This document shows positions 1-62,339 of a stretch of DNA of 62,339 nucleotides, one piece after another. Where the stretch lies: NCBI RefSeq assembly GCF_900089495.1, contig NZ_LT605203.1, forward strand, positions 3,785,086 through 3,847,424, written 5' to 3'. The DNA is from Thiomonas sp. X19 (GTDB taxonomy: Bacteria; Pseudomonadota; Gammaproteobacteria; Burkholderiales; Burkholderiaceae_C). The position numbers and the translations under genes were made by a program. The notes beneath the pieces are model-generated. The model was not told where the DNA came from. It was given only the letters and a program-made list of their open reading frames with translations, and searched no databases. The number at the start of each line of letters is the position of its first letter. The stretch's first letter is position 1.

Positions 1-137
1 TCACCGCCTTCGATGCGGTCCTGGTTGGACGATGCGAGCGGGTCGGCAAACACGCGCATGGCCGTCTCGAAGCGCACCCCATGCTTGCGCAGGTTGGCCA
101 GCGCCTTGGCGGGGTCCCATTCGAATTTGGTGAGCAT
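1..137 (-). CDS. brnT: BrnT-family toxin, N-terminal part (cut by window edge)
   Basis: The visible 45 residues start MLTKFEWDPAKALANLRKHG and continue with FETAMRVFADPLA. This is the conserved opening of BrnT ribonuclease toxins of type II toxin-antitoxin systems, where the W-D-x-x-K-A...N..KHG..F pattern begins the RelE-like fold. The ATG is at 135-137 and the frame is open to base 1, so the C-terminal half and any brnA partner are outside the window. It is the last gene in the leftward direction of the accessory region and does not carry the element's 20-bp promoter-like motif. A second BrnT locus is at 13534. Family assignment is from visible motifs only. Confidence 0.8.
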   Translation of the reverse strand, partial: MLTKFEWDPAKALANLRKHGVRFETAMRVFADPLASSNQDRIEGG

Positions 138-167
138 GCGAATATGTTAGTACAAATTTGCCTGCTT

Positions 168-626
168 TCAATCTTCGCTCGGCAGCATGATCGTGATGAC
201 CGGCTCGCCTGCGTCGCCAGGTCCGACCTGCAGCTTGAGCGTGGCCAGGCGGGGACGAACGCCCCGGCCATCGCGCGGGATGCGCAAGACTTGAAACAAG
301 ATCGGGTCGCGGCCATCGTGCCCACGGCGCAGGCCTGCGCGGATCGCACGCGATGCCATCCACACGACATCCCAAAGCCTGCCGCTCTCGCTCTGCCAGC
401 ACGCCCCGCCACCCTTGCGCTTGTCGTCGGCGTCGGTCCAAGCGCAGGCGTCGGCCCACGCGGCGGATGTGAGGGCCACGGGCCACACGATGCCGGCCTC
501 GCGTGCGGTGGTGCTGACATCGATCAGCATGCCGTCCTCGATGGCTTGCGCGCGGGTGTACATGTGGATGGGTTCGCCGAAGATTTCTTGCATGGCGTCG
601 GTGCGGGTGATGGTTGCTGCGGTCAT
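168..626 (-). CDS. DUF6573-like plasmid protein
   Basis: This 152-aa soluble protein begins with MTAATITRTDAMQEIFGEPI and contains YTRAQAIEDGMLIDVS, GRLWDVVWMASRAIR and a final GEPVITIMLPSED. That layout is typical of DUF6573 proteins, which are common on plasmids and conjugative elements and have no established function. The ATG at 624-626 is preceded by a good GGAG site (CAGGAGCACACACC), so the longer upstream reading frame was not used. It lies 28 bp after the stop of the upstream gene 655-939 and is probably co-transcribed with it. No catalytic motif is recognisable. Confidence 0.72.
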   Translation of the reverse strand: MTAATITRTDAMQEIFGEPIHMYTRAQAIEDGMLIDVSTTAREAGIVWPVALTSAAWADACAWTDADDKRKGGGACWQSESGRLWDVVWMASRAIRAGLRRGHDGRDPILFQVLRIPRDGRGVRPRLATLKLQVGPGDAGEPVITIMLPSED

Positions 627-654
627 GGTGTGTGCTCCTGCGTGGTTGCGTGGA

Positions 655-939
655 TCAGTAGATGCGGACAAAGAGAGCCTTGCGCATCGGCTTGCTGTCG
701 TCGTATCCGAAATAGGCTTTCAGGCCGTGCCCGATGTCGCGCGTGTCGCCGACGGTCACCGGCTCATGCGGGCCGTTGAACCAGCGCAGCACCTCGTCGA
801 CGTCGTGCGCCTGGGCTGCCTCTGCCGTGATGAAGAACTCACCGCTCAGGTAGTGCTTGTGCAGGGTTGCCTCCGGGATTTGCACATCTGCCGTTTGGTG
901 AGCCTCGCCGTTGCTTGTGGGGTGTAGGGGTTCGTTCAT
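655..939 (-). CDS. hypothetical protein, 94 aa
   Basis: I do not recognise this protein. It is soluble and acidic in its first half, with no transmembrane segment or signal peptide, and it ends KPMRKALFVRIY. The start ATG at 937-939 follows CAGGAGAAGGCAG, a strong ribosome site. It is the first gene of a probable two-gene unit with the DUF6573 gene. The 311 bp upstream hold a terminator for the preceding unit and no clear copy of the element's 20-bp motif. A degenerate match without the CTAT half is seen near 1079-1096. Confidence 0.6.
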   Translation of the reverse strand: MNEPLHPTSNGEAHQTADVQIPEATLHKHYLSGEFFITAEAAQAHDVDEVLRWFNGPHEPVTVGDTRDIGHGLKAYFGYDDSKPMRKALFVRIY

Positions 940-1142
940 CTGCCTTCTCCTGCTGGTTGATCTGCTGTTCGGAGCCGCCTCACGAAAGCAGCTTCCAAGC
1001 CGGTGCCGTCGGGCATGGCGCGTGCAGCGGGCATGCCACGCACAGCGCAGCGAGCATGGCGTGGCGGCTGCCTGAGCGGCAAGGCGTGGAAAGTGCAGGC
1101 GGCTTCGGATGGCAGATCGGCAGGGGATGGAACGAAACCCGG

Positions 1143-1198
1143 CATGCGCGAGCAGCGCGCATGAAAAAGCCCACCGAGCTGTCAGGCCGGGCGGGCTT
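1143..1198 (-). terminator. rho-independent terminator followed by a 21-bp palindrome
   Basis: On the minus strand a GC-rich stem with arms AGCCC and GGGCT runs into TTTTT, directly after the gene 1251-1466. It is followed at once by the hairpin CATGCGCG-CTGCT-CGCGCATG at 1143-1163. The same T-tract plus palindrome recurs at 4271-4296. The rest of 940-1250 shows no convincing coding frame. Confidence 0.65.
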
Positions 1199-1250
1199 GG
1201 GGGGCATTCGATTAGGCCGCCTGGGCGTCAGACGGCGTACGGCTTCATGC

Positions 1251-1466
1251 TCACTCCTTGCATATCGCTCGGATGCGTCGTGCAAGCTCTTTCACCAGCG
1301 CCAGCACCATCCCCGTTTTGCCGTGCGCCCTTGCTTGAGTCCACGACAGCGCAATCTGTTCGAGTAGTGCGCGGTCGCTCAACTCGCGTTCGTCGCCGCC
1401 TTCGGCCAGCGCCTGCGCGTCGCGCTCCCGCTTGGCCCGCATACGCTCTGCTGACGTGGTTTTCAT
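1251..1466 (-). CDS. hypothetical basic protein, 71 aa
   Basis: This small soluble protein is rich in charged residues. It starts MKTTSAERMRAKRERDAQAL and carries a predicted amphipathic helix ending ELARRIRAICKE. No family is recognised. Its N-terminus, with clustered Arg/Lys, resembles small plasmid DNA- or RNA-binding proteins, but this is only an impression. The start at 1464-1466 is 8 bp after the stop of the membrane microprotein 1475-1618, so the two form an operon. A terminator follows its stop codon. Confidence 0.55.
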   Translation of the reverse strand: MKTTSAERMRAKRERDAQALAEGGDERELSDRALLEQIALSWTQARAHGKTGMVLALVKELARRIRAICKE

Positions 1467-1474
1467 GCGTCCCC

Positions 1475-1618
1475 TCAGCGCGTGTTCATCGGCACCAGCA
1501 CCACGCCCTGCGTGGCCGGGGTCATCGAGTCCATCATGACGTTCATTTCATGGATGGCCAAGCTGATGCCACCGATAACCAGCAGGCCAGCGACGATGCG
1601 AAGGATGAGTGCAATCAT
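1475..1618 (-). CDS. membrane microprotein (paralogue of 7477-7623)
   Basis: This 47-aa protein has a single hydrophobic segment (about residues 2-22) and the conserved tail SMTPATQGVVLVPMN. A second protein in the same element, at 7477-7623, shares the GGxxxAxHEM and SMTPAxQGVVLVPxN motifs, so both are probably genuine and derive from a duplication. The ATG at 1616-1618 is preceded by AAGGAGCACATC. The gene's upstream region lacks the common 20-bp motif and carries two TGTCACTGTGACA-type palindromes instead. The function is unknown; a structural membrane or pilus-like role is possible. Confidence 0.65.
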   Translation of the reverse strand: MIALILRIVAGLLVIGGISLAIHEMNVMMDSMTPATQGVVLVPMNTR

Positions 1619-1653
1619 GATGTGCTCCTTGGGTTGATGACGACATCCTAGAA

Positions 1654-1718
1654 CTGTCACTGTGACAGTGCAAGCCCATCAGACGCATGAAGTTGAAACA
1701 ATGTTTGTCACTGTGACG
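1654..1718. promoter_or_regulatory. paired palindromic operators
   Basis: A perfect 15-bp palindrome CTGTCAC-T-GTGACAG lies at 1654-1668. An 11-bp palindrome with the same core, GTCACTGTGAC, lies at 1707-1717. The centres are 51 bp apart, about five helical turns, and both lie upstream of the microprotein operon 1475-1618/1251-1466. This arrangement suggests cooperative binding of a dimeric repressor or activator. The regulator is not identified. Confidence 0.5.
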
Positions 1719-1721
1719 GAC

Positions 1722-1750
1722 GAGGAAGAAAGGCCGGTGGAACCCGGCCC
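1722..1750 (-). terminator. terminator downstream of 1760-2086
   Basis: On the minus strand the stem GGCCGG...CCGGCC (1732-1749) is followed by TTTCTTCC. It lies just after the stop of the MotA-like gene and separates that operon from the next unit. Confidence 0.55.
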
Positions 1751-1759
1751 TTGGGAGAT

Positions 1760-2086
1760 TCAAGATTGTTTTGAGAGCCGATCACATGCCTCCCCCAGCC
1801 CTGCAATCAGCCGCAGCCGCGCCTCCAGAACTTCGGGGTTTTCGCCATCGGCGATCCCGGCCAGGCCCTCGATCACCATCTGTTTGACCCTGGCCTCGCG
1901 CGCCGCAGTCACCCCCAAAAAGTCGCGGATGTCGTCGGGCTCGGCGCCAAGCCCGAGCATCGTCACCCCCCGGCGACTGAAGGCATCAGGCATCAATTCT
2001 GTGAGCGGCAGCACGCCGCGCAGTCCCTCATGACGCGCCACCTTTGCGAGATGGATGATGGTTTGAATCATCTGGTCTTCTTTCAC
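1760..2086 (-). CDS. soluble protein resembling the MotA cytoplasmic loop
   Basis: This 108-aa protein contains AKVARHEGLRGVLPL, AFSRRGVTMLGLGAEPDDI and RDFLGV. This order resembles the cytoplasmic segment of the flagellar stator MotA (KEG-L-LE, F-x-x-G-x-x-x-x-x-DG-x-x-P-x-x-I). There is no MotA transmembrane helix, so it cannot be a stator itself. It starts at a GTG (2084-2086), chosen because GGAG lies seven bases upstream. It is the third gene of the leftward unit 2496-1760. The similarity is by eye, and the role is unknown. Confidence 0.5.
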   Translation of the reverse strand: MKEDQMIQTIIHLAKVARHEGLRGVLPLTELMPDAFSRRGVTMLGLGAEPDDIRDFLGVTAAREARVKQMVIEGLAGIADGENPEVLEARLRLIAGLGEACDRLSKQS

Positions 2087-2119
2087 GGTTTTCTCCTGGT
2101 TGGGTTGATGCTTGGTGGT

Positions 2120-2326
2120 TCAGGCTGCGCGTCGCGATGATTGGTGCAGCAGCCAGTCATCCAGCTCGGCCTGCTCCTTGGCGAGGCGGCGGGCTTCGTC
2201 CAGACGCCCGACCCTGAAGGCATCCGCGATGGCCCGCGAGCGCGATGCCGTGGGCTTGCTGAACAGCCCAGGCTGTATGGCCCGCCTCTTCGCCCGCCGC
2301 TCTTTGAGAGCGGCGGGCTTGCTCAT
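2120..2326 (-). CDS. hypothetical basic protein, 68 aa
   Basis: This small Lys/Arg-rich protein starts MSKPAALKERRAKRRAIQPG and ends WLLHQSSRRAA, with a helical, charged middle. Its ATG overlaps the stop of the upstream gene (ATGA), so translation is probably coupled. No domain is recognised. The composition would suit nucleic-acid binding, which is an inference only. It is followed after 33 bp by the MotA-like gene in the same unit. Confidence 0.55.
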   Translation of the reverse strand: MSKPAALKERRAKRRAIQPGLFSKPTASRSRAIADAFRVGRLDEARRLAKEQAELDDWLLHQSSRRAA

Positions 2327-2496
2327 TTCACTTGGGCTGTTGCGGTCGGCGGCTTTGGCATCGAGGCCATGAACTTGGTCTGGATGGTCTTGGCCTGTGC
2401 AGAGGTCTGCAGGCTGGTGTACGTCGCGGTGCCGATGCCGCCGAACGCGGCGATGCTGAGCATGGCTGCGACGATTCTGGCTGTGATGCTGTCCAT
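2323..2496 (-). CDS. small single-span membrane protein, 57 aa
   Basis: The protein has an N-terminal hydrophobic helix (MDSITARIVAAMLSIAAFGG onward) and a Pro/Thr/Ala-rich tail ending TATAQVK. It resembles the other membrane microproteins of this element in size and layout but not in sequence. The ATG at 2494-2496 is preceded by AGGAGCACACATC. The 20-bp promoter-like motif lies 52 bp upstream, so this is the first gene of a three-gene unit. The function is unknown. Confidence 0.6.
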   Translation of the reverse strand: MDSITARIVAAMLSIAAFGGIGTATYTSLQTSAQAKTIQTKFMASMPKPPTATAQVK

Positions 2497-2548
2497 GATG
2501 TGTGCTCCTGGTGGCGTGGTTTGGCACGGGCCTCGTGGCCCGTACCTT

Positions 2549-2568
2549 CATAGGCAAGCGCGGAAACT
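2549..2568 (-). promoter_or_regulatory. 20-bp element copy 1
   Basis: The minus strand reads TTTCC at the left and CTATG at the right with the standard eight bases between. It lies upstream of 2323-2496 and overlaps the stop codon of 2568-2831. Confidence 0.75.
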
Positions 2569-2831
2569 CAAGCTGCCAGCGCGTCGATGAACTCTTCAAA
2601 ACGATTGCTTGGCTGCTCCTGCCCGGTGCCAAGCGCAGCGGCCAGGATGCGGTCCTCAGGGCAGCCGCACATGCAATGCATGGAAAGCCGCCCCGCCTTG
2701 AGCGTGACTTCGAGGCTGGACGTGAATACGCCCGCGTGCGCTGGGCACTTCATGGCGATGCACGCGTTGTCGATCTGGCCGATGTTGTCAAGGATCGCGA
2801 CCAGCACATCGCCGCTGTCTTCGTTTTGCAT
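2568..2831 (-). CDS. stand-alone primase-type zinc-finger protein
   Basis: This 87-aa protein contains KCPAHAGVFTSSLEVTLKAG, then HCMCGCPEDRILAALG. The C-P-x-H...SL...C-x-x-GC...IL-x-ALG arrangement is that of the CHC2 zinc-binding domain found at the N-terminus of DnaG- and phage-type primases. Here it is a separate gene, and the element's helicase (15382-18493) lacks such a domain, so the two may work together in element replication. The ATG at 2829-2831 follows AGGAGAACATC. Two tandem copies of the 20-bp element precede it, which is unique in this window. Confidence 0.6.
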   Translation of the reverse strand: MQNEDSGDVLVAILDNIGQIDNACIAMKCPAHAGVFTSSLEVTLKAGRLSMHCMCGCPEDRILAAALGTGQEQPSNRFEEFIDALAA

Positions 2832-2874
2832 GATGTTCTCCTGTTTGCGGGGTGACTCGTGCCGCCCATGCCTT

Positions 2875-2894
2875 CATAGGCAAGCGCGGAAATT
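2875..2894 (-). promoter_or_regulatory. 20-bp element copy 2
   Basis: The minus strand reads AATTTCCGCGCTTGCCTATG, 43 bp before the ATG of the zinc-finger gene 2568-2831. This is the best match to the consensus. Confidence 0.8.
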
Positions 2895-2935
2895 GCGCGA
2901 GCCTCACGGCTGCGCTGGGCTTGCCGCTTGTTTGG

Positions 2936-2955
2936 TATAGGGATGCGCGGAAATC
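2936..2955 (-). promoter_or_regulatory. 20-bp element copy 3
   Basis: This copy has TTTCC and CTATA with the standard spacing, 61 bp from copy 2. Together they give the zinc-finger gene a tandem pair. Confidence 0.7.
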
Positions 2956-2961
2956 GCGCGC

Positions 2962-3573
2962 TCAGGCCAGCGGCACCACGAGTTGCAGGCCAACAAAGCC
3001 AGCGCTTTGCCCTGCGTTGGGGACGGCAACGAGGTTGATGCCCCAGCCGCTTGCGTTCCTCACTTCAAGCAACGCCGCAGCCATCAACGGCCGTGCTGGC
3101 GCTTCCTGGTTTGTGTACCCACTGATGACGCCAGCAAGGCCGCCAGCGGCCACGCTGAAGCCCGCTGGCAGGGTGGATGTGAGCGGGGTGTAGGTCGCGG
3201 TGGCGTAGACCGATTCGCGGCTGTAGCTGTTCTTGTAGAAGCCAGCCGCAAAGCCCACGCTGGGGCTGTACTGGTACTCAAGGCCCAGCCCTGGGTTGTC
3301 CTGGTTGAGGCTGTCGCGCGCCCACTGCCGCAGGTGATAGGACGTGGTGCTGACATCGAGGCCCCAGCGCGGCCGAGCGGGCAGTTCTGCGGCCCTGGCG
3401 GTACTTGGGAATGTGAGATAGCCGATGACGGCGATAGCGACGGCGGCCAGGATCACAAGCAGGCGGGTCAGGATGGTGCTGATGATCGCGCGGCGTCGCG
3501 CGGCGCGGCGCTGGCGCCGATAGGCGTGCGCCTCTTGAATGAATTGCTGGATGGGGATGTAGCGTGATGCCAT
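2962..3573 (-). CDS. outer-membrane beta-barrel-like protein
   Basis: The N-terminus is basic (YRRQRRAARRR), followed by a hydrophobic helix (about 35-55) and a likely signal-peptidase site near ARA-AELPARP. The rest alternates short strands such as LGLEYQYSPSVGFAAGFYKN and ends WGINLVAVP...VGLQLVVPLA. Similar small barrel proteins are encoded by phages and mobile elements, in the broad style of PagP/PagL-sized barrels, but no lipase or palmitoyltransferase residues are evident. The ATG at 3571-3573 follows AGGAGCTTGCC, 24 bp after a 20-bp element. It may alter the cell surface; this is inferred from topology only. Confidence 0.6.
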   Translation of the reverse strand: MASRYIPIQQFIQEAHAYRRQRRAARRRAIISTILTRLLVILAAVAIAVIGYLTFPSTARAAELPARPRWGLDVSTTSYHLRQWARDSLNQDNPGLGLEYQYSPSVGFAAGFYKNSYSRESVYATATYTPLTSTLPAGFSVAAGGLAGVISGYTNQEAPARPLMAAALLEVRNASGWGINLVAVPNAGQSAGFVGLQLVVPLA

Positions 3574-3597
3574 GGCAAGCTCCTGTGTTGGTGCTTG

Positions 3598-3617
3598 CAT
3601 AGGCAAGGGTGGAAATT
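3598..3617 (-). promoter_or_regulatory. 20-bp element copy 4
   Basis: The minus strand has AATTTCC, then CTATG at the standard distance, 24 bp before the barrel gene 2962-3573. It starts 18 bp after the T-tract of the pilin terminator. Confidence 0.75.
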
Positions 3618-3634
3618 GCGCGCGCAGCGCACGC

Positions 3635-3669
3635 AAAAAGCCCCGCCGCATCTCACGATGGGCGGGGCT
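3635..3669 (-). terminator. terminator of the pilin gene
   Basis: On the minus strand the stem AGCCCCGCC / GGCGGGGCT is followed by TTTTT, 17 bp after the pilin stop codon. Confidence 0.8.
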
Positions 3670-3685
3670 CTGGGTCAACTCTCCA

Positions 3686-4156
3686 TTACGGGCAGTCGCC
3701 TTGGCCGGGGCCTTCGCCACGGGTGCCGCCGTCACAGATCGTGCCCGTGTTCAGCCAGGTCATGGAGGTGCTGCCCAAGGCGGCGAAGTCATGGACGTGC
3801 AGCGCCACGCCTGCCGAGCTTGTGGCGGCAGAATTAGCGTCGATGACCACGGTCGGCGCGCCACCAGCCGAGCCAATTGAGATGGCTGGGTTGATGACAT
3901 TCGCGGTGGCGGTGATGGACGCCGGCATGCCGTATTGGCCCAGCGTGCCGCACTTGCTGAGCGTGCCCTGGGTTTGCGCGCATAGCGCCACGGACGTCTT
4001 CACCGCGCCCAGCTCACTCATCGTCGCCGATGCGTGGGCGCGGCTGGTGTAGTTGCCGTACATGGGAACGGCGATGGCCGCCAGGATGCCGATGATCGCC
4101 ACGACGATCATCAACTCGATCAGGGTGAAACCTTGCTGCTGTTTGTTGTGCTTCAT
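3686..4156 (-). CDS. type IV prepilin (PilA-like), orphan
   Basis: The 156-aa protein has a short leader and the prepilin peptidase site QQQG/FTLIE, followed by the hydrophobic alpha-1 helix [17 protein letters not shown]. The mature Glu5 needed for assembly is present. Two C-terminal cysteines (TGTICDGG and GQGDCP) can form the usual disulfide-bonded D-region. It is a complete type IVa major-pilin-like subunit, yet no pilus assembly genes lie nearby. It would have to use the host's PilBCDMNOPQ machinery. It has its own element promoter motif and terminator. A role in phage or mating-pair receptor switching, or in DNA uptake, is an inference. Confidence 0.9.
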
Positions 4157-4196
4157 GTTGAGACCTTTCGAGGGGAACGGCGGCGTGCCGTGCATC

Positions 4197-4216
4197 AATA
4201 GGCATCGGCGGAAATT
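4197..4216 (-). promoter_or_regulatory. 20-bp element copy 5
   Basis: AATTTCCGC is followed by CCTATT at the standard spacing, 40 bp before the pilin ATG. Confidence 0.75.
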
Positions 4217-4270
4217 GCACGCGGTGGGCAAGTGAGCACAGGCCAGTGCACGTCACTTGTCCACGGGGCG

Positions 4271-4313
4271 CATGCGCGAGCAGCGCGCATGAAAAACCCC
4301 GCCGGGGCGGGGT
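4271..4313 (-). terminator. terminator plus repeated 21-bp palindrome
   Basis: On the minus strand CCCCGCC-GG-GGCGGGG is followed by TTTTT and then the palindrome CATGCGCG-CTGCT-CGCGCATG (4271-4291), identical to the one at 1143-1163. It ends the unit 4328-4555. Confidence 0.75.
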
Positions 4314-4327
4314 AGGTGGAGGGGGGA

Positions 4328-4555
4328 TCAGCCCCAAACGCTTTGGTGATAATCCAGCGCGCCCTTGACCTGCTGGACCACATCCATGTCCAGAAAAATG
4401 ATGTGCTGGTCCATGTCATCCATTTCGCTGCCAGCCCGGATGAAGCCGGCACCGACCATGAAAACGACCTCCCTGTAGCCCTTCTCCCTCACCTTGGCCA
4501 ACCACGCCTTGTCTTTCTTGACCAAGCCCAGGGCTTGGTGATAAGTGTCATTCAT
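4328..4555 (-). CDS. hypothetical protein, 75 aa
   Basis: This soluble acidic protein starts MNDTYHQALGLVKKDKAWLA and includes a mixed hydrophobic strand VVFMVGAGFI and a run of aspartates (DDMDQHIIFLDMDVV). No family is recognised. The ATG at 4553-4555 is preceded by AAAAGGAAACCATC. It forms a complete single-gene unit: element copy 6 lies 49 bp upstream and a strong terminator follows the stop. Confidence 0.6.
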   Translation of the reverse strand: MNDTYHQALGLVKKDKAWLAKVREKGYREVVFMVGAGFIRAGSEMDDMDQHIIFLDMDVVQQVKGALDYHQSVWG

Positions 4556-4604
4556 GATGGTTTCCTTTTCGGTTGCCGGGCGGCTCACTTGCTGCCCGTG
4601 CCTT

Positions 4605-4624
4605 CATAGGCGCATGCGGAAATT
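4605..4624 (-). promoter_or_regulatory. 20-bp element copy 6
   Basis: AATTTCCGC is followed by CCTATG at the standard spacing. It starts eight bases after the T-tract of the preceding terminator. Confidence 0.8.
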
Positions 4625-4632
4625 CAAGACGC

Positions 4633-4666
4633 AAAAAACCCGGCGCCGCATGGCTGCTGGCCGGGT
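4633..4666 (-). terminator. terminator of the HTH gene
   Basis: On the minus strand the stem ACCCGG / CCGGGT with an inner GGC/GCC extension is followed by TTTTTT, 22 bp after the stop of 4688-4972. Confidence 0.75.
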
Positions 4667-4687
4667 GAAGGACTGCCATCATGAAAC

Positions 4688-4972
4688 TCAGGCCATCTTT
4701 CGTGGCCGACCGCGCCCACGCTTGGCGGGCGGCTCGGGCGCGCGTGTGACCACTTCGGCTGTGCTGGTCATTGCCTTGGCCTCGGCCCAGGCGATGATCT
4801 GGGCCGGGCTGTAGAGGGCGCGACCGGCTATCCTGATGCAGGGCACATTGCCCGCTTCACCCGTGCGGCGGTCTCGGTTGAGCAAGGACTTGCTCACGCC
4901 CAAAATACGCGCGGCTTCGGCCACGCCAACGAGGCGCGGCAGGACGATTTCAGGGGTTGCTTTGTCGTTCAT
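4688..4972 (-). CDS. helix-turn-helix protein with AT-hook-like tail
   Basis: Residues about 15-60 (VGVAEAARILGVSKSLLNRD, then IRIAGRALYSPAQIIAWAE) form a MerR/AlpA/excisionase-type winged helix: helix-turn-helix, wing and downstream helix. The C-terminus is PPAKRGRGRPRKMA, an AT-hook core (RGRP flanked by basic residues). A DNA-binding protein with both parts could be a transcription regulator of the element or an excision/architectural factor. The ATG at 4970-4972 lies two bases after the stop of the preceding small gene, so they are co-transcribed from element copy 7. The target is unknown. Confidence 0.75.
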   Translation of the reverse strand: MNDKATPEIVLPRLVGVAEAARILGVSKSLLNRDRRTGEAGNVPCIRIAGRALYSPAQIIAWAEAKAMTSTAEVVTRAPEPPAKRGRGRPRKMA

Positions 4973-4974
4973 GG

Positions 4975-5133
4975 TCAGGCTCCTTGGATGGATGGTTTGT
5001 ATTTCGGCCCAAATAACGCCCACACCCACGGATCGCGCCGGGGCGCGAGTTCGGGAACGGGCCTCTTGGTCTTGATGGCTTTGCCGCTGCGGAAGACGCG
5101 GGCTTCGGGTTTGGTGGTCTTGGTCGTTTTCAT
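4975..5133 (-). CDS. hypothetical basic protein, 52 aa
   Basis: This small Lys/Arg/Pro-rich protein starts MKTTKTTKPEARVFRSGKAI and has the aromatic segment DPWVWALFGPKYKP near its end. No family is recognised. It is supported by a ribosome site (AGGAGCCCCACC), a copy of the 20-bp element 21 bp upstream, and tight linkage to the HTH gene that follows. It may be a small partner of that regulator. Confidence 0.55.
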   Translation of the reverse strand: MKTTKTTKPEARVFRSGKAIKTKRPVPELAPRRDPWVWALFGPKYKPSIQGA

Positions 5134-5154
5134 GGTGGGGCTCCTTTCCCTGTG

Positions 5155-5174
5155 TATAGGCAGGGCAGGAAATA
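5155..5174 (-). promoter_or_regulatory. 20-bp element copy 7
   Basis: ATTTCC and CCTATA lie at the standard spacing upstream of 4975-5133. The copy lies in the divergent gap with the plus-strand gene 5199-5393. Confidence 0.7.
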
Positions 5175-5198
5175 GCGAAGCTGGGATAATGTGTCTGC

Positions 5199-5393
5199 AT
5201 GAAGCTGCGATTCAACAAAGAGGTCAGGAAGTCGATTGCCGAAGAACTCAAGAAAGTCTCGACGTTCGGCGGCATCGGCCTTGGCGTCCTTGGCTACTCG
5301 ACACGCGCCCCGTTGATGCTTTTTGGCGCGTTCGTCTGGTGGGTGGTCTGTCAGACCATCGCGGCGTTTCTGCTCTCCATGGAGGATGAATGA
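5199..5393 (+). CDS. small membrane protein, 64 aa
   Basis: The N-terminal third is charged (MKLRFNKEVRKSIAEELKKV). It is followed by two hydrophobic stretches separated by a short turn (TFGGIGLGVLGYS; LMLFGAFVWWVVCQTIAAFL). No family is recognised. It is one of the few plus-strand genes here and does not use the 20-bp element. A GATAAT-like -10 (5185-5190) ends only eight bases before the ATG, and no ribosome site is visible, so the message may be leaderless. Its stop overlaps the next ATG. Confidence 0.55.
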   Translation: MKLRFNKEVRKSIAEELKKVSTFGGIGLGVLGYSTRAPLMLFGAFVWWVVCQTIAAFLLSMEDE

Positions 5394-5521
5394 TGAGCTT
5401 CACCGAAGCGGCGTTCTATGGCATGGGGCTTGTCGTCCTGTTCGGTTTGGCGGCGGTCGTGTTGGCCGTGTTGCAAAAGCCGTCGAAGTCGAAACACGAG
5501 CCCCACTTCCCTGTGCACTGA
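5393..5521 (+). CDS. membrane microprotein, 42 aa
   Basis: This 42-aa protein has one transmembrane helix (MGLVVLFGLAAVVLAVL) and a short basic tail ending KHEPHFPVH. The ATG overlaps the preceding stop codon (TGATG), which indicates translational coupling with 5199-5393. No function is recognised. A strong symmetrical hairpin follows and separates it from the convergent gene 5559-5804. Confidence 0.5.
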   Translation: MSFTEAAFYGMGLVVLFGLAAVVLAVLQKPSKSKHEPHFPVH

Positions 5522-5531
5522 CAGGCTCTCA

Positions 5532-5552
5532 GGGCCGGGTTCACCCCGGCCC
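5532..5552. terminator. bidirectional hairpin between convergent genes
   Basis: The perfect stem GGGCCGGG / CCCGGCCC lies between the stops of 5393-5521 and 5559-5804. There is no T-tract. Confidence 0.5.
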
Positions 5553-5558
5553 CTCTGA

Positions 5559-5804
5559 TCACGCCTCAGCCTTGACCTGCCCCCCTGTGGTCGGGTCGAG
5601 GCCGCAGCTTTGGGCCATCCAGCCCAGGCGCTGCGCGGCTTCTGGGTACATGTGCGCGCTGGTGCGCTCCCCTGCCTCGTGATCGGCGAGCATCGAGCCA
5701 AGGGCGTCGATTTCACCGATGGTGAGGACCAGCCACAGGTCGCCCAAGCCCCAGCTTGAAAGCGCCTGCAGCACCGCATCGGCGTTCACTTGCGGCGCGT
5801 TCAC
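5559..5804 (-). CDS. hypothetical protein, 81 aa
   Basis: This soluble protein starts MNAPQVNADAVLQALSSWGL and has TIGEIDALGSMLADH in the middle. The GTG start at 5802-5804 is chosen because GGGAG lies upstream and it overlaps the stop of the lipoprotein gene (GTGA). No family is recognised. It is the second gene of a unit with the lipoprotein and may act with it. Confidence 0.5.
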   Translation of the reverse strand: MNAPQVNADAVLQALSSWGLGDLWLVLTIGEIDALGSMLADHEAGERTSAHMYPEAAQRLGWMAQSCGLDPTTGGQVKAEA

Positions 5805-6316
5805 GGCTTGCTCCCTTGGGTTGCTTGAAGAGGCAAGACGCGAGCCGGTTGGCCGTAGCCACCCACGACCTCCACACGCTCGCCGACGTAGAGTTGCACG
5901 TCGGCTGCCTGGGTGACGGCGAAATTCCCGCCACCGTCCATGGCGACGGTGATCTGCACACCACGCTGCTTGTAGGCCGCATTGGTGGCCGCCTCGCCGC
6001 CGATGCCACCAGCGATGGCGCCCAGCACAGCCGCAACTTTGGAGCCGTTGCCGTTTCCAATACGCGACCCGATGAAGCCACCCGCCAGCGCGCCGAGCAG
6101 GCCGCCGGGCGTGGTGGCACCGCCTGGGGCAGAGATGGTGATGGGCTGCACCGAGACCACGGTGCCAAGTTGCACGGCCTGGACCTGCTGAGCCTGGCCA
6201 GGCGTGTAGGACAAGGCCGATGCCGAAGGCGAGCCGCCCAGCATCGGCGGCACGCCGGCGCAGCCGGTGAGCAGCAGGCCAAGGGCCGCTGCGACGATGA
6301 GGATGATCTTGTTCAT
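5801..6316 (-). CDS. glycine-zipper outer-membrane lipoprotein (SlyB/17-kDa antigen-like)
   Basis: The 171-aa protein starts MNKIILIVAAALGLLLTGCAG. LLTGC is a lipobox with the lipidated cysteine at residue 18. Residues about 70-112 (GGLLGALAGGFIGSRIGNG and following AVLGAIAGGIGGEAATNAA) form a glycine-zipper hairpin of the Rickettsia 17-kDa/SlyB type, which inserts into membranes. The C-terminal part (VQITVAMDGGGNFAV...LYVGERVEVV) is a small beta domain typical of these proteins. It probably sits in the outer membrane. The longer frame upstream of the ATG at 6314-6316 lacks a signal peptide and was not used. Confidence 0.82.
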   Translation of the reverse strand: MNKIILIVAAALGLLLTGCAGVPPMLGGSPSASALSYTPGQAQQVQAVQLGTVVSVQPITISAPGGATTPGGLLGALAGGFIGSRIGNGNGSKVAAVLGAIAGGIGGEAATNAAYKQRGVQITVAMDGGGNFAVTQAADVQLYVGERVEVVGGYGQPARVLPLQATQGSKP

Positions 6317-6365
6317 AGGGCTCTCCAGTTGGGTTGTGCGCGGGCCGCATGGCCCGGCGCGTGGG

Positions 6366-6614
6366 TCATTCATCGTTGGGGTCAGGCAGGTCCGAGTCGT
6401 CGGGCTTGTCCAGCGCCGCGACGATTTTGGCCAGCACGGCGCTTTGCTTCTCGGACAAGAAAACCTTGTCCTTGAACTTGTCGAACCGCTCAGTCAGCTT
6501 CTTCAGAAACTCCTTTTCCCAATCATTGGCCTTGTCCTTATCGGCCTTGCTCAGCTTGCTGACGCGAGCCAGATTGGCCTTGTCGGCCTTGGTCAGTTCA
6601 CGCTTGTCTTCCAT
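6366..6614 (-). CDS. lysine-rich coiled-coil protein, 82 aa
   Basis: This highly charged protein has repeated KADK/LSKADKDKA motifs and a long helix through WEKEFLKKLTERFDKFKD, ending in an acidic tail DDSDLPDPNDE. It is predicted to be almost all helix and possibly a coiled coil. No family is recognised. The ATG at 6612-6614 follows AAGGAGTAAATC. Element copy 8 lies 54 bp upstream, so it is the first gene of the unit that continues into the lipoprotein. Confidence 0.6.
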   Translation of the reverse strand: MEDKRELTKADKANLARVSKLSKADKDKANDWEKEFLKKLTERFDKFKDKVFLSEKQSAVLAKIVAALDKPDDSDLPDPNDE

Positions 6615-6668
6615 GATTTACTCCTTGTAGTCTGGAAGTTGAAACCGGACCGGGTGGTCCGTGCTTTG

Positions 6669-6688
6669 CATAGGCGGACGCGGAAATT
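6669..6688 (-). promoter_or_regulatory. 20-bp element copy 8
   Basis: AATTTCCGC and CCTATG lie at the standard spacing, 54 bp before the ATG of 6366-6614. The copy touches the stop codon of 6688-7071. Confidence 0.8.
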
Positions 6689-7071
6689 CAGGTCTGCCTG
6701 GTGAGCTGCCGCACGCTGAGCGCCGTATTCAGCAGTTTTGCGGCGGCATACAAACTCAGCCAAGGCAAAACCCAGAGCCACAAATCGAGCAGGACGACCG
6801 GCTTGAAATGATCGAGCCGGGTCGTCCAAAAATCGACAAGCGACGTTTTCTTCGCTTCTGCGAGATAACCATCAAGCGTCGCGCCAGTCGTTGTCGAACC
6901 ATCCCCAAATGTGAATATCTTGGGCTGCAAAAAGCCCGGCTCAAGCGTGTGGATCACCAGCACGCGGGCGATGCCGCGCGCAGCAGGCGGGAATTTTTCG
7001 GCCGTGAATGTGGCTGCGGCGAGATAAACACAAAACCACAACCCAGCGAGAATCAAAAGATACTTTTTCAT
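6688..7071 (-). CDS. membrane protein with two spans, 127 aa
   Basis: The N-terminus MKKYLLILAGLWFCVYLAAA is a signal anchor. A second hydrophobic segment (VVLLDLWLWVLPWLSLYAAA) lies near the C-terminus, with a periplasmic loop of about 70 residues between. No family is recognised. The start is two bases after the stop of the upstream gene 7074-7355, so they are translated from one message. The layout resembles small inner-membrane proteins of conjugative or phage systems, but no function can be assigned. Confidence 0.6.
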   Translation of the reverse strand: MKKYLLILAGLWFCVYLAAATFTAEKFPPAARGIARVLVIHTLEPGFLQPKIFTFGDGSTTTGATLDGYLAEAKKTSLVDFWTTRLDHFKPVVLLDLWLWVLPWLSLYAAAKLLNTALSVRQLTRQT

Positions 7072-7073
7072 GA

Positions 7074-7355
7074 TTAACCCTTCGTGTTGTAATCGTTGAT
7101 ACGGCACACGCAATCGCGCATGAATGCAATCCACACGGCGCCGATTGGATGATCTTCACCGAGATGATTCCAAATCAACTCGGCGCAAACGACTTTGCGG
7201 TGATGCCCGAGCGCCGGAGCATCGGGGAAGTCGGAGAGATAATGGGCAATTTCGCCCATGAGTTCCTGTCCCTCGTCCATGGGCTGGGTGTAGTTATTCG
7301 CGAAATCCTCCAGAAAATCGAGTTTGGCGGCGAATGTTTGGGTATCGTGATTCAT
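7074..7355 (-). CDS. hypothetical protein, 93 aa
   Basis: This soluble acidic protein starts MNHDTQTFAAKLDFLEDFAN and carries two histidine-containing segments (PALGHHRKVVCAELIWNHLG). No family is recognised. The ATG at 7353-7355 follows GGAGAAACACC. There is no 20-bp element directly upstream. The gene lies after the microprotein 7477-7623 and two GC-rich hairpins (7391-7414 and 7447-7465), so it may depend on read-through. Confidence 0.5.
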   Translation of the reverse strand: MNHDTQTFAAKLDFLEDFANNYTQPMDEGQELMGEIAHYLSDFPDAPALGHHRKVVCAELIWNHLGEDHPIGAVWIAFMRDCVCRINDYNTKG

Positions 7356-7476
7356 GGTGTTTCTCCGTGGTGAGTAATTCGTGAATCCCCGCGCGCGGCG
7401 CGTTGGCCGCGCGCTGGCTTTATCGGGCCAGGGGGTTAAGGTTTCGCCGGAGCGATTAGCTCCGGTGGGTTGGCGG

Positions 7477-7623
7477 TTATTTGGCGTTGATCGGCACCAG
7501 CACCACGCCTTGGGCGGCGGGGGTCATGCTGTTCATCATTTGGTCCATTTCGTGGACCGCGAAGAAAATGCCGCCAACGATCAACAGGCCGCCGACAAAT
7601 TTGATGAGGGTGATGATGTCCAT
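7477..7623 (-). CDS. membrane microprotein (paralogue of 1475-1618)
   Basis: The 48-aa protein has one hydrophobic helix (FVGGLLIVGGIFFAV), then HEMDQMMNSMTPAAQGVVLVP and the final INAK. It closely matches the protein at 1475-1618 in helix, HEM motif and tail, so both are probably functional copies of one ancestral gene. The ATG at 7621-7623 is preceded by an AGGAG site. Element copy 9 lies 45 bp upstream, unlike its paralogue, which has palindromic operators. The role is unknown. Confidence 0.65.
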   Translation of the reverse strand: MDIITLIKFVGGLLIVGGIFFAVHEMDQMMNSMTPAAQGVVLVPINAK

Positions 7624-7668
7624 TTGAAACTCCTGGTTGTTGGGACGCGCACTCGCTGCCCATACTCA

Positions 7669-7688
7669 TATAGGCTGGGGCGGAAACT
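7669..7688 (-). promoter_or_regulatory. 20-bp element copy 9
   Basis: AGTTTCCGC and CCTATA lie at the standard spacing, 45 bp before the microprotein 7477-7623. Confidence 0.75.
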
Positions 7689-7713
7689 CGAACGCGTGCG
7701 AGGCTGGCAAGAT

Positions 7714-7802
7714 GGGATGGTGAAACGCCACCCCACTTTTTGGCATGGGGGTCGTGAAACGCGACCTCCTTTTGGACATGGGGGTAACGAAACGGAACCC
7801 CC
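7714..7802. repeat. three 33-bp tandem hairpin units
   Basis: Three hairpins begin at 7714, 7747 and 7780, exactly 33 bp apart. Each has an apical GAAACG. The stems differ but keep pairing: TGG/CCA in unit 1, GGTCG/CGACC in unit 2, GGGGGT/ACCCCC in unit 3. The first two linkers share a TTTTTGG- or TTTTGG-type stretch ending CAT. Compensating changes in the stems suggest selection on the folded nucleic acid. The array lies between element copies 10 and 9 and would be transcribed leftward from copy 10. Confidence 0.65.
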
Positions 7803-7939
7803 TTTCCAACCTGGGCAGGTGTTGACTGCGGCGCAAAATGCAGTGGCTTCGCCTAATGAAGCCCTTGGCCCGAGCTTTTCAGGCTGGTTTGATAACCGCA
7901 GAGCGTCCGAAAGTAGACGATCCCCAATAAATGGAGCCC

Positions 7940-8118
7940 ACGACGGCCGCAACTGCGTTGGCTTGACGTGCTTTGGCGGCATGAATGCACCGATTTTGTG
8001 CGCCCATGCCGGATTTCGGCCATGACTACGTCGGTTCGACGTGGCTAAGGCTCAACGGGGTGGTGTTTCACCACCCCGTTGGCTGATTTCGGCCTGAAAG
8101 TGCGTTGGTTCGACGTGG
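7940..8118. repeat. three units of about 73 bp with conserved core and variable hairpins
   Basis: Cores at 7940-7971, 8012-8044 and 8085-8118 share GGCC-N8-CG-YGTTGG-YT-GACGTG when read on the plus strand, with starts 72 and 73 bp apart. Between cores lie different hairpins: GGCATG...GCAC/GTGC...CATGCC near 7979-8010, and the perfect AACGGGGTGGTG / CACCACCCCGTT at 8054-8080. The last hairpin also has a GAAA apex on the minus strand. Regular spacing of about seven helical turns fits a protein-binding array or a repeated RNA domain. Confidence 0.6.
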
Positions 8119-8198
8119 TGAGGCTCGCGGAGCAGAGCCGGGGCGCCACTTTGAGTGGACACCCATGAGGTCGAGCAGTCGTTGGCGCACCATGCGCT

Positions 8199-8218
8199 TA
8201 TAGGAAGACGCGGAAATT
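8199..8218 (-). promoter_or_regulatory. 20-bp element copy 10, upstream of non-coding repeats
   Basis: AATTTCCGC and CCTATA lie at the standard spacing. Unlike the others, it is not followed by a convincing gene: only a 41-codon frame without a ribosome site starts near 8194. It faces the hairpin arrays at 7714-8118, so the product may be an untranslated RNA. Confidence 0.7.
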
Positions 8219-8240
8219 GGTTATCGCGACAGTGCCTGTC

Positions 8241-8331
8241 GATGCCGCAGCCTAAAGCTGCGGCATTAGCATTGCCGCTGGCTGATGGATGGGTTTGGAT
8301 TGACACTCAAAACCCGGTCACGGTTTTATCG
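8241..8331. terminator. two strong hairpins flanking the structured block
   Basis: ATGCCGCAGC / GCTGCGGCAT forms a 10-bp perfect stem near 8241-8265. A longer stem beginning CTCAAAACCC and ending GGGGTTTTGAG, with inner GTCACG/CGTGAC, spans about 8308-8350. Neither has a classical T-tract. They may be terminators or part of a larger RNA. Confidence 0.4.
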
Positions 8332-8344
8332 TGACGGGGTTTTG

Positions 8345-8900
8345 AGGTGCAGTGGATTCAACGCCACGCTGCAGCGCGGTGAAGACCAGATCGCCTGACG
8401 CGGAAGCGGCTGGCGAGCCTGGGCTGAGACGTGTGGCGGCGTGGGTCAGGAGCCGCAGGGCGGGAGTGCGAGCACGACATGAGACATCGCCCTAAGGCGA
8501 TGGCGAATGCGGCGAAGACACGACCAACACTGCGGGGCGAGGCCGGCCAGGCCGAAGCCGTCGAGTGCGAGGGGAGAGCCAGCCGAACGGCTGGCGCGGG
8601 TGAGTAAGGAAGTGGCGTGCAGGTGGCATGACAGCCGTAGGCTGGCGTGACACTTGCCCCGCCACGACCGCACCGAACCCCGACCCGAAGACACGAGACC
8701 GGGGGGGCCGCTGCCATCGACCGCGACACGCAGACCACGACTGAGCGACAGCGAAGAAGTGGGCTAAGTGCCGGGCGAAGACGCGCCCAAGCGCGTCGGT
8801 GGCAGTGGGGGCGACAGCCCCGGCATCGAGCCCCAAAGGGGCGAGGGGGTGCCTTACCAACGGCCTCATCGTTGGTAAGGCACCCCCTCGCCCCTTTGCC
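8345..8900 (+). ncRNA. candidate large structured RNA
   Basis: About 550 bp show no plausible reading frame but many short perfect stems: TGCAG/CTGCA (8348-8373), CATCGCC-CTAA-GGCGATG (8485-8502), GCCAGCCG-AA-CGGCTGGC (8578-8595), GACGCGC-CCAA-GCGCGTC (8780-8797) and GGGGC-GACA-GCCCC (8808-8821). GACA is a GNRA loop only on the plus strand. Purine-rich single-stranded repeats (GAAGAC occurs four times) also favour the plus strand as the RNA. It ends in the 28-bp hairpin at 8835-8897. It does not match RNase P, tmRNA, 6S or group II intron features that I can recognise. An origin or transfer region is the main alternative. Confidence 0.4.
8835..8897. repeat. perfect 28-bp inverted repeat with 7-nt loop
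   Basis: The arms 8835-8862 and 8870-8897 are exact reverse complements (beginning AAAGGGGCGAGGGGGTGCC), with the loop GCCTCAT. It is by far the strongest hairpin in the window. It may be a terminator of the structured block, a recombination or transfer site, or a protein-bound cruciform. Confidence 0.85.
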
Positions 8901-8982
8901 CGGAGGGCATAGGGAGCGATGCCGCCGACTTTTCTTGCGGTGAGGTGAGCCCCCTAGGGCGAAAAGACCACGGCCCCCCTAG

Positions 8983-10584
8983 GAGACTGTCGGACTTTGC
9001 GGTCTTCCGGATGAAGACGCTATCCGAGACAATTGCTGCTGCACAACCGAGAGCCCGAGCCGATGAGCCGCTTCGTCCCTGTTGACCGAGACACCGCATA
9101 TCTGTTGCCACCGTCGGTGGACGAATGGCTGCCCACTGATCACTTGGCGCGCTTCGTGGTCGAAGTCATCGAGCAGCTTGATCTGGGCGATCTGGCCCGA
9201 CAGTACGCAGGCCGGGGCTCGGCGGCGCACCATCCGGCGGTGCTGCTGGGCCTGCTGATCTACGGCTACGCCAACGGCGTGCACTCCAGCCGCAAGATCG
9301 AGCGGGCGACCTACGACTCGGTGGCGTTCCGCTTTGTTGCGGCCAATACCCACCCCGATCACGACACGCTGGCGACGTTCCGCCGCCGCTTCTTGAAGGA
9401 GGTGGAGGCACTGTTCGTGCAGGTGCTGGTTCTGGCGCGCGAGATGAAGCTGCTCAAGCTCGGACACATCGCGCTGGATGGCACCAAGATCGACGCCAAC
9501 GCCAGCAAGCACAAGGCCTTGTCGTGGGCTCATGCCAACAAGATCGAGGCGCAGCTGCGCCAGGAAGTACAAACGCTGCTGGCGCTGGCAGAGAACAGCG
9601 ACCGCGCGACGGTACCCGACGGCATGGATGTGCCGGCGGAGATCGCCCTGCGTGCAGATCGCTTGAGCGCAATCGCGCAGGCCAAGGCCAAGATCGAGCA
9701 GCGCGCCAGCGAACGCCATCAGGTCGAGCAGCAGGAGTACGAGGCCAAGACCGCCAAGCGCCAAGCCCAGCGCGAGGCGGGCAAGAAGCCGCGCGGCAAG
9801 GACCCTGAGCCGCCAGAGGCCGGCCCCCGGAGCAGCGATCAGGTCAACCTCACGGATGAAGAGTCGCGCATCATGCCCGTGTCGGGTGGGGGCTTCGAGC
9901 AAAGCTACAACGCACAAGCCGGCGTGGACATCGCGACGATGATGGTGATCACCCAGCATGTGAGCCAGGCATCCAACGACAAGCGCGAAGTTGTGCCTAC
10001 GCTGCAGCAGATCCAAGCGTTACCCGCGGTGCTGGGCGAGGTGCACACGCTCATCACGGACAACGGCTTCTTCAGCCAAGCCAACGTGATCGCGTGCAAC
10101 GACGCGGGTATCGAGCCGCTGCTGGCGCTCAAGCGGGAGTCGCATCACACGCCGGTGATGGGGCGCTTTGCACCCGATGTGCCCGAGCCCCAGACGACGG
10201 ATCCGCTCGTGCAGATGGCACACCGCCTGGGCACGCAAGCAGGCCGAGCCCTGTACGGCCTGCGCAAGCAGACAGTGGAGCCGGTGTTCGGCATCATCAA
10301 GCAAGTGATGGGTTGGCGCCAGATGAGCATGCGCGGGCTGGCCAAGGCACAAGGCGAATGGAGCTTGGTGACCATGGCTTGGAACATCAAGCGCATGCAC
10401 GTCCTGCGAGCCGCGTGAGGGCAATAGTGCGCCCCGACCACGCCAAAACCGAGTCCCCAGGCCGCCCCATGTGCCCTCACAGTGTCTCGCCAACCATCGA
10501 GAGCGTTCGATCAGCGCGCCGCTGTCAAAAAAAACGCGTCGCACTGATCAATCGGATTCGCTCGGGTTCAAGTCCGACAGCCTC
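8983..10584 (+). mobile_element. IS1182-family insertion sequence, copy 1
   Basis: This 1602-bp element has terminal inverted repeats GAGACTGTCGGACTT (left) and GAGGCTGTCGGACTT (right, reversed). It is flanked on both sides by CTAG (8979-8982 and 10585-10588), the target duplication. It carries one transposase gene. The sequence appears identical to copy 2 at 16024-17625, so at least one transposition was recent. It sits between the structured non-coding block and the end of the replication-relaxation gene. Confidence 0.92.
9063..10418 (+). CDS. IS1182-family transposase (copy 1)
   Basis: This DDE-type transposase has an N-terminal DUF772-like domain (HLARFVVEVIEQLDLGDLA; HHPAVLLGLLIYGYANGVHS) and catalytic-core segments GHIALDGTKIDANASKHKAL (first Asp), LITDNGFFSQANVI (second Asp) and EPVFGIIKQVMGWRQMSMRG (Glu). 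A charged coiled-coil insert (residues about 200-265) separates the first two parts. The ATG at 9063 (MSRFVPVDRD) is preferred to the TTG 30 bp upstream, which lies close to the left terminal repeat. The enzyme moves the element into CTAG sites. Confidence 0.92.
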   Translation: MSRFVPVDRDTAYLLPPSVDEWLPTDHLARFVVEVIEQLDLGDLARQYAGRGSAAHHPAVLLGLLIYGYANGVHSSRKIERATYDSVAFRFVAANTHPDHDTLATFRRRFLKEVEALFVQVLVLAREMKLLKLGHIALDGTKIDANASKHKALSWAHANKIEAQLRQEVQTLLALAENSDRATVPDGMDVPAEIALRADRLSAIAQAKAKIEQRASERHQVEQQEYEAKTAKRQAQREAGKKPRGKDPEPPEAGPRSSDQVNLTDEESRIMPVSGGGFEQSYNAQAGVDIATMMVITQHVSQASNDKREVVPTLQQIQALPAVLGEVHTLITDNGFFSQANVIACNDAGIEPLLALKRESHHTPVMGRFAPDVPEPQTTDPLVQMAHRLGTQAGRALYGLRKQTVEPVFGIIKQVMGWRQMSMRGLAKAQGEWSLVTMAWNIKRMHVLRAA

Positions 10585-10721
10585 CTAGGGGCGAGCGCAG
10601 CGAGAGTGGTCTGGCCTCATGCCTTGGCCTTTGACTTGTGCGCAGCCTTGGTGCGCTGCGCAAGTGCGCACCCCTGCGAAGCGGACGGTCGCCGCGCATG
10701 GCGCCAGCGCACCATGCAGCA

Positions 10722-11468
10722 TCATCGCGCTGGAAACGCATCGATGTGTGTGAATGCGAGCAACGGGTGGTGCTGCTCTGGGATGATGCGAACTGTCTGC
10801 TTCACCCCGGCGTGTGTGCGGCTGAACTCACGAATTGACAACACCAGTCCACGTAATCTGGCAGCTTCGTGGGGTGTCTCCGTGACCCAAATTGCGCGCT
10901 GGTACTTGCCTGCCTTTATGTCACGCAAGCGCGTGAATAAGATGGATTCATAACGGCCGCTAGTCTTGATGGTGCGCTCGAATTCGACGCACCAAACCGT
11001 GCCTGCCGCGTCCTTCGCCGTGGCGTCGGGCCGCGAATCTGCATCGAACTTGGCGAGCCTGTCCCCACTCTCCCACCCCGCCCAGCCCGCCCTTTCAGCG
11101 CTGATTTTCATCCGTTGCAAACCCACCGTGTGCGAGAGAAGTGTGAGTCCAATCCTGTTTGGTTTGAAGTAGGAGGCGCTTGGAATTTCATGATCGTCCC
11201 CGGCCATTAACTGCCCTTTCGGTGTGATACCCCAAAGCATCGGCCTCCATCCGCTCGGCGCGGTGACTTGTTGGCGTGTGATTAACTCTGCCCGCTCCAT
11301 CGCGACCAAAGTTCGTTTGGTTTGATCTGCCGATAATCCTAATAACATTTGCATAACATTAAGCGTCGTATAAATCTCTTCGCGCAAGAACCGCAAAACA
11401 ATGTTTTGCTTATCTGCAGCGCGCTGCATACGCTGCGCAAATGTCATTTGTGGCGGTAATGCGCTCAT
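10722..11468 (-). CDS. replication-relaxation family protein
   Basis: This 248-aa protein starts with a winged-helix-like region (LRFLREEIYTTLNVMQMLLG, then KRTLVAMERAELITRQQV). A C-terminal alpha/beta domain follows with HTVGLQRMKISAERAGWAGW and WCVEFERTIKTSGRYESI, where an Asp/Glu-rich nuclease-like core (DADSRPDATA; VEFE) is visible. This layout fits the Replic_Relax family, found on conjugative plasmids and linked to plasmid replication or DNA relaxation. It lies 13 bp downstream of the coupling ATPase, so it shares that operon, and starts after AAGGAGAAGGAT. IS1182 copy 1 is inserted shortly after its stop. Confidence 0.7.
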   Translation of the reverse strand: MSALPPQMTFAQRMQRAADKQNIVLRFLREEIYTTLNVMQMLLGLSADQTKRTLVAMERAELITRQQVTAPSGWRPMLWGITPKGQLMAGDDHEIPSASYFKPNRIGLTLLSHTVGLQRMKISAERAGWAGWESGDRLAKFDADSRPDATAKDAAGTVWCVEFERTIKTSGRYESILFTRLRDIKAGKYQRAIWVTETPHEAARLRGLVLSIREFSRTHAGVKQTVRIIPEQHHPLLAFTHIDAFPAR

Positions 11469-11481
11469 ATCCTTCTCCTTT

Positions 11482-13080
11482 TTAGATTATGTCTTGCGCT
11501 TTGGTCGGGTCACTCTTACTGCTTCGCACCACGGCTGCGGCTGGGGTAATGTCAGGGGTCTTGCCCGGAGTCATATAACCCGCCGCCAAAAGCACCGGCG
11601 CGCCATGACCGAACATCCAGAATACGGGTGCATCCTGCGCATTGGCGGGTTTTGGCATGGCGGTACTCAGCATATCCGGGGTCACATTTTCACGAAGCTG
11701 CCTGAAATACTGCCCCTGCTCCAAACCCTCGGCGTTCGTGGTTTTGCCCGTGGTTTCAAGTTCGACCGCATATTTACCCGACAAGCTGGAAAGCTCCTTT
11801 GCGGTTTCGTCATCCTCCAGGCGAAATACAAGTTTGAGGCTGGTATTCCCTTTGGCTGCACCCAAAACAGCCTTGGAAGGTAATGATCCTGAATCATGCA
11901 AATCGCCGTAGCTTTGGAAGGCGAGATAAACGGTCGCCCGTTGGTCGCGAATCGTGCCCAAAGCGCGCAAGCTGGTTTGACCCAGGCTGTATTTGAACTC
12001 GTCCAAAAACAAGTGGACGTGTCTGGCTCCGTTTCGGTCCCGATTCTTGATGATTTGCACGATGCGGGTCAGCAACATTTTCTGCGCTGCCACCACACGC
12101 AAATCGTCGACCGAGCCAACGATATACACGAGACCACCCCGCTCGATAATCTCGGCCAGATTCGGCCCTGCTGCTGTGTCGAATGCGCCCAGGCGTGCCA
12201 TATCCTTGAGAGCACGCCAGAAATTCTGACGGCTGGTGACTTCGTCGACGTCGGCGCCTATATTGACCATCGAGCGCAGATTGAATTGGCCTTCGGTCAG
12301 CTTATCGAGTAGCGTTGCGCAGGCATCCCTATCCTCACCACGGTAAAAATCAACGGCTGGATCGCCGGAATTCTCAAGCTGCAAAGCCGTATTGACCAAG
12401 ACCTCGCATTCAGTTTTTGTGCAGCCCTGGAACACGTTAATCTGCGGAATATCCTTGCGCAGATCGATGAATGCCGTTGGCTTCCCCAGCTTTTGTGCCT
12501 CACGGAACAAAATGCCGGGGGCGAATTCATCGTTCTTGGGGTCGATCACCACGCATGCATCCCCGGCTGTCATAGCCTGAACAAGCAGCGAAGTTGTAAT
12601 CACCGTTTTGCCTGTGCCGCTCGCTCCAATAATCGCCATGTGGTTTTTGCGCGCTTGGTCGGGGCTAATCGTCATCGGCACGTCGCGAACCTTCGCAGGC
12701 TCTTTCTTGCCCTTGCCTGGCCGACAGCCCATGCCCACGAATACGGCTTGGTGCTGGCTTGCCGACGCGAGCCACGGCTCGGCCTGGTAGCTTGGCTTCT
12801 GCATGAACTGGCCCATCTGCACGTGTGCGTGCACGTTCGGCAGATCGTCGGCTTGCACCTGCGGCTGGCGCGCCAGCCAGGCTTTGCGGGCCATGAAAAT
12901 GATGAGGGCAAAGCCTGTCAGGACCCCCAAGGCGCTGCCCAAGTTTGGCGCACCAGCGGCTCCTGCCACAGCGCTCACCATCATGCCAGCAACGCTCGGA
13001 AGAATGGCCCATTTCAGAACCTTGCCAGACAGCCAGGCTGTGGCGCGTTGGCTATGGCCCCTAAGAATGTCGATGATCAT
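11482..13080 (-). CDS. TraD/TraG-family coupling ATPase
   Basis: The 532-aa protein has two N-terminal membrane helices (about 24-42 and 47-64) and a Walker A GASGTGKT (residues 152-159). An FtsK/HerA-like motor domain follows (ACVVIDPKNDEFA), then a Walker B HVHLFLDEF in a TraG-C-like segment that continues with LGTIRDQRATVYLAFQSYGD. This is the layout of type IV secretion coupling proteins, hexameric ATPases that bring relaxase-bound DNA to a mating pore. No pore genes are visible, so the element is probably mobilisable, or its T4SS lies outside the window. It starts at 13078-13080 and is served by element copy 11. Confidence 0.85.
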   Translation of the reverse strand: MIIDILRGHSQRATAWLSGKVLKWAILPSVAGMMVSAVAGAAGAPNLGSALGVLTGFALIIFMARKAWLARQPQVQADDLPNVHAHVQMGQFMQKPSYQAEPWLASASQHQAVFVGMGCRPGKGKKEPAKVRDVPMTISPDQARKNHMAIIGASGTGKTVITTSLLVQAMTAGDACVVIDPKNDEFAPGILFREAQKLGKPTAFIDLRKDIPQINVFQGCTKTECEVLVNTALQLENSGDPAVDFYRGEDRDACATLLDKLTEGQFNLRSMVNIGADVDEVTSRQNFWRALKDMARLGAFDTAAGPNLAEIIERGGLVYIVGSVDDLRVVAAQKMLLTRIVQIIKNRDRNGARHVHLFLDEFKYSLGQTSLRALGTIRDQRATVYLAFQSYGDLHDSGSLPSKAVLGAAKGNTSLKLVFRLEDDETAKELSSLSGKYAVELETTGKTTNAEGLEQGQYFRQLRENVTPDMLSTAMPKPANAQDAPVFWMFGHGAPVLLAAGYMTPGKTPDITPAAAVVRSSKSDPTKAQDII

Positions 13081-13083
13081 GAT

Positions 13084-13434
13084 TTACTCCCTGATGTTGG
13101 CTTTGCTGTTGTCCATGGGTCGTGACGACCACTCTTCCCATGCATAGGCAAGGGCGGAAATTGAGAGGCCCGTCGCGAGGGTCATGAACCATGCGGTGGT
13201 TGTGATGGGTGTGCTGCACGCCCACCTGACCAGCACCCCTTGCAGCGCCAAGTGCTGAGGGGCAAGCGGGGCTGACTGATGCCAGTACAGCCACTCAAAG
13301 TGCCAAATTCGGGCGGCCCAGCCCGCCCACAGGGACAGGCTGATGGCGGCACTGACGGTGCCGATGACGAAGGCTCGCGTTGCCCAGTGAATGCGGCTGC
13401 GTTTGGTTCTTGTCGTGACGCCTTGGATTGCCAT
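13084..13434 (-). CDS. small membrane protein with two or three spans, 116 aa
   Basis: The protein starts MAIQGVTTRTKRSRIHWATR. It has hydrophobic helices at about 20-40 (AFVIGTVSAAISLSLWAGWA) and 80-100 (TAWFMTLATGLSISALAYAW). It ends three bases before the coupling-ATPase ATG and is likely its membrane partner, as small TraD-associated proteins often are; this is inferred from position only. Element copy 11 lies inside its coding sequence: the bases of the motif encode SISALAYA. Another ATG three bases away in a different frame gives a less plausible 85-aa product. Confidence 0.6.
   Translation of the reverse strand: MAIQGVTTRTKRSRIHWATRAFVIGTVSAAISLSLWAGWAARIWHFEWLYWHQSAPLAPQHLALQGVLVRWACSTPITTTAWFMTLATGLSISALAYAWEEWSSRPMDNSKANIRE
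13143..13162 (-). promoter_or_regulatory. 20-bp element copy 11, inside a coding sequence
   Basis: AATTTCCGC and CCTATG lie at the standard spacing, 62 bp before the coupling-ATPase ATG and within the 3' end of 13084-13434. Confidence 0.75.
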
Positions 13435-13473
13435 TTCATGCTCCATCTGCCCGCCGTGTGCGGGGTGTGGAGC

Positions 13474-13493
13474 TATAGACAGCGGCGGAAATT
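13474..13493 (-). promoter_or_regulatory. 20-bp element copy 12
   Basis: AATTTCCGC and TCTATA lie at the standard spacing, 39 bp before the ATG of 13084-13434. It is the most divergent copy at the CCTAT end. It backs onto the promoter of the brnTA pair. Confidence 0.65.
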
Positions 13494-13533
13494 GGCCGCA
13501 CAGACGCAAATAAACGCATCTACAATAAAGGCG

Positions 13534-13827
13534 ATGGGAAAGCGGCTGACCTGGGATGAAGTGAAGCGGCGCAGGAACCTGCGCAAACATGGACTGGATT
13601 TCGCGCAAGCAGGCCAGGTCCTGGAATCGCGGTATCGGCTGGACATTCCTGTGGAGCGCGGCGGCGAAGCGCGCACCATGTCGATGTCCTACGCCTTCGG
13701 TCTGCTGGTCGTGCTGGTGGTCGTGCACACAGCGCGCGAGGACGCGGCACGCATCATCAGTTTCAGGCGGGCCAGTGAAACGGAAACGGAGATCTACTAT
13801 GAGTGGCTTGAACAAGAAGCAGACTGA
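13534..13827 (+). CDS. brnT: BrnT-family toxin
   Basis: The 97-aa protein has the BrnT signature LTWDEVKRRRNLRKHGLDF near the N-terminus and the RelE-like core strands LLVVLVVVHT and ARIISFRRAS, ending in YYEWLEQEAD. BrnT is a ribosome-independent RNase of type II toxin-antitoxin systems, neutralised by BrnA. The ATG at 13534 is chosen over earlier starts because the family begins with this segment. A TACAAT -10 lies just upstream (13521-13526). The gene overlaps brnA by 29 bp, as is usual for toxin-first brnTA operons. Confidence 0.88.
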   Translation: MGKRLTWDEVKRRRNLRKHGLDFAQAGQVLESRYRLDIPVERGGEARTMSMSYAFGLLVVLVVVHTAREDAARIISFRRASETETEIYYEWLEQEAD

Positions 13828-14116
13828 GCGTGAGGCCATCCTTGCGACGATGAAGACGTCGCCGCCAGGTGGCTACTACGTGTGGGACGGCAAGAATGAA
13901 GACGACCGCCCGGCGAGCGCCGATGAACTGCGCGCCGGAATCGAGGCTTACCGCCGCAGTCGAGGCCGACCAGTCGGGTCTGGAACGAAGGAACAGGTGG
14001 CCATCCGCTTTGACCGTGATGTGCTGGAAGCCTTCCGCACATCAGGTCCTGGCTGGCAGACTCGGATGAACGCTGCCCTGAAGGAGTGGTTGAAGTCCCA
14101 TCCAAAGCTGGCCTGA
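13799..14116 (+). CDS. brnA: BrnA-family antitoxin
   Basis: The 105-aa protein ends with QVAIRFDRDVLEAFRTSGPG and WQTRMNAALKEWLKSH. This is the ribbon-helix-helix DNA-binding domain of BrnA, with a beta strand, two helices and the conserved G-W-Q-T/S-R-x-N. The N-terminal part is charged and probably wraps the toxin. BrnA dimers normally bind their own promoter and repress brnTA. It overlaps the toxin gene and is followed by the perfect hairpin ATCATGCA/TGCATGAT at 14122-14142. Confidence 0.88.
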   Translation: MSGLNKKQTEREAILATMKTSPPGGYYVWDGKNEDDRPASADELRAGIEAYRRSRGRPVGSGTKEQVAIRFDRDVLEAFRTSGPGWQTRMNAALKEWLKSHPKLA

Positions 14117-14264
14117 TACCTATCATGCATTTTTTGCATGATGCAGACGCGATTTCAGCCTTCCAGACTCTTTAAGGATTCTCGGCCTCAGTGCCGCGAT
14201 GAACCATGCAGGCTCTGCATGGTGTCGGTGGCATAGAGCGGTTCTCGTCGATTTTGTCGGGCCA

Positions 14265-14333
14265 GAGGGGCCGGTTCCGGCCCCTCAAAGCCGCGCCCAA
14301 AAATTGTGACCTTTGCGCAAAACCGTGACCTTT
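14265..14333. repeat. hairpin and two GTGACCTTT direct repeats
   Basis: A perfect stem GAGGGGCCGG / CCGGCCCCTC (14265-14286) is followed by two iteron-like repeats. GTGACCTTT occurs at 14306-14314 and 14325-14333, 19 bp apart, each preceded by an A-run and followed by a GC-rich tail. With the inverted repeat at 14469-14568, this suggests a replication-origin region. Confidence 0.45.
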
Positions 14334-14468
14334 CGCGGGCCTGTTTTCAATGAAATCAAGGGGTTACGAGGCTATGAAGCGTTCCGTCGCGGAATTTTTG
14401 GCGATTCCGCGGCACTGGTGGCGAATGACGAAGGGTGGCAAAGCCGCCCTTCCTGGCCAACGGTTTTG

Positions 14469-14568
14469 GTGGGTTAGTGGGTTTGAGTGGGTTATTTCTA
14501 TACCCGGAAAATTTTGTTGTTGTGAATTTACTGAGGGCCAATCAACCCACTCAAACCCACTAACCCAC
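14469..14568. repeat. 25-bp inverted repeat around an AT-rich core
   Basis: The arms 14469-14493 (GTGGGTTAGTGGGTTTGAG...) and 14544-14568 are exact reverse complements, each built from three GTGGGTT-like units. They flank 50 bp of AT-rich DNA. The 548-bp gap between brnA and the TumE-like gene has no clear gene. An origin of replication or a multi-site operator is likely; a structural role at transfer is possible. Confidence 0.55.
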
Positions 14569-14664
14569 TTTCATCTATCGCGCCGCTCGATGTTGGAATA
14601 GGTGGATCTGGCGCGATGGCGGTCCAGGAGTGCTAAAATATGACAATCCTGAAACACACGACCA

Positions 14665-15000
14665 ATGCCGCCAAGGAACAATGCTGCTGTGCTGCTGGAG
14701 CGCGAACGCTTCGAGATCAAGTCCAAGTCTGGCGGCGGGCTGTTGAGCTATGAGGTTTGGGGTGTTGTCGAGCAAGGGAAGACAGTGGTCACCCGCTACA
14801 ACCTGGCGTACATCAACCATGCGGTCTGTCCGGTCGACAACGGGCGCGTGCTGGGGTACGACAACGCGCATGGCTACCACCACAAGCACCACATGGGCAC
14901 GGTGGAGCCGATGGAGTTCACCAGTTACGAAGCCACGCTGGAGCGTTTCCAGCAAGAAGTGGCTGCCATCTTGCAGAGCGTTAAGGAGAAAAAGCGATGA
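14665..15000 (+). CDS. TumE-family (DUF6516-like) toxin candidate
   Basis: This 111-aa protein contains LSYEVWGVVEQGKTVVTRYN, LAYIN, NGRVLGYDNAHGYHHKHHMG and ERFQQEVAAIL. The histidine cluster GYDNxHGxHHKH is typical of TumE/DUF6516 proteins, which occur as putative toxins next to a small DNA-binding protein. It is followed, with overlapping stop and start (ATGA), by exactly such a gene. A TAAAAT -10 lies at 14634-14639. The biochemical activity is not established for this protein. Confidence 0.72.
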   Translation: MPPRNNAAVLLERERFEIKSKSGGGLLSYEVWGVVEQGKTVVTRYNLAYINHAVCPVDNGRVLGYDNAHGYHHKHHMGTVEPMEFTSYEATLERFQQEVAAILQSVKEKKR

Positions 15001-15371
15001 TCCGGGTTGTGATGCGTGCCGGCACCGTTGAAGAGTTCTTCAACCGCGCCAAGGATGCCGCCCGCCGCGCCGATACGGGCGGACCCTTTGAGGGTACGGT
15101 GACACTGTCCTTTGAGGACCCGCAGCGCCTGTTCGACGTTTTGACGCAGAACCGGCAAACCTTGGTACGTGCCGTCATGCGCCAGCCCGACACCATTCCC
15201 GAATTGGCCAAGCGTCTCAAGCGAGACCGCACAGCCGTCACCCGCGATGTGCTGCTGCTGGAAAAGCTGGGCGTGGTGAAGTCTGAGCGCGTCTCCAATC
15301 CAGGACACGGCATTCACAAGCTGGTGCGCCCCTCGGCCAGCAGGATAGATCTGGTCGCGACGATTGAGTGA
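14997..15371 (+). CDS. winged-helix DNA-binding antitoxin candidate (HVO_A0114-like)
   Basis: The 124-aa protein has an N-terminal strand-helix part (VTLSFEDPQRLFDVLTQNRQ) and an ArsR/MarR-like winged helix (TIPELAKRLKRDRTAVTRDV; LLLEKLGVVKSERVSN). Proteins of this kind pair with TumE-like toxins and are thought to act as antitoxin and repressor. The start overlaps the upstream stop codon, which supports coupled translation. It converges with the interrupted helicase gene, whose stop is 11 bp away. Confidence 0.72.
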   Translation: MIRVVMRAGTVEEFFNRAKDAARRADTGGPFEGTVTLSFEDPQRLFDVLTQNRQTLVRAVMRQPDTIPELAKRLKRDRTAVTRDVLLLEKLGVVKSERVSNPGHGIHKLVRPSASRIDLVATIE

Positions 15372-16023
15372 CCCGGAAAAATCAGTCGGCCCTGACCACT
15401 TTCCACGTGACGCTGCCCTGCGCCAGGCTATGCTCGCGCAGCACATAGCCGCCAGCAATCCGGTCTTTTGCGCCCTGCAGCCAGCGTCCTACAGACCTGG
15501 TGGATGGTTCCTTGCCGGGACTCAAACCCATTGCATCTTCGAGCGCTAGATAGACCCCTCCATCCATTTTCAGAAGGTCGCTTGCCTTCCAGGTCATCGG
15601 CCCTTTCAGCATGAACACGGCCTCAAGCACGCCCGCGACCTCGCCCGCCCTGGGGTCCTTTTTCTGCGCCTTCACAAGCCGCGTGGCGGGGTCAAGACCC
15701 ATGAGCCAGTTGATAGGCCCCCTGCACCACTTGTGCCAGTCGTCGAAATCGCTGGCCCGCTCCAGATCATCCAAACCAGGGCACCCCGCATGCAGAAATG
15801 CAGCCTGGATCGTCATCACCGCATGAATCAATTCCTGCCTTCTACCGAGCACAAGCGCGTCTGGCATGGGGCCATTGAAGACCCTTGCCGATGGCGTCTC
15901 GTGCCTGGGATCAAGCCTGATTTCAAGGATGCGTCTGGCGCTGTCGGCGCCAGCAATAGCATTGTTCGCGGTGATGATGACGTTTGTGCAAGTGGAGACA
16001 AGGGCCTTTTTTGAGTGCCCTAG

Positions 16024-17625
16024 GAGACTGTCGGACTTTGCGGTCTTCCGGATGAAGACGCTATCCGAGACAATTGCTGCTGCACAACCGAGAGCCCGAG
16101 CCGATGAGCCGCTTCGTCCCTGTTGACCGAGACACCGCATATCTGTTGCCACCGTCGGTGGACGAATGGCTGCCCACTGATCACTTGGCGCGCTTCGTGG
16201 TCGAAGTCATCGAGCAGCTTGATCTGGGCGATCTGGCCCGACAGTACGCAGGCCGGGGCTCGGCGGCGCACCATCCGGCGGTGCTGCTGGGCCTGCTGAT
16301 CTACGGCTACGCCAACGGCGTGCACTCCAGCCGCAAGATCGAGCGGGCGACCTACGACTCGGTGGCGTTCCGCTTTGTTGCGGCCAATACCCACCCCGAT
16401 CACGACACGCTGGCGACGTTCCGCCGCCGCTTCTTGAAGGAGGTGGAGGCACTGTTCGTGCAGGTGCTGGTTCTGGCGCGCGAGATGAAGCTGCTCAAGC
16501 TCGGACACATCGCGCTGGATGGCACCAAGATCGACGCCAACGCCAGCAAGCACAAGGCCTTGTCGTGGGCTCATGCCAACAAGATCGAGGCGCAGCTGCG
16601 CCAGGAAGTACAAACGCTGCTGGCGCTGGCAGAGAACAGCGACCGCGCGACGGTACCCGACGGCATGGATGTGCCGGCGGAGATCGCCCTGCGTGCAGAT
16701 CGCTTGAGCGCAATCGCGCAGGCCAAGGCCAAGATCGAGCAGCGCGCCAGCGAACGCCATCAGGTCGAGCAGCAGGAGTACGAGGCCAAGACCGCCAAGC
16801 GCCAAGCCCAGCGCGAGGCGGGCAAGAAGCCGCGCGGCAAGGACCCTGAGCCGCCAGAGGCCGGCCCCCGGAGCAGCGATCAGGTCAACCTCACGGATGA
16901 AGAGTCGCGCATCATGCCCGTGTCGGGTGGGGGCTTCGAGCAAAGCTACAACGCACAAGCCGGCGTGGACATCGCGACGATGATGGTGATCACCCAGCAT
17001 GTGAGCCAGGCATCCAACGACAAGCGCGAAGTTGTGCCTACGCTGCAGCAGATCCAAGCGTTACCCGCGGTGCTGGGCGAGGTGCACACGCTCATCACGG
17101 ACAACGGCTTCTTCAGCCAAGCCAACGTGATCGCGTGCAACGACGCGGGTATCGAGCCGCTGCTGGCGCTCAAGCGGGAGTCGCATCACACGCCGGTGAT
17201 GGGGCGCTTTGCACCCGATGTGCCCGAGCCCCAGACGACGGATCCGCTCGTGCAGATGGCACACCGCCTGGGCACGCAAGCAGGCCGAGCCCTGTACGGC
17301 CTGCGCAAGCAGACAGTGGAGCCGGTGTTCGGCATCATCAAGCAAGTGATGGGTTGGCGCCAGATGAGCATGCGCGGGCTGGCCAAGGCACAAGGCGAAT
17401 GGAGCTTGGTGACCATGGCTTGGAACATCAAGCGCATGCACGTCCTGCGAGCCGCGTGAGGGCAATAGTGCGCCCCGACCACGCCAAAACCGAGTCCCCA
17501 GGCCGCCCCATGTGCCCTCACAGTGTCTCGCCAACCATCGAGAGCGTTCGATCAGCGCGCCGCTGTCAAAAAAAACGCGTCGCACTGATCAATCGGATTC
17601 GCTCGGGTTCAAGTCCGACAGCCTC
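16024..17625 (+). mobile_element. IS1182-family insertion sequence, copy 2
   Basis: This copy appears identical to copy 1 (8983-10584), again 1602 bp. It is flanked by CTAG at 16020-16023 and 17626-17629. It interrupts the helicase gene 15382-18493 at a CTA-G codon boundary. The two direct copies enclose 5.4 kb holding the coupling ATPase, brnTA and the origin-like region, which could be lost or circularised by recombination. Confidence 0.95.
16104..17459 (+). CDS. IS1182-family transposase (copy 2)
   Basis: The encoded protein is identical to the transposase of copy 1: DDE segments HIALDGTKID, LITDNGF and EPVFGIIKQ, with a coiled-coil insert between. The ATG at 16104 corresponds to 9063 in copy 1. 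The gene is intact and runs opposite to the helicase gene it interrupts. Confidence 0.92.
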   Translation: MSRFVPVDRDTAYLLPPSVDEWLPTDHLARFVVEVIEQLDLGDLARQYAGRGSAAHHPAVLLGLLIYGYANGVHSSRKIERATYDSVAFRFVAANTHPDHDTLATFRRRFLKEVEALFVQVLVLAREMKLLKLGHIALDGTKIDANASKHKALSWAHANKIEAQLRQEVQTLLALAENSDRATVPDGMDVPAEIALRADRLSAIAQAKAKIEQRASERHQVEQQEYEAKTAKRQAQREAGKKPRGKDPEPPEAGPRSSDQVNLTDEESRIMPVSGGGFEQSYNAQAGVDIATMMVITQHVSQASNDKREVVPTLQQIQALPAVLGEVHTLITDNGFFSQANVIACNDAGIEPLLALKRESHHTPVMGRFAPDVPEPQTTDPLVQMAHRLGTQAGRALYGLRKQTVEPVFGIIKQVMGWRQMSMRGLAKAQGEWSLVTMAWNIKRMHVLRAA

Positions 17626-18505
17626 CTAGGTAACGACCTTCCATGATTTCTGCCGTCGCCAAGTTGCGGAGGCTGGCCGAGTCTATTTCCTGGCCTGCCT
17701 TGCCGTCCCCGATTTCCTCGAAAAGAAGAACTGGCGGGCTTTCCAGCAGGCTGGAAATAAGGCGCTTTTCAATCTCAACGTCATCGGCGGGCAATACCCC
17801 AGATGTCACATCCTTTCCTTGAGCAAACCGAGCCAGTGCCTTTGCAAGCACAGCCTTGCCAGAACCCGGCGCTGGCGCGCTGACTAGCACCAGAGGCGCT
17901 TTTTTCATGGTAGGCCGCGAGACGCACGCCAGCATCGCTGCGAGCGCCGCCGCTTCGTCATGCGGCTCAGCCCATGGGAACGTATTTACCACGGCCCTGA
18001 GCTTGATCAAAGCCTCTTCAGCCTCTTCTCTGGTCGCGTCCTCGTGTACAGCATGGAAGTCTTGGAACGCACCATAAATATGGCTTTGAGGGTCATACCC
18101 CGGCGACAGCATCCGGCCAGGTGCGAGCCACAAGGGGTGGTCTGTGATTGTTTTCAGCTTGGGGATCTTGCGCCAGTCCTGGCGCTCCACGAGCGCCTGG
18201 GCCAGCGCTCCAGGCGGGTTGGCAGGCTCTTCCCATGTGCCACGTGCCGTGGTGACTTCTCTGAACCACGTCGCCGCGCGCGCCATCTCGACCCTGCACA
18301 CAGCAGGCGACATCGGTGCACTGGAGCCTGTGTGAGGATTCAGGCTCACCAAGACCTGGCCCTTGTCAAACACGGTGAGCGTCGCGCCCAGCGCGTGCTC
18401 GGCGGCGTCCATCATGGTTGGCAATTCCCCGGCCTTGACTTCAATCCTAGGCAGTGGTTTGGCTTTGGGGGCACTCTTCAAAACTGAGTTCACGGCGTGC
18501 CCCCC

Positions 18506-19261
18506 TCAAAATAACCCAGCCTGGCGCGCCTGCGCCGCCTGACGCTTGGCCAGGGCAGCCTTGGATGGCCGCCCGCCCCTGCCGGTCTTGGGACGCGACG
18601 CCCACGCCTCGGGGCCGATGCTGAGCGAGCCGAACAAGCCGGGATCGCGCACAGCCTCGGCCGTGGCGCGTATCAGCTTTGCCGTGTCGTACCTTCCCAT
18701 CCTCGCCGAGACGCCACGCGCCTCTGCAATGGTTTTGGAAGGTGCGTCGCGCAGAAAATCAGCCACGCCCTCCACATGCTCTGGCAAGGCTTTATCAAGC
18801 TCTGCCCGGCGCTCTTGCCCCGGCGCGGCGATGGTCTCGTGCAAAGCCAGCCCATCTTCCCCACGCGCCGGGGCATTGAGGTCCCGCGCCCCACGAATTC
18901 GCCGGTCGCCCCCTGCATCGCGCCCCTGCCCCATGAGCCGGAAGCAGGACCTGACAAAAAGATTCCAATCCAGCGCCCGCTTGCCCTGCCACGTCCAAAC
19001 TCGCTTTGCGAATTCCTGGAGAAAGTCTGTGGCCTCGCGGTCTCGCCAGGCGTGACCAGAGGAAGCGGCGGCAAGGCGGTGCGCATCCGAAGCCATGTCA
19101 TGAGGCTCGGGCATCTGCACACCAAAGACCCCCAACTCTCCACGCACATCCCGCGCCACGCGCAGCGTGGTCAAGGGAAGGACCATGCTGCGCGCCAGCG
19201 TGCCTTCTGTGGGGTATGCATCAAAAAGCGCTGAAACAATGTTTTTCTGTTGGCGTTCCAT
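18506..19261 (-). CDS. hypothetical protein with weak sigma-factor-like segments
   Basis: This 251-aa protein is the first gene of the replication unit, 12 bp before the helicase gene. No family is firmly recognised. Residues about 77-110 (DREATDFLQEFAKRVW, later FVRSCFRLM) resemble sigma region 2 (D-x-a-E-D-x-x-Q-x-x-F). Residues about 158-185 (ELDKALPEHVEGVADFLRDA, then SKTIAEARGVS) resemble region 4 (LP-x-x-x-R...EIA-x-x-LGVS). The tail is a basic GRPSKAALAKRQAAQARQ. It could be a divergent sigma factor or another helix-turn-helix replication protein. The ATG follows AAGGAGTTAGCC. No 20-bp element precedes it, as expected if it controls that element. Confidence 0.45.
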   Translation of the reverse strand: MERQQKNIVSALFDAYPTEGTLARSMVLPLTTLRVARDVRGELGVFGVQMPEPHDMASDAHRLAAASSGHAWRDREATDFLQEFAKRVWTWQGKRALDWNLFVRSCFRLMGQGRDAGGDRRIRGARDLNAPARGEDGLALHETIAAPGQERRAELDKALPEHVEGVADFLRDAPSKTIAEARGVSARMGRYDTAKLIRATAEAVRDPGLFGSLSIGPEAWASRPKTGRGGRPSKAALAKRQAAQARQAGLF

Positions 19262-19397
19262 GGCTAACTCCTTTTCTCTGTGCCATGGAAAGAACTTTAA
19301 GCCCGTTTTTCGGCGATTTTTCTCCGAATGATGGCCCTTTTGATGCAGCTTTCGATCCTTGGGGGCGATTCAGGGCACCGGCAGGAAGCGCTGACGT

Positions 19398-19431
19398 AAA
19401 AAAAGCCACCGTGAATGTCACTGGTGGCTTT
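19398..19431 (-). terminator. leftward terminator at the island edge
   Basis: On the minus strand AAAGCCACC / GGTGGCTTT is followed by seven Ts. It lies in the 312-bp gap between the last island gene and tRNA-Gly and would stop transcription entering the island from the right. No integrase or other gene is seen in this gap. Confidence 0.65.
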
Positions 19432-19502
19432 GAGTCCAGACACTACCCACGCTCAGTGGGAGCACAGTGGGAATTGCGAGGGAAACCTTGCCGGGGAAAC
19501 GG

Positions 19503-19508
19503 TATAAT
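19503..19508 (+). promoter_or_regulatory. -10 box of the tRNA-Gly promoter
   Basis: A consensus TATAAT lies 65 bp upstream of the mature tRNA, followed by the GC-rich discriminator CTCGGGC. A clear -35 is not seen. Confidence 0.55.
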
Positions 19509-19573
19509 CTCGGGCAAGTACAGGAAATCGCAAGCAAGCTAAGTGATTGATTTTGCTTGATTCACGTTCTCAA

Positions 19574-19647
19574 GCGGGCGTAGTTCAATGGTAGAACTTC
19601 TGCTTCCCAAGCAGATGGCGTGGGTTCGATTCCCATCGCCCGCTCCA
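19574..19647 (+). tRNA. tRNA-Gly(CCC)
   Basis: The 74-nt gene folds as a cloverleaf: acceptor GCGGGCG/CGCCCGC, D-arm GTTC...GAAC, anticodon stem TCTGC/GCAGA with loop TTCCCAA, T-loop TTCGATT and encoded CCA. The anticodon CCC reads GGG. It is the first clearly chromosomal feature to the right of the accessory region, but the island lies on its 5' side, not at its 3' end. Confidence 0.95.
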
Positions 19648-19715
19648 CCCACATTGCAGCAAAACTCTCCGGCCCGGCCGGTTTTTTTACGCCTGCCAGC
19701 CTGAGTTTCAGCGCC

Positions 19716-20459
19716 ATGCCTGCCGCACCATCTCCCGAGCCCGTTCAGGCCGCAGCCGGTTCCACTCCGGCCAATGCGCTGCGCGCACGCGGCATACGCA
19801 GCTTCGTGTTGCGCACCGGGCGCACCACCACGGGGCAGGCGCGCGCGCTGGCGGAGCTGGGCCCGCGTTTCGTGCTGCCCTACGCATCACTCGCAGCAAA
19901 TTGGGACGCGGTGTTCGGCCGGACGGCGCCGCGCATCCTGGAGGTGGGCTTTGGCATGGGCGAGGCCACGGCGCAAATCGCCCAGGCTCAGCCCGAGCGC
20001 GATTTCATCGGCGTGGAAGTGCACACGCCGGGGGTGGGCGCGCTGCTGCTGCGCATCGAGAAACTGGGGCTGGTGAATCAGCGCATCGTCCAGCACGACG
20101 CCGTGGAGGTGCTGCGCGACATGGTCGTGCCCAATGCCCTGGCCGGCGTGCATGTGTACTTTCCCGATCCCTGGCACAAGAAGCGCCACCACAAGCGGCG
20201 ATTGATTCAGCCTGGGTTTGTCGAACTCGCGGCCAGCCGTCTGGCACCTGGCGGCTATCTGCATTGCGCCACGGACTGGGAGCCTTATGCCGAGCACATG
20301 CTGGAGGTGCTGTCAGCCAGTGAGAGTCTGGTGAACACCGCCGCCGGCTACGCCCCACGCCCCGCCTGGCGGCCTCTCAGCAAGTTCGAGCAACGCGGCC
20401 TGCGTTTGGGGCATGGCGTGTGGGATCTGGTGTTTGAGAAGCGCGCCATCTCTGGCTGA
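19716..20459 (+). CDS. trmB: tRNA (guanine-N7-)-methyltransferase
   Basis: This enzyme uses S-adenosylmethionine to make m7G46 in the variable loop of tRNAs. The SAM-binding loop [15 protein letters not shown] and the family motifs [15 protein letters not shown] and [20 protein letters not shown] are complete. The ATG at 19716 ([10 protein letters not shown]) is preferred; the longer frame starts inside the tRNA. The N-terminal 60 residues are Ala/Pro-rich and probably disordered. Placement directly after a tRNA gene fits its role but is not a conserved operon that I know of. Confidence 0.95.
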
Positions 20460-20490
20460 AACCACCAAGGGCTAAACGGGCGAGATGGTC

Positions 20491-21339
20491 TCAACCCGCC
20501 CAGTTGACCCAACCCATCTTGGCGGTCACCAGCACCGAGGCGCCGAACGCCAGGCGGTACCAGGCAAAGGGCACGAAGCTGTGCCCGCCCACATAGCGCA
20601 GTAGCCAGCGCACCACCACCAGCGCAGACACGAAGGACACGGCCATGCCCAGCCCGAACGCGGGAACGTCGGCAGCGCTCAGCAACGCGCGGTGCTTGAG
20701 CAGGTCGTAGCCGGTGGCGGCCAGCAGGGTGGGAATGGCGAGAAAGAAGGAAAACTCGGTGGCCGCGATGCGGCTCAAGCCGAACAGCATGCCACCGATG
20801 ATGGTGGCGCCTGAGCGGCTGGTGCCTGGAATGAGGGCGAAGGCTTGCGCTGCGCCAACTTTCAAGGCATCGAGCGCAGTCATGGCCTCGACCGTGCGCA
20901 CACGAATGGCATCCGCCCTGGCCGCCTGCCGCCGCTCGGCCCAGAGAATCACCAAGCCGCCAATGATGAAGGCCAGCGCCACGGGCACGGGCGCGAACAG
21001 ATGGCGCTTGATGGCGGAAGCGAACACCAGACCCAGCAGGGCCGCGGGCAGAAAGGCGATGAGCAGGTTGCGGCTGAAGCGCCAGGCGGCAGTGCGCGGG
21101 GCCAGTTGGCGCGAGGTCAGGCCTTCCACCACACCGATGAGGCGCACACGGTAATGCCACATCACCGCGAGGATGGCGCCGCTCTGAATGGCAATCTCGA
21201 ACACCTTGGCCTTGTCGCTCACCCAGCCCAGCAGGCTGGCGGCAAGGATGAGGTGGCCTGTCGAGGAGATGGGCAGGAATTCGGTGATGCCCTCGACCAA
21301 GCCGAGAATGATGGCGACGAATGCGGTGTGGGTGTCCAT
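20491..21339 (-). CDS. uppP: undecaprenyl-diphosphatase
   Basis: This integral membrane phosphatase recycles undecaprenyl pyrophosphate to the monophosphate carrier lipid for peptidoglycan and LPS synthesis, and confers bacitracin tolerance. The catalytic motifs are present: [17 protein letters not shown] near residues 15-30 and [14 protein letters not shown] near the middle. Seven or eight hydrophobic helices follow the expected layout, and the 282-aa length is normal. The start [10 protein letters not shown] at 21339 matches the family; five upstream codons are not needed. It converges with trmB. Confidence 0.95.
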
Positions 21340-21435
21340 GCGGCTTGTGAGCAAAGGACCGCATTATCACGGGCGGCGCAGGCCGCCCCCAAGACCGCAT
21401 TCAGCGGACTGGGCAGCTATGCAACCTGCAGGGGA

Positions 21436-22695
21436 TCAGAACACGCCGCTCAAGCCACCATAGACCCCGAGCCCGGAGGTCAGCACCACCACGGCCAGCA
21501 CCATCCAGAGATACCAGCCGCGCAGGCGGTGTTCGAGCGGCAGCGCCTTGACCGCCAAGGCCACCAGGAATCCCAGCACCAGGGGCAGCATCAGTGCGTT
21601 CATCACTTCGACGCCAACCGACAGCGCGACCAGATCGGGCACCAGCGCCACGATCAAGGCCCCACCCACCACGCCCAGCGTGAACACGATATAGAACCAG
21701 GGTGCCTCCAGGGGGCGGTATTCGAGCGAATGCTTGTAGCCTGTGACCTCACCAAAGCCCCAGGCCGCCGCCAGGGCCACGACGATGGCCGCCACCATGG
21801 CGGCACCCAGGATGCCCAGGCCGAACAGCGTGTGGCCCAGCGTCTGGCCCAGGAAAGGCGTGAGCGCCTGCGCCACCTGCCCCACGGTGTTGAGCGGGGG
21901 GCTGAGGTGCCCGGCCCACAGCGTGGCTGCGGCCACCAGCAGCACAGCGGCCATCACCACCTGGGTGAGCACGGCACCGAAAGCCGTGTCCCAGCGTGCG
22001 ACGGTGTACTGCTCGGGTTTGAGGCCTTTGTCCGACACGGCGGACTGCTGATAGAACACCATCCACGGCATGATGACCGCGCCGATATTGGCGGCGACCA
22101 AATACCAGAAGCCCGAGTCATGCACCGGCACATGCGCCAGGCCCGCGAGCAACTCATGCGACTTGATCGGCGCCTGCATGGCCACCCAGATGAACACCAG
22201 CTCGAACAAACCGAGCGCAATGGCCACCCGCTCCACCCGTCGGTAACTGCCCGTCCACACAATGACCAGCAGGAAGCCGGCAGCCAGCGTGAGGCTCCAG
22301 GCACGCGGCACGCCGAATAACTCCCCCACACCTGCCACGCCGGAAAACTCGGTGAGCAGGGCTCCAACGGTGGCCACGGCCAGCCCCGTGACCGAAACCC
22401 AGGCCCACACCGGGCCGAACGTTTCGCGGATGAGTTCGCCATGCCCCTTGCCGGTGAAAATGCCCAGGCGCACGGTGAGTTCCTGCACCACATAGAGGAT
22501 AGGGATCAGGATGAGTTGCAGGCTGAGCAGTTGATAGCCCCATTGCGCGCCGCTTTGCGCTGCGGTGAGCACGCTGCCGACATCGGTATCAGCCAGCATC
22601 ACAACCAGGCCAGGGCCGAGCACGGCAAGAAAGATTTTCCAGCGTGTCGCGGGCAGGCCTGGACGAGGCGTGCTGGCGACGAGGGGAGAACTCAT
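21436..22695 (-). CDS. Nramp-family transporter with atypical metal site
   Basis: This 419-aa membrane protein has the 11-helix Nramp fold, but the helix-1 metal motif DPGN is replaced by ADTDVGS and the helix-6 motif MPH by MPW (VIMPWMVFYQQ). Such replacements occur in Nramp-related clades reported to transport magnesium or other ions rather than Mn/Fe. The substrate here is therefore uncertain. It is intact and lies beside a decayed canonical mntH in the same orientation. A Fur-like AT-rich box precedes it at 22726-22746. Confidence 0.82.
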   Translation of the reverse strand: MSSPLVASTPRPGLPATRWKIFLAVLGPGLVVMLADTDVGSVLTAAQSGAQWGYQLLSLQLILIPILYVVQELTVRLGIFTGKGHGELIRETFGPVWAWVSVTGLAVATVGALLTEFSGVAGVGELFGVPRAWSLTLAAGFLLVIVWTGSYRRVERVAIALGLFELVFIWVAMQAPIKSHELLAGLAHVPVHDSGFWYLVAANIGAVIMPWMVFYQQSAVSDKGLKPEQYTVARWDTAFGAVLTQVVMAAVLLVAAATLWAGHLSPPLNTVGQVAQALTPFLGQTLGHTLFGLGILGAAMVAAIVVALAAAWGFGEVTGYKHSLEYRPLEAPWFYIVFTLGVVGGALIVALVPDLVALSVGVEVMNALMLPLVLGFLVALAVKALPLEHRLRGWYLWMVLAVVVLTSGLGVYGGLSGVF

Positions 22696-22725
22696 GGGCT
22701 ATTCGAGTGGTGTCGTTGTCTCCGT

Positions 22726-22746
22726 AAATGATAATTGTTCTTGATT
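22726..22746. promoter_or_regulatory. possible Fur/Mur-type box
   Basis: The stretch AAATGATAATTGTTCTTG resembles a Fur box (GATAATGATAATCATTATC) in its left half. It lies 31 bp upstream of the atypical Nramp gene. Only about half of the positions match. Confidence 0.35.
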
Positions 22747-22820
22747 GGACGGCGAGTTGTTTTACCTCCCGTTACCCCTCGACGCCTGCCCGCTGCGCCA
22801 CCCCGCGGCAGCATCAGCGT

Positions 22821-24097
22821 TCACACCATCGTGACCAGCAGCCAGGCGTTGAGCACGATGATGACCGCGGCAATCACCCAGCCCAGTGCCTGCACCCGTT
22901 GCGAATTCACCAGCGCCCCCATCAACTCGCGCCGGCCGGTGAACACCAGCAGCGGCACCAGGGCGAAAGGAATGCCGAAAGACAACACCACCTGGGAGAA
23001 CACCAGCGCCCGGGTCGGGTCCACCCCCAGGGCGATCACCACCACCGCCGGCACGGTGGTGAGTACCCGGCGCAGCCACAGCGGAATGGAAAAGCCGACG
23101 AAGCCCTACATCACCACCTGGCCCGACAACGTGCCCACCACGCTGGACGATACTCCGCTGGCCAGCAGTGCCACGGCGAACAAGGCCGCCGCTGCCGGAC
23201 CCAACAGCGGCGTGAGCGCCTGCCAGGCCAGCGACAGGTCGGCCATTTCGGCGCCGCGCCCGGCAAAGGTCGCGGCGGCAACCGCCAGCATGGCCATGTT
23301 GAGCAAGCCCGCAAGGCCCATGGCCAGCATCACCTCGCGGCGTGTGGCGGCCATCAGGCGCGGCTTGAGTTGATCGGCGACCACCAGGCGGCGCTGGGTC
23401 AGGCTGGATGCAGGTAGATGACATGGGGCATGACGGTGGCGCCCAGAATGCCGGCAGCGAGATACAAGCCGGCATTGCCCTCACCCCAGTTCGGCATCAC
23501 CACCCCACGGGCTGCAGCCAGCCAGTCGATGCGGGACAGCAACAGCTCCACCCCATAGGCCAGGGCAATGACCGCAACCAGGCTGCCGACGGCGATCTCC
23601 AGCGGCCTGAAGCCGCGCCGCTCCAGGCCCAGAATGGCCATGACCACGACAAAGGTGAGCAGGACCGAAACCGGCATGGAAAACCCGGCGAGCAGATGAA
23701 AGCCCAACGCTGCGCCAAGAAACTCGGCCAGATCGGTGAACATGGCGACGATCTCGCCCTGCACCCAGTAAAGCCGCACCAGCGGCCGAGGCCAGTGGGC
23801 GCGAATCAACTCCGGCAGGTTGCGCCCGGTGGCAATGCCCAGCTTGGCCGAAAGCGTCTGCACCAGCATGGCCATCCCATTGGCCCACAACACCACCCAC
23901 AGCAAGCTGTAGCCCAGGGTAGCGCCGGCTTGCAGATTGGTGGCGAAATTACCGGGATCGATATACGCCACCGACGCCAGGACCGCCGGACCGATAAAGG
24001 GCAGCAACGGCCGGCCTCGCCGGCGTGGCGATTGCAGCGACTGCAGCGCGGCAAGGCGGGTGCGTTGATCGAGGCGGATGGCAGCGGAACTCGGCAT
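22821..24097 (-). pseudogene. mntH: mntH-type Mn/Fe transporter, decayed
   Basis: The N-terminal part has the canonical metal motifs DPGNFATNLQAG (helix 1) and ATVMPHVIYLH (helix 6) of MntH proton-coupled manganese transporters. At about 23402 one base is missing from a C-run (GCCTGACC instead of GCCCTGACC), giving a stop right after YLHPA. In the next segment an in-frame TAG at 23106-23108 replaces a residue inside GQVVM-GFVGF. The remaining frame runs to 22821 and ends LLVTMV. Two independent lesions indicate a pseudogene rather than a single sequencing error. Confidence 0.85.
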
Positions 24098-24324
24098 GAT
24101 GGGGCTCTGGGACGATGTCCAAACCGTGCTGGGGTGATTTCGTTTTCATAGTTTCCTGCAATCGATAATAAAAATACATTTGATTTTTTCGATCGCTTGC
24201 ATAGCTCCGCAATCTCTCTTGCATTCGCGCGGAAATGAAGTCAACGCAATGCCAGGCCGCATCTTGCAAACACCGTCTGCTTGCGCACTCTAAAATGCCT
24301 TTTTTGGCCTGCAACTTGAAAACC

Positions 24325-24975
24325 ATGGACTTCGAACGTGCCCGTTTCAACATGATCGAGCAGCAGATTCGCCCCTGGGACGTGCTGGATCAAGACGTTC
24401 TGGATCTGCTGGGCGCCGTCAAGCGCGAAGACTTCGTGCCCGCGGCTTATCGCAGTTTGGCGTTCACCGACATGGACATTCCCTTGCCCGGCGGCGAGAG
24501 CATGTTGTCGCCCAAGCTCGAAGGTCGGCTGCTGCAGGAATTGAACGTGCGCAAACACGAATGGGTGCTGGAGGTGGGCACCGGCAGTGGCTACTTCGCC
24601 GCCCTGCTCGGCCATCGCTCCGCCCATGTGCTCAGCCTGGAGATTCACCCCGATCTGGCCGAGACCGCGCAGCACAAGCTGCGTCAGGCTGGTGTGATGA
24701 ATGCCACCGTGCGCTGCATGGACGCCTCGAAGGAACTGCCCCCGGGCGAGTTCGACGCCATCATGCTGTCCGGTTCAGTCGCGCAGATTCCCGATGCGCT
24801 CGTCCAGCGGCTCAAGCCGGGCGGCCGCCTGTGCGCCATCGTCGGTCAGGCGCCGATGATGCGCGCCCAACTGCTCACGCGCACCAGCGCCGTGGAGTCC
24901 AAGGTGGTCGACCTGTTCGACACCATGGCTCCAAGGTTGCACGGCTTTCCCGATGCCCCACATTTTCGCTTTTGA
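24325..24975 (+). CDS. protein-L-isoaspartate O-methyltransferase family protein
   Basis: The 216-aa protein has the Pcm-type start FNMIEQQIRPWDVLD, the preceding-motif LSPKLEGRLLQEL and the SAM loop VLEVGTGSGYFAALLG. The family repairs isoaspartyl residues in damaged proteins. This subgroup, common next to a rhodanese gene in beta-proteobacteria, is a divergent paralogue, and its substrate may differ. The ATG at 24325 begins MDFERARFNM. The 227-bp gap before it holds the promoters of this gene and of the mntH pseudogene. Confidence 0.85.
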   Translation: MDFERARFNMIEQQIRPWDVLDQDVLDLLGAVKREDFVPAAYRSLAFTDMDIPLPGGESMLSPKLEGRLLQELNVRKHEWVLEVGTGSGYFAALLGHRSAHVLSLEIHPDLAETAQHKLRQAGVMNATVRCMDASKELPPGEFDAIMLSGSVAQIPDALVQRLKPGGRLCAIVGQAPMMRAQLLTRTSAVESKVVDLFDTMAPRLHGFPDAPHFRF

Positions 24976-24985
24976 GGACCCACCC

Positions 24986-25330
24986 ATGATTCAACAAATG
25001 ACCGTGAGCGAGCTGTCCACACTACTCGACGAACAACCCGAGCAACTGGCGAACTGGCAGGTCATCGACGTGCGCGAACCCTGGGAACTGGAGCGCGCCT
25101 CGATCAAGCACCCCAAGTTCCAGCACACCCACATTCCCATGGCCACCATCCCGCTGCGCCAGCAAGACGTGGACAAAACCAAGAGCATCCTGGTGGTGTG
25201 CCGCTCCGGCGGTCGCAGCACACAAGTGGCCAACTTCCTGGTGCAAAACGGCTTTGACAAGGTCTACAACCTGCAAGGCGGCATCACCGCCTGGTCGCGG
25301 GAAATCGACCCCTCGGTACCGACTTACTGA
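24986..25330 (+). CDS. single-domain rhodanese
   Basis: This 114-aa cytoplasmic protein has a rhodanese fold with WQVIDVREPWELERA and the active loop VVCRSGGRSTQVANF, where Cys carries the persulfide. It ends with the conserved LQGGITAWSREIDP. It transfers sulfane sulfur between small thiols or proteins. It lies 10 bp after the methyltransferase gene and is probably co-transcribed. A link to the sulfur metabolism encoded downstream is plausible but not shown. Confidence 0.92.
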   Translation: MIQQMTVSELSTLLDEQPEQLANWQVIDVREPWELERASIKHPKFQHTHIPMATIPLRQQDVDKTKSILVVCRSGGRSTQVANFLVQNGFDKVYNLQGGITAWSREIDPSVPTY

Positions 25331-25348
25331 CAACTCATCAGGCAGCCA

Positions 25349-26644
25349 TCAAGCGCGTCGCGCCGGCAGATACTGCCCGATCCAGGCTGCCTGGGCTTCG
25401 GCGGCTCCACGGTGCGCCGCGCTGAACTGCAGCGCAGCTTCACGGGCCGCCCCGAGACCGCGTGCGTCTGCCAGCCACGCCGTCAAGCCTGACCACACCG
25501 CAGAGGCATCACGCGCCTGCGCCACCGCCCCGGCGGCAACGCCCTGCTCCACTGCCTGAGTGAAGTTGAAGGTGTGCGGACCCATCACCACCGGGCAGCC
25601 TTCGGCGCAGGCCTCGATCAGGTTCTGGCCACCCAGCGGCAGCAAGCTGCCACCGACAAAGGCTGCATCCGCCATGGCGTAATACGCCGGCATCTCACCC
25701 AGGCTGTCGCCAAGCCAGACCTGGGTGTCGGCCCGCGGCAAGGCCTCGCTGCGACGCACGACACGCAAGCCACGCGCCAGCAGCAGCGCGTGCACCGCAT
25801 CCATGCGCTGCGGGTGGCGCGGCACCACCACGAGCAGGGCGCGCTGTAGAAGGCCTGCCGGCATGGCGTCGAGCAGCAATTCCTCCTCGGCCAGGCCTTG
25901 GTGTTCGCGGGTGGAAGCCAGCAGCAGGATGGGGCGGTTGACCAGCATTTTCCACTGCAGACCGAGTTCGCGCAGCCGGGGGTTGGAGACACGGTCGAAC
26001 TTGATATTGCCGAGCACGCTGACATCGGCGATGCCGAGTTTGCGCAGACGATCCGCATCGCTCCGGGTTTGAGCGGCCGCTGCCGTCAACGATCCGAAGG
26101 CCGAGCGCGCCAGGCTGGTCCAGGCGGCCCAGCGCGCCGCGCTGCGGGCGGATAGACGAGCATTGGCCAGCAACAGCGGCGTGTTGAGCCCGGCGCAGAC
26201 CTGCGCCAGATTGGGCCAGACCTCGGTCTCCATCAGCACCCCCAGGTCCGGGCGAAAGTGGAGCAGAAAACGTCGCATGGGTCCGGGCAGGTCATAAGGC
26301 AGCCAGACCTGGACATCGCCTTCGCGCAGCAGCGCGACGCCTGCTTCCCGGCCGGTTGCCGTCATGTGCGTCAGCAGCAGTCGCAACCGGGGATGTTGCG
26401 CGCGCAAAGCGTCCAACAAGGGTTGCGCGGCTCGCGTTTCTCCGAGCGAGACGGCGTGCAGCCACAGCACCGGGAGGCCATCGCGCTTCGCATCTGGCTT
26501 GCGGCCATACCAGCCCAGGCGCTCGGCCAGATGCCCACGGTAGAGGGGCTCGCGGCGTGAACGCCAGATGAGCCGCAGCATCGCGAGCGGCACGATGAAG
26601 CGCCAAGCCAGGGTGTAGAGACGGAGCGCAAATGGCACCATTCG
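25349..26644 (-). CDS. waaA: 3-deoxy-D-manno-octulosonic acid transferase
   Basis: This membrane-associated GT-B/GT30 enzyme transfers Kdo from CMP-Kdo to lipid A precursor. An N-terminal helix is followed by the signature LWLHAVSLGETRAAQPLLDA, with catalytic Glu, then LTHMTATGREAG, the MTEVWP-like METEVWPNLA and the nucleotide-binding GGSLLPLGGQNLIEAC and VVMGPHTFNF. The ATG at 26644 (MVPFALRLYT or the nearby MTRM) is near the membrane helix. It is followed by waaC upstream in the same direction, which forms an LPS-core cluster. Confidence 0.93.
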   Translation of the reverse strand, partial: RMVPFALRLYTLAWRFIVPLAMLRLIWRSRREPLYRGHLAERLGWYGRKPDAKRDGLPVLWLHAVSLGETRAAQPLLDALRAQHPRLRLLLTHMTATGREAGVALLREGDVQVWLPYDLPGPMRRFLLHFRPDLGVLMETEVWPNLAQVCAGLNTPLLLANARLSARSAARWAAWTSLARSAFGSLTAAAAQTRSDADRLRKLGIADVSVLGNIKFDRVSNPRLRELGLQWKMLVNRPILLLASTREHQGLAEEELLLDAMPAGLLQRALLVVVPRHPQRMDAVHALLLARGLRVVRRSEALPRADTQVWLGDSLGEMPAYYAMADAAFVGGSLLPLGGQNLIEACAEGCPVVMGPHTFNFTQAVEQGVAAGAVAQARDASAVWSGLTAWLADARGLGAAREAALQFSAAHRGAAEAQAAWIGQYLPARRA

Positions 26645-26711
26645 CGTCATTCGCCCAGGCATCATCAACTCAGGCCGACGCCATCAGCACGCGCTGCCTG
26701 CATGCCGCGCT

Positions 26712-27794
26712 TCAAGCCCATGCTGCGGGCGCGACCGGTTGGTCGGGCGCGGAAAGCACCGCCGCAAGCGGCAAGCCGAGCAGACTCGTTACCGCTTGCA
26801 TGACATCGTTCAACAGCGGCGGCTGGTCATCGTCACCCAGGCTGCGCCATGGCCCAGCCGATTCGAATTCGACACTGCGCGGGGATGAGCCGGTGTAGAC
26901 GGCCACTGCGGGGGTGCCGACAGCGGCGCCCAGATACAGCAAGCCGGTGTCGACACCGACAACCAAGGCGGATGCAGCGAGAACCTGCATCCAGACATCG
27001 AGCCCGAAGGCCTCGGGCGCCGCCATCGCCCCATCTTCGATGGCTTGTGGCGGGCCGCCGCTTTCCGCGCCGGGCTTCGTCAGCGTGGCGTTCACCTGCG
27101 CGGCCAGGCGCTCGGCGCGCTCCCGCTCGATGGCGTTGCCCCATGCAAACACACTTGCGATGTCATGCTGATGCAACCACCGAGCCAGCGCAACCCACCG
27201 GTCCTCGGCCCAAAGCTTGCGCGGCTTGGCCGTGGCCGACAGCAGTACCGCAAAGGACCGCACACCCGGCAGCCAGGCAGGACGCTCGGCCTGCACCTGC
27301 AAGCCATAGCGCGGCGGACCGGACGGTGCGTAGCCCAAGGCCCAGGCGGCAAGTTGACGGTAGCGCGGCACGGCAGCTTCGGTGCGGCGCAGCGGCGTCT
27401 TCATGCGTCGGTCGTAAAACAAGGGGGCCAGGGGCTCACGCGAAGATGCCCAGGACAGACCGATGTGCGGACCACGCGCTACTCGGGCGAGGAGTGCACT
27501 TTTCACCAGGCCCTGCAGGTCGATGACGGCGTCAAAACGAAAGTTCCGCAGGCTGCGCACCATGGCGCGCCACTCCTCGCGCGTTTCTGTAGACCCGAGA
27601 TTTTTGCGCCAGCGTCTCAGGGCGAGTGGAATGATTCTGTCAACCGCCGGATGCGCCTGCACCAAGGGGACGTAGGCCTCCTCGACCAACCAGTCGACCT
27701 GCGCACCGGGGAAAGCCGCCTTGATGTCGCTCACCACCGGAAGGGCGTGGACGATGTCCCCCATGGAGCTGGTCTTGACCAACAGAACGCGCAT
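26712..27794 (-). CDS. waaC: lipopolysaccharide heptosyltransferase I
   Basis: The GT9 enzyme adds the first L-glycero-D-manno-heptose to Kdo2-lipid A. The start MRVLLVKTSSMGDIVHALPV contains the family motif K-x-SS-x-GD-x-(V/I)-H. A nucleotide-sugar site follows (VVGVDTGLLYLGAAVGTPAV; YTGSSP). At 360 aa it is slightly longer than the E. coli enzyme because of an insertion around TKPGAESGGPPQAIEDGA. It lies between waaA and a phosphomannomutase gene, all in one direction. Confidence 0.93.
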   Translation of the reverse strand: MRVLLVKTSSMGDIVHALPVVSDIKAAFPGAQVDWLVEEAYVPLVQAHPAVDRIIPLALRRWRKNLGSTETREEWRAMVRSLRNFRFDAVIDLQGLVKSALLARVARGPHIGLSWASSREPLAPLFYDRRMKTPLRRTEAAVPRYRQLAAWALGYAPSGPPRYGLQVQAERPAWLPGVRSFAVLLSATAKPRKLWAEDRWVALARWLHQHDIASVFAWGNAIERERAERLAAQVNATLTKPGAESGGPPQAIEDGAMAAPEAFGLDVWMQVLAASALVVGVDTGLLYLGAAVGTPAVAVYTGSSPRSVEFESAGPWRSLGDDDQPPLLNDVMQAVTSLLGLPLAAVLSAPDQPVAPAAWA

Positions 27795-27802
27795 CGGGTT
27801 TG

Positions 27803-29179
27803 TCAAAACGGCAATTTCAGCGCGGGGTCCAACGCGTGCAATGCGGCGCGGAATTCGCCCTGGATACGTGCCAGGGCCGCGGTGGTCTGGCCTTCGAAGC
27901 GCAGCACCACACAAGGCGTGGTGTTGGAGGGGCGGGCCAGGCCGAAGCCATCGGCATACTCGGCACGCACGCCGTCCATGGTGTGCAGTTGGACTGCGCC
28001 GGGGAATTTGGCTTCGCGCAGCAGGCGTTCGCAAAGCACGAAGTTGGCGCCCTCGGCGGTATCGAGTTTGAGTTCGGGGGTGGAGACGGAATCGGGCAAA
28101 GCCAGCAAGTGGGCTTCGGGATCGGCCACGCGCGCCAGCAATTCCAGCAAACGGGCGGCGCCATATTGCGCATCGTCGAAGCCGAACCAGCGATCCTTGA
28201 AAAAAATATGCCCGCTCATCTCGCCGGCCAGCGGCGCCTGCACCTCTTTCATGCGCGCCTTGATGAGCGAATGCCCGGTGCGCCACATCATCGGTTCGCC
28301 GCCATGCTTGCGCACCCAGGGACCGAGGTTGGCGGTGCACTTGACGTCGAAAATGATGGGGGCGCCAGGGTGGCGCGTGAGCACGTCGGCCACATAGAGC
28401 ATGAGCTGGCGATCGGGCCAGATGACGTGGCCGCGCTTCGTGACCACGCCGAGCCGGTCGCCATCGCCGTCGAAAGCCAGGCCGATTTCGGCGTCGGTGT
28501 CGCGCAGCACGCGCTGCAGATCTTCCAGGTTGTGCGGATCCGCCGGGTCGGGGTGATGGTTGGGGAAGGTGCCGTCCACCTCGCAGAACAACTCGGTGAC
28601 CTCGCAACCCAGCCGACGCAACAAGTCGGGCGCAAAGGCGCCGGACACGCCGTTGCCGCAATCCACCGCCACCTTCAGCGGGCGCGCCAGCTTGACGTCC
28701 TGCACGATGCTCTGCAGGTAGGGCTCGACCACGCTGGCATGACGCAAGCCACCCGCACCCGTGGCGTACTGCTCGGACTGCGTCAACTCGCGCAGACGGG
28801 CGATGTCCTTGCCATGCAGGGCGTCGCCGCCCAGCACCATCTTCAGGCCGTTGTACTCGGGTGGATTGTGGCTGCCGGTGATCTGGATGCCGTTGGGCAC
28901 ATCGCTGGTGGCGCAGGCGTAATACAGCATCGGCGTGGCGTTCATGCCGATGTCGATCACATCCAGCCCACCCGCGCGCAGGCCGTTGGCAAGTGCGGCG
29001 CCCAGCGCAGGCCCGGAGTTGCGGCCGTCGCGGCTGACGTACACCGCGCCCTGGCCCAGTTCGCGCGCCAGCGTGGCGTAGGCGTGGCCAATGTGCTCAC
29101 ACGCCATCTCGGTCAGGCTGCGGCCGACGATGCCGCGAATGTCGTAGGCCTTGAACAAGGTGGGGTCGAGTTGCGCCAT
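27803..29179 (-). CDS. phosphomannomutase/phosphoglucomutase
   Basis: This alpha-D-phosphohexomutase interconverts hexose 6- and 1-phosphates for LPS, exopolysaccharide or nucleotide-sugar synthesis. The phosphoserine loop ITGSHNPPEYNGLKM, the metal-binding LAFDGDGDRLG, the sugar-binding GEMSGHIFFKD and the phosphate-binding RPSNTTPCVVLRFE are all present. The ATG at 29179 (MAQLDPTLFKAYDIRG) is preferred to the start 63 bp upstream. It is eight bp from waaC and belongs to the same unit. AlgC/ManB/Pgm cannot be told apart by sequence alone. Confidence 0.93.
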   Translation of the reverse strand: MAQLDPTLFKAYDIRGIVGRSLTEMACEHIGHAYATLARELGQGAVYVSRDGRNSGPALGAALANGLRAGGLDVIDIGMNATPMLYYACATSDVPNGIQITGSHNPPEYNGLKMVLGGDALHGKDIARLRELTQSEQYATGAGGLRHASVVEPYLQSIVQDVKLARPLKVAVDCGNGVSGAFAPDLLRRLGCEVTELFCEVDGTFPNHHPDPADPHNLEDLQRVLRDTDAEIGLAFDGDGDRLGVVTKRGHVIWPDRQLMLYVADVLTRHPGAPIIFDVKCTANLGPWVRKHGGEPMMWRTGHSLIKARMKEVQAPLAGEMSGHIFFKDRWFGFDDAQYGAARLLELLARVADPEAHLLALPDSVSTPELKLDTAEGANFVLCERLLREAKFPGAVQLHTMDGVRAEYADGFGLARPSNTTPCVVLRFEGQTTAALARIQGEFRAALHALDPALKLPF

Positions 29180-29302
29180 GGCGGGTCGTTTCGGGGGCAG
29201 GCAATGGAGATGACTTCGCAAGTACGGCTTCACCGAAATCACTCAGCCATCGGGAAGCCAGCAGCCGTCGTACTTTGACAGTTGCAGCTATTCTAGGAAG
29301 CC

Positions 29303-30154
29303 ATGGCCATCTATCTGATTGGAGACTTGCAAGGCTGCGACCAAGCCTTCGCTCGCCTGCTCGACTTCATTGCCTTCGACCCGGCGCATGACCGCCTCAT
29401 CGTGTTGGGCGACGCCGTCAACCGCGGAGCCGGCTCGCTCGCCGTGCTGCGCCGGCTCATGGCGTTGGGCGATGCCGCACAGTGCCTGCTGGGCAACCAT
29501 GATCTGCATCTTTTGGCCGTGGCCCATGGTGTGCGCAAGGCCCACCGGACGGACACCTTGCAGCCCATCCTCGATGCGCCTGACCGAGACGATCTACTCG
29601 ACCGTGTGCGCCACTGGCCACTGGCCTTGTTCGAGCATGGCTGGCTGCTGGTGCATGCCGGCGTGCTGCCGCAGTGGACTTGCGAGCAGACCCTTCAACT
29701 CGCCAGCGAAGTGCAGGAGCAACTGCGCGGCCCGGATCTGGCCGGCTTTCTGCGCGAGGTCTTCGGCAATCAGCCCGACCGCTGGAGCGACATGCTGCAG
29801 GGCCCGGAGCGCTGGCGCATCACCATCAACGCCTTGACCCGGCTGCGCTTCATCGACACCTCGGCCCATGCCGCAGGAAGCATCGACTTTCATTTCAAAC
29901 AGGAAGTCGACCGTGCACCGCCGGGCCTGGTGCCATGGTTCCTGGCGCCCGGACGACATACGGAAAACACACCCATCGCCTTTGGCCACTGGTCCACGCT
30001 TGGGCTGCACTGGGCCAACAATGCACTATGTTTGGACAGCGGCTGCCTCTGGGGCGGCAGTCTCACCGCCATCCAGCTCCCAGCACCGGGACAAAACTGG
30101 CTGCAAACCCACGCGGTTCCCTGCCAGAGAGAACTGAAGCCGTCGCCTCTTTGA
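29303..30154 (+). CDS. apaH: symmetrical bis(5'-nucleosyl)-tetraphosphatase
   Basis: The enzyme hydrolyses Ap4A to two ADP and so controls RNA capping by dinucleoside polyphosphates. The metallophosphatase motifs are in order: LIGDLQGC, VLGDAVNRGAGSL, LLGNHDLHLLAVA and later VHAGVLPQW. The 283-aa length is normal. The ATG at 29303 follows a weak ribosome site. It is divergent from the mutase gene, with a 123-bp gap. Confidence 0.95.
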   Translation: MAIYLIGDLQGCDQAFARLLDFIAFDPAHDRLIVLGDAVNRGAGSLAVLRRLMALGDAAQCLLGNHDLHLLAVAHGVRKAHRTDTLQPILDAPDRDDLLDRVRHWPLALFEHGWLLVHAGVLPQWTCEQTLQLASEVQEQLRGPDLAGFLREVFGNQPDRWSDMLQGPERWRITINALTRLRFIDTSAHAAGSIDFHFKQEVDRAPPGLVPWFLAPGRHTENTPIAFGHWSTLGLHWANNALCLDSGCLWGGSLTAIQLPAPGQNWLQTHAVPCQRELKPSPL

Positions 30155-30238
30155 CGCCCTGCCGGGTCCGGCTTTGAAATGGGGCCGAAACGTTGTATAA
30201 TTTATGGTTTGTTTTCATTCATATAGGTGGAGTGCTCC

Positions 30239-30472
30239 ATGGCACGGGTCTGTCAAGTAACCGGCAAAGCGCCGATGGTGGGCAACAACGTTTCCCACGC
30301 CAATAACAAAACCAAGCGTCGTTTCCTGCCCAACCTGCAATACCGCAGAATCTGGGTCGAAAGCGAAAACCGCTTCGTGCGCCTGCGCATCTCGAATGCA
30401 GGGTTGCGCCTCATCGACAAAGTCGGCATCGACACCGTGCTGGTCGATCTTCGCGCGCGCGGCGAAGTCTGA
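30239..30472 (+). CDS. rpmB: 50S ribosomal protein L28
   Basis: The 77-aa protein has [20 protein letters not shown], the typical [13 protein letters not shown] and a basic tail ending [10 protein letters not shown]. The ATG at 30239 follows GGTGGAGTGCTCC. A TATAAT box in TTGTATAATTTATGG (about 30194) provides the promoter. It forms the usual operon with rpmG. Confidence 0.97.
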
Positions 30473-30500
30473 GCACTGAACAGGACAGGAGCAAATCACC

Positions 30501-30668
30501 ATGGCCAAGGGCGGACGTGAAAAAATCAAGCTGGAATCCACTGCTGGAACCGGCCACTTCTACACCACCACCAAGAACAAGCGCATCCAACCGGAAAAGA
30601 TGGAAATCATGAAGTTCGATCCGGTGGCGCGCAAGCATGTTTCTTACAAGGAAGGCAAGATCAAATAA
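30501..30668 (+). CDS. rpmG: 50S ribosomal protein L33
   Basis: This 55-aa basic protein starts [20 protein letters not shown] and ends [11 protein letters not shown]. It is the cysteine-free L33 type, without the zinc-binding CxxC pairs. It lies 28 bp after rpmB and is followed by a strong terminator at 30705-30740. Confidence 0.96.
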
Positions 30669-30704
30669 GTCTTGCGCTTGCAACCGAGCCCACAAGCTCG
30701 GCAA

Positions 30705-30740
30705 CAAAAAAGCCCGCTGTCATCGACACGGGCTTTTTTG
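30705..30740 (+). terminator. terminator of rpmB-rpmG
   Basis: The stem AAAGCCCG / CGGGCTTTTTT ends in a T-tract. The A-run on the left allows weaker function leftward. Confidence 0.9.
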
Positions 30741-30783
30741 TTGCCTGCCTTGACGAAACACATCAAAGAGCAACAACCCCCGA

Positions 30784-30809
30784 TAAAAAAGCCAGCTTGC
30801 GCTGGCTTT
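30784..30809 (-). terminator. terminator of the alanine-rich lipoprotein gene
   Basis: AAAGCCAGC-TTGC-GCTGGCTTT is followed on the minus strand by a T-run (TTTTTTATCG). Confidence 0.8.
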
Positions 30810-30841
30810 GGTTCGAAGCGAAAGAATCGCGCCGAGGTTGC

Positions 30842-31060
30842 TTACTTGCTGGCAGCGCTGGCGGGAGCGGATGCAGCAGGCGCCGAAGCAGCAGCAGGAG
30901 CGGCGGCCGAAGCAGGAGCGGAAGCAGCGGGAGCCGAAGCGGCAGCAGGAGCCGCAGCCGAAGCGGGAGCAGAAGCAGCAGGAGCAGCTTCTTCTTTCTT
31001 ACCGCAAGCAGCCAGGGCCAGGGCAGCGATCATGGAAGCCAACAGAAGGGACTTTTTCAT
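30842..31060 (-). CDS. small alanine-rich lipoprotein
   Basis: The 72-aa precursor starts MKKSLLLASMIAALALAACG. LAAC is a lipobox with the lipidated cysteine at residue 19. After a short KKEEA segment the mature part consists almost only of Ala, Pro and Ser in repeats of the type APAASAPASAA. Similar small proteins are abundant in Burkholderiales, with unknown function, probably as a flexible envelope spacer. The low-complexity repeat can change length by slippage. Confidence 0.85.
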   Translation of the reverse strand: MKKSLLLASMIAALALAACGKKEEAAPAASAPASAAAPAAASAPAASAPASAAAPAAASAPAASAPASAASK

Positions 31061-31240
31061 TTGTTTCCTCAAAGCGTCAGACAGATCAAACGGGCGATTG
31101 AAATCGGTGGATTCCGGGAATGGTAAAACGCATGAACCCTCATGCCACAAGGGCCATGTCAAGTTCAGTTGAAAGTATAGCGCGTGCTCGGGTTTCCCCC
31201 GGTAGCTGCATTTGAGAAAACCAATCTTGTTGCGAAAAAT

Positions 31241-31735
31241 TCACAACCCAAGGACATGTGCCGGAAAGCCTGGATCAGACAGGGCCCAGGCTTGGTCAAA
31301 CCGTTCAAACGCCGCATGAAGCCGCCCTCCGGAACACTGGGATGCGCGCCGATGGCCATCACTGGGGATCGCCACGAGTCCTCGTTCAGGCATGAGCAAA
31401 CACTCGGCAGGCGCGGCGAGATCTTCGGGCAGTTCACGACAGTCGATCAAATGCGAGAACCGCACGCGCCACTGGGTAAATCGCGCCTGGTCGCGCTGCA
31501 CGATGTCGAAGCGACGTGCCAACATGCGGATGCTGGGATGCTTGCGCTGCAGACCCCAGGCGTCGAGGGCGTTGACGAGTTCGAGTTGGTTCAACGGCCA
31601 GTCGGCATAGTCAGCGCTGTACATGCTGAAGGTCTGTCCTGGTGCGCTCAATAACTCGGCGATGGCCCGCTGCCAGGCGCTGAGGCCTGAGATGGCCGTC
31701 GCAGCCGAGTTCGTGCTTTGTGCTGCCGAAGTCAT
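31241..31735 (-). CDS. conserved protein downstream of roxA (DUF7931-like)
   Basis: The 164-aa protein has WQRAIAELLSAPGQTFSMYS, the aromatic motif DYADWPLNQLELVNAL and LLMPERGLVAIPSDGH. This resembles the DUF7931 group, a degenerate phospholipase-D-like fold without the HKD catalytic motif; the assignment is by eye. The ATG overlaps the roxA stop codon (ATGA), so it is translationally coupled to roxA. The start at 31735 is preferred to 31783 for this reason. Confidence 0.6.
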   Translation of the reverse strand: MTSAAQSTNSAATAISGLSAWQRAIAELLSAPGQTFSMYSADYADWPLNQLELVNALDAWGLQRKHPSIRMLARRFDIVQRDQARFTQWRVRFSHLIDCRELPEDLAAPAECLLMPERGLVAIPSDGHRRASQCSGGRLHAAFERFDQAWALSDPGFPAHVLGL

Positions 31736-32898
31736 CGGTGCTCCGCCGCCGTGGATGGATGCGCCCATCCCTGTTCGCACCATTGCAGGAGCACAGCCTG
31801 CTCGGGTGCGGTCGCGCCTTTCCAGTCCTGCGAGCTGAGCTGACGTCGATCCGCCAGTCGGCGCAACAGGCTGGAGCGGGCCAGGGGCGATGCAAGCCGC
31901 TCACCATTGATCAACACGCTGGCCGAGGCATAGAGCATGCGGCTGCGTCGATCCAGCCGCAGCCCGCCGCGGGCGCAAGCGCGAGCCAGTTGCGCGGCGG
32001 ACTGCCTGCTGGGATCGAACCAGACGAGCTGCTTGGGCTCGGTGAGCAATTCGCCGAGCGCGGCTTCGAACTCACGCTTGCCGGGTTTGAGCCGGACAAA
32101 TGCTGCTTGCAAAAATTCGACCATGGCGCCTGGCAAACGCGCGGGGGCCCTTGCTGCAAGCGTGTCGATCCGGCCCCGGTCGCTGTAGCGTGGCCCGGGC
32201 TTCAGGTCCTCCGCCAGCTTCCACAGCAGTTGCCGCAGCAACTCATCGGCGGGTGGTGCGCGAAAGCCGATGGAGTAGGTCATGCAGGGTCCGATGGCAA
32301 CGCCATCATGGCCCCAGCCTGGAGGCAGGTAGAGCATGTCCCCTGGGTCGAGCAGGTGGTCGGTGTCGGGAACGAAGTCCACCAGCAGCTTCAAAGGTTG
32401 GTCCGGCTCGAAGCGCGGCGTGCGCACCGGGCCGATGCGCCAGCGGCGCTGCCCTTCGGCCTGCAGCAGAAACACGTCATAGGCATCGACATGCGGACCC
32501 ACGCCGCCACCGTCGCTGGCCCAGGAAATCATCACATCGTCCAGGCGCGCATCGGGGATGAAGCGAAACCTGGCGAGCAATTCGGCAACCGCGTCGTCCA
32601 GCGCATCGACTCCCTGCACCAGCAGGGTCCAGTCGGGCTGGCGCAAGGCGGGCAGGCTGCGGCGGGTGAAAGGACCGTGCTTGAGATCCCATTTGCCGGC
32701 AGCCTGGCGCCGGATCAGACGCGATTCGACAGCGTCGTCGCTCGCGAGATCGAACAACTCGGCCCGGCTCAACAAGGGCTTGAAACCCGGGACGGCCTGG
32801 CGCAGGAGCAAAGGCTTGCGTTGCCAATGGCGCTGCAGAAACCGTTCGAGACTGATGCCGGCCAGGGGCCAGGCAGCGGGTTGGGTGAGGAGGTTCAT
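31732..32898 (-). CDS. roxA: ribosomal protein L16 arginine 3-hydroxylase (JmjC/cupin)
   Basis: RoxA/YcfD uses Fe(II) and 2-oxoglutarate to hydroxylate an arginine in L16. The protein opens with LERFLQRHWQRKPLLLRQAV, then the Fe-binding HxD in GVGPHVDAYDVFLLQAEGQR, and the later LYLPPGWGHDGVAIG provides the distal histidine. A C-terminal winged-helix-like dimerisation domain follows. The ATG at 32898 (MNLLTQPAAW) matches family length (388 aa); an upstream start would add 24 residues. It is divergent from the PPIase gene. Confidence 0.92.
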   Translation of the reverse strand: MNLLTQPAAWPLAGISLERFLQRHWQRKPLLLRQAVPGFKPLLSRAELFDLASDDAVESRLIRRQAAGKWDLKHGPFTRRSLPALRQPDWTLLVQGVDALDDAVAELLARFRFIPDARLDDVMISWASDGGGVGPHVDAYDVFLLQAEGQRRWRIGPVRTPRFEPDQPLKLLVDFVPDTDHLLDPGDMLYLPPGWGHDGVAIGPCMTYSIGFRAPPADELLRQLLWKLAEDLKPGPRYSDRGRIDTLAARAPARLPGAMVEFLQAAFVRLKPGKREFEAALGELLTEPKQLVWFDPSRQSAAQLARACARGGLRLDRRSRMLYASASVLINGERLASPLARSSLLRRLADRRQLSSQDWKGATAPEQAVLLQWCEQGWAHPSTAAEHR

Positions 32899-33088
32899 AC
32901 CGGGACTGCGCTGAGGAGGTGCGGGAATGCTGACGCGGCCGGGCTCGACACCCGCACTGGACTGCATCATTCGAGTTTAGCTTTCATGCGAGCAGACGCT
33001 AAGCTTGCAGCATCAACCCGTTGTGGCCGCGCCCGTGCGCTCTTCGCGCCATTCCCCTTCTGACAGCCGCATTCAGCACGTTTCCACC

Positions 33089-33613
33089 ATGCAAGCCGCC
33101 CCCGATACCGTCGTGTCCCTGTCCTGGCATCTGACCGACGCGCAGAACGAACCCATTGCCGAGCATGAAGACGGCACGGACTTTTACGTCGGCGGTGCCG
33201 ATCTGCTGCCCGCCATCTCGCAAGATCTGATGGGCAAGCAGGTTGGCGACAGCGGTCAATTGCAGATCGAACCGCATGACGCGTTCGGCGACTACGAGCC
33301 CGATCTCCTGCGCCTCGAAGAGCGCAAGCTGTTTCCGGACGTGCTTGAGCCCGGCATGCAGTTCGAGCATCTGCCCGCTGGCTGCGCACCGGGCGCGCCA
33401 GGCGCCTTGTACACCGTGACCGACATTGCCGACGACAAGGTGGTGCTCGATGGCAACCACCCGCTGGCCGGCATGGCCTTGCGCGTGCACTACACCATTC
33501 TGGAAGTGCGCGAGCCCGACCCGGACGAGCGCGAGGCGCAAAGCGCCCACCTCGACGATGTCGACAGCGGCATGTTCTTCGCCGGCATGCCCCGCAACGT
33601 GAACAGGCCCTAG
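33089..33613 (+). CDS. FKBP-type peptidyl-prolyl isomerase (SlpA/SlyD type)
   Basis: The 174-aa cytoplasmic enzyme starts with the FKBP strand VVSLSWHLTDAQNEPIAEHE. It continues with FYVGGADLLPAISQDLMGKQ and IEPHDAFGDYEPDLL, and has the inserted flap (IF) domain VLDGNHPLAGMALRVHYTIL. SlyD-like chaperone-isomerases catalyse prolyl isomerisation in unfolded proteins. The C-terminus lacks the His/Cys-rich metal tail of E. coli SlyD. The ATG at 33089 is preferred over the frame start 84 bp earlier. Confidence 0.92.
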   Translation: MQAAPDTVVSLSWHLTDAQNEPIAEHEDGTDFYVGGADLLPAISQDLMGKQVGDSGQLQIEPHDAFGDYEPDLLRLEERKLFPDVLEPGMQFEHLPAGCAPGAPGALYTVTDIADDKVVLDGNHPLAGMALRVHYTILEVREPDPDEREAQSAHLDDVDSGMFFAGMPRNVNRP

Positions 33614-33624
33614 CGCCGCCGGAC

Positions 33625-34176
33625 TCAGCGGCCGAGACGCGCCGCGCGACGGCGGCTCCATTGCAGGCGAATGGAGCAGTTCCATCCCACCCGCACCACG
33701 GTATACCCGACCAGCGCGAGCAACACCGCCAGCAGCGGCAGCCCCACGAGCAAAGGTTCGCCCAGGCCGATGGCCCAATGCATCAAGGCGCGTGTGGAAT
33801 CGACCACCCGGGTCCAATCGAATTGCGGCAAGGGCGCCAGCGCATTGCCGCCGTTCATGCCGGTGGCCCAGCTGCCCAGCTTGTAGGCCGCCAGGTACAG
33901 CGGCACGATGGTCAAGGGGTTGGAGTACAGCGTGGTGACCAGGGCGATGGGAAAGTTGCAGCGCAACAGCACGGCGAGGATGCCTGCGGTGAGCATTTGC
34001 AGCGGTCCGGGAATCAGCCCGCCAATCATGCCTGCGGCCACGGCGAGCGCCACGCTGCGCCGATGCAGGCTCCACAGTGCGGGATGCGCCAGATACTTGG
34101 CAAACGGCCGCAGCAGCGCGTGCTCGCGCATCGCGTCGAAACGCGCGGCAATGGCACGGGCGTACTTGCGAGCCAT
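33625..34176 (-). CDS. DUF2062 membrane protein
   Basis: The 183-aa protein begins with a basic helix (RKYARAIAARFDAMREHALL). The family core follows: HPALWSLHRRSVALAVAAGM, FIGGLIPGP-like IGGLIPGPLQMLTAG, and NFPIALVTTLYSNPLTIVPL. It then has a final transmembrane helix and a basic tail. DUF2062 proteins are inner-membrane proteins of unknown function, common in proteobacteria. The start at 34174-34176 follows the family layout. It lies downstream of dut in the same direction. Confidence 0.85.
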   Translation of the reverse strand: MARKYARAIAARFDAMREHALLRPFAKYLAHPALWSLHRRSVALAVAAGMIGGLIPGPLQMLTAGILAVLLRCNFPIALVTTLYSNPLTIVPLYLAAYKLGSWATGMNGGNALAPLPQFDWTRVVDSTRALMHWAIGLGEPLLVGLPLLAVLLALVGYTVVRVGWNCSIRLQWSRRRAARLGR

Positions 34177-34196
34177 ACGGGGCGACGACGCCGGGC

Positions 34197-34649
34197 TCAG
34201 CCCTTGCCGGTGGAGCCGAAACCGCCTTCGCCACGCGCGCTCGGCGTGAAGGCGTCGACCACCCGCCACTGCGCCTGCACCACCGGCACGATGACCAGTT
34301 GTGCGATGCGCTCGAAGGGCTGCACGGTGTAGGGCTGCGTGCCGCGGTTCCAGCAGCTCACCATGAGCGGGCCCTGGTAATCGGCATCGATCAGCCCCAC
34401 CAGATTGCCCAGCACGATGCCGTGCTTGTGACCCAGGCCGGAACGCGGCAGGATGATCGCGGCATACCCCGGGTCGGCGACATGGATGGACAGGCCGGTT
34501 GCGATCAACTCGGCGTGGCCGGACGTGAGCACCAATGGCGCGTCGATGCAGGCGCGCAGGTCCATGCCTGCGGCCCCGGGGGTGGCGTAGGCGGGAAGTT
34601 GTTCGCGCAGGCGAGGGTCGAGCAGGCGGACTTCGATCGGCAGGGTCAT
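34197..34649 (-). CDS. dut: deoxyuridine 5'-triphosphate nucleotidohydrolase
   Basis: The trimeric enzyme hydrolyses dUTP to dUMP and keeps uracil out of DNA. The five dUTPase motifs are present: [43 protein letters not shown] and the C-terminal [12 protein letters not shown]. At 150 aa it is full length. The ATG at 34649 overlaps the end of coaBC by 4 bp, the usual coaBC-dut order in proteobacteria. Confidence 0.97.
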
Positions 34650-35866
34650 GGATGGGGCTTGGAACAACTGGGAAGACGGAGCGCGGTTTCACTGACGATG
34701 CGGCGGCCCAGTTCCAGCTTGCTGGCGCGCGGCAGCTCGGTGGTGCCATGGGCGTCGATCAGCACGCAGGCGTTGTCGTCGCGGCCAAAGGTTTGCGGGC
34801 CGAGATTGCCCACCAGCAGCGGCACGCCCTTGCGCTGGCGCTTGGCCTGGGCGTTGGCCAGCAGGTCGTCGGCCTCGGCGGCGAAGCCCACGCAATAGGG
34901 CGCATCCGGCCGGGCGGCAATCTCGGCCAGGATGTCGGGATTGGTGTCGAGTTGCAGCACCGGCGGCGGCTGATCGGGCTGCTTTTTCAGCTTGCCGGCA
35001 TGCGCCTGCGATGGCCGCCAATCGGCCACGGCGGCGGCGGCGATGAACACATCCACCCCCGGCAGCGCGGCCAGCACTGCGGCACGCATCTGCAAGGCCG
35101 TTTCCACCGGCAGCAGGCGCACGCCATAGGGCGGCGGCAAGGCCGTGGGGCCGGCCACCAAGGTGACTTCAGCGCCCTGCTCCCAGGCGGCTCGCGCCAA
35201 AGCCCAGCCCATCTTGCCGCTGGAGCGATTGGTGAGGCCACGCACGGCGTCCCAAGGCTCGAAGGTAGGGCCGGCGGTGATGAGCACCCGCCGCCCGGCC
35301 AATGCCTTGGGCTGGAACAGGGCTTCCAGTTCGAGCACGATGTGTTCGGGCTCGATCATGCGGCCCTCGCCCACCTCGCCGCAAGCCTGCTCGCCGCTGG
35401 CCGGGCCGGCAATGCGCACGCCGTCTTCACGCAGGCGCTGCACATTGCGCTGCACCGCCGCGTTGGCCCACATCTCGCGGTTCATCGCCGGGGCGAACAC
35501 CGTGGGCACGGCGCCACGCGCCAGCACCAGGGTGGAGAGCAGGTCGTCGCCCAAACCGTTCGCGGCCTTGCCGAGGCAGTCGGCGCTGGCCGGAGCCACC
35601 ACCAGGGCATCGGCGGCGCGCACCAGGTCGATATGGTCCATGCCGCTGGCCGCCAAAGGCTGCCACTGGTCGGTGGCCACCAGGCGGCCCGAGAGCGCCT
35701 GGAACGTGGCCGGCCCGACGAAATGCGTGGCCGCCGTGGTCATCACCACTTGCACCTGGTGCCCGGCCTTGGTCAGGCCGCGCACCAGTTCGCAAGCCTT
35801 GTAGGCTGCCACGCCACCGCTCACACCCAGAAGGATGTGGCGGGATTGCGGGATGGGGTTGATCAC
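34646..35866 (-). CDS. coaBC: bifunctional phosphopantothenoylcysteine synthetase/decarboxylase
   Basis: CoaBC makes 4'-phosphopantetheine precursors for coenzyme A. The N-terminal FMN-dependent decarboxylase (CoaC) has [20 protein letters not shown], the catalytic His in [10 protein letters not shown] and the substrate clamp in [14 protein letters not shown]. The C-terminal synthetase (CoaB) has [26 protein letters not shown] and AAAVADWRP. The length of 406 aa is normal. It is followed by dut and lies next to alaS. Confidence 0.96.
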
Positions 35867-35868
35867 GC

Positions 35869-38637
<2,769 letters not shown>

Positions 38638-38863
38638 CGAAACACCTGAATGGAGTCGGCGCATACGGGGGCTGCCACGCGCAAACCCGCGCTGACGAAA
38701 CCGCGATTTTAGGCGCCGACCCCATCTTCGGCAGGCGCTGCGACAGGCGGGCATGCCGGGGTTGCGCAGTGGTTGACCGATCTCGCGCCATGTGGTGCTG
38801 TGCAAGGCGGCCCGCGCGGGACTAAATTGACGCTTGGTTCCGTTCACACACCCGACAAGCACC

Positions 38864-40354
38864 ATGGATACTGCCACCTCGCCACTTGCCCTGCTGCAAG
38901 ACCCCAGCCTGTTGAAGACCCAGGCCCTGATCGACGGCCGCTGGGTTGACGCAACCAACACCGTGCCCGTCCACGACCCGGCCAATGGCCGGCTGCTGGC
39001 CCGGGTTCCGCGCCTGGGCGCGGCCGAAGCCGAAGCGGCGATTGCCGCCGCCGACCGGGCCTGGCCCGCATGGCGCGCGCAACCGGCGAAACAGCGCGCT
39101 GCGGTGATGCGCCGCTGGTTCGAGTTGCTGATGCAGCATGCCGACGACCTGGCCCGCATCATGACCGCCGAGCAGGGCAAGCCGCTGGCCGAGGCCAAAG
39201 GCGAAGTCGTGTACGGCGCCAGTTTCGTCGAGTGGTTCGCCGAGGAAGCCAAGCGGGTGTATGGCGAAACCATCCCCAGCCCCGACGCCACCAAGCGCCT
39301 GCTGGTCATTCGCCAGCCGGTTGGCGTGTGTGCGGCCATCACGCCGTGGAATTTCCCGCTGGCGATGATCACCCGCAAGGTGGCGCCTGCCCTGGCCGCG
39401 GGTTGCCCAGTGGTCATCAAGCCGGCCGAGCAGACGCCGCTGACGGCCTTGGCGGCCGCCGAGTTGGCGCTGCGCGCCGGCATGCCGCCGGGGGTGCTGA
39501 ACATGCTGACCAGCGATGCCGAGGGCTCGGTCGAGATTGGCGGTGTGCTGTGCGCCAGTCCGGTGGTGCGGCATTTGTCGTTCACCGGGTCCACCGAGGT
39601 CGGGCGCATTCTCATGGCGCAATCGGCGCCCACCATCAAGAAGCTGAGCCTGGAGTTGGGCGGCAATGCGCCCTTCATCGTCTTCGACGATGCCGATGTG
39701 GACGCTGCGGTGGAAGGCGCGATGCAGAGCAAATACCGCAATGCCGGCCAGACCTGCGTGTGCGCCAACCGCCTCTACGTGCAGGATGGCATCTACGACG
39801 CCTTCGTCGTCAAGCTCGCCCGGCAAGTGTCGGCCATGAAGGTGGGCGGCGGTTTCGACACCGGGGTGCAGGTCGGCCCGCTGATCGACGCCCAGGCGCT
39901 GGCCAAGGTGCAGCGCCATGTGGACGACGCCGTGGCCAAGGGGGCGAAGGTGTTGACCGGCGGCAAGACCCTGGACAGCGGCTCGGGCGGGCGCTTCTAC
40001 GCCCCGACCGTGCTGGCCGAGGCCAACGCGGGCATGCTGTGCGCCCGCGAGGAAACCTTCGGCCCGGTAGCGCCGGTATTCCGTTTCAAGACCGAAGAGG
40101 AGGTCATCGCCGCGGCCAACGCCACTGAATTTGGTCTGGCGGCCTATTTTTTCAGCCGCGATGTCGGCCGCATTTTCCGCGTCGGCGAGGCGCTGGAATA
40201 CGGCATGGTGGGCGTCAACACCGGGCTCATGTCCAACGAGGTGGCGCCGTTCGGCGGGGTCAAGCAATCGGGCCTGGGCCGCGAGGGTTCGCACCACGGC
40301 ATCGAGGAGTACGTCGAGATGAAATACCTCTGCCTGGGCGGCATCGACCGCTGA
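38864..40354 (+). CDS. gabD: NAD(P)-dependent succinate-semialdehyde dehydrogenase type aldehyde dehydrogenase
   Basis: The 496-aa protein has the aldehyde dehydrogenase layout: Rossmann segment [20 protein letters not shown], substrate-binding Glu in [18 protein letters not shown], catalytic Cys in [14 protein letters not shown] and the C-terminal [19 protein letters not shown]. These match the GabD branch, which oxidises succinate semialdehyde to succinate. The two adjacent cysteines around the active site (TCVC) are a GabD feature. Substrate cannot be proven from sequence. It stands alone, divergent from alaS. Confidence 0.88.
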
Positions 40355-40392
40355 GTCCGGCTGGTTCTGCGGCGCACCCTGAGGCCACGGCG

Positions 40393-40815
40393 TCAGGGTG
40401 CGCCGCCACCCCACACCGGGCCGATGGCCGGGCAGTCGCCATGCCGGCGGCAATCGTCAAAACCTTGCAGGGCGGTGATGCGGCGTTGCACATGCGCTGC
40501 CAGGCAACTGTCCTCCTGCGTCACCCAATCGGGCCCGCCCGTGCGTTGCGGGCCCAGGCGGAACATGCAATCGGCGTTGGTGTAACGGCGCCAAAGGTTT
40601 TGCGCATGGATGAGCCTGCGCTCGCCGATGGTGCCCTGGGTGCGGGCCAACTCGGCGCGGTAAAGCTGGCTCATCTGCTGGTTGAGCGCATGCAGGCAGG
40701 TGTGATCGCAAACCGGGACTGTGGCGCCGGATGCCGCTGGGGTCTGCGCCAGGGCGTTGGAAACACCCAACACACAAGCGGCGATCATTGCAGCCGCGCG
40801 ATAAAAACCAGACAT
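40393..40815 (-). CDS. exported cysteine-containing protein (LprI/DUF1311-like)
   Basis: A signal peptide (MSGFYRAAAMIAACVLGVSN, cleavage near ALA-QTPAA) is followed by a helical domain with CDHTCLHALNQQMSQLYRAE, DCMFRLGPQR, EDSCLAAHVQRRITAL and a final DDCRRHGDCP. The pattern of Leu-rich helices joined by disulfides resembles DUF1311/LprI, a family with lysozyme-inhibitor members. Here the function is unknown. It lies between gabD and the soe genes, converging with gabD. Confidence 0.65.
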   Translation of the reverse strand: MSGFYRAAAMIAACVLGVSNALAQTPAASGATVPVCDHTCLHALNQQMSQLYRAELARTQGTIGERRLIHAQNLWRRYTNADCMFRLGPQRTGGPDWVTQEDSCLAAHVQRRITALQGFDDCRRHGDCPAIGPVWGGGAP

Positions 40816-40907
40816 CGGGGCAACTCCGTGAGAGATGGAATGCCTTCTCAGAACCCCGGCCGCGCGCTTGGTTCACTGCAGGTCCGGGTCAGTGCATGGC
40901 CTCATGC

Positions 40908-41855
40908 TTAATGCGCCGCCGCGTAGTAGCGGTTTTGCGGATGTTGCACCTGCGCAAAAAACCACCAGCGCTCCAGCACCAGCCCGGCCATTTGCAGCAG
41001 CCAGGCCGCCAGCAGCCAGGCTGTGGGCTGCGCCGCACCGGCGGCCGCGCCCAGCAGCGCCAGGGGCAGCCCGAAGCCGAGCACGGCGAAGCCCATCTGC
41101 ACCGCCGCCACCCGCTTGGCGCCGGCGCCGTGCGTGAACTCGTGCAGATTGAAACTGCCGGCGGTGAAGCCGCGCGAAATCTGCCGGATGTCGCCCGAGC
41201 GCACACCGATGGCCGTGGCCAGGCTGCCCGCCGGCTGCAGCCGTGCGTTGCGCAGGAACAGCGCGGCGCGCGCCAGCGCCGCCGCCAGGGTGAGCGCCAG
41301 GGCCGAGGCCGCCAGAGCGCGTGCCGGCAGGCCATGCCAGGCGAACAGCAGCGCCGCGAGGATGAAACCCGAGGCCAGGCCCATGAGCACGAAATTCACC
41401 AGGGTCCAGGACGTGGCCCACTCGCGGATGAAACGCACCCCGGCATAGATCATCGCCGTGCAGACCCACAAGACGGCCGCGGCCAGCGCCAGCAGCAAGA
41501 AGGCCAGCACCTGCGGCAGGGTTCCGCCCCAGCGCAGCGCCACCCAGCAGAGCGCGGCCACGCCGAGAAAAACCGGCAGGGCGATGACCTCGCGCGACAA
41601 CCAGGACGTGCGCCACATCGCTGCGGCGCGCCAGGCGCGCTCGGGCCGGCCCAGGTGCAGGAACGAAGCCACCAGTCCGCCGGCACCGAGCAGCAGCACG
41701 ATGAGCAAAGCCAGCTGCGCCACGCCCTGCGCCGCCCCATGCGCCACGGATAGGCCGCCGAAGGCGCCCAAGGCCACCAAGGCCAGCGCCACGGCCAGGC
41801 CTTGAGCGCAGCCGATCCAGGTGGTGAGGACTAAAACCGACCAGGCGGGACGCAT
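40908..41855 (-). CDS. soeC: SoeC-like membrane anchor of sulfite dehydrogenase
   Basis: This 315-aa protein with eight hydrophobic helices is of the DmsC/NrfD type. Landmarks are ASFLHLGRPERAWRAAAMWR and TSWLSREVIALPVFLGV, the conserved LGRP-x-R and SWLSRE motifs of DMSO-reductase anchors. As SoeC it would pass electrons from the FeS subunit to the quinone pool. It starts two bases after the soeB stop. The assignment to Soe rather than Dms rests on the closeness of the catalytic subunit to SoeA. Confidence 0.85.
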   Translation of the reverse strand: MRPAWSVLVLTTWIGCAQGLAVALALVALGAFGGLSVAHGAAQGVAQLALLIVLLLGAGGLVASFLHLGRPERAWRAAAMWRTSWLSREVIALPVFLGVAALCWVALRWGGTLPQVLAFLLLALAAAVLWVCTAMIYAGVRFIREWATSWTLVNFVLMGLASGFILAALLFAWHGLPARALAASALALTLAAALARAALFLRNARLQPAGSLATAIGVRSGDIRQISRGFTAGSFNLHEFTHGAGAKRVAAVQMGFAVLGFGLPLALLGAAAGAAQPTAWLLAAWLLQMAGLVLERWWFFAQVQHPQNRYYAAAH

Positions 41856-41857
41856 GC

Positions 41858-42862
41858 TCAACGTCCTCCGAGCAGAGCGGCGGCCAGCTGTGGCGCTGCG
41901 CCGGCTGGCTGGGTGCGGCATGCTGGCGTGGCGCCGGCAGCGCCAGCATGCAGCGCCAAGTCCGCAACCGCGCCGGCGGCTGCAGCTTTGTCGCATCCGC
42001 AGCCGCTGCATGCGCGGCCCGCACTGGCGCGTATGGACGATGCCGCCGATGTGCGCCTGCTGGCCACGCCGCCCGTCATGCGGCCGAAGATGCGTGACAG
42101 CAGGCTTTCGCTCTCGCGCACCAGTTCCGTGGCGGCGGCACACTCCCCCGTGTCGGCCATCGCGGGCTGCATGCCGGCTTGCGATGGAGGCTGGGGCTGG
42201 GCAGCGGCCGGTCCGCCTGCCGCTCCATCCTGCAGACCTGCGGCCACCATCGCCCGGCGCGGCAGGTACTGGTTGGCGGGGCGGGTGCCGAGTTCGGGCA
42301 TCAGGGCGTAGCCACCCCTGCTGCGAATGGCTTGCGACACCTCGGACTCGGGGTCGTGCACATCGCCGAACAGCCGCGCATGGGTCGGGCAGGCGTTGAC
42401 ACAGGCGGGTTTGCGGCGCTCGGGCGGCGTGGCTTCGTCGTAGATGCGGTCCACGCACAGGGTGCATTTGGTCATGATGCCGCGGTCCTCATCGAACTCG
42501 CGGGCGCCGTAGGGGCAGGCCCAGGCGCAGTATTTGCAGCCGATGCATTTGTCGGCATCCACCAGCACGATGCCGTCTTCCTTGCGCTTGTAGGAGGCGC
42601 CCGTGGGGCACACCGGCACGCAGGGCGGCTCCTCGCAGTGCAGGCAGCTCTTGGGGAAATGCACCACCTGCGTGTTGGGAAACTGGCCGACCTCGAAGGT
42701 CTGCACGCGGTTGAAGAAGACCCCCGAGGCGTCACTGCCGTAGGGATCCAGGTCGCTCAAGGGGCCGGCGGCGCCCGAGGTGTTCCATTGTTTGCAGGAC
42801 GTGACGCAGGCATGGCAGCCGACGCAGACATCCAGGTCGATGACCAGGGCGAGTTGGGTCAT
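41858..42862 (-). CDS. soeB: SoeB-like iron-sulfur subunit with C-terminal extension
   Basis: The first 230 residues form a DmsB-type four-cluster ferredoxin: DVCVGCHACVTSCKQWN, SCLHCEEPPCVPVCPTGASY, KCIGCKYCAWACPYGAREFD and KCTLCVDRI...ACVNACPTHA. It wires the molybdenum subunit to the membrane anchor in the SoeABC sulfite dehydrogenase. The last 100 residues are an Ala-rich tail with ACSGCGCDKAAAAG, which is not part of the usual subunit; its role is unknown. The ATG overlaps the soeA stop by 4 bp. Confidence 0.88.
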   Translation of the reverse strand: MTQLALVIDLDVCVGCHACVTSCKQWNTSGAAGPLSDLDPYGSDASGVFFNRVQTFEVGQFPNTQVVHFPKSCLHCEEPPCVPVCPTGASYKRKEDGIVLVDADKCIGCKYCAWACPYGAREFDEDRGIMTKCTLCVDRIYDEATPPERRKPACVNACPTHARLFGDVHDPESEVSQAIRSRGGYALMPELGTRPANQYLPRRAMVAAGLQDGAAGGPAAAQPQPPSQAGMQPAMADTGECAAATELVRESESLLSRIFGRMTGGVASRRTSAASSIRASAGRACSGCGCDKAAAAGAVADLALHAGAAGATPACRTQPAGAAPQLAAALLGGR

Positions 42863-45800
42863 GAGCGGGCCTTGGGTTGAGAGGTCGTGGCCTTGTGCAT
42901 GCGCCCGGCGTGGTATCGCAGCACCTGCTCGTGCGATTGCGGCCCGGCGTGCTGGCCGGGGGTGCGCGGCGGCGGGGCGTGGCGGGGCCAACTGGCGTCG
43001 GCATCGACCGCGTGCAACACGTCGGCCGTTGCCGGCAGGGGGGCGCCGTGGACCTCGGCGTAGGCATCGTCGCCGGTTGCCATCTCAGGGGCGTCGGCCG
43101 GGCGCAGCCGCACCCGCACGTCATACCAGCCGGCCTGACCGGTGATGGGGTCGCTGTTGGACAGCGGACCGTTGGCGCCGGGCAGCTCGTCGGTGATCAG
43201 GTGGTTGAGCAGGAAGCCGCGGCGCGACTCGGCCGCGCCCGGCTGCAGGCCCCAGGCGCCGCTGGCCTTGCCGATGGCGTTCCAGGTCCACACCGTGCCG
43301 GGCTCCACCGCCTCGGAATACTGCGCGACGCAGCGCACCCGGCCCCAGGGCGACTCCACCCACAGCCAGGCACCGTCATCCACTCCGGCTTTGCTTGCGG
43401 TTTGCGGGTGCACGAACAAGGGGTTGTGGCCGTGAATTTGCCGCAGCCAGGCGTTTTGCGCATCCCAGGCGTGGTACATGGCCATCGGCCGCTGCGTCAC
43501 CGCCGCCAGCGGAAAGGCCGCGGCGTCGGTCTGCGCCTGCTCCAGCGGCGGCTCCCAGAACGGCAATGGGTTGAAATGGTGGGCGATGCGCGCGCGCAAA
43601 TGCGCCGGCGGCTGGCGGCGCGGCTGGGCTGGGCTCGCGGCGGCCGCCTCCTCGGCACGGCCACGCGCGGCCAGGCGGAACTTCTGCAGCACCTCGGCAT
43701 AGATGGCGATGACCACCGGATCGTCGCGCCGGCGCCAGCCCATCTCCTTGGCGTAGCGCAGGTAGTCGCGGTTGACGCCGCGCATGTAGCGCAGGTTCTC
43801 GGGCAGGGGGGTGTAGTGCACGCAATCGTTCGCGGCGTAGCGCTCCCACTGCTCGGGGTTGGGCTCGCCCTTGAGCGTCTTGCTGCCGTCCTTGCCGCGC
43901 CAGCCGGAGAGAAAGCCCACGCCCGAGCCGGGTGCCGTTTCGTAGTTGACGATGAAGTCGGTGTACCCCTTGTACTTGCGGCTGCCGTCGGCCGCGGTGA
44001 ACGCCGGAAAGCCCAGACGCGAGGCCAGCTCGATCAGCACCTCCTGGAACGGCCGGCATGCGCCCAGGGCCGGCACCACGGGAACACGCACCGAGTCCAT
44101 CGCGCCGTCGAATTCGGAGATCGGGCGGTCGAGCATGGACATCGCATCGAACCGTTCCAGATAGCTGGTGTCGGGCAGCACCAGATCGGCGAAGGCCACC
44201 ATCTCGGACTGGAAGGCGTCGCACACCACCAGGAAGGGAATCTTGTGCTCGCCGTCGGCACGCTTATCGGTGAGCATGCGACGCACGCGCTGCGTGTTCA
44301 TGGCCGAATTCCACGCCATGTTGGACATGAAAATCAGCAGGGTGTCGATGGGGTAGGGGTCGCCGCGCCAGGCGTTGGTGATGACGTTGTGCATCAGCCC
44401 GTGCACCGCCAGCGGATGCTCCCAGGAGAAGGCCTTGTCGATGCGCATGGGCCGTCCAGCCTCGTCCACCATCAGGTCCTCGGGCCCGGCTGGCCAGCCC
44501 AGCGGCGCGCCGTTCAGGGGCGTGTTGGGCTTGACGTCGCTCCACGAGCGCGCGGTGCGCACACCCGGCGGCGTCTGCTTGGGGTATGGCGGCTTGTGGC
44601 GGAAACCGCCGGGAGCATCGATGGTGCCGAGCAGGCTCATCAACACCGCCAGGGCGCGGATGGTCTGGAAGCCGTTGGAATGCGCCGCCAGCCCGCGCAT
44701 GGCGTGAAACGCCAGCGGCCGGGCGGTGACATGGCTGTGCTCGCGGCCCCAGGCATCGAGCCACCGCTGCGGCACCTCAAAGGCCTGGTCGATGGCGGCC
44801 TCGGCCATCTCTTCGGCCAGCTGCGCGATGCGCGCGGCGCTGATGCCGGTGATCGTGGCGGCCCACGCCGGCGTGCACGCCGCCACCTGCTCGCGCAGCA
44901 GCTGCAGCGCGGTGGCCACCGGGGTGCCGTCGGGCAGGCGATAGTGGCCGAACAGGGCCGGCTGCGCGTCGTCGGCCCAGGCCGGCACGGGCTTCTGGGT
45001 GACCGCGTCCCACCACCAGGCGTTGCGCGGCGCGGCGGGGTCGCCCACTTCACCATCGGGGTTGCGCACCATCATGCCGTCGTCCGGGTGGCCGGGCTGC
45101 ATCCGCACCAGCTGCGCGGCGTTGGTGTAGCGGGCGGCGTAGGCGGCATCGAACCGGCCGCTGCGCAACAGTTCGTGCAGCAGCGCCATGAACAGCGCAC
45201 CGTCGGTGCCGGGACGGATGGGGATCCACTCGTCGGCCACCGCCGAATAGCCGCTGCGCACCGGGTTGATGGAAATGAAGCGCCCGCCCGCGCGCTTGAA
45301 GTCCGACAGCGCCATCTTCAGCGGGTTGCTGTGGTGGTCTTCGGCGGTGCCGATCATGACGAACAGTTTGGCCTGCTTCAGGTCCGGGCCGCCGAACTCC
45401 CAGAAGCTGCCGCCGGTGGTGTAGATCATGCCAGCGGCCATGTTCACCGAGCAGAAGCCGCCATGCGCGGCGTAGTTGGGGGTGCCGAATTCGCGGGCGA
45501 ACAAGCCGGTGAGGGCCTGCATCTGGTCGCGCCCGGTGAACAGGGCGAACTGCTTGGGATCGGTGGCGCGGATGTGGCGCAGCCGGGCTTCCAGCAGGCT
45601 GAAGGCGTCGTCCCAGGAGATGGGCTCGAACTCCCCTGCCCCGCGCTCGGCGCCGGGCTTGCGCCTGAGGGGCTGCGTCAGCCGCGCGGGCGAGACCTGC
45701 TTCATGATGCCGGCCGAGCCCTTGGCGCAGATCACACCATGGTTGAGCGGATGGTTGGGATTGCCCTCGATGTAGCGCACCTCGCCGTCGCGCACATGCA

Positions 45801-45939
45801 CGTTGATGCCGCAGCGGCAGGCACACATGTAACAGGTGGTGGACTTGATCGTGCTGACGCCGGCCGGGTGCGCCGTGGGATCGTGCAGCGGACGGCCATT
45901 GGAGAAGATGCGGTCGATCAGGGTGGTGAGGCCGGACAT
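42859..45939 (-). CDS. soeA: SoeA-like molybdopterin sulfite dehydrogenase catalytic subunit
   Basis: This 1026-aa protein of the DMSO-reductase family starts with the Fe4S4-binding TTCYMCACRCGINVHVRDGE and then GNPNHPLNHGVICAKGSAGI. It contains ALFTGRDQMQALTGLFAREF, AAHGGFCSVNMAAG and FVMIGTAEDHHSNPLKMALS, which I recognise from SoeA of sulfur oxidisers. No Tat signal is visible, which fits SoeABC acting on the cytoplasmic face of the inner membrane, oxidising sulfite to sulfate and reducing quinone. It is the first gene of soeABC. A related polysulfide or thiosulfate reductase is the main alternative. Confidence 0.87.
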   Translation of the reverse strand: MSGLTTLIDRIFSNGRPLHDPTAHPAGVSTIKSTTCYMCACRCGINVHVRDGEVRYIEGNPNHPLNHGVICAKGSAGIMKQVSPARLTQPLRRKPGAERGAGEFEPISWDDAFSLLEARLRHIRATDPKQFALFTGRDQMQALTGLFAREFGTPNYAAHGGFCSVNMAAGMIYTTGGSFWEFGGPDLKQAKLFVMIGTAEDHHSNPLKMALSDFKRAGGRFISINPVRSGYSAVADEWIPIRPGTDGALFMALLHELLRSGRFDAAYAARYTNAAQLVRMQPGHPDDGMMVRNPDGEVGDPAAPRNAWWWDAVTQKPVPAWADDAQPALFGHYRLPDGTPVATALQLLREQVAACTPAWAATITGISAARIAQLAEEMAEAAIDQAFEVPQRWLDAWGREHSHVTARPLAFHAMRGLAAHSNGFQTIRALAVLMSLLGTIDAPGGFRHKPPYPKQTPPGVRTARSWSDVKPNTPLNGAPLGWPAGPEDLMVDEAGRPMRIDKAFSWEHPLAVHGLMHNVITNAWRGDPYPIDTLLIFMSNMAWNSAMNTQRVRRMLTDKRADGEHKIPFLVVCDAFQSEMVAFADLVLPDTSYLERFDAMSMLDRPISEFDGAMDSVRVPVVPALGACRPFQEVLIELASRLGFPAFTAADGSRKYKGYTDFIVNYETAPGSGVGFLSGWRGKDGSKTLKGEPNPEQWERYAANDCVHYTPLPENLRYMRGVNRDYLRYAKEMGWRRRDDPVVIAIYAEVLQKFRLAARGRAEEAAAASPAQPRRQPPAHLRARIAHHFNPLPFWEPPLEQAQTDAAAFPLAAVTQRPMAMYHAWDAQNAWLRQIHGHNPLFVHPQTASKAGVDDGAWLWVESPWGRVRCVAQYSEAVEPGTVWTWNAIGKASGAWGLQPGAAESRRGFLLNHLITDELPGANGPLSNSDPITGQAGWYDVRVRLRPADAPEMATGDDAYAEVHGAPLPATADVLHAVDADASWPRHAPPPRTPGQHAGPQSHEQVLRYHAGRMHKATTSQPKARS

Positions 45940-46222
45940 GATGGGGGCTCTGGGTGGTGTGCGAGGTGCTGCCCCTCACCCTAGGGCCTCCCGCGTGACA
46001 TTTCCAACGCAATGTTTGGTTCACGATCAACGTATTTTTTGATCGGAGATCCAGCAATGCGCCTCGGGACCAGCCTCGCCTACCACGGATTCAGGCGCCA
46101 GGTCTTGCCATGTCCTCTGCAATTTCCCGCAAGCTTGCTTACGATGCATCTTGCACCGCACCATTTCACGAACTTTTGCCAGACAAGCACGGCGAAGCTC
46201 GAACCTGTCCAAAGGACCGTCC

Positions 46223-47347
46223 ATGAACCCTGCACTGCCCCAGCTTTTCTCTCCCATGACCTGCGGCTCCCTGAAACTGCCGAATCGCATCGTCATGGCT
46301 CCGCTCACGCGCTCACGCGCCAGTCAACCCGGCGACATCCCCAGCGCGATGAACGCGACCTACTACGCCCAACGCGCCAGCGCCGGGTTGATCATCAGCG
46401 AAGCCACGCAAATATCCCGCCAGGGCCAGGGCTATGCCTGGACCCCCGGCATCTACACCGACGCGCAAGTCGCGGGCTGGAAGCTGGTGACCGACGCGGT
46501 TCATGCTGCTGGCGGCCGCATGGCCTTGCAAATCTGGCATGTGGGCCGCATTTCGCATCACCTGCTGCAAGAAGGCGGCCAAGCGCCCGTGGCGCCGTCA
46601 GCCATTCGCAGCGATACCGGGGAGTCCTTCGTCGTGACGCCCGAGGGCCCGGCGCGCGTGCCCTGCGACATGCCGCGCGCTCTGGAAACCCATGAGATTG
46701 CCGGCATCGTCGCCGACTATGCCCAGGCCGCGAAAAACGCGCTGGCTGCAGGCTTCGACATGCTGGAACTGCACAGTGCGAATGGCTATTTGCTGCAGCA
46801 ATTCCTCTCCACCAACAGCAACCAGCGCACCGACCCGTACGGTGGCAGCCTGGAGAACCGCGCCCGCCTGGTGCTGGAAGCGATGGACGCGATCATCGCC
46901 GTCGCCGGGGCGGATCGCGTGGGTGTGCGCATCTCGCCGCACTTCATCCGCCACGATATCGTCGACACCGAGACCGAGGCCATCCACCTCTACCTGGCGC
47001 GCGAGTTCGGCCGCCGTGGCGTGGCCTATATCCACGTCGCCGAGCCCGACTGGGCGGGCGGCCCGTCGCTGACCGACAGCTTCCGCCAGCAACTGCGTGC
47101 GGCCTATGGGGGGCGCATCATCGTCTGCGGCGGCTATACCCCGGAATCAGCCGAGGCACGCATCGCCTCGGGCATGGCCGATGCGGTGGCCTTCGGCCGC
47201 TCCTATATCGCCAACCCGGATCTGGCGGAGCGCTTCGCCCAAGGTGCCGCGCTGAACAAGCCTGACGCCACGACGTTCTATGGCGGTGGCGAGCATGGCT
47301 ACACCGACTACCCTGCCATGAACGAACAAGCCAGAGAAGCCGCCTGA
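46223..47347 (+). CDS. nemA: old-yellow-enzyme family alkene reductase
   Basis: This 374-aa FMN oxidoreductase reduces activated C=C bonds or electrophiles with NADPH. It has LKLPNRIVMAPLTRSRA, the FMN/substrate site QIWHVGRISHHL, the conserved DMLELHSANGYLLQQFLS and DPYGGSLENRARLVLEAM, and VAFGRSYIANPDLAERF. The sequence is closest to the NemA/XenB-like class. The ATG at 46223 (MNPALPQLFS) is preferred over a start 72 bp upstream. It is divergent from soeA and followed by a terminator. Confidence 0.93.
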   Translation: MNPALPQLFSPMTCGSLKLPNRIVMAPLTRSRASQPGDIPSAMNATYYAQRASAGLIISEATQISRQGQGYAWTPGIYTDAQVAGWKLVTDAVHAAGGRMALQIWHVGRISHHLLQEGGQAPVAPSAIRSDTGESFVVTPEGPARVPCDMPRALETHEIAGIVADYAQAAKNALAAGFDMLELHSANGYLLQQFLSTNSNQRTDPYGGSLENRARLVLEAMDAIIAVAGADRVGVRISPHFIRHDIVDTETEAIHLYLAREFGRRGVAYIHVAEPDWAGGPSLTDSFRQQLRAAYGGRIIVCGGYTPESAEARIASGMADAVAFGRSYIANPDLAERFAQGAALNKPDATTFYGGGEHGYTDYPAMNEQAREAA

Positions 47348-47371
47348 CCTCTGACTGAACTGCAGGCCCCG

Positions 47372-47400
47372 AATGCCCGGCAACGCCGGGCATTTTGCTT
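47372..47400 (+). terminator. terminator of nemA
   Basis: ATGCCCGGC-AAC-GCCGGGCAT is followed by TTTGCTTTT. Confidence 0.85.
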
Positions 47401-47441
47401 TTCTACAATGCTCGTTTCGCTGACCCAAACTGGATCCTTTC

Positions 47442-48833
<1,392 letters not shown>

Positions 48834-48844
48834 GGGCCATCGCC

Positions 48845-49165
48845 ATGCATCCAAGCACCATCCAAGCCCAGGTCACGCCTCGAGCGAACGTGTATTTCGA
48901 TGGCCGCTGCGTGAGTCACGACTTGCAACTTGCCGACGGCAGCCGCAAGAGCGTGGGCGTCATCCTGGCAGGCAGCGAACTCACCTTCAACACGGGCTCG
49001 CCCGAGATCATGGAAGGCGTGGGCGGCTCATGCGAGTGGCGCCTCAAAGGCGCCGAGGCCTGGCTGTCCAGCGGCGACGGCCAGCAATTCTCGGTACCCG
49101 CCAATGCGTCATTCGATATTCGCGTCGGCGCCGAGCCTTATCACTACATCTGCCATTTCGGCTGA
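48845..49165 (+). CDS. ppnP: pyrimidine/purine nucleoside phosphorylase (PpnP)
   Basis: This 106-aa single-domain cupin (DUF1255/YaiE) performs broad-specificity phosphorolysis of nucleosides. The start gives NVYFDGRCVSHDLQLADG, later KSVGVILAGSELTFNTGSPE, and the C-terminus FDIRVGAEPYHYICHFG holds the conserved YHYxC. The ATG at 48845 lies 11 bp after argG, so it may be co-transcribed. A bidirectional terminator follows. Confidence 0.92.
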   Translation: MHPSTIQAQVTPRANVYFDGRCVSHDLQLADGSRKSVGVILAGSELTFNTGSPEIMEGVGGSCEWRLKGAEAWLSSGDGQQFSVPANASFDIRVGAEPYHYICHFG

Positions 49166-49197
49166 ACCGACGCGAACCAGCCCTTGCGCAAGACGAC

Positions 49198-49236
49198 AAA
49201 AAAGCCGCATGACCATTGGGTCATGCGGCTTTTTCT
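49198..49236. terminator. bidirectional terminator between ppnP and sqr
   Basis: AAAAGCCGCATGACC / GGTCATGCGGCTTTTT is flanked by A- and T-runs and serves both convergent genes. Confidence 0.9.
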
Positions 49237-49259
49237 TGACCGCTCGAAGCCGGATGGCT

Positions 49260-50588
<1,329 letters not shown>

Positions 50589-50815
50589 TCAATTGCCTGA
50601 AGCCACGCGCCACGGCGCGCAGCCGCCCCAGTCATCGACGCATTCAGGATTTGGCACGGCAGGCGTAGCTGTGCATTCCCGTTGTTGCGTTTGCCATTGT
50701 GTTTGTCAGTCTGCCGATCCGCCGATCTTTGACTGATCTGGCCATTGACCGGTCAGCGAAGCATACCCACGGCGATATGCAGGTACCGGATCCGCAGCGC
50801 AAGTATGGATGGATC

Positions 50816-50831
50816 ATTGACATGGGTCAAT
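50816..50831. promoter_or_regulatory. palindrome in the sqr/yeeE divergent region
   Basis: ATTGAC-ATGG-GTCAAT is a perfect 6+6-bp inverted repeat, in the 439-bp gap 50562-51000. A TATACT -10 candidate for the rightward genes lies at 50908-50913. The repeat may be an operator of a sulfur-responsive regulator, which is not identified. No gene was found in the gap. Confidence 0.35.
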
Positions 50832-51000
50832 CCAATCGAGTCTCAGTCCGTGTTTGCCCTCCCCTGGACAAACCCTAATACTCCAGGAAGCATGACGGGA
50901 ACCTGTCTATACTCGACGCAGTTCCCCAAAGCGCCTATCAATTTCGAGGAAATTTGGTCAAACGCAGTTTTCACACGCATCCCAGGAGGAAGACACGATC

Positions 51001-51507
51001 ATGCGAACCCCACGCCCCCTTTGGAATCCCTATGTCGCCGGGGTGGTCCTCGGTTTGGGACTCCTGGCCACCTTTATCGTCACCGGCAATGGCTATGGTG
51101 TCACCGGAGCAACCACCCTGGCCACAGCCGCCGTGGCTGGCCGGATCGACCCCGCCATCGTCGCGCAACACACCTATTTGCACGGCATGTTCGACGTTGG
51201 CCTGAACCGCTGGATCGTCTGGGAGGTGGTTGGCCTGGCCATCGGCGCCCTCATCGGCAGCGTGCTGGCTGGACGCTTCAAGTTCCAGGTTGACGGACCC
51301 ACGCAGGCCGGGCGCAGTCTGCGCCTCGTGCTGGCACTCGCCGGTGGTATTGCCGCAGGCTTCGGTGCGCGTCTGGCGCTGGGCTGCACCAGCGGCATGG
51401 GCCTGTCAGGGTCGGCCACGCTGGCTGCCGCAGGCTTCCTCTTCCTCATCGGGTTTTTCATCGCCGGTATCGTGTTCGGTCAAATGACGAAAGGACTTTG
51501 GAAATGA
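51001..51507 (+). CDS. YeeE/YedE-type sulfur transporter, first half
   Basis: The 168-aa membrane protein has four or five helices. It contains the conserved ARLALGCTSGMGLSGSATLA with the Cys-containing turn typical of YeeE/YedE (TsuA-like) transporters for thiosulfate and related anions. Full-length members carry two such halves in one chain; here the second half is the next gene, overlapping by 4 bp. The ATG at 51001 follows AGGAGGAAGACACGATC. Together with sqr and rhodanese it suggests import or transfer of sulfur into the cell. Confidence 0.85.
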   Translation: MRTPRPLWNPYVAGVVLGLGLLATFIVTGNGYGVTGATTLATAAVAGRIDPAIVAQHTYLHGMFDVGLNRWIVWEVVGLAIGALIGSVLAGRFKFQVDGPTQAGRSLRLVLALAGGIAAGFGARLALGCTSGMGLSGSATLAAAGFLFLIGFFIAGIVFGQMTKGLWK

Positions 51508-52118
51508 GCTTCCCTCTCGGTTATACCGGTCCACTTTCGGGCATCATCCTTGGCGTCGTCTTCGGCTATGTGCTGGAAAACGCCGGTTTTGGCAGCGGCT
51601 GCAAACTCACGGCGCAGTTGCGTTTGAAGGACTGGGCCGTGTTCAAGGTCATGTTCACCGCCATCATCGTGGCGTCCGGCGGCTTGTATCTGATGCAAGG
51701 CTTGGGCTTGGTGAATGTCGCCAGCGACATGTTCGTGCCTTCCGTCTTCATCTGGGGCAGCGCCTTGGGCGGCGTGGGCATCGGTGCCGGCATGGCCATC
51801 GGTGGCTACTGCCCAGGCACTTCGCTGGTTGCGCTGTTCTCCGGCAAGCTTGACGGCTTGATCTTCCTTCTCGGCATCGGCCTCGGTACGCTGGTTTTCA
51901 ACGGCTTCTCGGCGTCCATCGAAAGCTGGGCCTGGAAGCAGGTGGGCCCCGACTCACTGACCGTACCGCAACTCCTGCACATGCCCGCTTGGGCCGTCTG
52001 GGGATTGCTGTTTGCGATTCTGGTGGGGGTTGGCTACCTCACACGCACCAACCAAGCATCTCCTGCAGCGTCCATGCCCCGGAAGGCATCGGGCATGACG
52101 GTCACGCAGCATTCCTGA
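51504..52118 (+). CDS. YeeE/YedE-type sulfur transporter, second half
   Basis: This 204-aa membrane protein contains GFGSGCKLTAQLRLKDWAVF and IGGYCPGTSLVALFSGKLDG, the two cysteine turns of the YeeE family. It ends in a soluble tail. The start overlaps the stop of the first half (ATGA), so the two are made together and probably form one pore. The ATG at 51504 is preferred to one two codons upstream. The substrate is inferred. Confidence 0.85.
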   Translation: MSFPLGYTGPLSGIILGVVFGYVLENAGFGSGCKLTAQLRLKDWAVFKVMFTAIIVASGGLYLMQGLGLVNVASDMFVPSVFIWGSALGGVGIGAGMAIGGYCPGTSLVALFSGKLDGLIFLLGIGLGTLVFNGFSASIESWAWKQVGPDSLTVPQLLHMPAWAVWGLLFAILVGVGYLTRTNQASPAASMPRKASGMTVTQHS

Positions 52119-52298
52119 GCGTGTCAGGAGCAGTCCACGCGCCAGCTCGGCCGTGGACTGCTCTTTCTCCGATCAACGCGGCGCCTGTGCACCTTTCCCT
52201 CGCTCACGCGTTGAAGTCCAACCAGCCAGATGCTCATTTGGCTGAGTATCGAGCCCCACGTTTTTGTTGTCTTTTCCACCGCCCTCAGGAGATTTTCA

Positions 52299-52568
52299 AT
52301 GGCCAAATCGCGCCTCAAGTTGTCTCATGCCCTGCCCGCTCTGGCGCTTGCCGCTGCCATCGTTGCTCCCATGCCCCAAGCTCTGAGCAGCCTGTCCGGC
52401 GCGCCCACGGCACAAGCCGCGGCCAACCCCTGCGCCCCAAGCAATCCTTGCGCACCTTCGTCCAAAAAAACGGACAAGAAAACGAATATGGAGAAAAAGG
52501 CCGGCAACCCCTGCGCCCCAGGCAAGCAGGAACACAAGTCCAGCAACCCCTGCGCACCTTCGAAGTAA
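52299..52568 (+). CDS. exported NPCAP-repeat protein
   Basis: The 89-aa precursor has a signal peptide (SHALPALALAAAIVAPMPQA, cleavage near AQA-AANP). The mature part is short and contains four NPCAP motifs (ANPCAPS, NPCAPS, GNPCAPG, SNPCAPS) separated by Lys/Ser-rich spacers. Each repeat has one cysteine. Such repeats could carry sulfane sulfur or bind metal in the periplasm; this is inferred from context between yeeE and rhodanese. The ATG at 52299 follows AGGAGATTTTCA. Confidence 0.72.
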   Translation: MAKSRLKLSHALPALALAAAIVAPMPQALSSLSGAPTAQAAANPCAPSNPCAPSSKKTDKKTNMEKKAGNPCAPGKQEHKSSNPCAPSK

Positions 52569-52655
52569 TCCCCAGCGCTGGCTATCGGGCATTGATTCCC
52601 GCAGCTTCGTCGCTGTTTTTGCGCTGAGACTCCAGTCGCGTTCCACTCTTGATCC

Positions 52656-53456
52656 ATGCAAGTCAGATCATCCGAGTCGTCGTCACACCTTCGGCTCGGC
52701 GCCTCCGAGATGCAGCGCTTGATGCGCATGGAGCCTCGATTGCAACGGCAGCAAATGCTCCAGGCTGCCGAGGATGTGCTGGACTGCATCCAGACGTATT
52801 CACGACGCGGCACCGGTGTGCTTGCCGATGTGCTCGGCAAGCACACCCAGTTCGAAGAATGGGCGCATTACCCGAACAACGACGCCGTCGATGCACGCAC
52901 CGGCTACCGCTTTTATTACCACGCACACGCAGCGAGCGGGCGCATGGCCGGTGAACATGGCCATTTTCATGTGTTTGGGCCGGCTCCAACCTTGCGAAAC
53001 GGGAACAAGGCTGGCCTCGAACTCAGTTCCGCTGACCCAGCTGATTTGACCGCTGACCTGACTGCCGATGCCCCCCCCGGTTCCACCCCCGATTACACCC
53101 ATCTCGTCGGCATTTCCGTGGACGAGCGCGGCTTTCCCCTGCGCTTGTTCACCACCAACCGCTGGGTCACTGCCGAGCAGTGGCTGCCTGCCCCGGCCGT
53201 GATTCGCACGGTGCACAAAATCGACATGGCGCAAGCCAAGCCGGCAGCAGCCGCACGCTGGGTCGAAGGCATGGTGCGATTATTCGCCGTGCAAATCGCC
53301 GCGCTCGTCCGGCGACGCGATGCGCGCATCGCCACAAGAACACTTCACGCAGATCCCGAACGCGTGTTCGAGGATCGACGCACCCATATCCTGAGCCAGT
53401 GTCGCATCGACCTTGCGAAGCAGTTTCAATTTTTGGAGGGCGCCGGTATCGGCTGA
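52656..53456 (+). CDS. hypothetical protein of the sulfur cluster (DUF6969-like)
   Basis: The 266-aa soluble protein has EMQRLMRMEPRLQRQQMLQA, a central GEHGHFHVFGPAP with several histidines, and THLVGISVDERGFPLRLFTT, WVTAEQWLPA. This resembles the DUF6969 group of uncharacterised proteins; the assignment is by eye. No signal peptide is seen. It lies between the NPCAP-repeat gene and the rhodanese, in the same direction, so a role in sulfur handling is possible. Confidence 0.55.
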   Translation: MQVRSSESSSHLRLGASEMQRLMRMEPRLQRQQMLQAAEDVLDCIQTYSRRGTGVLADVLGKHTQFEEWAHYPNNDAVDARTGYRFYYHAHAASGRMAGEHGHFHVFGPAPTLRNGNKAGLELSSADPADLTADLTADAPPGSTPDYTHLVGISVDERGFPLRLFTTNRWVTAEQWLPAPAVIRTVHKIDMAQAKPAAAARWVEGMVRLFAVQIAALVRRRDARIATRTLHADPERVFEDRRTHILSQCRIDLAKQFQFLEGAGIG

Positions 53457-53501
53457 AACCCAAATCCGATCCGGTATTTTTTGTTCAACGAGGAGAGAAG
53501 C

Positions 53502-54482
53502 ATGAAATTAGTCAACTTGATTGGTGCCGGCATTCTGGGAGCTGCTGCCCAGATGGCATCCGCCGCTGGCCTTCCCGGGCCGTTGGTCACCCCGCAATGG
53601 CTGCACGAGCATATGAACGAGGTCACCATCGTCGACATTCGTGACGACATGAAGACCTTCACCGCCGAACCGAAGTTCGAAGTCGACAAAAAAACCGGCA
53701 AGAAAGATCTGGTGCAAACCGGCGGCCATCTCGCGGGGGCGATATCCGTCGATTTTGGCAAGATTCGTGAAGAGCGCACCGTCGACGGCGTGAAGATCAA
53801 GGCCCAGCTTCCCACGGCCGCGTTCTTCACCAAGGCCATGGACGATGCCGGCCTGAACAAGACCGACAAGCCCATCGTGATCGTTCCCACTGGCGAAAGC
53901 GTCGATTCGATGGACATGGCCACCCGCCTGTACTTCCAACTGCGCTACTTCGGCGAGCCGCGCGACAAGCTCGCCATCCTCAATGGCGGTGTGAACGCCT
54001 GGCTGCAGGCAGGCTTCCCTGTGGTGGCCGACAAGGCTGCGACCGCCCCCGGCAATTGGACTGCTGGCACGGAAGACAAGAGCATTCTGGCTTCGATGCA
54101 GCAGGTCAAGGAAGGTCTGCAAAAGGGTTCCGACCAGTTTGTCGACGCGCGTCCCACGGCCCAGTTCCTCGGCATCGTGAAGAAGCCGATCAACAAGACG
54201 GCCGGCCATCTGCCCGGCGCACGTTCCTTCCCGACCGACGCCATCGTCAAGCCCGTGGGCGCTGCGCACGAGTTCATGACGGCCGACGACTACAAGAAGA
54301 TCTACGCCGAGTTCAACATCCAGCCGAATGCGCCCACCGTGACCTATTGCAACACCGGTCACCTGGCGTCCGGCGCCTGGTTCGTGACCCACGAAATTCT
54401 GGGCAACCAGAACTCCAAGCTCTACGCCGGCTCGATGATCGAGTGGACCAATCTGGGCAACCCCACGGTCGGTCTGCAGTAA
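53502..54482 (+). CDS. exported two-domain rhodanese (thiosulfate sulfurtransferase-like)
   Basis: A signal peptide (MKLVNLIGAGILGAAAQMAS-AAG) is followed by two rhodanese domains. The first (VTIVDIRDDMKTF...IVPTGESVDSM) lacks the catalytic cysteine. The second (DQFVDARPTAQFLGIVK...VTYCNTGHLASGAWFV) has it in the loop CNTGHLAS. It probably works in the periplasm on thiosulfate or polysulfide. The ATG at 53502 follows GAGGAGAGAAGC. A strong terminator at 54540 ends the unit. Confidence 0.9.
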   Translation: MKLVNLIGAGILGAAAQMASAAGLPGPLVTPQWLHEHMNEVTIVDIRDDMKTFTAEPKFEVDKKTGKKDLVQTGGHLAGAISVDFGKIREERTVDGVKIKAQLPTAAFFTKAMDDAGLNKTDKPIVIVPTGESVDSMDMATRLYFQLRYFGEPRDKLAILNGGVNAWLQAGFPVVADKAATAPGNWTAGTEDKSILASMQQVKEGLQKGSDQFVDARPTAQFLGIVKKPINKTAGHLPGARSFPTDAIVKPVGAAHEFMTADDYKKIYAEFNIQPNAPTVTYCNTGHLASGAWFVTHEILGNQNSKLYAGSMIEWTNLGNPTVGLQ

Positions 54483-54539
54483 GGCGACAACTGCACGGTC
54501 CCGTCGACCTCTGCGTTGGCAGGACCGTCGGCTCAGAGC

Positions 54540-54561
54540 AAGGCGCTTCGGCGCCTTTTTT
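54540..54561 (+). terminator. terminator of the rhodanese gene
   Basis: AAGGCGC-TTCG-GCGCCTT is followed by a T-tract; the UUCG-type loop makes it very stable. Confidence 0.9.
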
Positions 54562-54589
54562 CAGGCCTGCTTTCCTGCAGGCAGGCTGA

Positions 54590-55612
54590 TCAAACCAGCA
54601 CGGGCTCGTATTCGAGCGTGATGCCGAATTTCTGCGCCACAGCCTGCTGCACGGCGCTGGCCAGTGCGTGAATCTCCTCGCCGCTGGCCCCTCCCTTGTT
54701 CACCAGAACCAGGGCGTGGCGCGCATCCACGGCGGCGCGGCCAAGGCTCTTGCCCTTCCAGCCACTGGCATCGATCATCCACGCAGCAGCCAGTTTGTAG
54801 GTGCCATCCTCCAGCGGATAGCTGACGATCTCGGGAAAGTCCTGCAGGATTTCATTGCGGATGGTGCGGTTGACCACCGGGTTCTTGAAGAAACTGCCGG
54901 CATTGCCAAGTACGGCTGGATCGGGCAGTTTGGCGCGGCGGATCGTGCACACAGCCTCGAAAATCTGCCACGCATCGGGCGCGGCAATGCCGAGTTTGCC
55001 GAAGTGCCGTTCCAGGTCGGCATAGCCGAGCACCGGCCTCCAAGGTTTGGGCAGGCGCAAACGCAGCTGCGTGATGATGGACTTGCCAGCCAGCTCGCGT
55101 TTGAACAGGCTGTCGCGATAGCCGAAGCGGCAGGCAGCCGCGTCCAGCGTGACGACGCGGCCGGTGGTCAGGTCGACGGCGTCGAGCGACTCGAAGCGCT
55201 CCGCCAGCTCCAGTCCATAGGCGCCGATGTTCTGCACCGGCGCGGCGCCAGCGGTTCCGGGGATGAGGGCGAGGTTCTCCAGCCCCCCGAAGCCTTGCTC
55301 CAGGCTCCAGCGCACGAGATCGTGCCAGCCCACACCCGCACCGGCTTCGAGAATGGTGGCATCGGCGCCGTCGCGCACCACGCGCAAGCCGCCGATCTCG
55401 ATTTTGACGACGAGCGCCTGCGGGTCACGTGTGAGCAGCAGGTTGCTGCCGCCGCCCAGTACGAGTTTCGGCAGCACACCGAGTTCGGGGTGGTCGACCA
55501 GTTGCCGCACCTCACGCTGGCTGTGCACGCGCACCAAGCGGGCGGCGTGCGCTGCCACACCGAAGGTGTTCATGGCGGCCAGGGGAACGTGGGTTTCGAG
55601 TTGCAGGTCCAT
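54590..55612 (-). CDS. murB: UDP-N-acetylenolpyruvoylglucosamine reductase
   Basis: The FAD enzyme reduces UDP-GlcNAc-enolpyruvate to UDP-MurNAc in peptidoglycan synthesis. Landmarks are [16 protein letters not shown], the FAD loop [34 protein letters not shown] and [13 protein letters not shown] with the catalytic Ser. At 340 aa it is of the E. coli type I length. The ATG at 55612 is 51 bp before the divergent yajQ start, so the promoters overlap. Confidence 0.95.
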
Positions 55613-55663
55613 ACAATCGGTGGCTTCGGCCAAACGGCCATTATCTTCGCCCGATCCAGCACC

Positions 55664-56149
55664 ATGCCATCTTTCGACGCAGTCCTTGAACCCAACCTGA
55701 TCGAGATCCGCAATGCGGTCGACCAGACCAGCAAGGAAACCCATAACCGTTTCGACTTCAAGGGCAGTTCGGCCAAGGTCGACCTGGCCGACAAGCTCAT
55801 CACGGCCTGGGCTGACAGCGACTTCCAGCTCGGCCAGGTGCGTGACGTGCTGATGAGCAAGATGGCCAAGCGCAATGTGGACGTGCGCTTTCTCGATCTC
55901 GGGAAAATCGAGACCATCGGCGGCGACAAGGTCAAGCAGGTCATCACCGTGAAATCCGGCATTCCGCAGGACTTGGCCAAACGCATCACCACGGCGGTGA
56001 AGGAGTCCAAGCTCAAGCTGCAATCGGCCATTCAGGGAGATGTGGTGCGCATCACCGGGGCCAAGCGCGACGACCTGCAAACCGCCATGGCCTTGCTGAG
56101 CAAGGCCATCACCGACGCGCCGTTGTCGTTCACCAACTTTCGCGACTGA
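55664..56149 (+). CDS. YajQ-family nucleotide-binding protein
   Basis: The 161-aa protein starts [20 protein letters not shown] and has the two alternating RNA-recognition-like domains of YajQ/DUF520: [15 protein letters not shown] and [20 protein letters not shown], then [19 protein letters not shown]. YajQ proteins bind nucleotides, and some act as cyclic-di-GMP effectors. The length is exactly that of the family. It overlaps the protease gene by one base (TGATG). Confidence 0.95.
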
Positions 56150-56829
56150 TGCGCGCTTCGCCCTCCACGGCTGCCGCATGTCGGCTGCAGGCATTGCGGC
56201 GGCTGCGTCAGCTCGCGGCCTTGGCCCTGTTCGGCGGCTGTGCCGCAGCTGGCGCGCAGAGTGTGAGTCTGGTCGGCAGTTTCGGCGACAAGGCCTTGCT
56301 GGTGATCGACGGCGCTGCGCCCAAGGCTGTGGCTGCGGGGCAAAGCCGGCAGGGCGTGAAAGTCGTGCGCGTGGGCGACGGGTCGGCCGTGGTGAGTGTG
56401 GGCGGCCAACAGCAGGAGCTGCGCGTGGGTGCAAGCCCCGTGAACCTGGCTGGCAAGGGCGCGGCATCGACCGTGCTGCAAGCGCTGCCGAATGGCCAGT
56501 TCGTCACTGAAGGGCGCATCAACGGCAAACTCGTTCGCATGATGGTGGACACCGGAGCCACCATGGTGTCCCTGAGCCGCGCGCAGGCGATTCAACTCGG
56601 CCTGTCGCTACAAGGCGGGCGCCCGATTGCCGTGCACACGGCCAACGGCGTCGTCCAGGCAACCGAAATCATGTTGAGTTCCGTGCGCGTCGGCACCATC
56701 GAACGCCGCGAAGTGCCAGCCGTCATCCAGGACTCGTCGCTGCCCATCGTGTTACTGGGCATGAGCTTTCTCAAGCACATGGATTTGCAGCACAACGCCG
56801 ACCAGCTGACGTTGACGGCGCGCTACTGA
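56149..56829 (+). CDS. exported retropepsin-like aspartic protease
   Basis: The 226-aa precursor has a signal-like hydrophobic N-terminus (LAALALFGGCAAAGAQ) and a C-terminal retropepsin fold. Its active site MMVDTGATMVSLSRAQA includes DTGA, and the later IVLLGMSFLKHMDL matches the TIGR02281-type family. Bacterial members act as dimers in the periplasm. The middle region (SLVGSFGDKALLVIDGAAPK) is a small SH3-like beta domain. It starts at the yajQ stop. Confidence 0.85.
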   Translation: MRASPSTAAACRLQALRRLRQLAALALFGGCAAAGAQSVSLVGSFGDKALLVIDGAAPKAVAAGQSRQGVKVVRVGDGSAVVSVGGQQQELRVGASPVNLAGKGAASTVLQALPNGQFVTEGRINGKLVRMMVDTGATMVSLSRAQAIQLGLSLQGGRPIAVHTANGVVQATEIMLSSVRVGTIERREVPAVIQDSSLPIVLLGMSFLKHMDLQHNADQLTLTARY

Positions 56830-56848
56830 TCGACCATCGGCGTCAAGG

Positions 56849-57481
56849 CTAGGGCTGCTTGCGCCCGATGCGACTTTCCTTGCCATCCAGCAGATTGCGG
56901 ACATTTCTGCGGTGCCGCCACACCACCAGCGCCGAGATGGCGACGATCGCCAGCAGCATGGCCATGTCGCCCTTCCAAACCAATCCGCTACCCAGCCAGT
57001 CGTAGAACGGTGCGAACACGGCCGCCGAGAGCGCCGCCAGGGACGAGTAGCGCGTGAAGATGGCGACGATCAACCAGGTTGCGATCGTCGCCAAACCCAA
57101 CCAGGGGCTGATGGCCAGCAGGATGCCGGCTGCGGTGGCCACGCCTTTGCCCCCCTTGAACTGGAAAAAGACGGGGTAGAGATGACCCAGAAAAACGGCC
57201 ACGGCCACCAGGGGCACAGCGGCGGGCTCAAGCCACCCGGCCTGGGCGCCCCAAGACGCCAGCCAGACCGGCAGCCAACCCTTGAAGGCATCGAGCAACA
57301 GGGTCGACACGGCGGCCAGCTTGCTGCCTGAGCGCAGCACATTGGTGGCGCCCGGATTGCCGGAGCCGAAACCGCGTGGGTCCGGCAGCCCCATGAACCG
57401 GCTGACGACCACGGCAAAGGCAATGGAGCCGAGCAGATAGGCGGCAAGGGCGGCAAGAAGGGCGGTGAAGGTGAGATTCAT
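56849..57481 (-). CDS. plsY: glycerol-3-phosphate acyltransferase
   Basis: This inner-membrane enzyme uses acyl phosphate to make lysophosphatidate, the first step of phospholipid synthesis. The conserved motifs are [11 protein letters not shown] in loop 1 and [15 protein letters not shown] in loop 2, with five or six hydrophobic helices. The C-terminus is basic. The 210-aa length is normal. It converges with the protease gene. Confidence 0.95.
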
Positions 57482-57572
57482 CGCTGCGGATTCTATTGAC
57501 CCCGGGTTCAGGATCGCCATGCAAGCCATCGAGCTGGCAAGCTGCCTGGATCGGCAATCCGGAATTCGCAAC

Positions 57573-58067
57573 TCAGGCCAGTGGCAGGGCACAGTGCACG
57601 GGTTGCGCATGAAGCTGCGCCATGAGCAGGGCCGGCTCCATCCCCAGCAGCAGGCCACGGCGCCCACCGTTGATGTAGATGCGCTCCAGCTCCAGCACCG
57701 TTGCCTCGACATAGATGGGCATGGTCTTGCGCAAGGCGAACGGCGAGGTTCCACCCACCTGGTAGCCACTGTGCCGCTGCGCCGCGGCGGGGCTGCAGGG
57801 CTGTATGGTTTTGACGCCGATGGCCCGCGCCAGGTTCTTGGTCGAAACCTGGCAATCGCCATGCATCAGCACCACAAGCGGCTTTGCCGTTTCGCTCTGC
57901 ATCACCAGAGTCTTGATCACGGCGTGCAGGGGAAGTCCCAGGGCTTCAGCGCCCCAGGTCGCTCCGCCATGGTCCACGTAGTCGTAGACGTGCAAACTGA
58001 AGTCGGCGGACCGGCCGCGCAGCCATGTGGTCGCGGGAGTTTCGCTGGGCTTGTGGGCCGAGTGCAT
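57573..58067 (-). CDS. ybaK: Cys-tRNA(Pro)/Cys-tRNA(Cys) deacylase (YbaK type)
   Basis: This trans-editing enzyme removes mischarged cysteine from tRNA-Pro. The YbaK/EbsC fold is seen in [40 protein letters not shown] and GCTS-like [18 protein letters not shown], followed by [13 protein letters not shown]. Lys in the VIKTL strand is the catalytic residue. The ATG at 58067 ([10 protein letters not shown]) is preferred to a TTG 27 bp upstream. The length of 164 aa matches the family. Confidence 0.9.
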
Positions 58068-58226
58068 GCGGGTTTGCCGTCCAGGAAGCAACAATGAAAC
58101 CCTATTGCAGCAGCCGGCAGCCTTCCTGCCAAGTCATGCTTGCGACGGCGAACGCCTGGCCGGCAGCGACAGCGGGCCGATAGCCTTACCCGGGGTCACA
58201 AGGGGGCAGCGGCCTAGAATCCAGCC

Positions 58227-59072
58227 ATGCCTGCTGCACCCAACGCCGATCTGCACTGCCATTCGACCGTGTCGGACGGAACGCTTGCACCTGCTGCACT
58301 GGCCCACCGCGCGCATGGCAATGGCGTGCAGCTCTGGGCACTGACCGATCACGATGAAACCGGCGGCCTTGCCGAGGCCGGCGAAGCTGCACTTGCCCTG
58401 GGCCTGCGGTTCGTGCCGGGTGTGGAAATCTCCGTTTCGGTGGGGGCGCAAACCGTGCACATCGTGGGCCTGGGCATCGACCCGGCCCACCCAACCTTGC
58501 TGGCCGGTTTGGCCCAGGTGCGCTCCGGGCGCGAATTGCGCGCCCACATGATGGCGCGATCGCTCGAGCGGCAAACGGGCCTGCGCGACGTCTATCTCGG
58601 CGCAGCGCGGCATGCCGGCAACCCGGCCCTGATCTCGCGGACCCATTTCGCCCGCTTCCTGGTCGAGCACGGCATCTGCGGCAATACACATGAAGTGTTC
58701 GGGCGCTTCCTCACCCCCGGCAAGCCGGGCTATGTCGAACACGACTGGGCCACGCTGCAAGACGCGCTGGGCTGGATTCAGGCCGCAGGCGGACATGCCG
58801 TGATCGCCCACCCCGGGCGCTACCGCTTCAGCTCGACCGAGGAGCTGGCGCTGTTCACCAGCTTCAAGGACATGGGCGGCGCCGGGGTTGAAGTGATGAC
58901 GGGCAGCCACAGCGCGGCGGATTTCCGCAAGTACGCCGGCATGGCACTGGCGTTCAATTTGCGCGCTTCGCGCGGCTCGGACTTCCACAGTCCGCAGGAA
59001 AGTCGCTGCGATCTGGGCCAACTCCCGCCGCTTCCCGCCGATCTCGCCCCCATCTGGGAGTTGTTGCACTGA
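58227..59072 (+). CDS. PHP-domain phosphoesterase (3',5'-nucleoside bisphosphate phosphatase type)
   Basis: The 281-aa protein starts with the metal-binding DLHCHSTVSDGTLAPAALAH. It continues with ALTDHDETGGLAEA, PGVEISV and AVIAHPGRYRFSS, and ends with SRGSDFHSPQESRC, all histidine/aspartate signatures of PHP hydrolases. The YciV/RnmAPH branch hydrolyses pAp and short RNA 5' ends. It starts a run of three rightward genes. Confidence 0.92.
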   Translation: MPAAPNADLHCHSTVSDGTLAPAALAHRAHGNGVQLWALTDHDETGGLAEAGEAALALGLRFVPGVEISVSVGAQTVHIVGLGIDPAHPTLLAGLAQVRSGRELRAHMMARSLERQTGLRDVYLGAARHAGNPALISRTHFARFLVEHGICGNTHEVFGRFLTPGKPGYVEHDWATLQDALGWIQAAGGHAVIAHPGRYRFSSTEELALFTSFKDMGGAGVEVMTGSHSAADFRKYAGMALAFNLRASRGSDFHSPQESRCDLGQLPPLPADLAPIWELLH

Positions 59073-59132
59073 CGGCTCGACCCCGCCTGCCTGGCGGACA
59101 ATGCCGCATCAGCCGCTCCTTCCGCATTCAGC

Positions 59133-59768
59133 ATGGCGCAATACTTCCACATCCATCCCGACAATCCGCAGCCGCGGCTCATCAAGCAAGCCTGTGCGAT
59201 TCTCCACGGCGGCGGCATCGCGGCCATTCCCACCGACTCGTCGTATGCCCTGGTCTGCCATCTGGACGACAAGGCCGCAGCCGAGCGCCTGCGCCGCATC
59301 CGCCAGGTCGACGACAAGCACCATCTCACCCTGCTCTGCAGCGATCTGTCGGAACTCGGCGCCTATGCGCTGGTGGACAACCGCCAGTTCCGCCTGCTGC
59401 GCGCAGCCACACCCGGACCCTACACCTTCATTCTGGAAGCCACCAAAGAAGTGCCGCGACGCCTGTCGCACCCCTCGCGCAAGACCATCGGCGTGCGCGT
59501 GCCGGAACATACCGTCACCCACGCGCTGCTGGCCGAACTGGGTCAGCCCCTGCTCGCCACCACGCTCATCCTTCCCGGTCAATCCGAGTCCTTGAATGAC
59601 CCTGAGGACATTCGCACCCAACTCGAAAAACTGGTGGAACTGGTGCTCGATTCGGGGCCCTGTCCGCAGCAAGCCACCACGGTGATCGATCTTTGCAGCG
59701 CTCCGCCCACGGTGGTGCGCTTGGGACGCGGCGCACTCGGCCCACTGGGTCTGAGCGCCGAAGCATGA
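59133..59768 (+). CDS. YciO-type Sua5/YrdC family protein
   Basis: The 211-aa protein has the YrdC-like fold with AILHGGGIAAIPTDSSYALV, LRRIRQVDDKHHLTLLCSDL, TPGPYTFILEATKEVPRRL and KTIGVRVPEHTVTHALLAEL. Sua5/TsaC members make threonylcarbamoyl-AMP for tRNA t6A. YciO is a related paralogue with weak or different activity. The frequent neighbourhood with a PHP phosphoesterase supports the YciO call. Confidence 0.88.
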   Translation: MAQYFHIHPDNPQPRLIKQACAILHGGGIAAIPTDSSYALVCHLDDKAAAERLRRIRQVDDKHHLTLLCSDLSELGAYALVDNRQFRLLRAATPGPYTFILEATKEVPRRLSHPSRKTIGVRVPEHTVTHALLAELGQPLLATTLILPGQSESLNDPEDIRTQLEKLVELVLDSGPCPQQATTVIDLCSAPPTVVRLGRGALGPLGLSAEA

Positions 59769-59836
59769 CGCCAGCCCTGCAGCACAAATCCTGATCCTGA
59801 CCCCATCCCCGAACCCCCAATCCCCACAAGCCATTC

Positions 59837-60496
59837 ATGGACCAACTCATCCAGGCCGTCACCATCTATGCGTTGCCGGTGCTCTTCGCCATCACCCTGC
59901 ACGAGGCTGCGCATGGTTATGCGGCACGTCATTTCGGTGACAACACGGCTTACATGATGGGGCGCGTGTCGCTCAACCCGGCACGCCACATCGACCCCAT
60001 CGGCACCATCCTCGTGCCATTGATGCTGTATTTCGCCACCGGTGGCGCTTTCCTTTTTGGCTACGCGAAACCGGTGCCGGTGAACTTCGGCGCCTTGCGC
60101 AACCCCAAGCGCGACATGATCTGGGTGGCACTGGCTGGCCCCGGCTCCAATTTCCTTCAGGCTTTTTTGTGGGGGCTGGCGCTCATTGCCTTGAACGCCT
60201 TCGGCAACACTGAAATCTATTTCTATGACGTGGCCCGAGCGGGTATTTTGGTCAACATCGTCATGTTCGTGTTCAACCTGTTCCCCATCCCGCCGCTCGA
60301 CGGTGGCCGCGTCCTGGTCGGCCTGCTGCCGGTGCGCCAAGCCATCGCCCTGTCACGCATCGAGCCGTACGGGTTTTTCATCGTCATGGCGCTGGTGCTC
60401 ACCGGGATCATCACCACCGTCTGGCTGATTCCCCTCATGGGCCTGACACAAACCGTGCTCGGCCTGCTGCTGACCCCTTTCAAGCTGCTGCTCTGA
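59837..60496 (+). CDS. site-2 protease family membrane metalloprotease (M50)
   Basis: The 219-aa protein has LFAITLHEAAHGYAARHFGD in the first helix, where HEAAH binds zinc, and FNLFPIPPLDGGRVL near the C-terminus with the third ligand Asp. It has five or six transmembrane helices and no PDZ domain. This is the small rhomboid-like M50 type common downstream of yciO, of unknown substrate. The IS110-family element begins shortly after its stop. Confidence 0.92.
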   Translation: MDQLIQAVTIYALPVLFAITLHEAAHGYAARHFGDNTAYMMGRVSLNPARHIDPIGTILVPLMLYFATGGAFLFGYAKPVPVNFGALRNPKRDMIWVALAGPGSNFLQAFLWGLALIALNAFGNTEIYFYDVARAGILVNIVMFVFNLFPIPPLDGGRVLVGLLPVRQAIALSRIEPYGFFIVMALVLTGIITTVWLIPLMGLTQTVLGLLLTPFKLLL

Positions 60497-60586
60497 GGGG
60501 GCCCCCAGACCTGCCGCTTTGCGTCAGGCCCCCCGAGGGGGGTGAGAAAACTTGGGGTGGCCCGGCGTTTTCTCATGAGCATCCCA

Positions 60587-60856
60587 AGCCCCTGGGGGCG
60601 CCCGGCGTTTGCGAAGAAACGATCTTTGGGCTACAAGGTGAACGGCAGTGCCGAGATGACCGACAAGTCATTGGTGCGAGCCTGCGGCGTTGTAGGACGC
60701 CGTGAGGTGAGCCCGCTCGTGAGCCCCTGGGGGCGCCCGGCGTTCGCGAAGAAACGATCTTTGGGCTACAAGGTGAACGGCAGTGCCGAGATGACCGACA
60801 AGTCATTGGTGCGAGCCTGCGGCGTTGTAGGACGCCGTGAGGTGAGCCCGCTCGTG
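60587..60856 (+). repeat. 135-bp tandem duplication in the IS110 non-coding end
   Basis: Copies 60587-60721 and 60722-60856 are identical except for one T/C difference (near 60610 and 60745). Each holds the stem CGGCGT/ACGCCG and other short pairs. The period is divisible by three, so an open frame runs through both. A shorter similar stretch (CCCGGCGTTT) precedes them at 60571. It lies in the left end of the insertion sequence, where IS110 elements encode their guide RNA. Confidence 0.85.
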
Positions 60857-60979
60857 AGCATGGTCCGGGAATCGTCGGCGACAGTGGTGAGCACAGCGAT
60901 GTGCATCCCGTTTGAGAGATCGAGTCGAATTCGACGACTCCCATGGCGCTGCCGTTCGTTGACAATCTTGGAGCAAACG
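60857..60979 (+). ncRNA. candidate bridge-RNA region of the IS110 element
   Basis: IS110-group elements carry a structured guide (bridge) RNA in the long non-coding end upstream of the transposase. Here the non-coding end covers about 60500-60979. This segment lies between the duplication and the transposase ATG. Its boundaries and loops were not resolved, so this is a positional call only. The 135-bp duplicated part may be included. Confidence 0.3.
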
Positions 60980-62305
60980 ATGGCGATGCGCAAGCGAGAT
61001 GATGATCTGGTCTTCCCCAACGCGGCGGGTATCGACGTAGGAGGGTCGAGCCACTGGGTGGCGGTACCCCGGCAAGCCTGCGACGAACCGGTGCGCGAGT
61101 TCGGTGCGATGACCGACGATCTGCACGCCATGGCCGACTGGCTGCTCGCGTGTGGGGTCGACACCGTGGCGCTGGAGTCCACCGGGGTGTACTGGATCCC
61201 GGTGTTCGAGGTGCTGGAGCAACGCGGCTTGACGGTGTTTTTGGTCGATGCGCGGCAGATGAAGTATGTGCCTGGGCGCAAGAGCGATGTGCAGGACTGC
61301 CAGTGGTTGCAGAAGTTGATGAGCCTGGGGTTCTTGCGCGCGGCGTTCCGCCCGACCGATGAGGTCTGTGTGGTGCGTGCCGTGGCCCGTCAGCGCGACG
61401 TGCTCTTGGCCGAGCAGGCCAGTTGGGTGCAGCGCATGCAAAAGGCGCTGGTGCAGATGAACATCCAGCTCACCGAGGTTCTGACCGATGTCATGGGACT
61501 GACGGGACAAGCCATCATCCGCGCCATCGTCGCTGGCGAGCGCGACCCCAAGACGCTGGCCCGGTATCGCAACGCTCGTGTCAAGGCCAGTGAGACGGAG
61601 ATTGCCAAGGCCTTGACGGGCAATTGGCGCGATGAGCACCTGTTCGTGCTGCGCCAGGCGCTGGCGATGTATGACGACATTGCCCGGCACCTGGGCGAAT
61701 GCGACGCCAAGCTGCAAGGACTGCTGAGCCAGCTTGGCGCGGCCAAGGTCGATCTGGGCAAGACGCCTCGTGCAGGCAGCAAGCTGCGCGCGCAGTTCGA
61801 CGCACGCCAGATTCTGGCCAACTGGGCCGGCGTCGATCTCACGCGCATCAACGGCCTGGGTCTGGCTGCGGTGATGAAGATCCTCTCGGAGGTCGGCCCC
61901 AACCTGAGTCGCTTTGCCAACGTCAAGCACTTCTGTTCTTGGTTGGGGCTGTGTCCGGGCACGAAGATCAGCGGCGGCAAGGTGCTGTCAGCCAAGACCC
62001 GGCGATCCGCCAATCGGGTCAGGCAGGCGCTGAAGATGGCCGCGATGAGCCTGTCGCACAGCGACTCGGCCCTCGGCGCGTTCTACCGCCGCTTGTCGGG
62101 CCGCATGGACAAGCCGCGTGCCAATACCGCCACCGCGCACAAGCTGGCGCGCATGGTGTATTTCATGCTGACGCGTGGCGAGGCGTTCGTCGATCAAGGC
62201 CAGCAGCGCTATGAAGATCAGCAGCGCGAGCGCTCAATCGTCGCCCTCAAGCGCCGCGCCGCTGCCCTTGGCTTCCAGATCCATCCAAACCCGGTGCCAG
62301 CATGA
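60980..62305 (+). CDS. IS110-family transposase (DEDD recombinase)
   Basis: The 441-aa protein has an N-terminal RuvC-like DEDD domain: AAGIDVGGSSHWVAVPRQ with the first Asp, VALESTGVYWIPVFEVLEQR with Glu, and GRKSDVQDCQWLQKLMSLG with the last Asp pair. The C-terminal transposase-20 domain (INGLGLAAVMKILSEVGPNL; FCSWLGLCPGTKISGGKVL) has the serine-containing segment. The ATG at 60980 follows TTGGAGCAAACG. The long frame upstream is the non-coding end. The gene is intact, but the right end of the element is past the window. Confidence 0.93.
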   Translation: MAMRKRDDDLVFPNAAGIDVGGSSHWVAVPRQACDEPVREFGAMTDDLHAMADWLLACGVDTVALESTGVYWIPVFEVLEQRGLTVFLVDARQMKYVPGRKSDVQDCQWLQKLMSLGFLRAAFRPTDEVCVVRAVARQRDVLLAEQASWVQRMQKALVQMNIQLTEVLTDVMGLTGQAIIRAIVAGERDPKTLARYRNARVKASETEIAKALTGNWRDEHLFVLRQALAMYDDIARHLGECDAKLQGLLSQLGAAKVDLGKTPRAGSKLRAQFDARQILANWAGVDLTRINGLGLAAVMKILSEVGPNLSRFANVKHFCSWLGLCPGTKISGGKVLSAKTRRSANRVRQALKMAAMSLSHSDSALGAFYRRLSGRMDKPRANTATAHKLARMVYFMLTRGEAFVDQGQQRYEDQQRERSIVALKRRAAALGFQIHPNPVPA

Positions 62306-62339
62306 AACCGGCCTTCAACCCATTTTGTTTCTTGAGAGG

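Follow-up and report, generated by a model that had tools for sequence, protein, structure and literature searches.

The array and its element

The window, by which we mean the whole stretch of 62,339 nucleotides of Thiomonas sp. X19 analysed here, carries most of a 22.3-kb element whose ends are a 43-bp tRNA-Gly repeat. One repeat lies in tRNA-Gly(ccc) at positions 19569..19611 (plus strand), and its partner lies 2768 bp to the left of the window start. The minus strand of the element encodes a T4SS-type coupling protein of 532 aa (11482..13080) and a MobC-like replication-relaxation protein of 248 aa (10722..11468), both of whose model matches fall below the curated cut-offs. Also on the minus strand are a winged-helix HTH_17-like protein of 94 aa with the C-terminal AT-hook RGRGRPRK (4688..4972) and a 251-aa protein of no known family with QxxLF at its C-terminal end (18506..19261). 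The integrase is a plus-strand gene about 2.6 kb to the left of the window.

Twelve copies of a 20-bp motif are found on this element, all on the minus strand, and TTTCC-N8-CTAT is present in 12 of 12. The sequence-only reading had reported the twelve copies, their single orientation and the invariant blocks eight bases apart, all of which hold. Reading along the minus strand, the first copy, AATTTCCGCCGCTGTCTATA (13474..13493), stands 39 nt before the ATG of a gene for a 116-aa membrane-protein-like product, whose homolog P0063 has an N-terminal extension compatible with a conserved motif copy. The next, AATTTCCGCCCTTGCCTATG (13143..13162), is embedded in the 3'-terminal part of the gene before it, 62 nt ahead of the ATG of the coupling protein; for homologs P0019 and P0021 the start codons agree with the ATG of CTATG. 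What follows AATTTCCGCGTCTTCCTATA (8199..8218) is 510 nt that fold strongly and contain no good ORF, a putative structured RNA (7689..8198, minus strand) with three repeats of about 74 nt. Genes of 48, 82 and 52 aa begin 45, 54 and 21 nt behind AGTTTCCGCCCCAGCCTATA (7669..7688), AATTTCCGCGTCCGCCTATG (6669..6688) and TATTTCCTGCCCTGCCTATA (5155..5174), respectively, the last being followed in turn by the HTH_17 gene. Hairpins with T-runs precede AATTTCCGCATGCGCCTATG (4605..4624) by 8 nt and AATTTCCACCCTTGCCTATG (3598..3617) by 17 nt, with a 75-aa gene 49 nt behind the former and a 203-aa gene 24 nt behind the latter; between them, AATTTCCGCCGATGCCTATT (4197..4216) stands 40 nt before a prepilin-like gene. 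Finally, GATTTCCGCGCATCCCTATA (2936..2955) is in tandem with AATTTCCGCGCTTGCCTATG (2875..2894), which has an 87-aa gene 43 nt on, and behind AGTTTCCGCGCTTGCCTATG (2549..2568) come a hairpin whose stem has 10 bp and, 52 nt on, a 57-aa gene.

Genes bearing a ribosome-binding site (RBS) thus start 21-62 nt behind ten of the copies. This is the range of distances that had been claimed for eleven copies; the range stands, but the count does not, as copy 8199 has no good ORF behind it. The exception that had been made for copy 2936, placed behind 2875, is borne out, and this copy has a counterpart in a sister element of the same genome (C3:3540317) with a similar downstream sequence. At copy 5155 the RBS, AAAGGAG, begins only 8 nt past the motif end, and copies 5155 and 13474 directly adjoin divergent genes.

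Rarity and refinement of the motif

When the window is scanned with up to three mismatches allowed, 13 matches are found, 12 of which are the array copies; shuffled sequences yield a mean of 1.72 and at most 9, and none of 100 reached 13. The remaining match is a three-mismatch stray on the plus strand at position 5923. Across the 4.67-Mb host genome TTTCC-N8-CTAT occurs 22 times: 12 times in the array, once before the integrase, and 9 times elsewhere. Random occurrence across the host genome, which had been named as a refutation, is not what we see: all 11 places in the genome with zero or one mismatch to the 20-mer consensus fall in the array. The five places with two mismatches all lie outside it, and copy 5155 has three mismatches.

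The ten off-element loci that we examined all fall within open frames, counted from stop to stop on either strand, of 191 aa or more. By the test applied in our script, none of the ten has an RBS and start behind the motif, compared with 10 of the 12 array copies.

The copy before the integrase lies at the attachment site and is the weakest of the thirteen, with a leave-one-out score of 11.6 against 11.4 for the best background match in 122 kb. The claim that no copy precedes a plus-strand gene fails for the integrase. With this copy included, TTTCC and CTAT with eight bases between them are present in 13 of 13. The five middle bases are not free, as had been supposed: position 13 is T in 9 of 13 copies and position 14 is G in 11, so the motif may be refined to AATTTCCGC-N3-TGCCTATR. 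No conserved column appears upstream of the motif in the aligned copies.

Tests of promoter class and RNA folds

Searching 13.2 kb for sigma-70 promoters (a TTGACA-like -35, 16-18 nt, a TATAAT-like -10) gave 3 matches compared with 3.4 in shuffled sequence, none of them near the motif. The sigma-54 consensus has GG and GC at -24/-12; the invariant letters of the motif are instead TTTCC and CTAT. Both class tests are negative. At about 12 bp, the distance between the two blocks differs from that normally found between the -35 and -10 boxes recognised by sigma factors.

Folding of the RNA behind the motif was assessed for 11 array copies. The mean z is -2.1 directly at the motif end and 0.1 ten bases further on, and the start that best fits the hairpins is motif position 20-21. 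Individually the hairpins are clear in just 5-6 of the 11 copies, so that the signal is one of averages. Similar means are found at 14 sites of the sister element (-1.4), at 9 sites of a third element (-1.8), and at 8 sites in another species (-2.1).

These folds might also suit a site of RNA processing; that is, the motif would lie in a long transcript that is cut near the motif end, and the resulting mRNAs would be protected by 5' hairpins. The restriction of the array to one strand and the tandem copy 2936 would suit this explanation as well. Against it, hairpins with T-runs stand just before 3598 and 4605, although a terminator scan (15 compared with 11.7 in shuffles, sd 3.8, little excess) did not list them; moreover, 13474 and 5155 abut divergent genes, and the integrase copy is on the opposite strand, at the attachment site. 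We therefore consider processing improbable. Since the RBS begins 8 nt behind 5155, and since the T-run hairpins end 17 and 8 nt before 3598 and 4605, a core promoter must overlap the motif itself.

Variants of the motif in related elements

The sister element, which has homologs for 15 of the 23 genes tested, carries TTTCC-N8-GTA, with the same geometry, in 15 copies: 14 on the plus strand and one on the minus strand, which precedes its integrase. Its flanks contain none in 115.7 kb, and shuffled sequences give a mean of 0.08 and a maximum of 1 on the plus strand (n=100), or 0.22 and 2 on both strands (n=50). The third element carries TTTCG-N9-GAAT in 8 + 1 copies in this genome, with 8 in another species. 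For the sister, third and other-species elements we took the borders ourselves from homology and motif positions; inside the four elements, cross-occurrence of the variants is zero. Several of the variant copies precede homologous genes. The downstream block thus reads CCTATR, CGTAY or TGAAT, depending on the element.

These variants bear on two further explanations. In the first, a helper element, by the logic of SetCD/AcaCD or BisDC, brings in a master activator that binds the motif and replaces the -35, so that sigma-70 polymerase can use a poor -10 and the island wakes on the helper's arrival. The regulon logic is the same: a single motif precedes the recombination and mobilisation genes of an island as well as genes of unknown function, and the copies here stand before the operons of the integrase, of the coupling protein and MobC, and of HTH_17; in mobilisable islands such activator sites are reported upstream of a gene whose 94-aa product is a putative RDF (in passages of PMC4542580). 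In the published SetCD/AcaCD systems, however, the activator site partially overlaps the -35, according to passages of the same paper, whereas at 5155 the RBS, beginning 8 nt on, precludes a -10 downstream of the motif. Neither CGTAY nor TGAAT is -10-like, a motif private to each element makes a shared helper signal unlikely, and no FlhC-type protein (PF05280) was found in this genome by a search whose E. coli control was positive, though a helper residing in a different cell would be conceivable. On this evidence we doubt that a helper activator is at work.

The second explanation is a promoter for a phage-type single-subunit RNA polymerase, 20 bp long, AT-rich upstream and with CTATR where transcription starts. 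The compact geometry would agree with it, and so would the start that the hairpins suggest, at position 20-21. Yet a PF00940 match is absent from this genome (the phage T7 control was positive), no ORF of such size is listed in the element, and the downstream block differs between elements. We regard this explanation as very improbable.

Candidate specificity factors

The HTH_17-like protein is a candidate specificity factor or excisionase, and may be an excisionase-regulator of the AlpA/Vis kind. Its match to HTH_17 (E=1.5e-4, 22.4 bits) is below the 27-bit cut-off, which its counterparts pass with 33.2 and 32.0 bits, and it matches the excisionase/regulator family phrog_66 with E=2.9e-8. Each of the other two elements in this genome has a counterpart of it, either inside the element or next to it; that of the third element has no motif in front. 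None was found in 40 kb of the other species by a weak pattern scan that also missed the sister's protein. We rank this protein first among possible readers of the motif, tentatively.

The 251-aa protein is the second candidate. Its low-confidence structure model resembles sigma factors, and the C-terminal QxxLF is invariant in its family. Model matches to ClpA, RFC, RuvB and designed repeats were set aside as common helical arrangements. No sigma domain was matched in Pfam/NCBIfam up to E=10 among 16 members of the family, in a search whose HMMER filters drop most weak matches, and hhalign of the protein against three E. coli sigmas was negative. No homolog was detected in the sister or third element. 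The family was not found, at E 1e-5 and with few candidates scored per genome, in 398 other genomes of the order, nor in 27 genomes of the genus, in viral contigs or in plasmids. Metagenome contigs of 58,175 and 27,451 bp do encode members of it. That this sigma-like protein reads the motif is conceivable but rather doubtful.

Discussion

We consider it probable, with considerable reservation, that the motif serves as core promoter for a regulon spanning the element, and that the element encodes the specificity factor which reads it, this factor differing from one element to another. The original suggestion of a promoter-like element of a mobile-element regulon is supported by the restriction of the motif to the element, the position of the RBS, the 5' hairpins and the variants of the same geometry, and also by sigma-70-type matches being no commoner than in shuffles. 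We infer the identity of the promoter, its start, the use of the host polymerase and the element-encoded factor. The promoter would have two blocks a fixed distance apart, (A)ATTTCC upstream and a second one downstream, and would need no conserved sequence further upstream. Transcripts would begin about 0-7 nt past the motif end, roughly half of them carrying a 5' hairpin. Transcription would probably be by host RNA polymerase, directed by a factor that the element encodes. Related elements retain the geometry and some of the upstream block but differ in other letters, and these differing letters would give each co-resident element a separate transcription channel.

A start at position 20-21 is closer than is usual for the host polymerase behind a -10 box, and this counts against the reading, as do the spacing of the two blocks, the small number of individually clear hairpins and the weakness of the integrase copy.

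Several known systems are similar in part. In the SetCD/AcaCD regulons of SXT/R391 ICEs, IncA/C plasmids and mobilisable islands, as here, one motif stands before many promoters, including those of recombination and transfer genes; the site here, however, overlaps the start region rather than the -35, no FlhC-type protein accompanies it in this genome, and same-geometry variants differ between elements. The transfer-competence regulon of ICEclc (BisDC) likewise has a motif common to several ICE promoters, together with an alpA-bisDC node (passages of PMC9286271), whereas here there are many small, separately promoted units and no BisDC-type activator was detected in a search that covered the FlhC family. 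T4 late promoters (gp55/gp33/sliding clamp) are short and lack a -35, and the sigma that serves them is tiny and divergent and carries an epitope for clamp binding at its C-terminus (passages of PMC2988020). The invariant QxxLF that ends the 251-aa candidate is reminiscent of this, clamp binding and sigma identity being putative; unlike the T4 promoters, the motif here is two-block, 20-bp and GC-rich.

We offer, as speculation that we think unlikely to hold, that there is a family of small elements with orthogonal, self-contained promoters. Each would have its own highly diverged, clamp-tethered sigma-like factor or a winged-helix factor and a two-block 20-bp promoter unlike known bacterial classes, without cross-talk in a shared cell, and would be switched on with its own replication. 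Regulons of mobile elements are already known; that one genome should hold three variants of the same geometry, each restricted to a single element there, amounts to a natural experiment in how promoter and factor co-evolve. The motif can also be used as a tag to find such elements; it points to a few candidate factors and might supply orthogonal promoters for engineering.

Occurrence beyond this genome

A literature search, conducted without the motif letters as a text query and mostly outside subscription papers, found no published account of the motif. Among 199 genomes, including this one, 28 have matches to the array-type motif, and only this genome has a cluster of more than two. Because the letters vary in related elements, a search of relatives with the exact motif fails; none was found at the coupling-protein relatives L024 and L025. 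In viral contigs, 21 stretches contain one motif match each, which we read as chance. Compared with plasmids (10 records) and phages (3), the array DNA shows matches over about 1% of the query, mostly in the pilin gene.

The motif within the genome

The sequence-only reading described twelve copies of a 20-bp motif, all on the minus strand and named here by their window starts (2549 to 13474), and we recover every one of them. When the whole genome is scanned for the core, TTTCC-N8-CTAT, we find 22 places: the twelve copies of the array, one copy before the integrase gene, just left of the window, and nine elsewhere. The fuller consensus, AATTTCCGC-N5-CCTATR, is matched with at most one mismatch at 11 places genome-wide, all inside the array, and with two mismatches at five, all outside it; copy 5155 has three mismatches to the 20-bp consensus.

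Behind 10 of the 12 array copies there is a ribosome-binding site and start, 21–62 nt downstream, so that the proposed spacing to genes stands while the number of copies showing it falls from 11 to 10. For the stray matches we examined ten loci, which take in each of the five two-mismatch sites and all the different 17-mers among the strays; three more strays, whose 17-mers are identical to two already covered, were left out. All ten loci lie within stop-to-stop frames of 191–340 aa, on either strand, and none of the ten is followed by a ribosome-binding site and start.

The element that carries the array

A 43-bp direct repeat at window 19569-19611, which takes in the 5' half of tRNA-Gly(ccc), has its partner left of the window, 2768 bp from where the window starts. 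Between the repeats lie genes for a tyrosine integrase, a T4SS-type coupling protein and a MobC-like protein (matches below curated cut-offs), two identical insertion sequences of about 1.6 kb (1613 bp; window 8977-10589 and 16018-17630), BrnT/BrnA and TumE-like toxin-antitoxin pairs, and numerous small genes that match no Pfam family. From the repeats and the genes they enclose, we conclude that this is an integrative mobilisable element of ~22.3 kb.

The second insertion sequence stands between one ORF at 15382-16152 and another at 17609-18493, and the two match adjoining parts of the same phage protein family, phrog_29234. Window 1-890 repeats the sequence immediately upstream almost exactly, in direct orientation and at an offset of 1055 bp. 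A prepilin-like gene (3686-4156, minus strand; N_methyl E=2.5e-11) has its own motif copy, and no pilus system is seen in the element.

Behind copy 8199, the stretch 7689-8198 (minus strand) folds strongly (-212.8 kcal/mol, z -4.4 relative to shuffled sequence, equalled by 0 of 100 shuffles). It holds three repeats of ~74 nt and hairpins with a GAAAC loop, has no match in Rfam, and is possibly a new structured RNA.

Variants on related elements

Relatives of these repeats (~80%) led us to a second, sister element at ~C3:3.5305-3.5518 Mb of the same genome. Homologs of 15 of 23 tested window-element genes are found there, at 35-91% identity, in a single direction and with partly rearranged order; the other eight, including the coupling protein, MobC and a 251-aa protein (18506-19261, minus strand), were not found. 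The sister's motif is TTTCC-N8-GTA, with 15 copies in 21.3 kb and none in 115.7 kb of flanks; shuffled sequence gives a mean of 0.08 on the plus strand (100 shuffles) or 0.22 on both (50 shuffles). By our script's test, 12 of the 15 have a ribosome-binding site and start behind them. Fourteen lie on one strand and one, opposite, before the integrase; this mirrored copy lends credibility to the weak one before the integrase of the window element. Tandem copy 2936 also has its match in the sister, at 3540317, and the sequences downstream of the two are similar.

A third variant, TTTCG-N9-GAAT, occurs eight times in 16.9 kb around the second coupling-protein gene of this genome (C3:3.687 Mb), with one more in the flanks, and eight times in 16 kb of contig 36 of G001, which is another species of the genus. 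Of these 17 copies, 15 are followed by a ribosome-binding site and ORF. Within the four elements, whose borders (apart from the window element's) were drawn from homology and motif positions rather than attachment sites, each variant is private: the window variant occurs only in the window element (13), the second only in the sister (15), and the third only in the third element (8) and G001 (8). The combined flanks hold seven stray variant matches. Another 40 kb (G011) showed no array of any variant, and five smaller loci showed none of the ATTTCC type. The proposed regulon is real, and wider than first claimed.

The DUF6573 protein (window 168-635, minus strand) is 85-94% identical, by stretch compared, across the window, sister and third elements, far above their integrases (35-62%). 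At C3:3715089-3720280, a further integrase (37%) and a DUF6573 relative (68%) near a single copy of the third variant suggest that a fourth element has left traces there. Besides the prepilin-like gene of the window element, there is a pilin-like gene at the edge of the G001 element.

Protein records of relatives lend indirect support to conservation of the motif. P0063, a homolog of the 116-aa protein encoded behind copy 13474, is extended at its N terminus by MNFRPRLWLHTP, which on back-translation would fit AATTTCCGC-N6-CTATGG at the position of that copy; similarly, and again by back-translation, the coupling proteins P0019 and P0021 start where the ATG of CTATG in copy 13143 would fall. 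Judged from locus tags, serial numbers and contig sizes, the 251-aa family shares one 58,175-bp contig with the 116-aa family and one 27,451-bp contig with the coupling-protein family.

Where transcripts would begin

The motif is likely a promoter. Among 13 aligned copies, information is concentrated at positions 1-9 and 13-19, with no comparable conservation upstream. Since the upstream context varies, being coding at 13143 and a hairpin with a T-run at 3598 and 4605, the signal looks self-contained; a terminator scan listed neither hairpin and gave little overall excess. The ribosome-binding site of copy 5155 starts 8 nt after the motif, and so the transcript should start within ~0-7 nt.

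Compared with shuffles, the 40 nt that follow the motif form more stable folds (mean z -2.1; 11 copies, 2936 excluded), and the signal is lost ten bases further on. Shifting the 5' end base by base, we find the best fold starting at motif position 20-21. Five or six copies carry the signal, the remainder being near neutral, and the hairpins differ in sequence from one another. For the third variant, z at the motif end is -1.8 (third element) and -2.1 (G001), and ten bases on it is -0.3 and 0.1; the third element also gives -1.25 twenty bases before the motif end.

Candidate factors

Because the three variants are each private to their own elements, we infer that an element-encoded, co-evolving factor reading the motif best explains them. 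Neither a T7-type polymerase nor an FlhC-type activator was found in this genome, with positive controls for both.

One candidate is a 94-aa HTH_17-like protein (4688-4972, minus strand) with an AT-hook-like end. Its counterparts are 56% identical in the sister and 29% in the third case, the latter at C3:3693409, beside the element and beyond the last motif copy. All three share the ending R-x-R-G-R-P-R-K, and their divergence runs parallel to that of the motif. No counterpart appeared in the G001 stretch, using a pattern that missed the sister's protein too.

The second candidate is the 251-aa protein, whose sigma-like look was noted from its sequence letters ahead of folding. Its structure model is weak (pLDDT 60), and none of its 129 Foldseek matches is significant (E 0.001 or below); by our reading, 41 among the best 50 of the 129 are sigma chains. 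Sequence profiles give it no support as a sigma factor, and the failure to detect a homolog in the sister or third element counts against it. The last residues of its family, Q-x-x-L-F, are invariant (16 of 16), an end that we take to resemble a sliding-clamp-binding motif. T4 gp55, a tiny sigma with such a C-terminal end, offers a precedent (PMC2988020).
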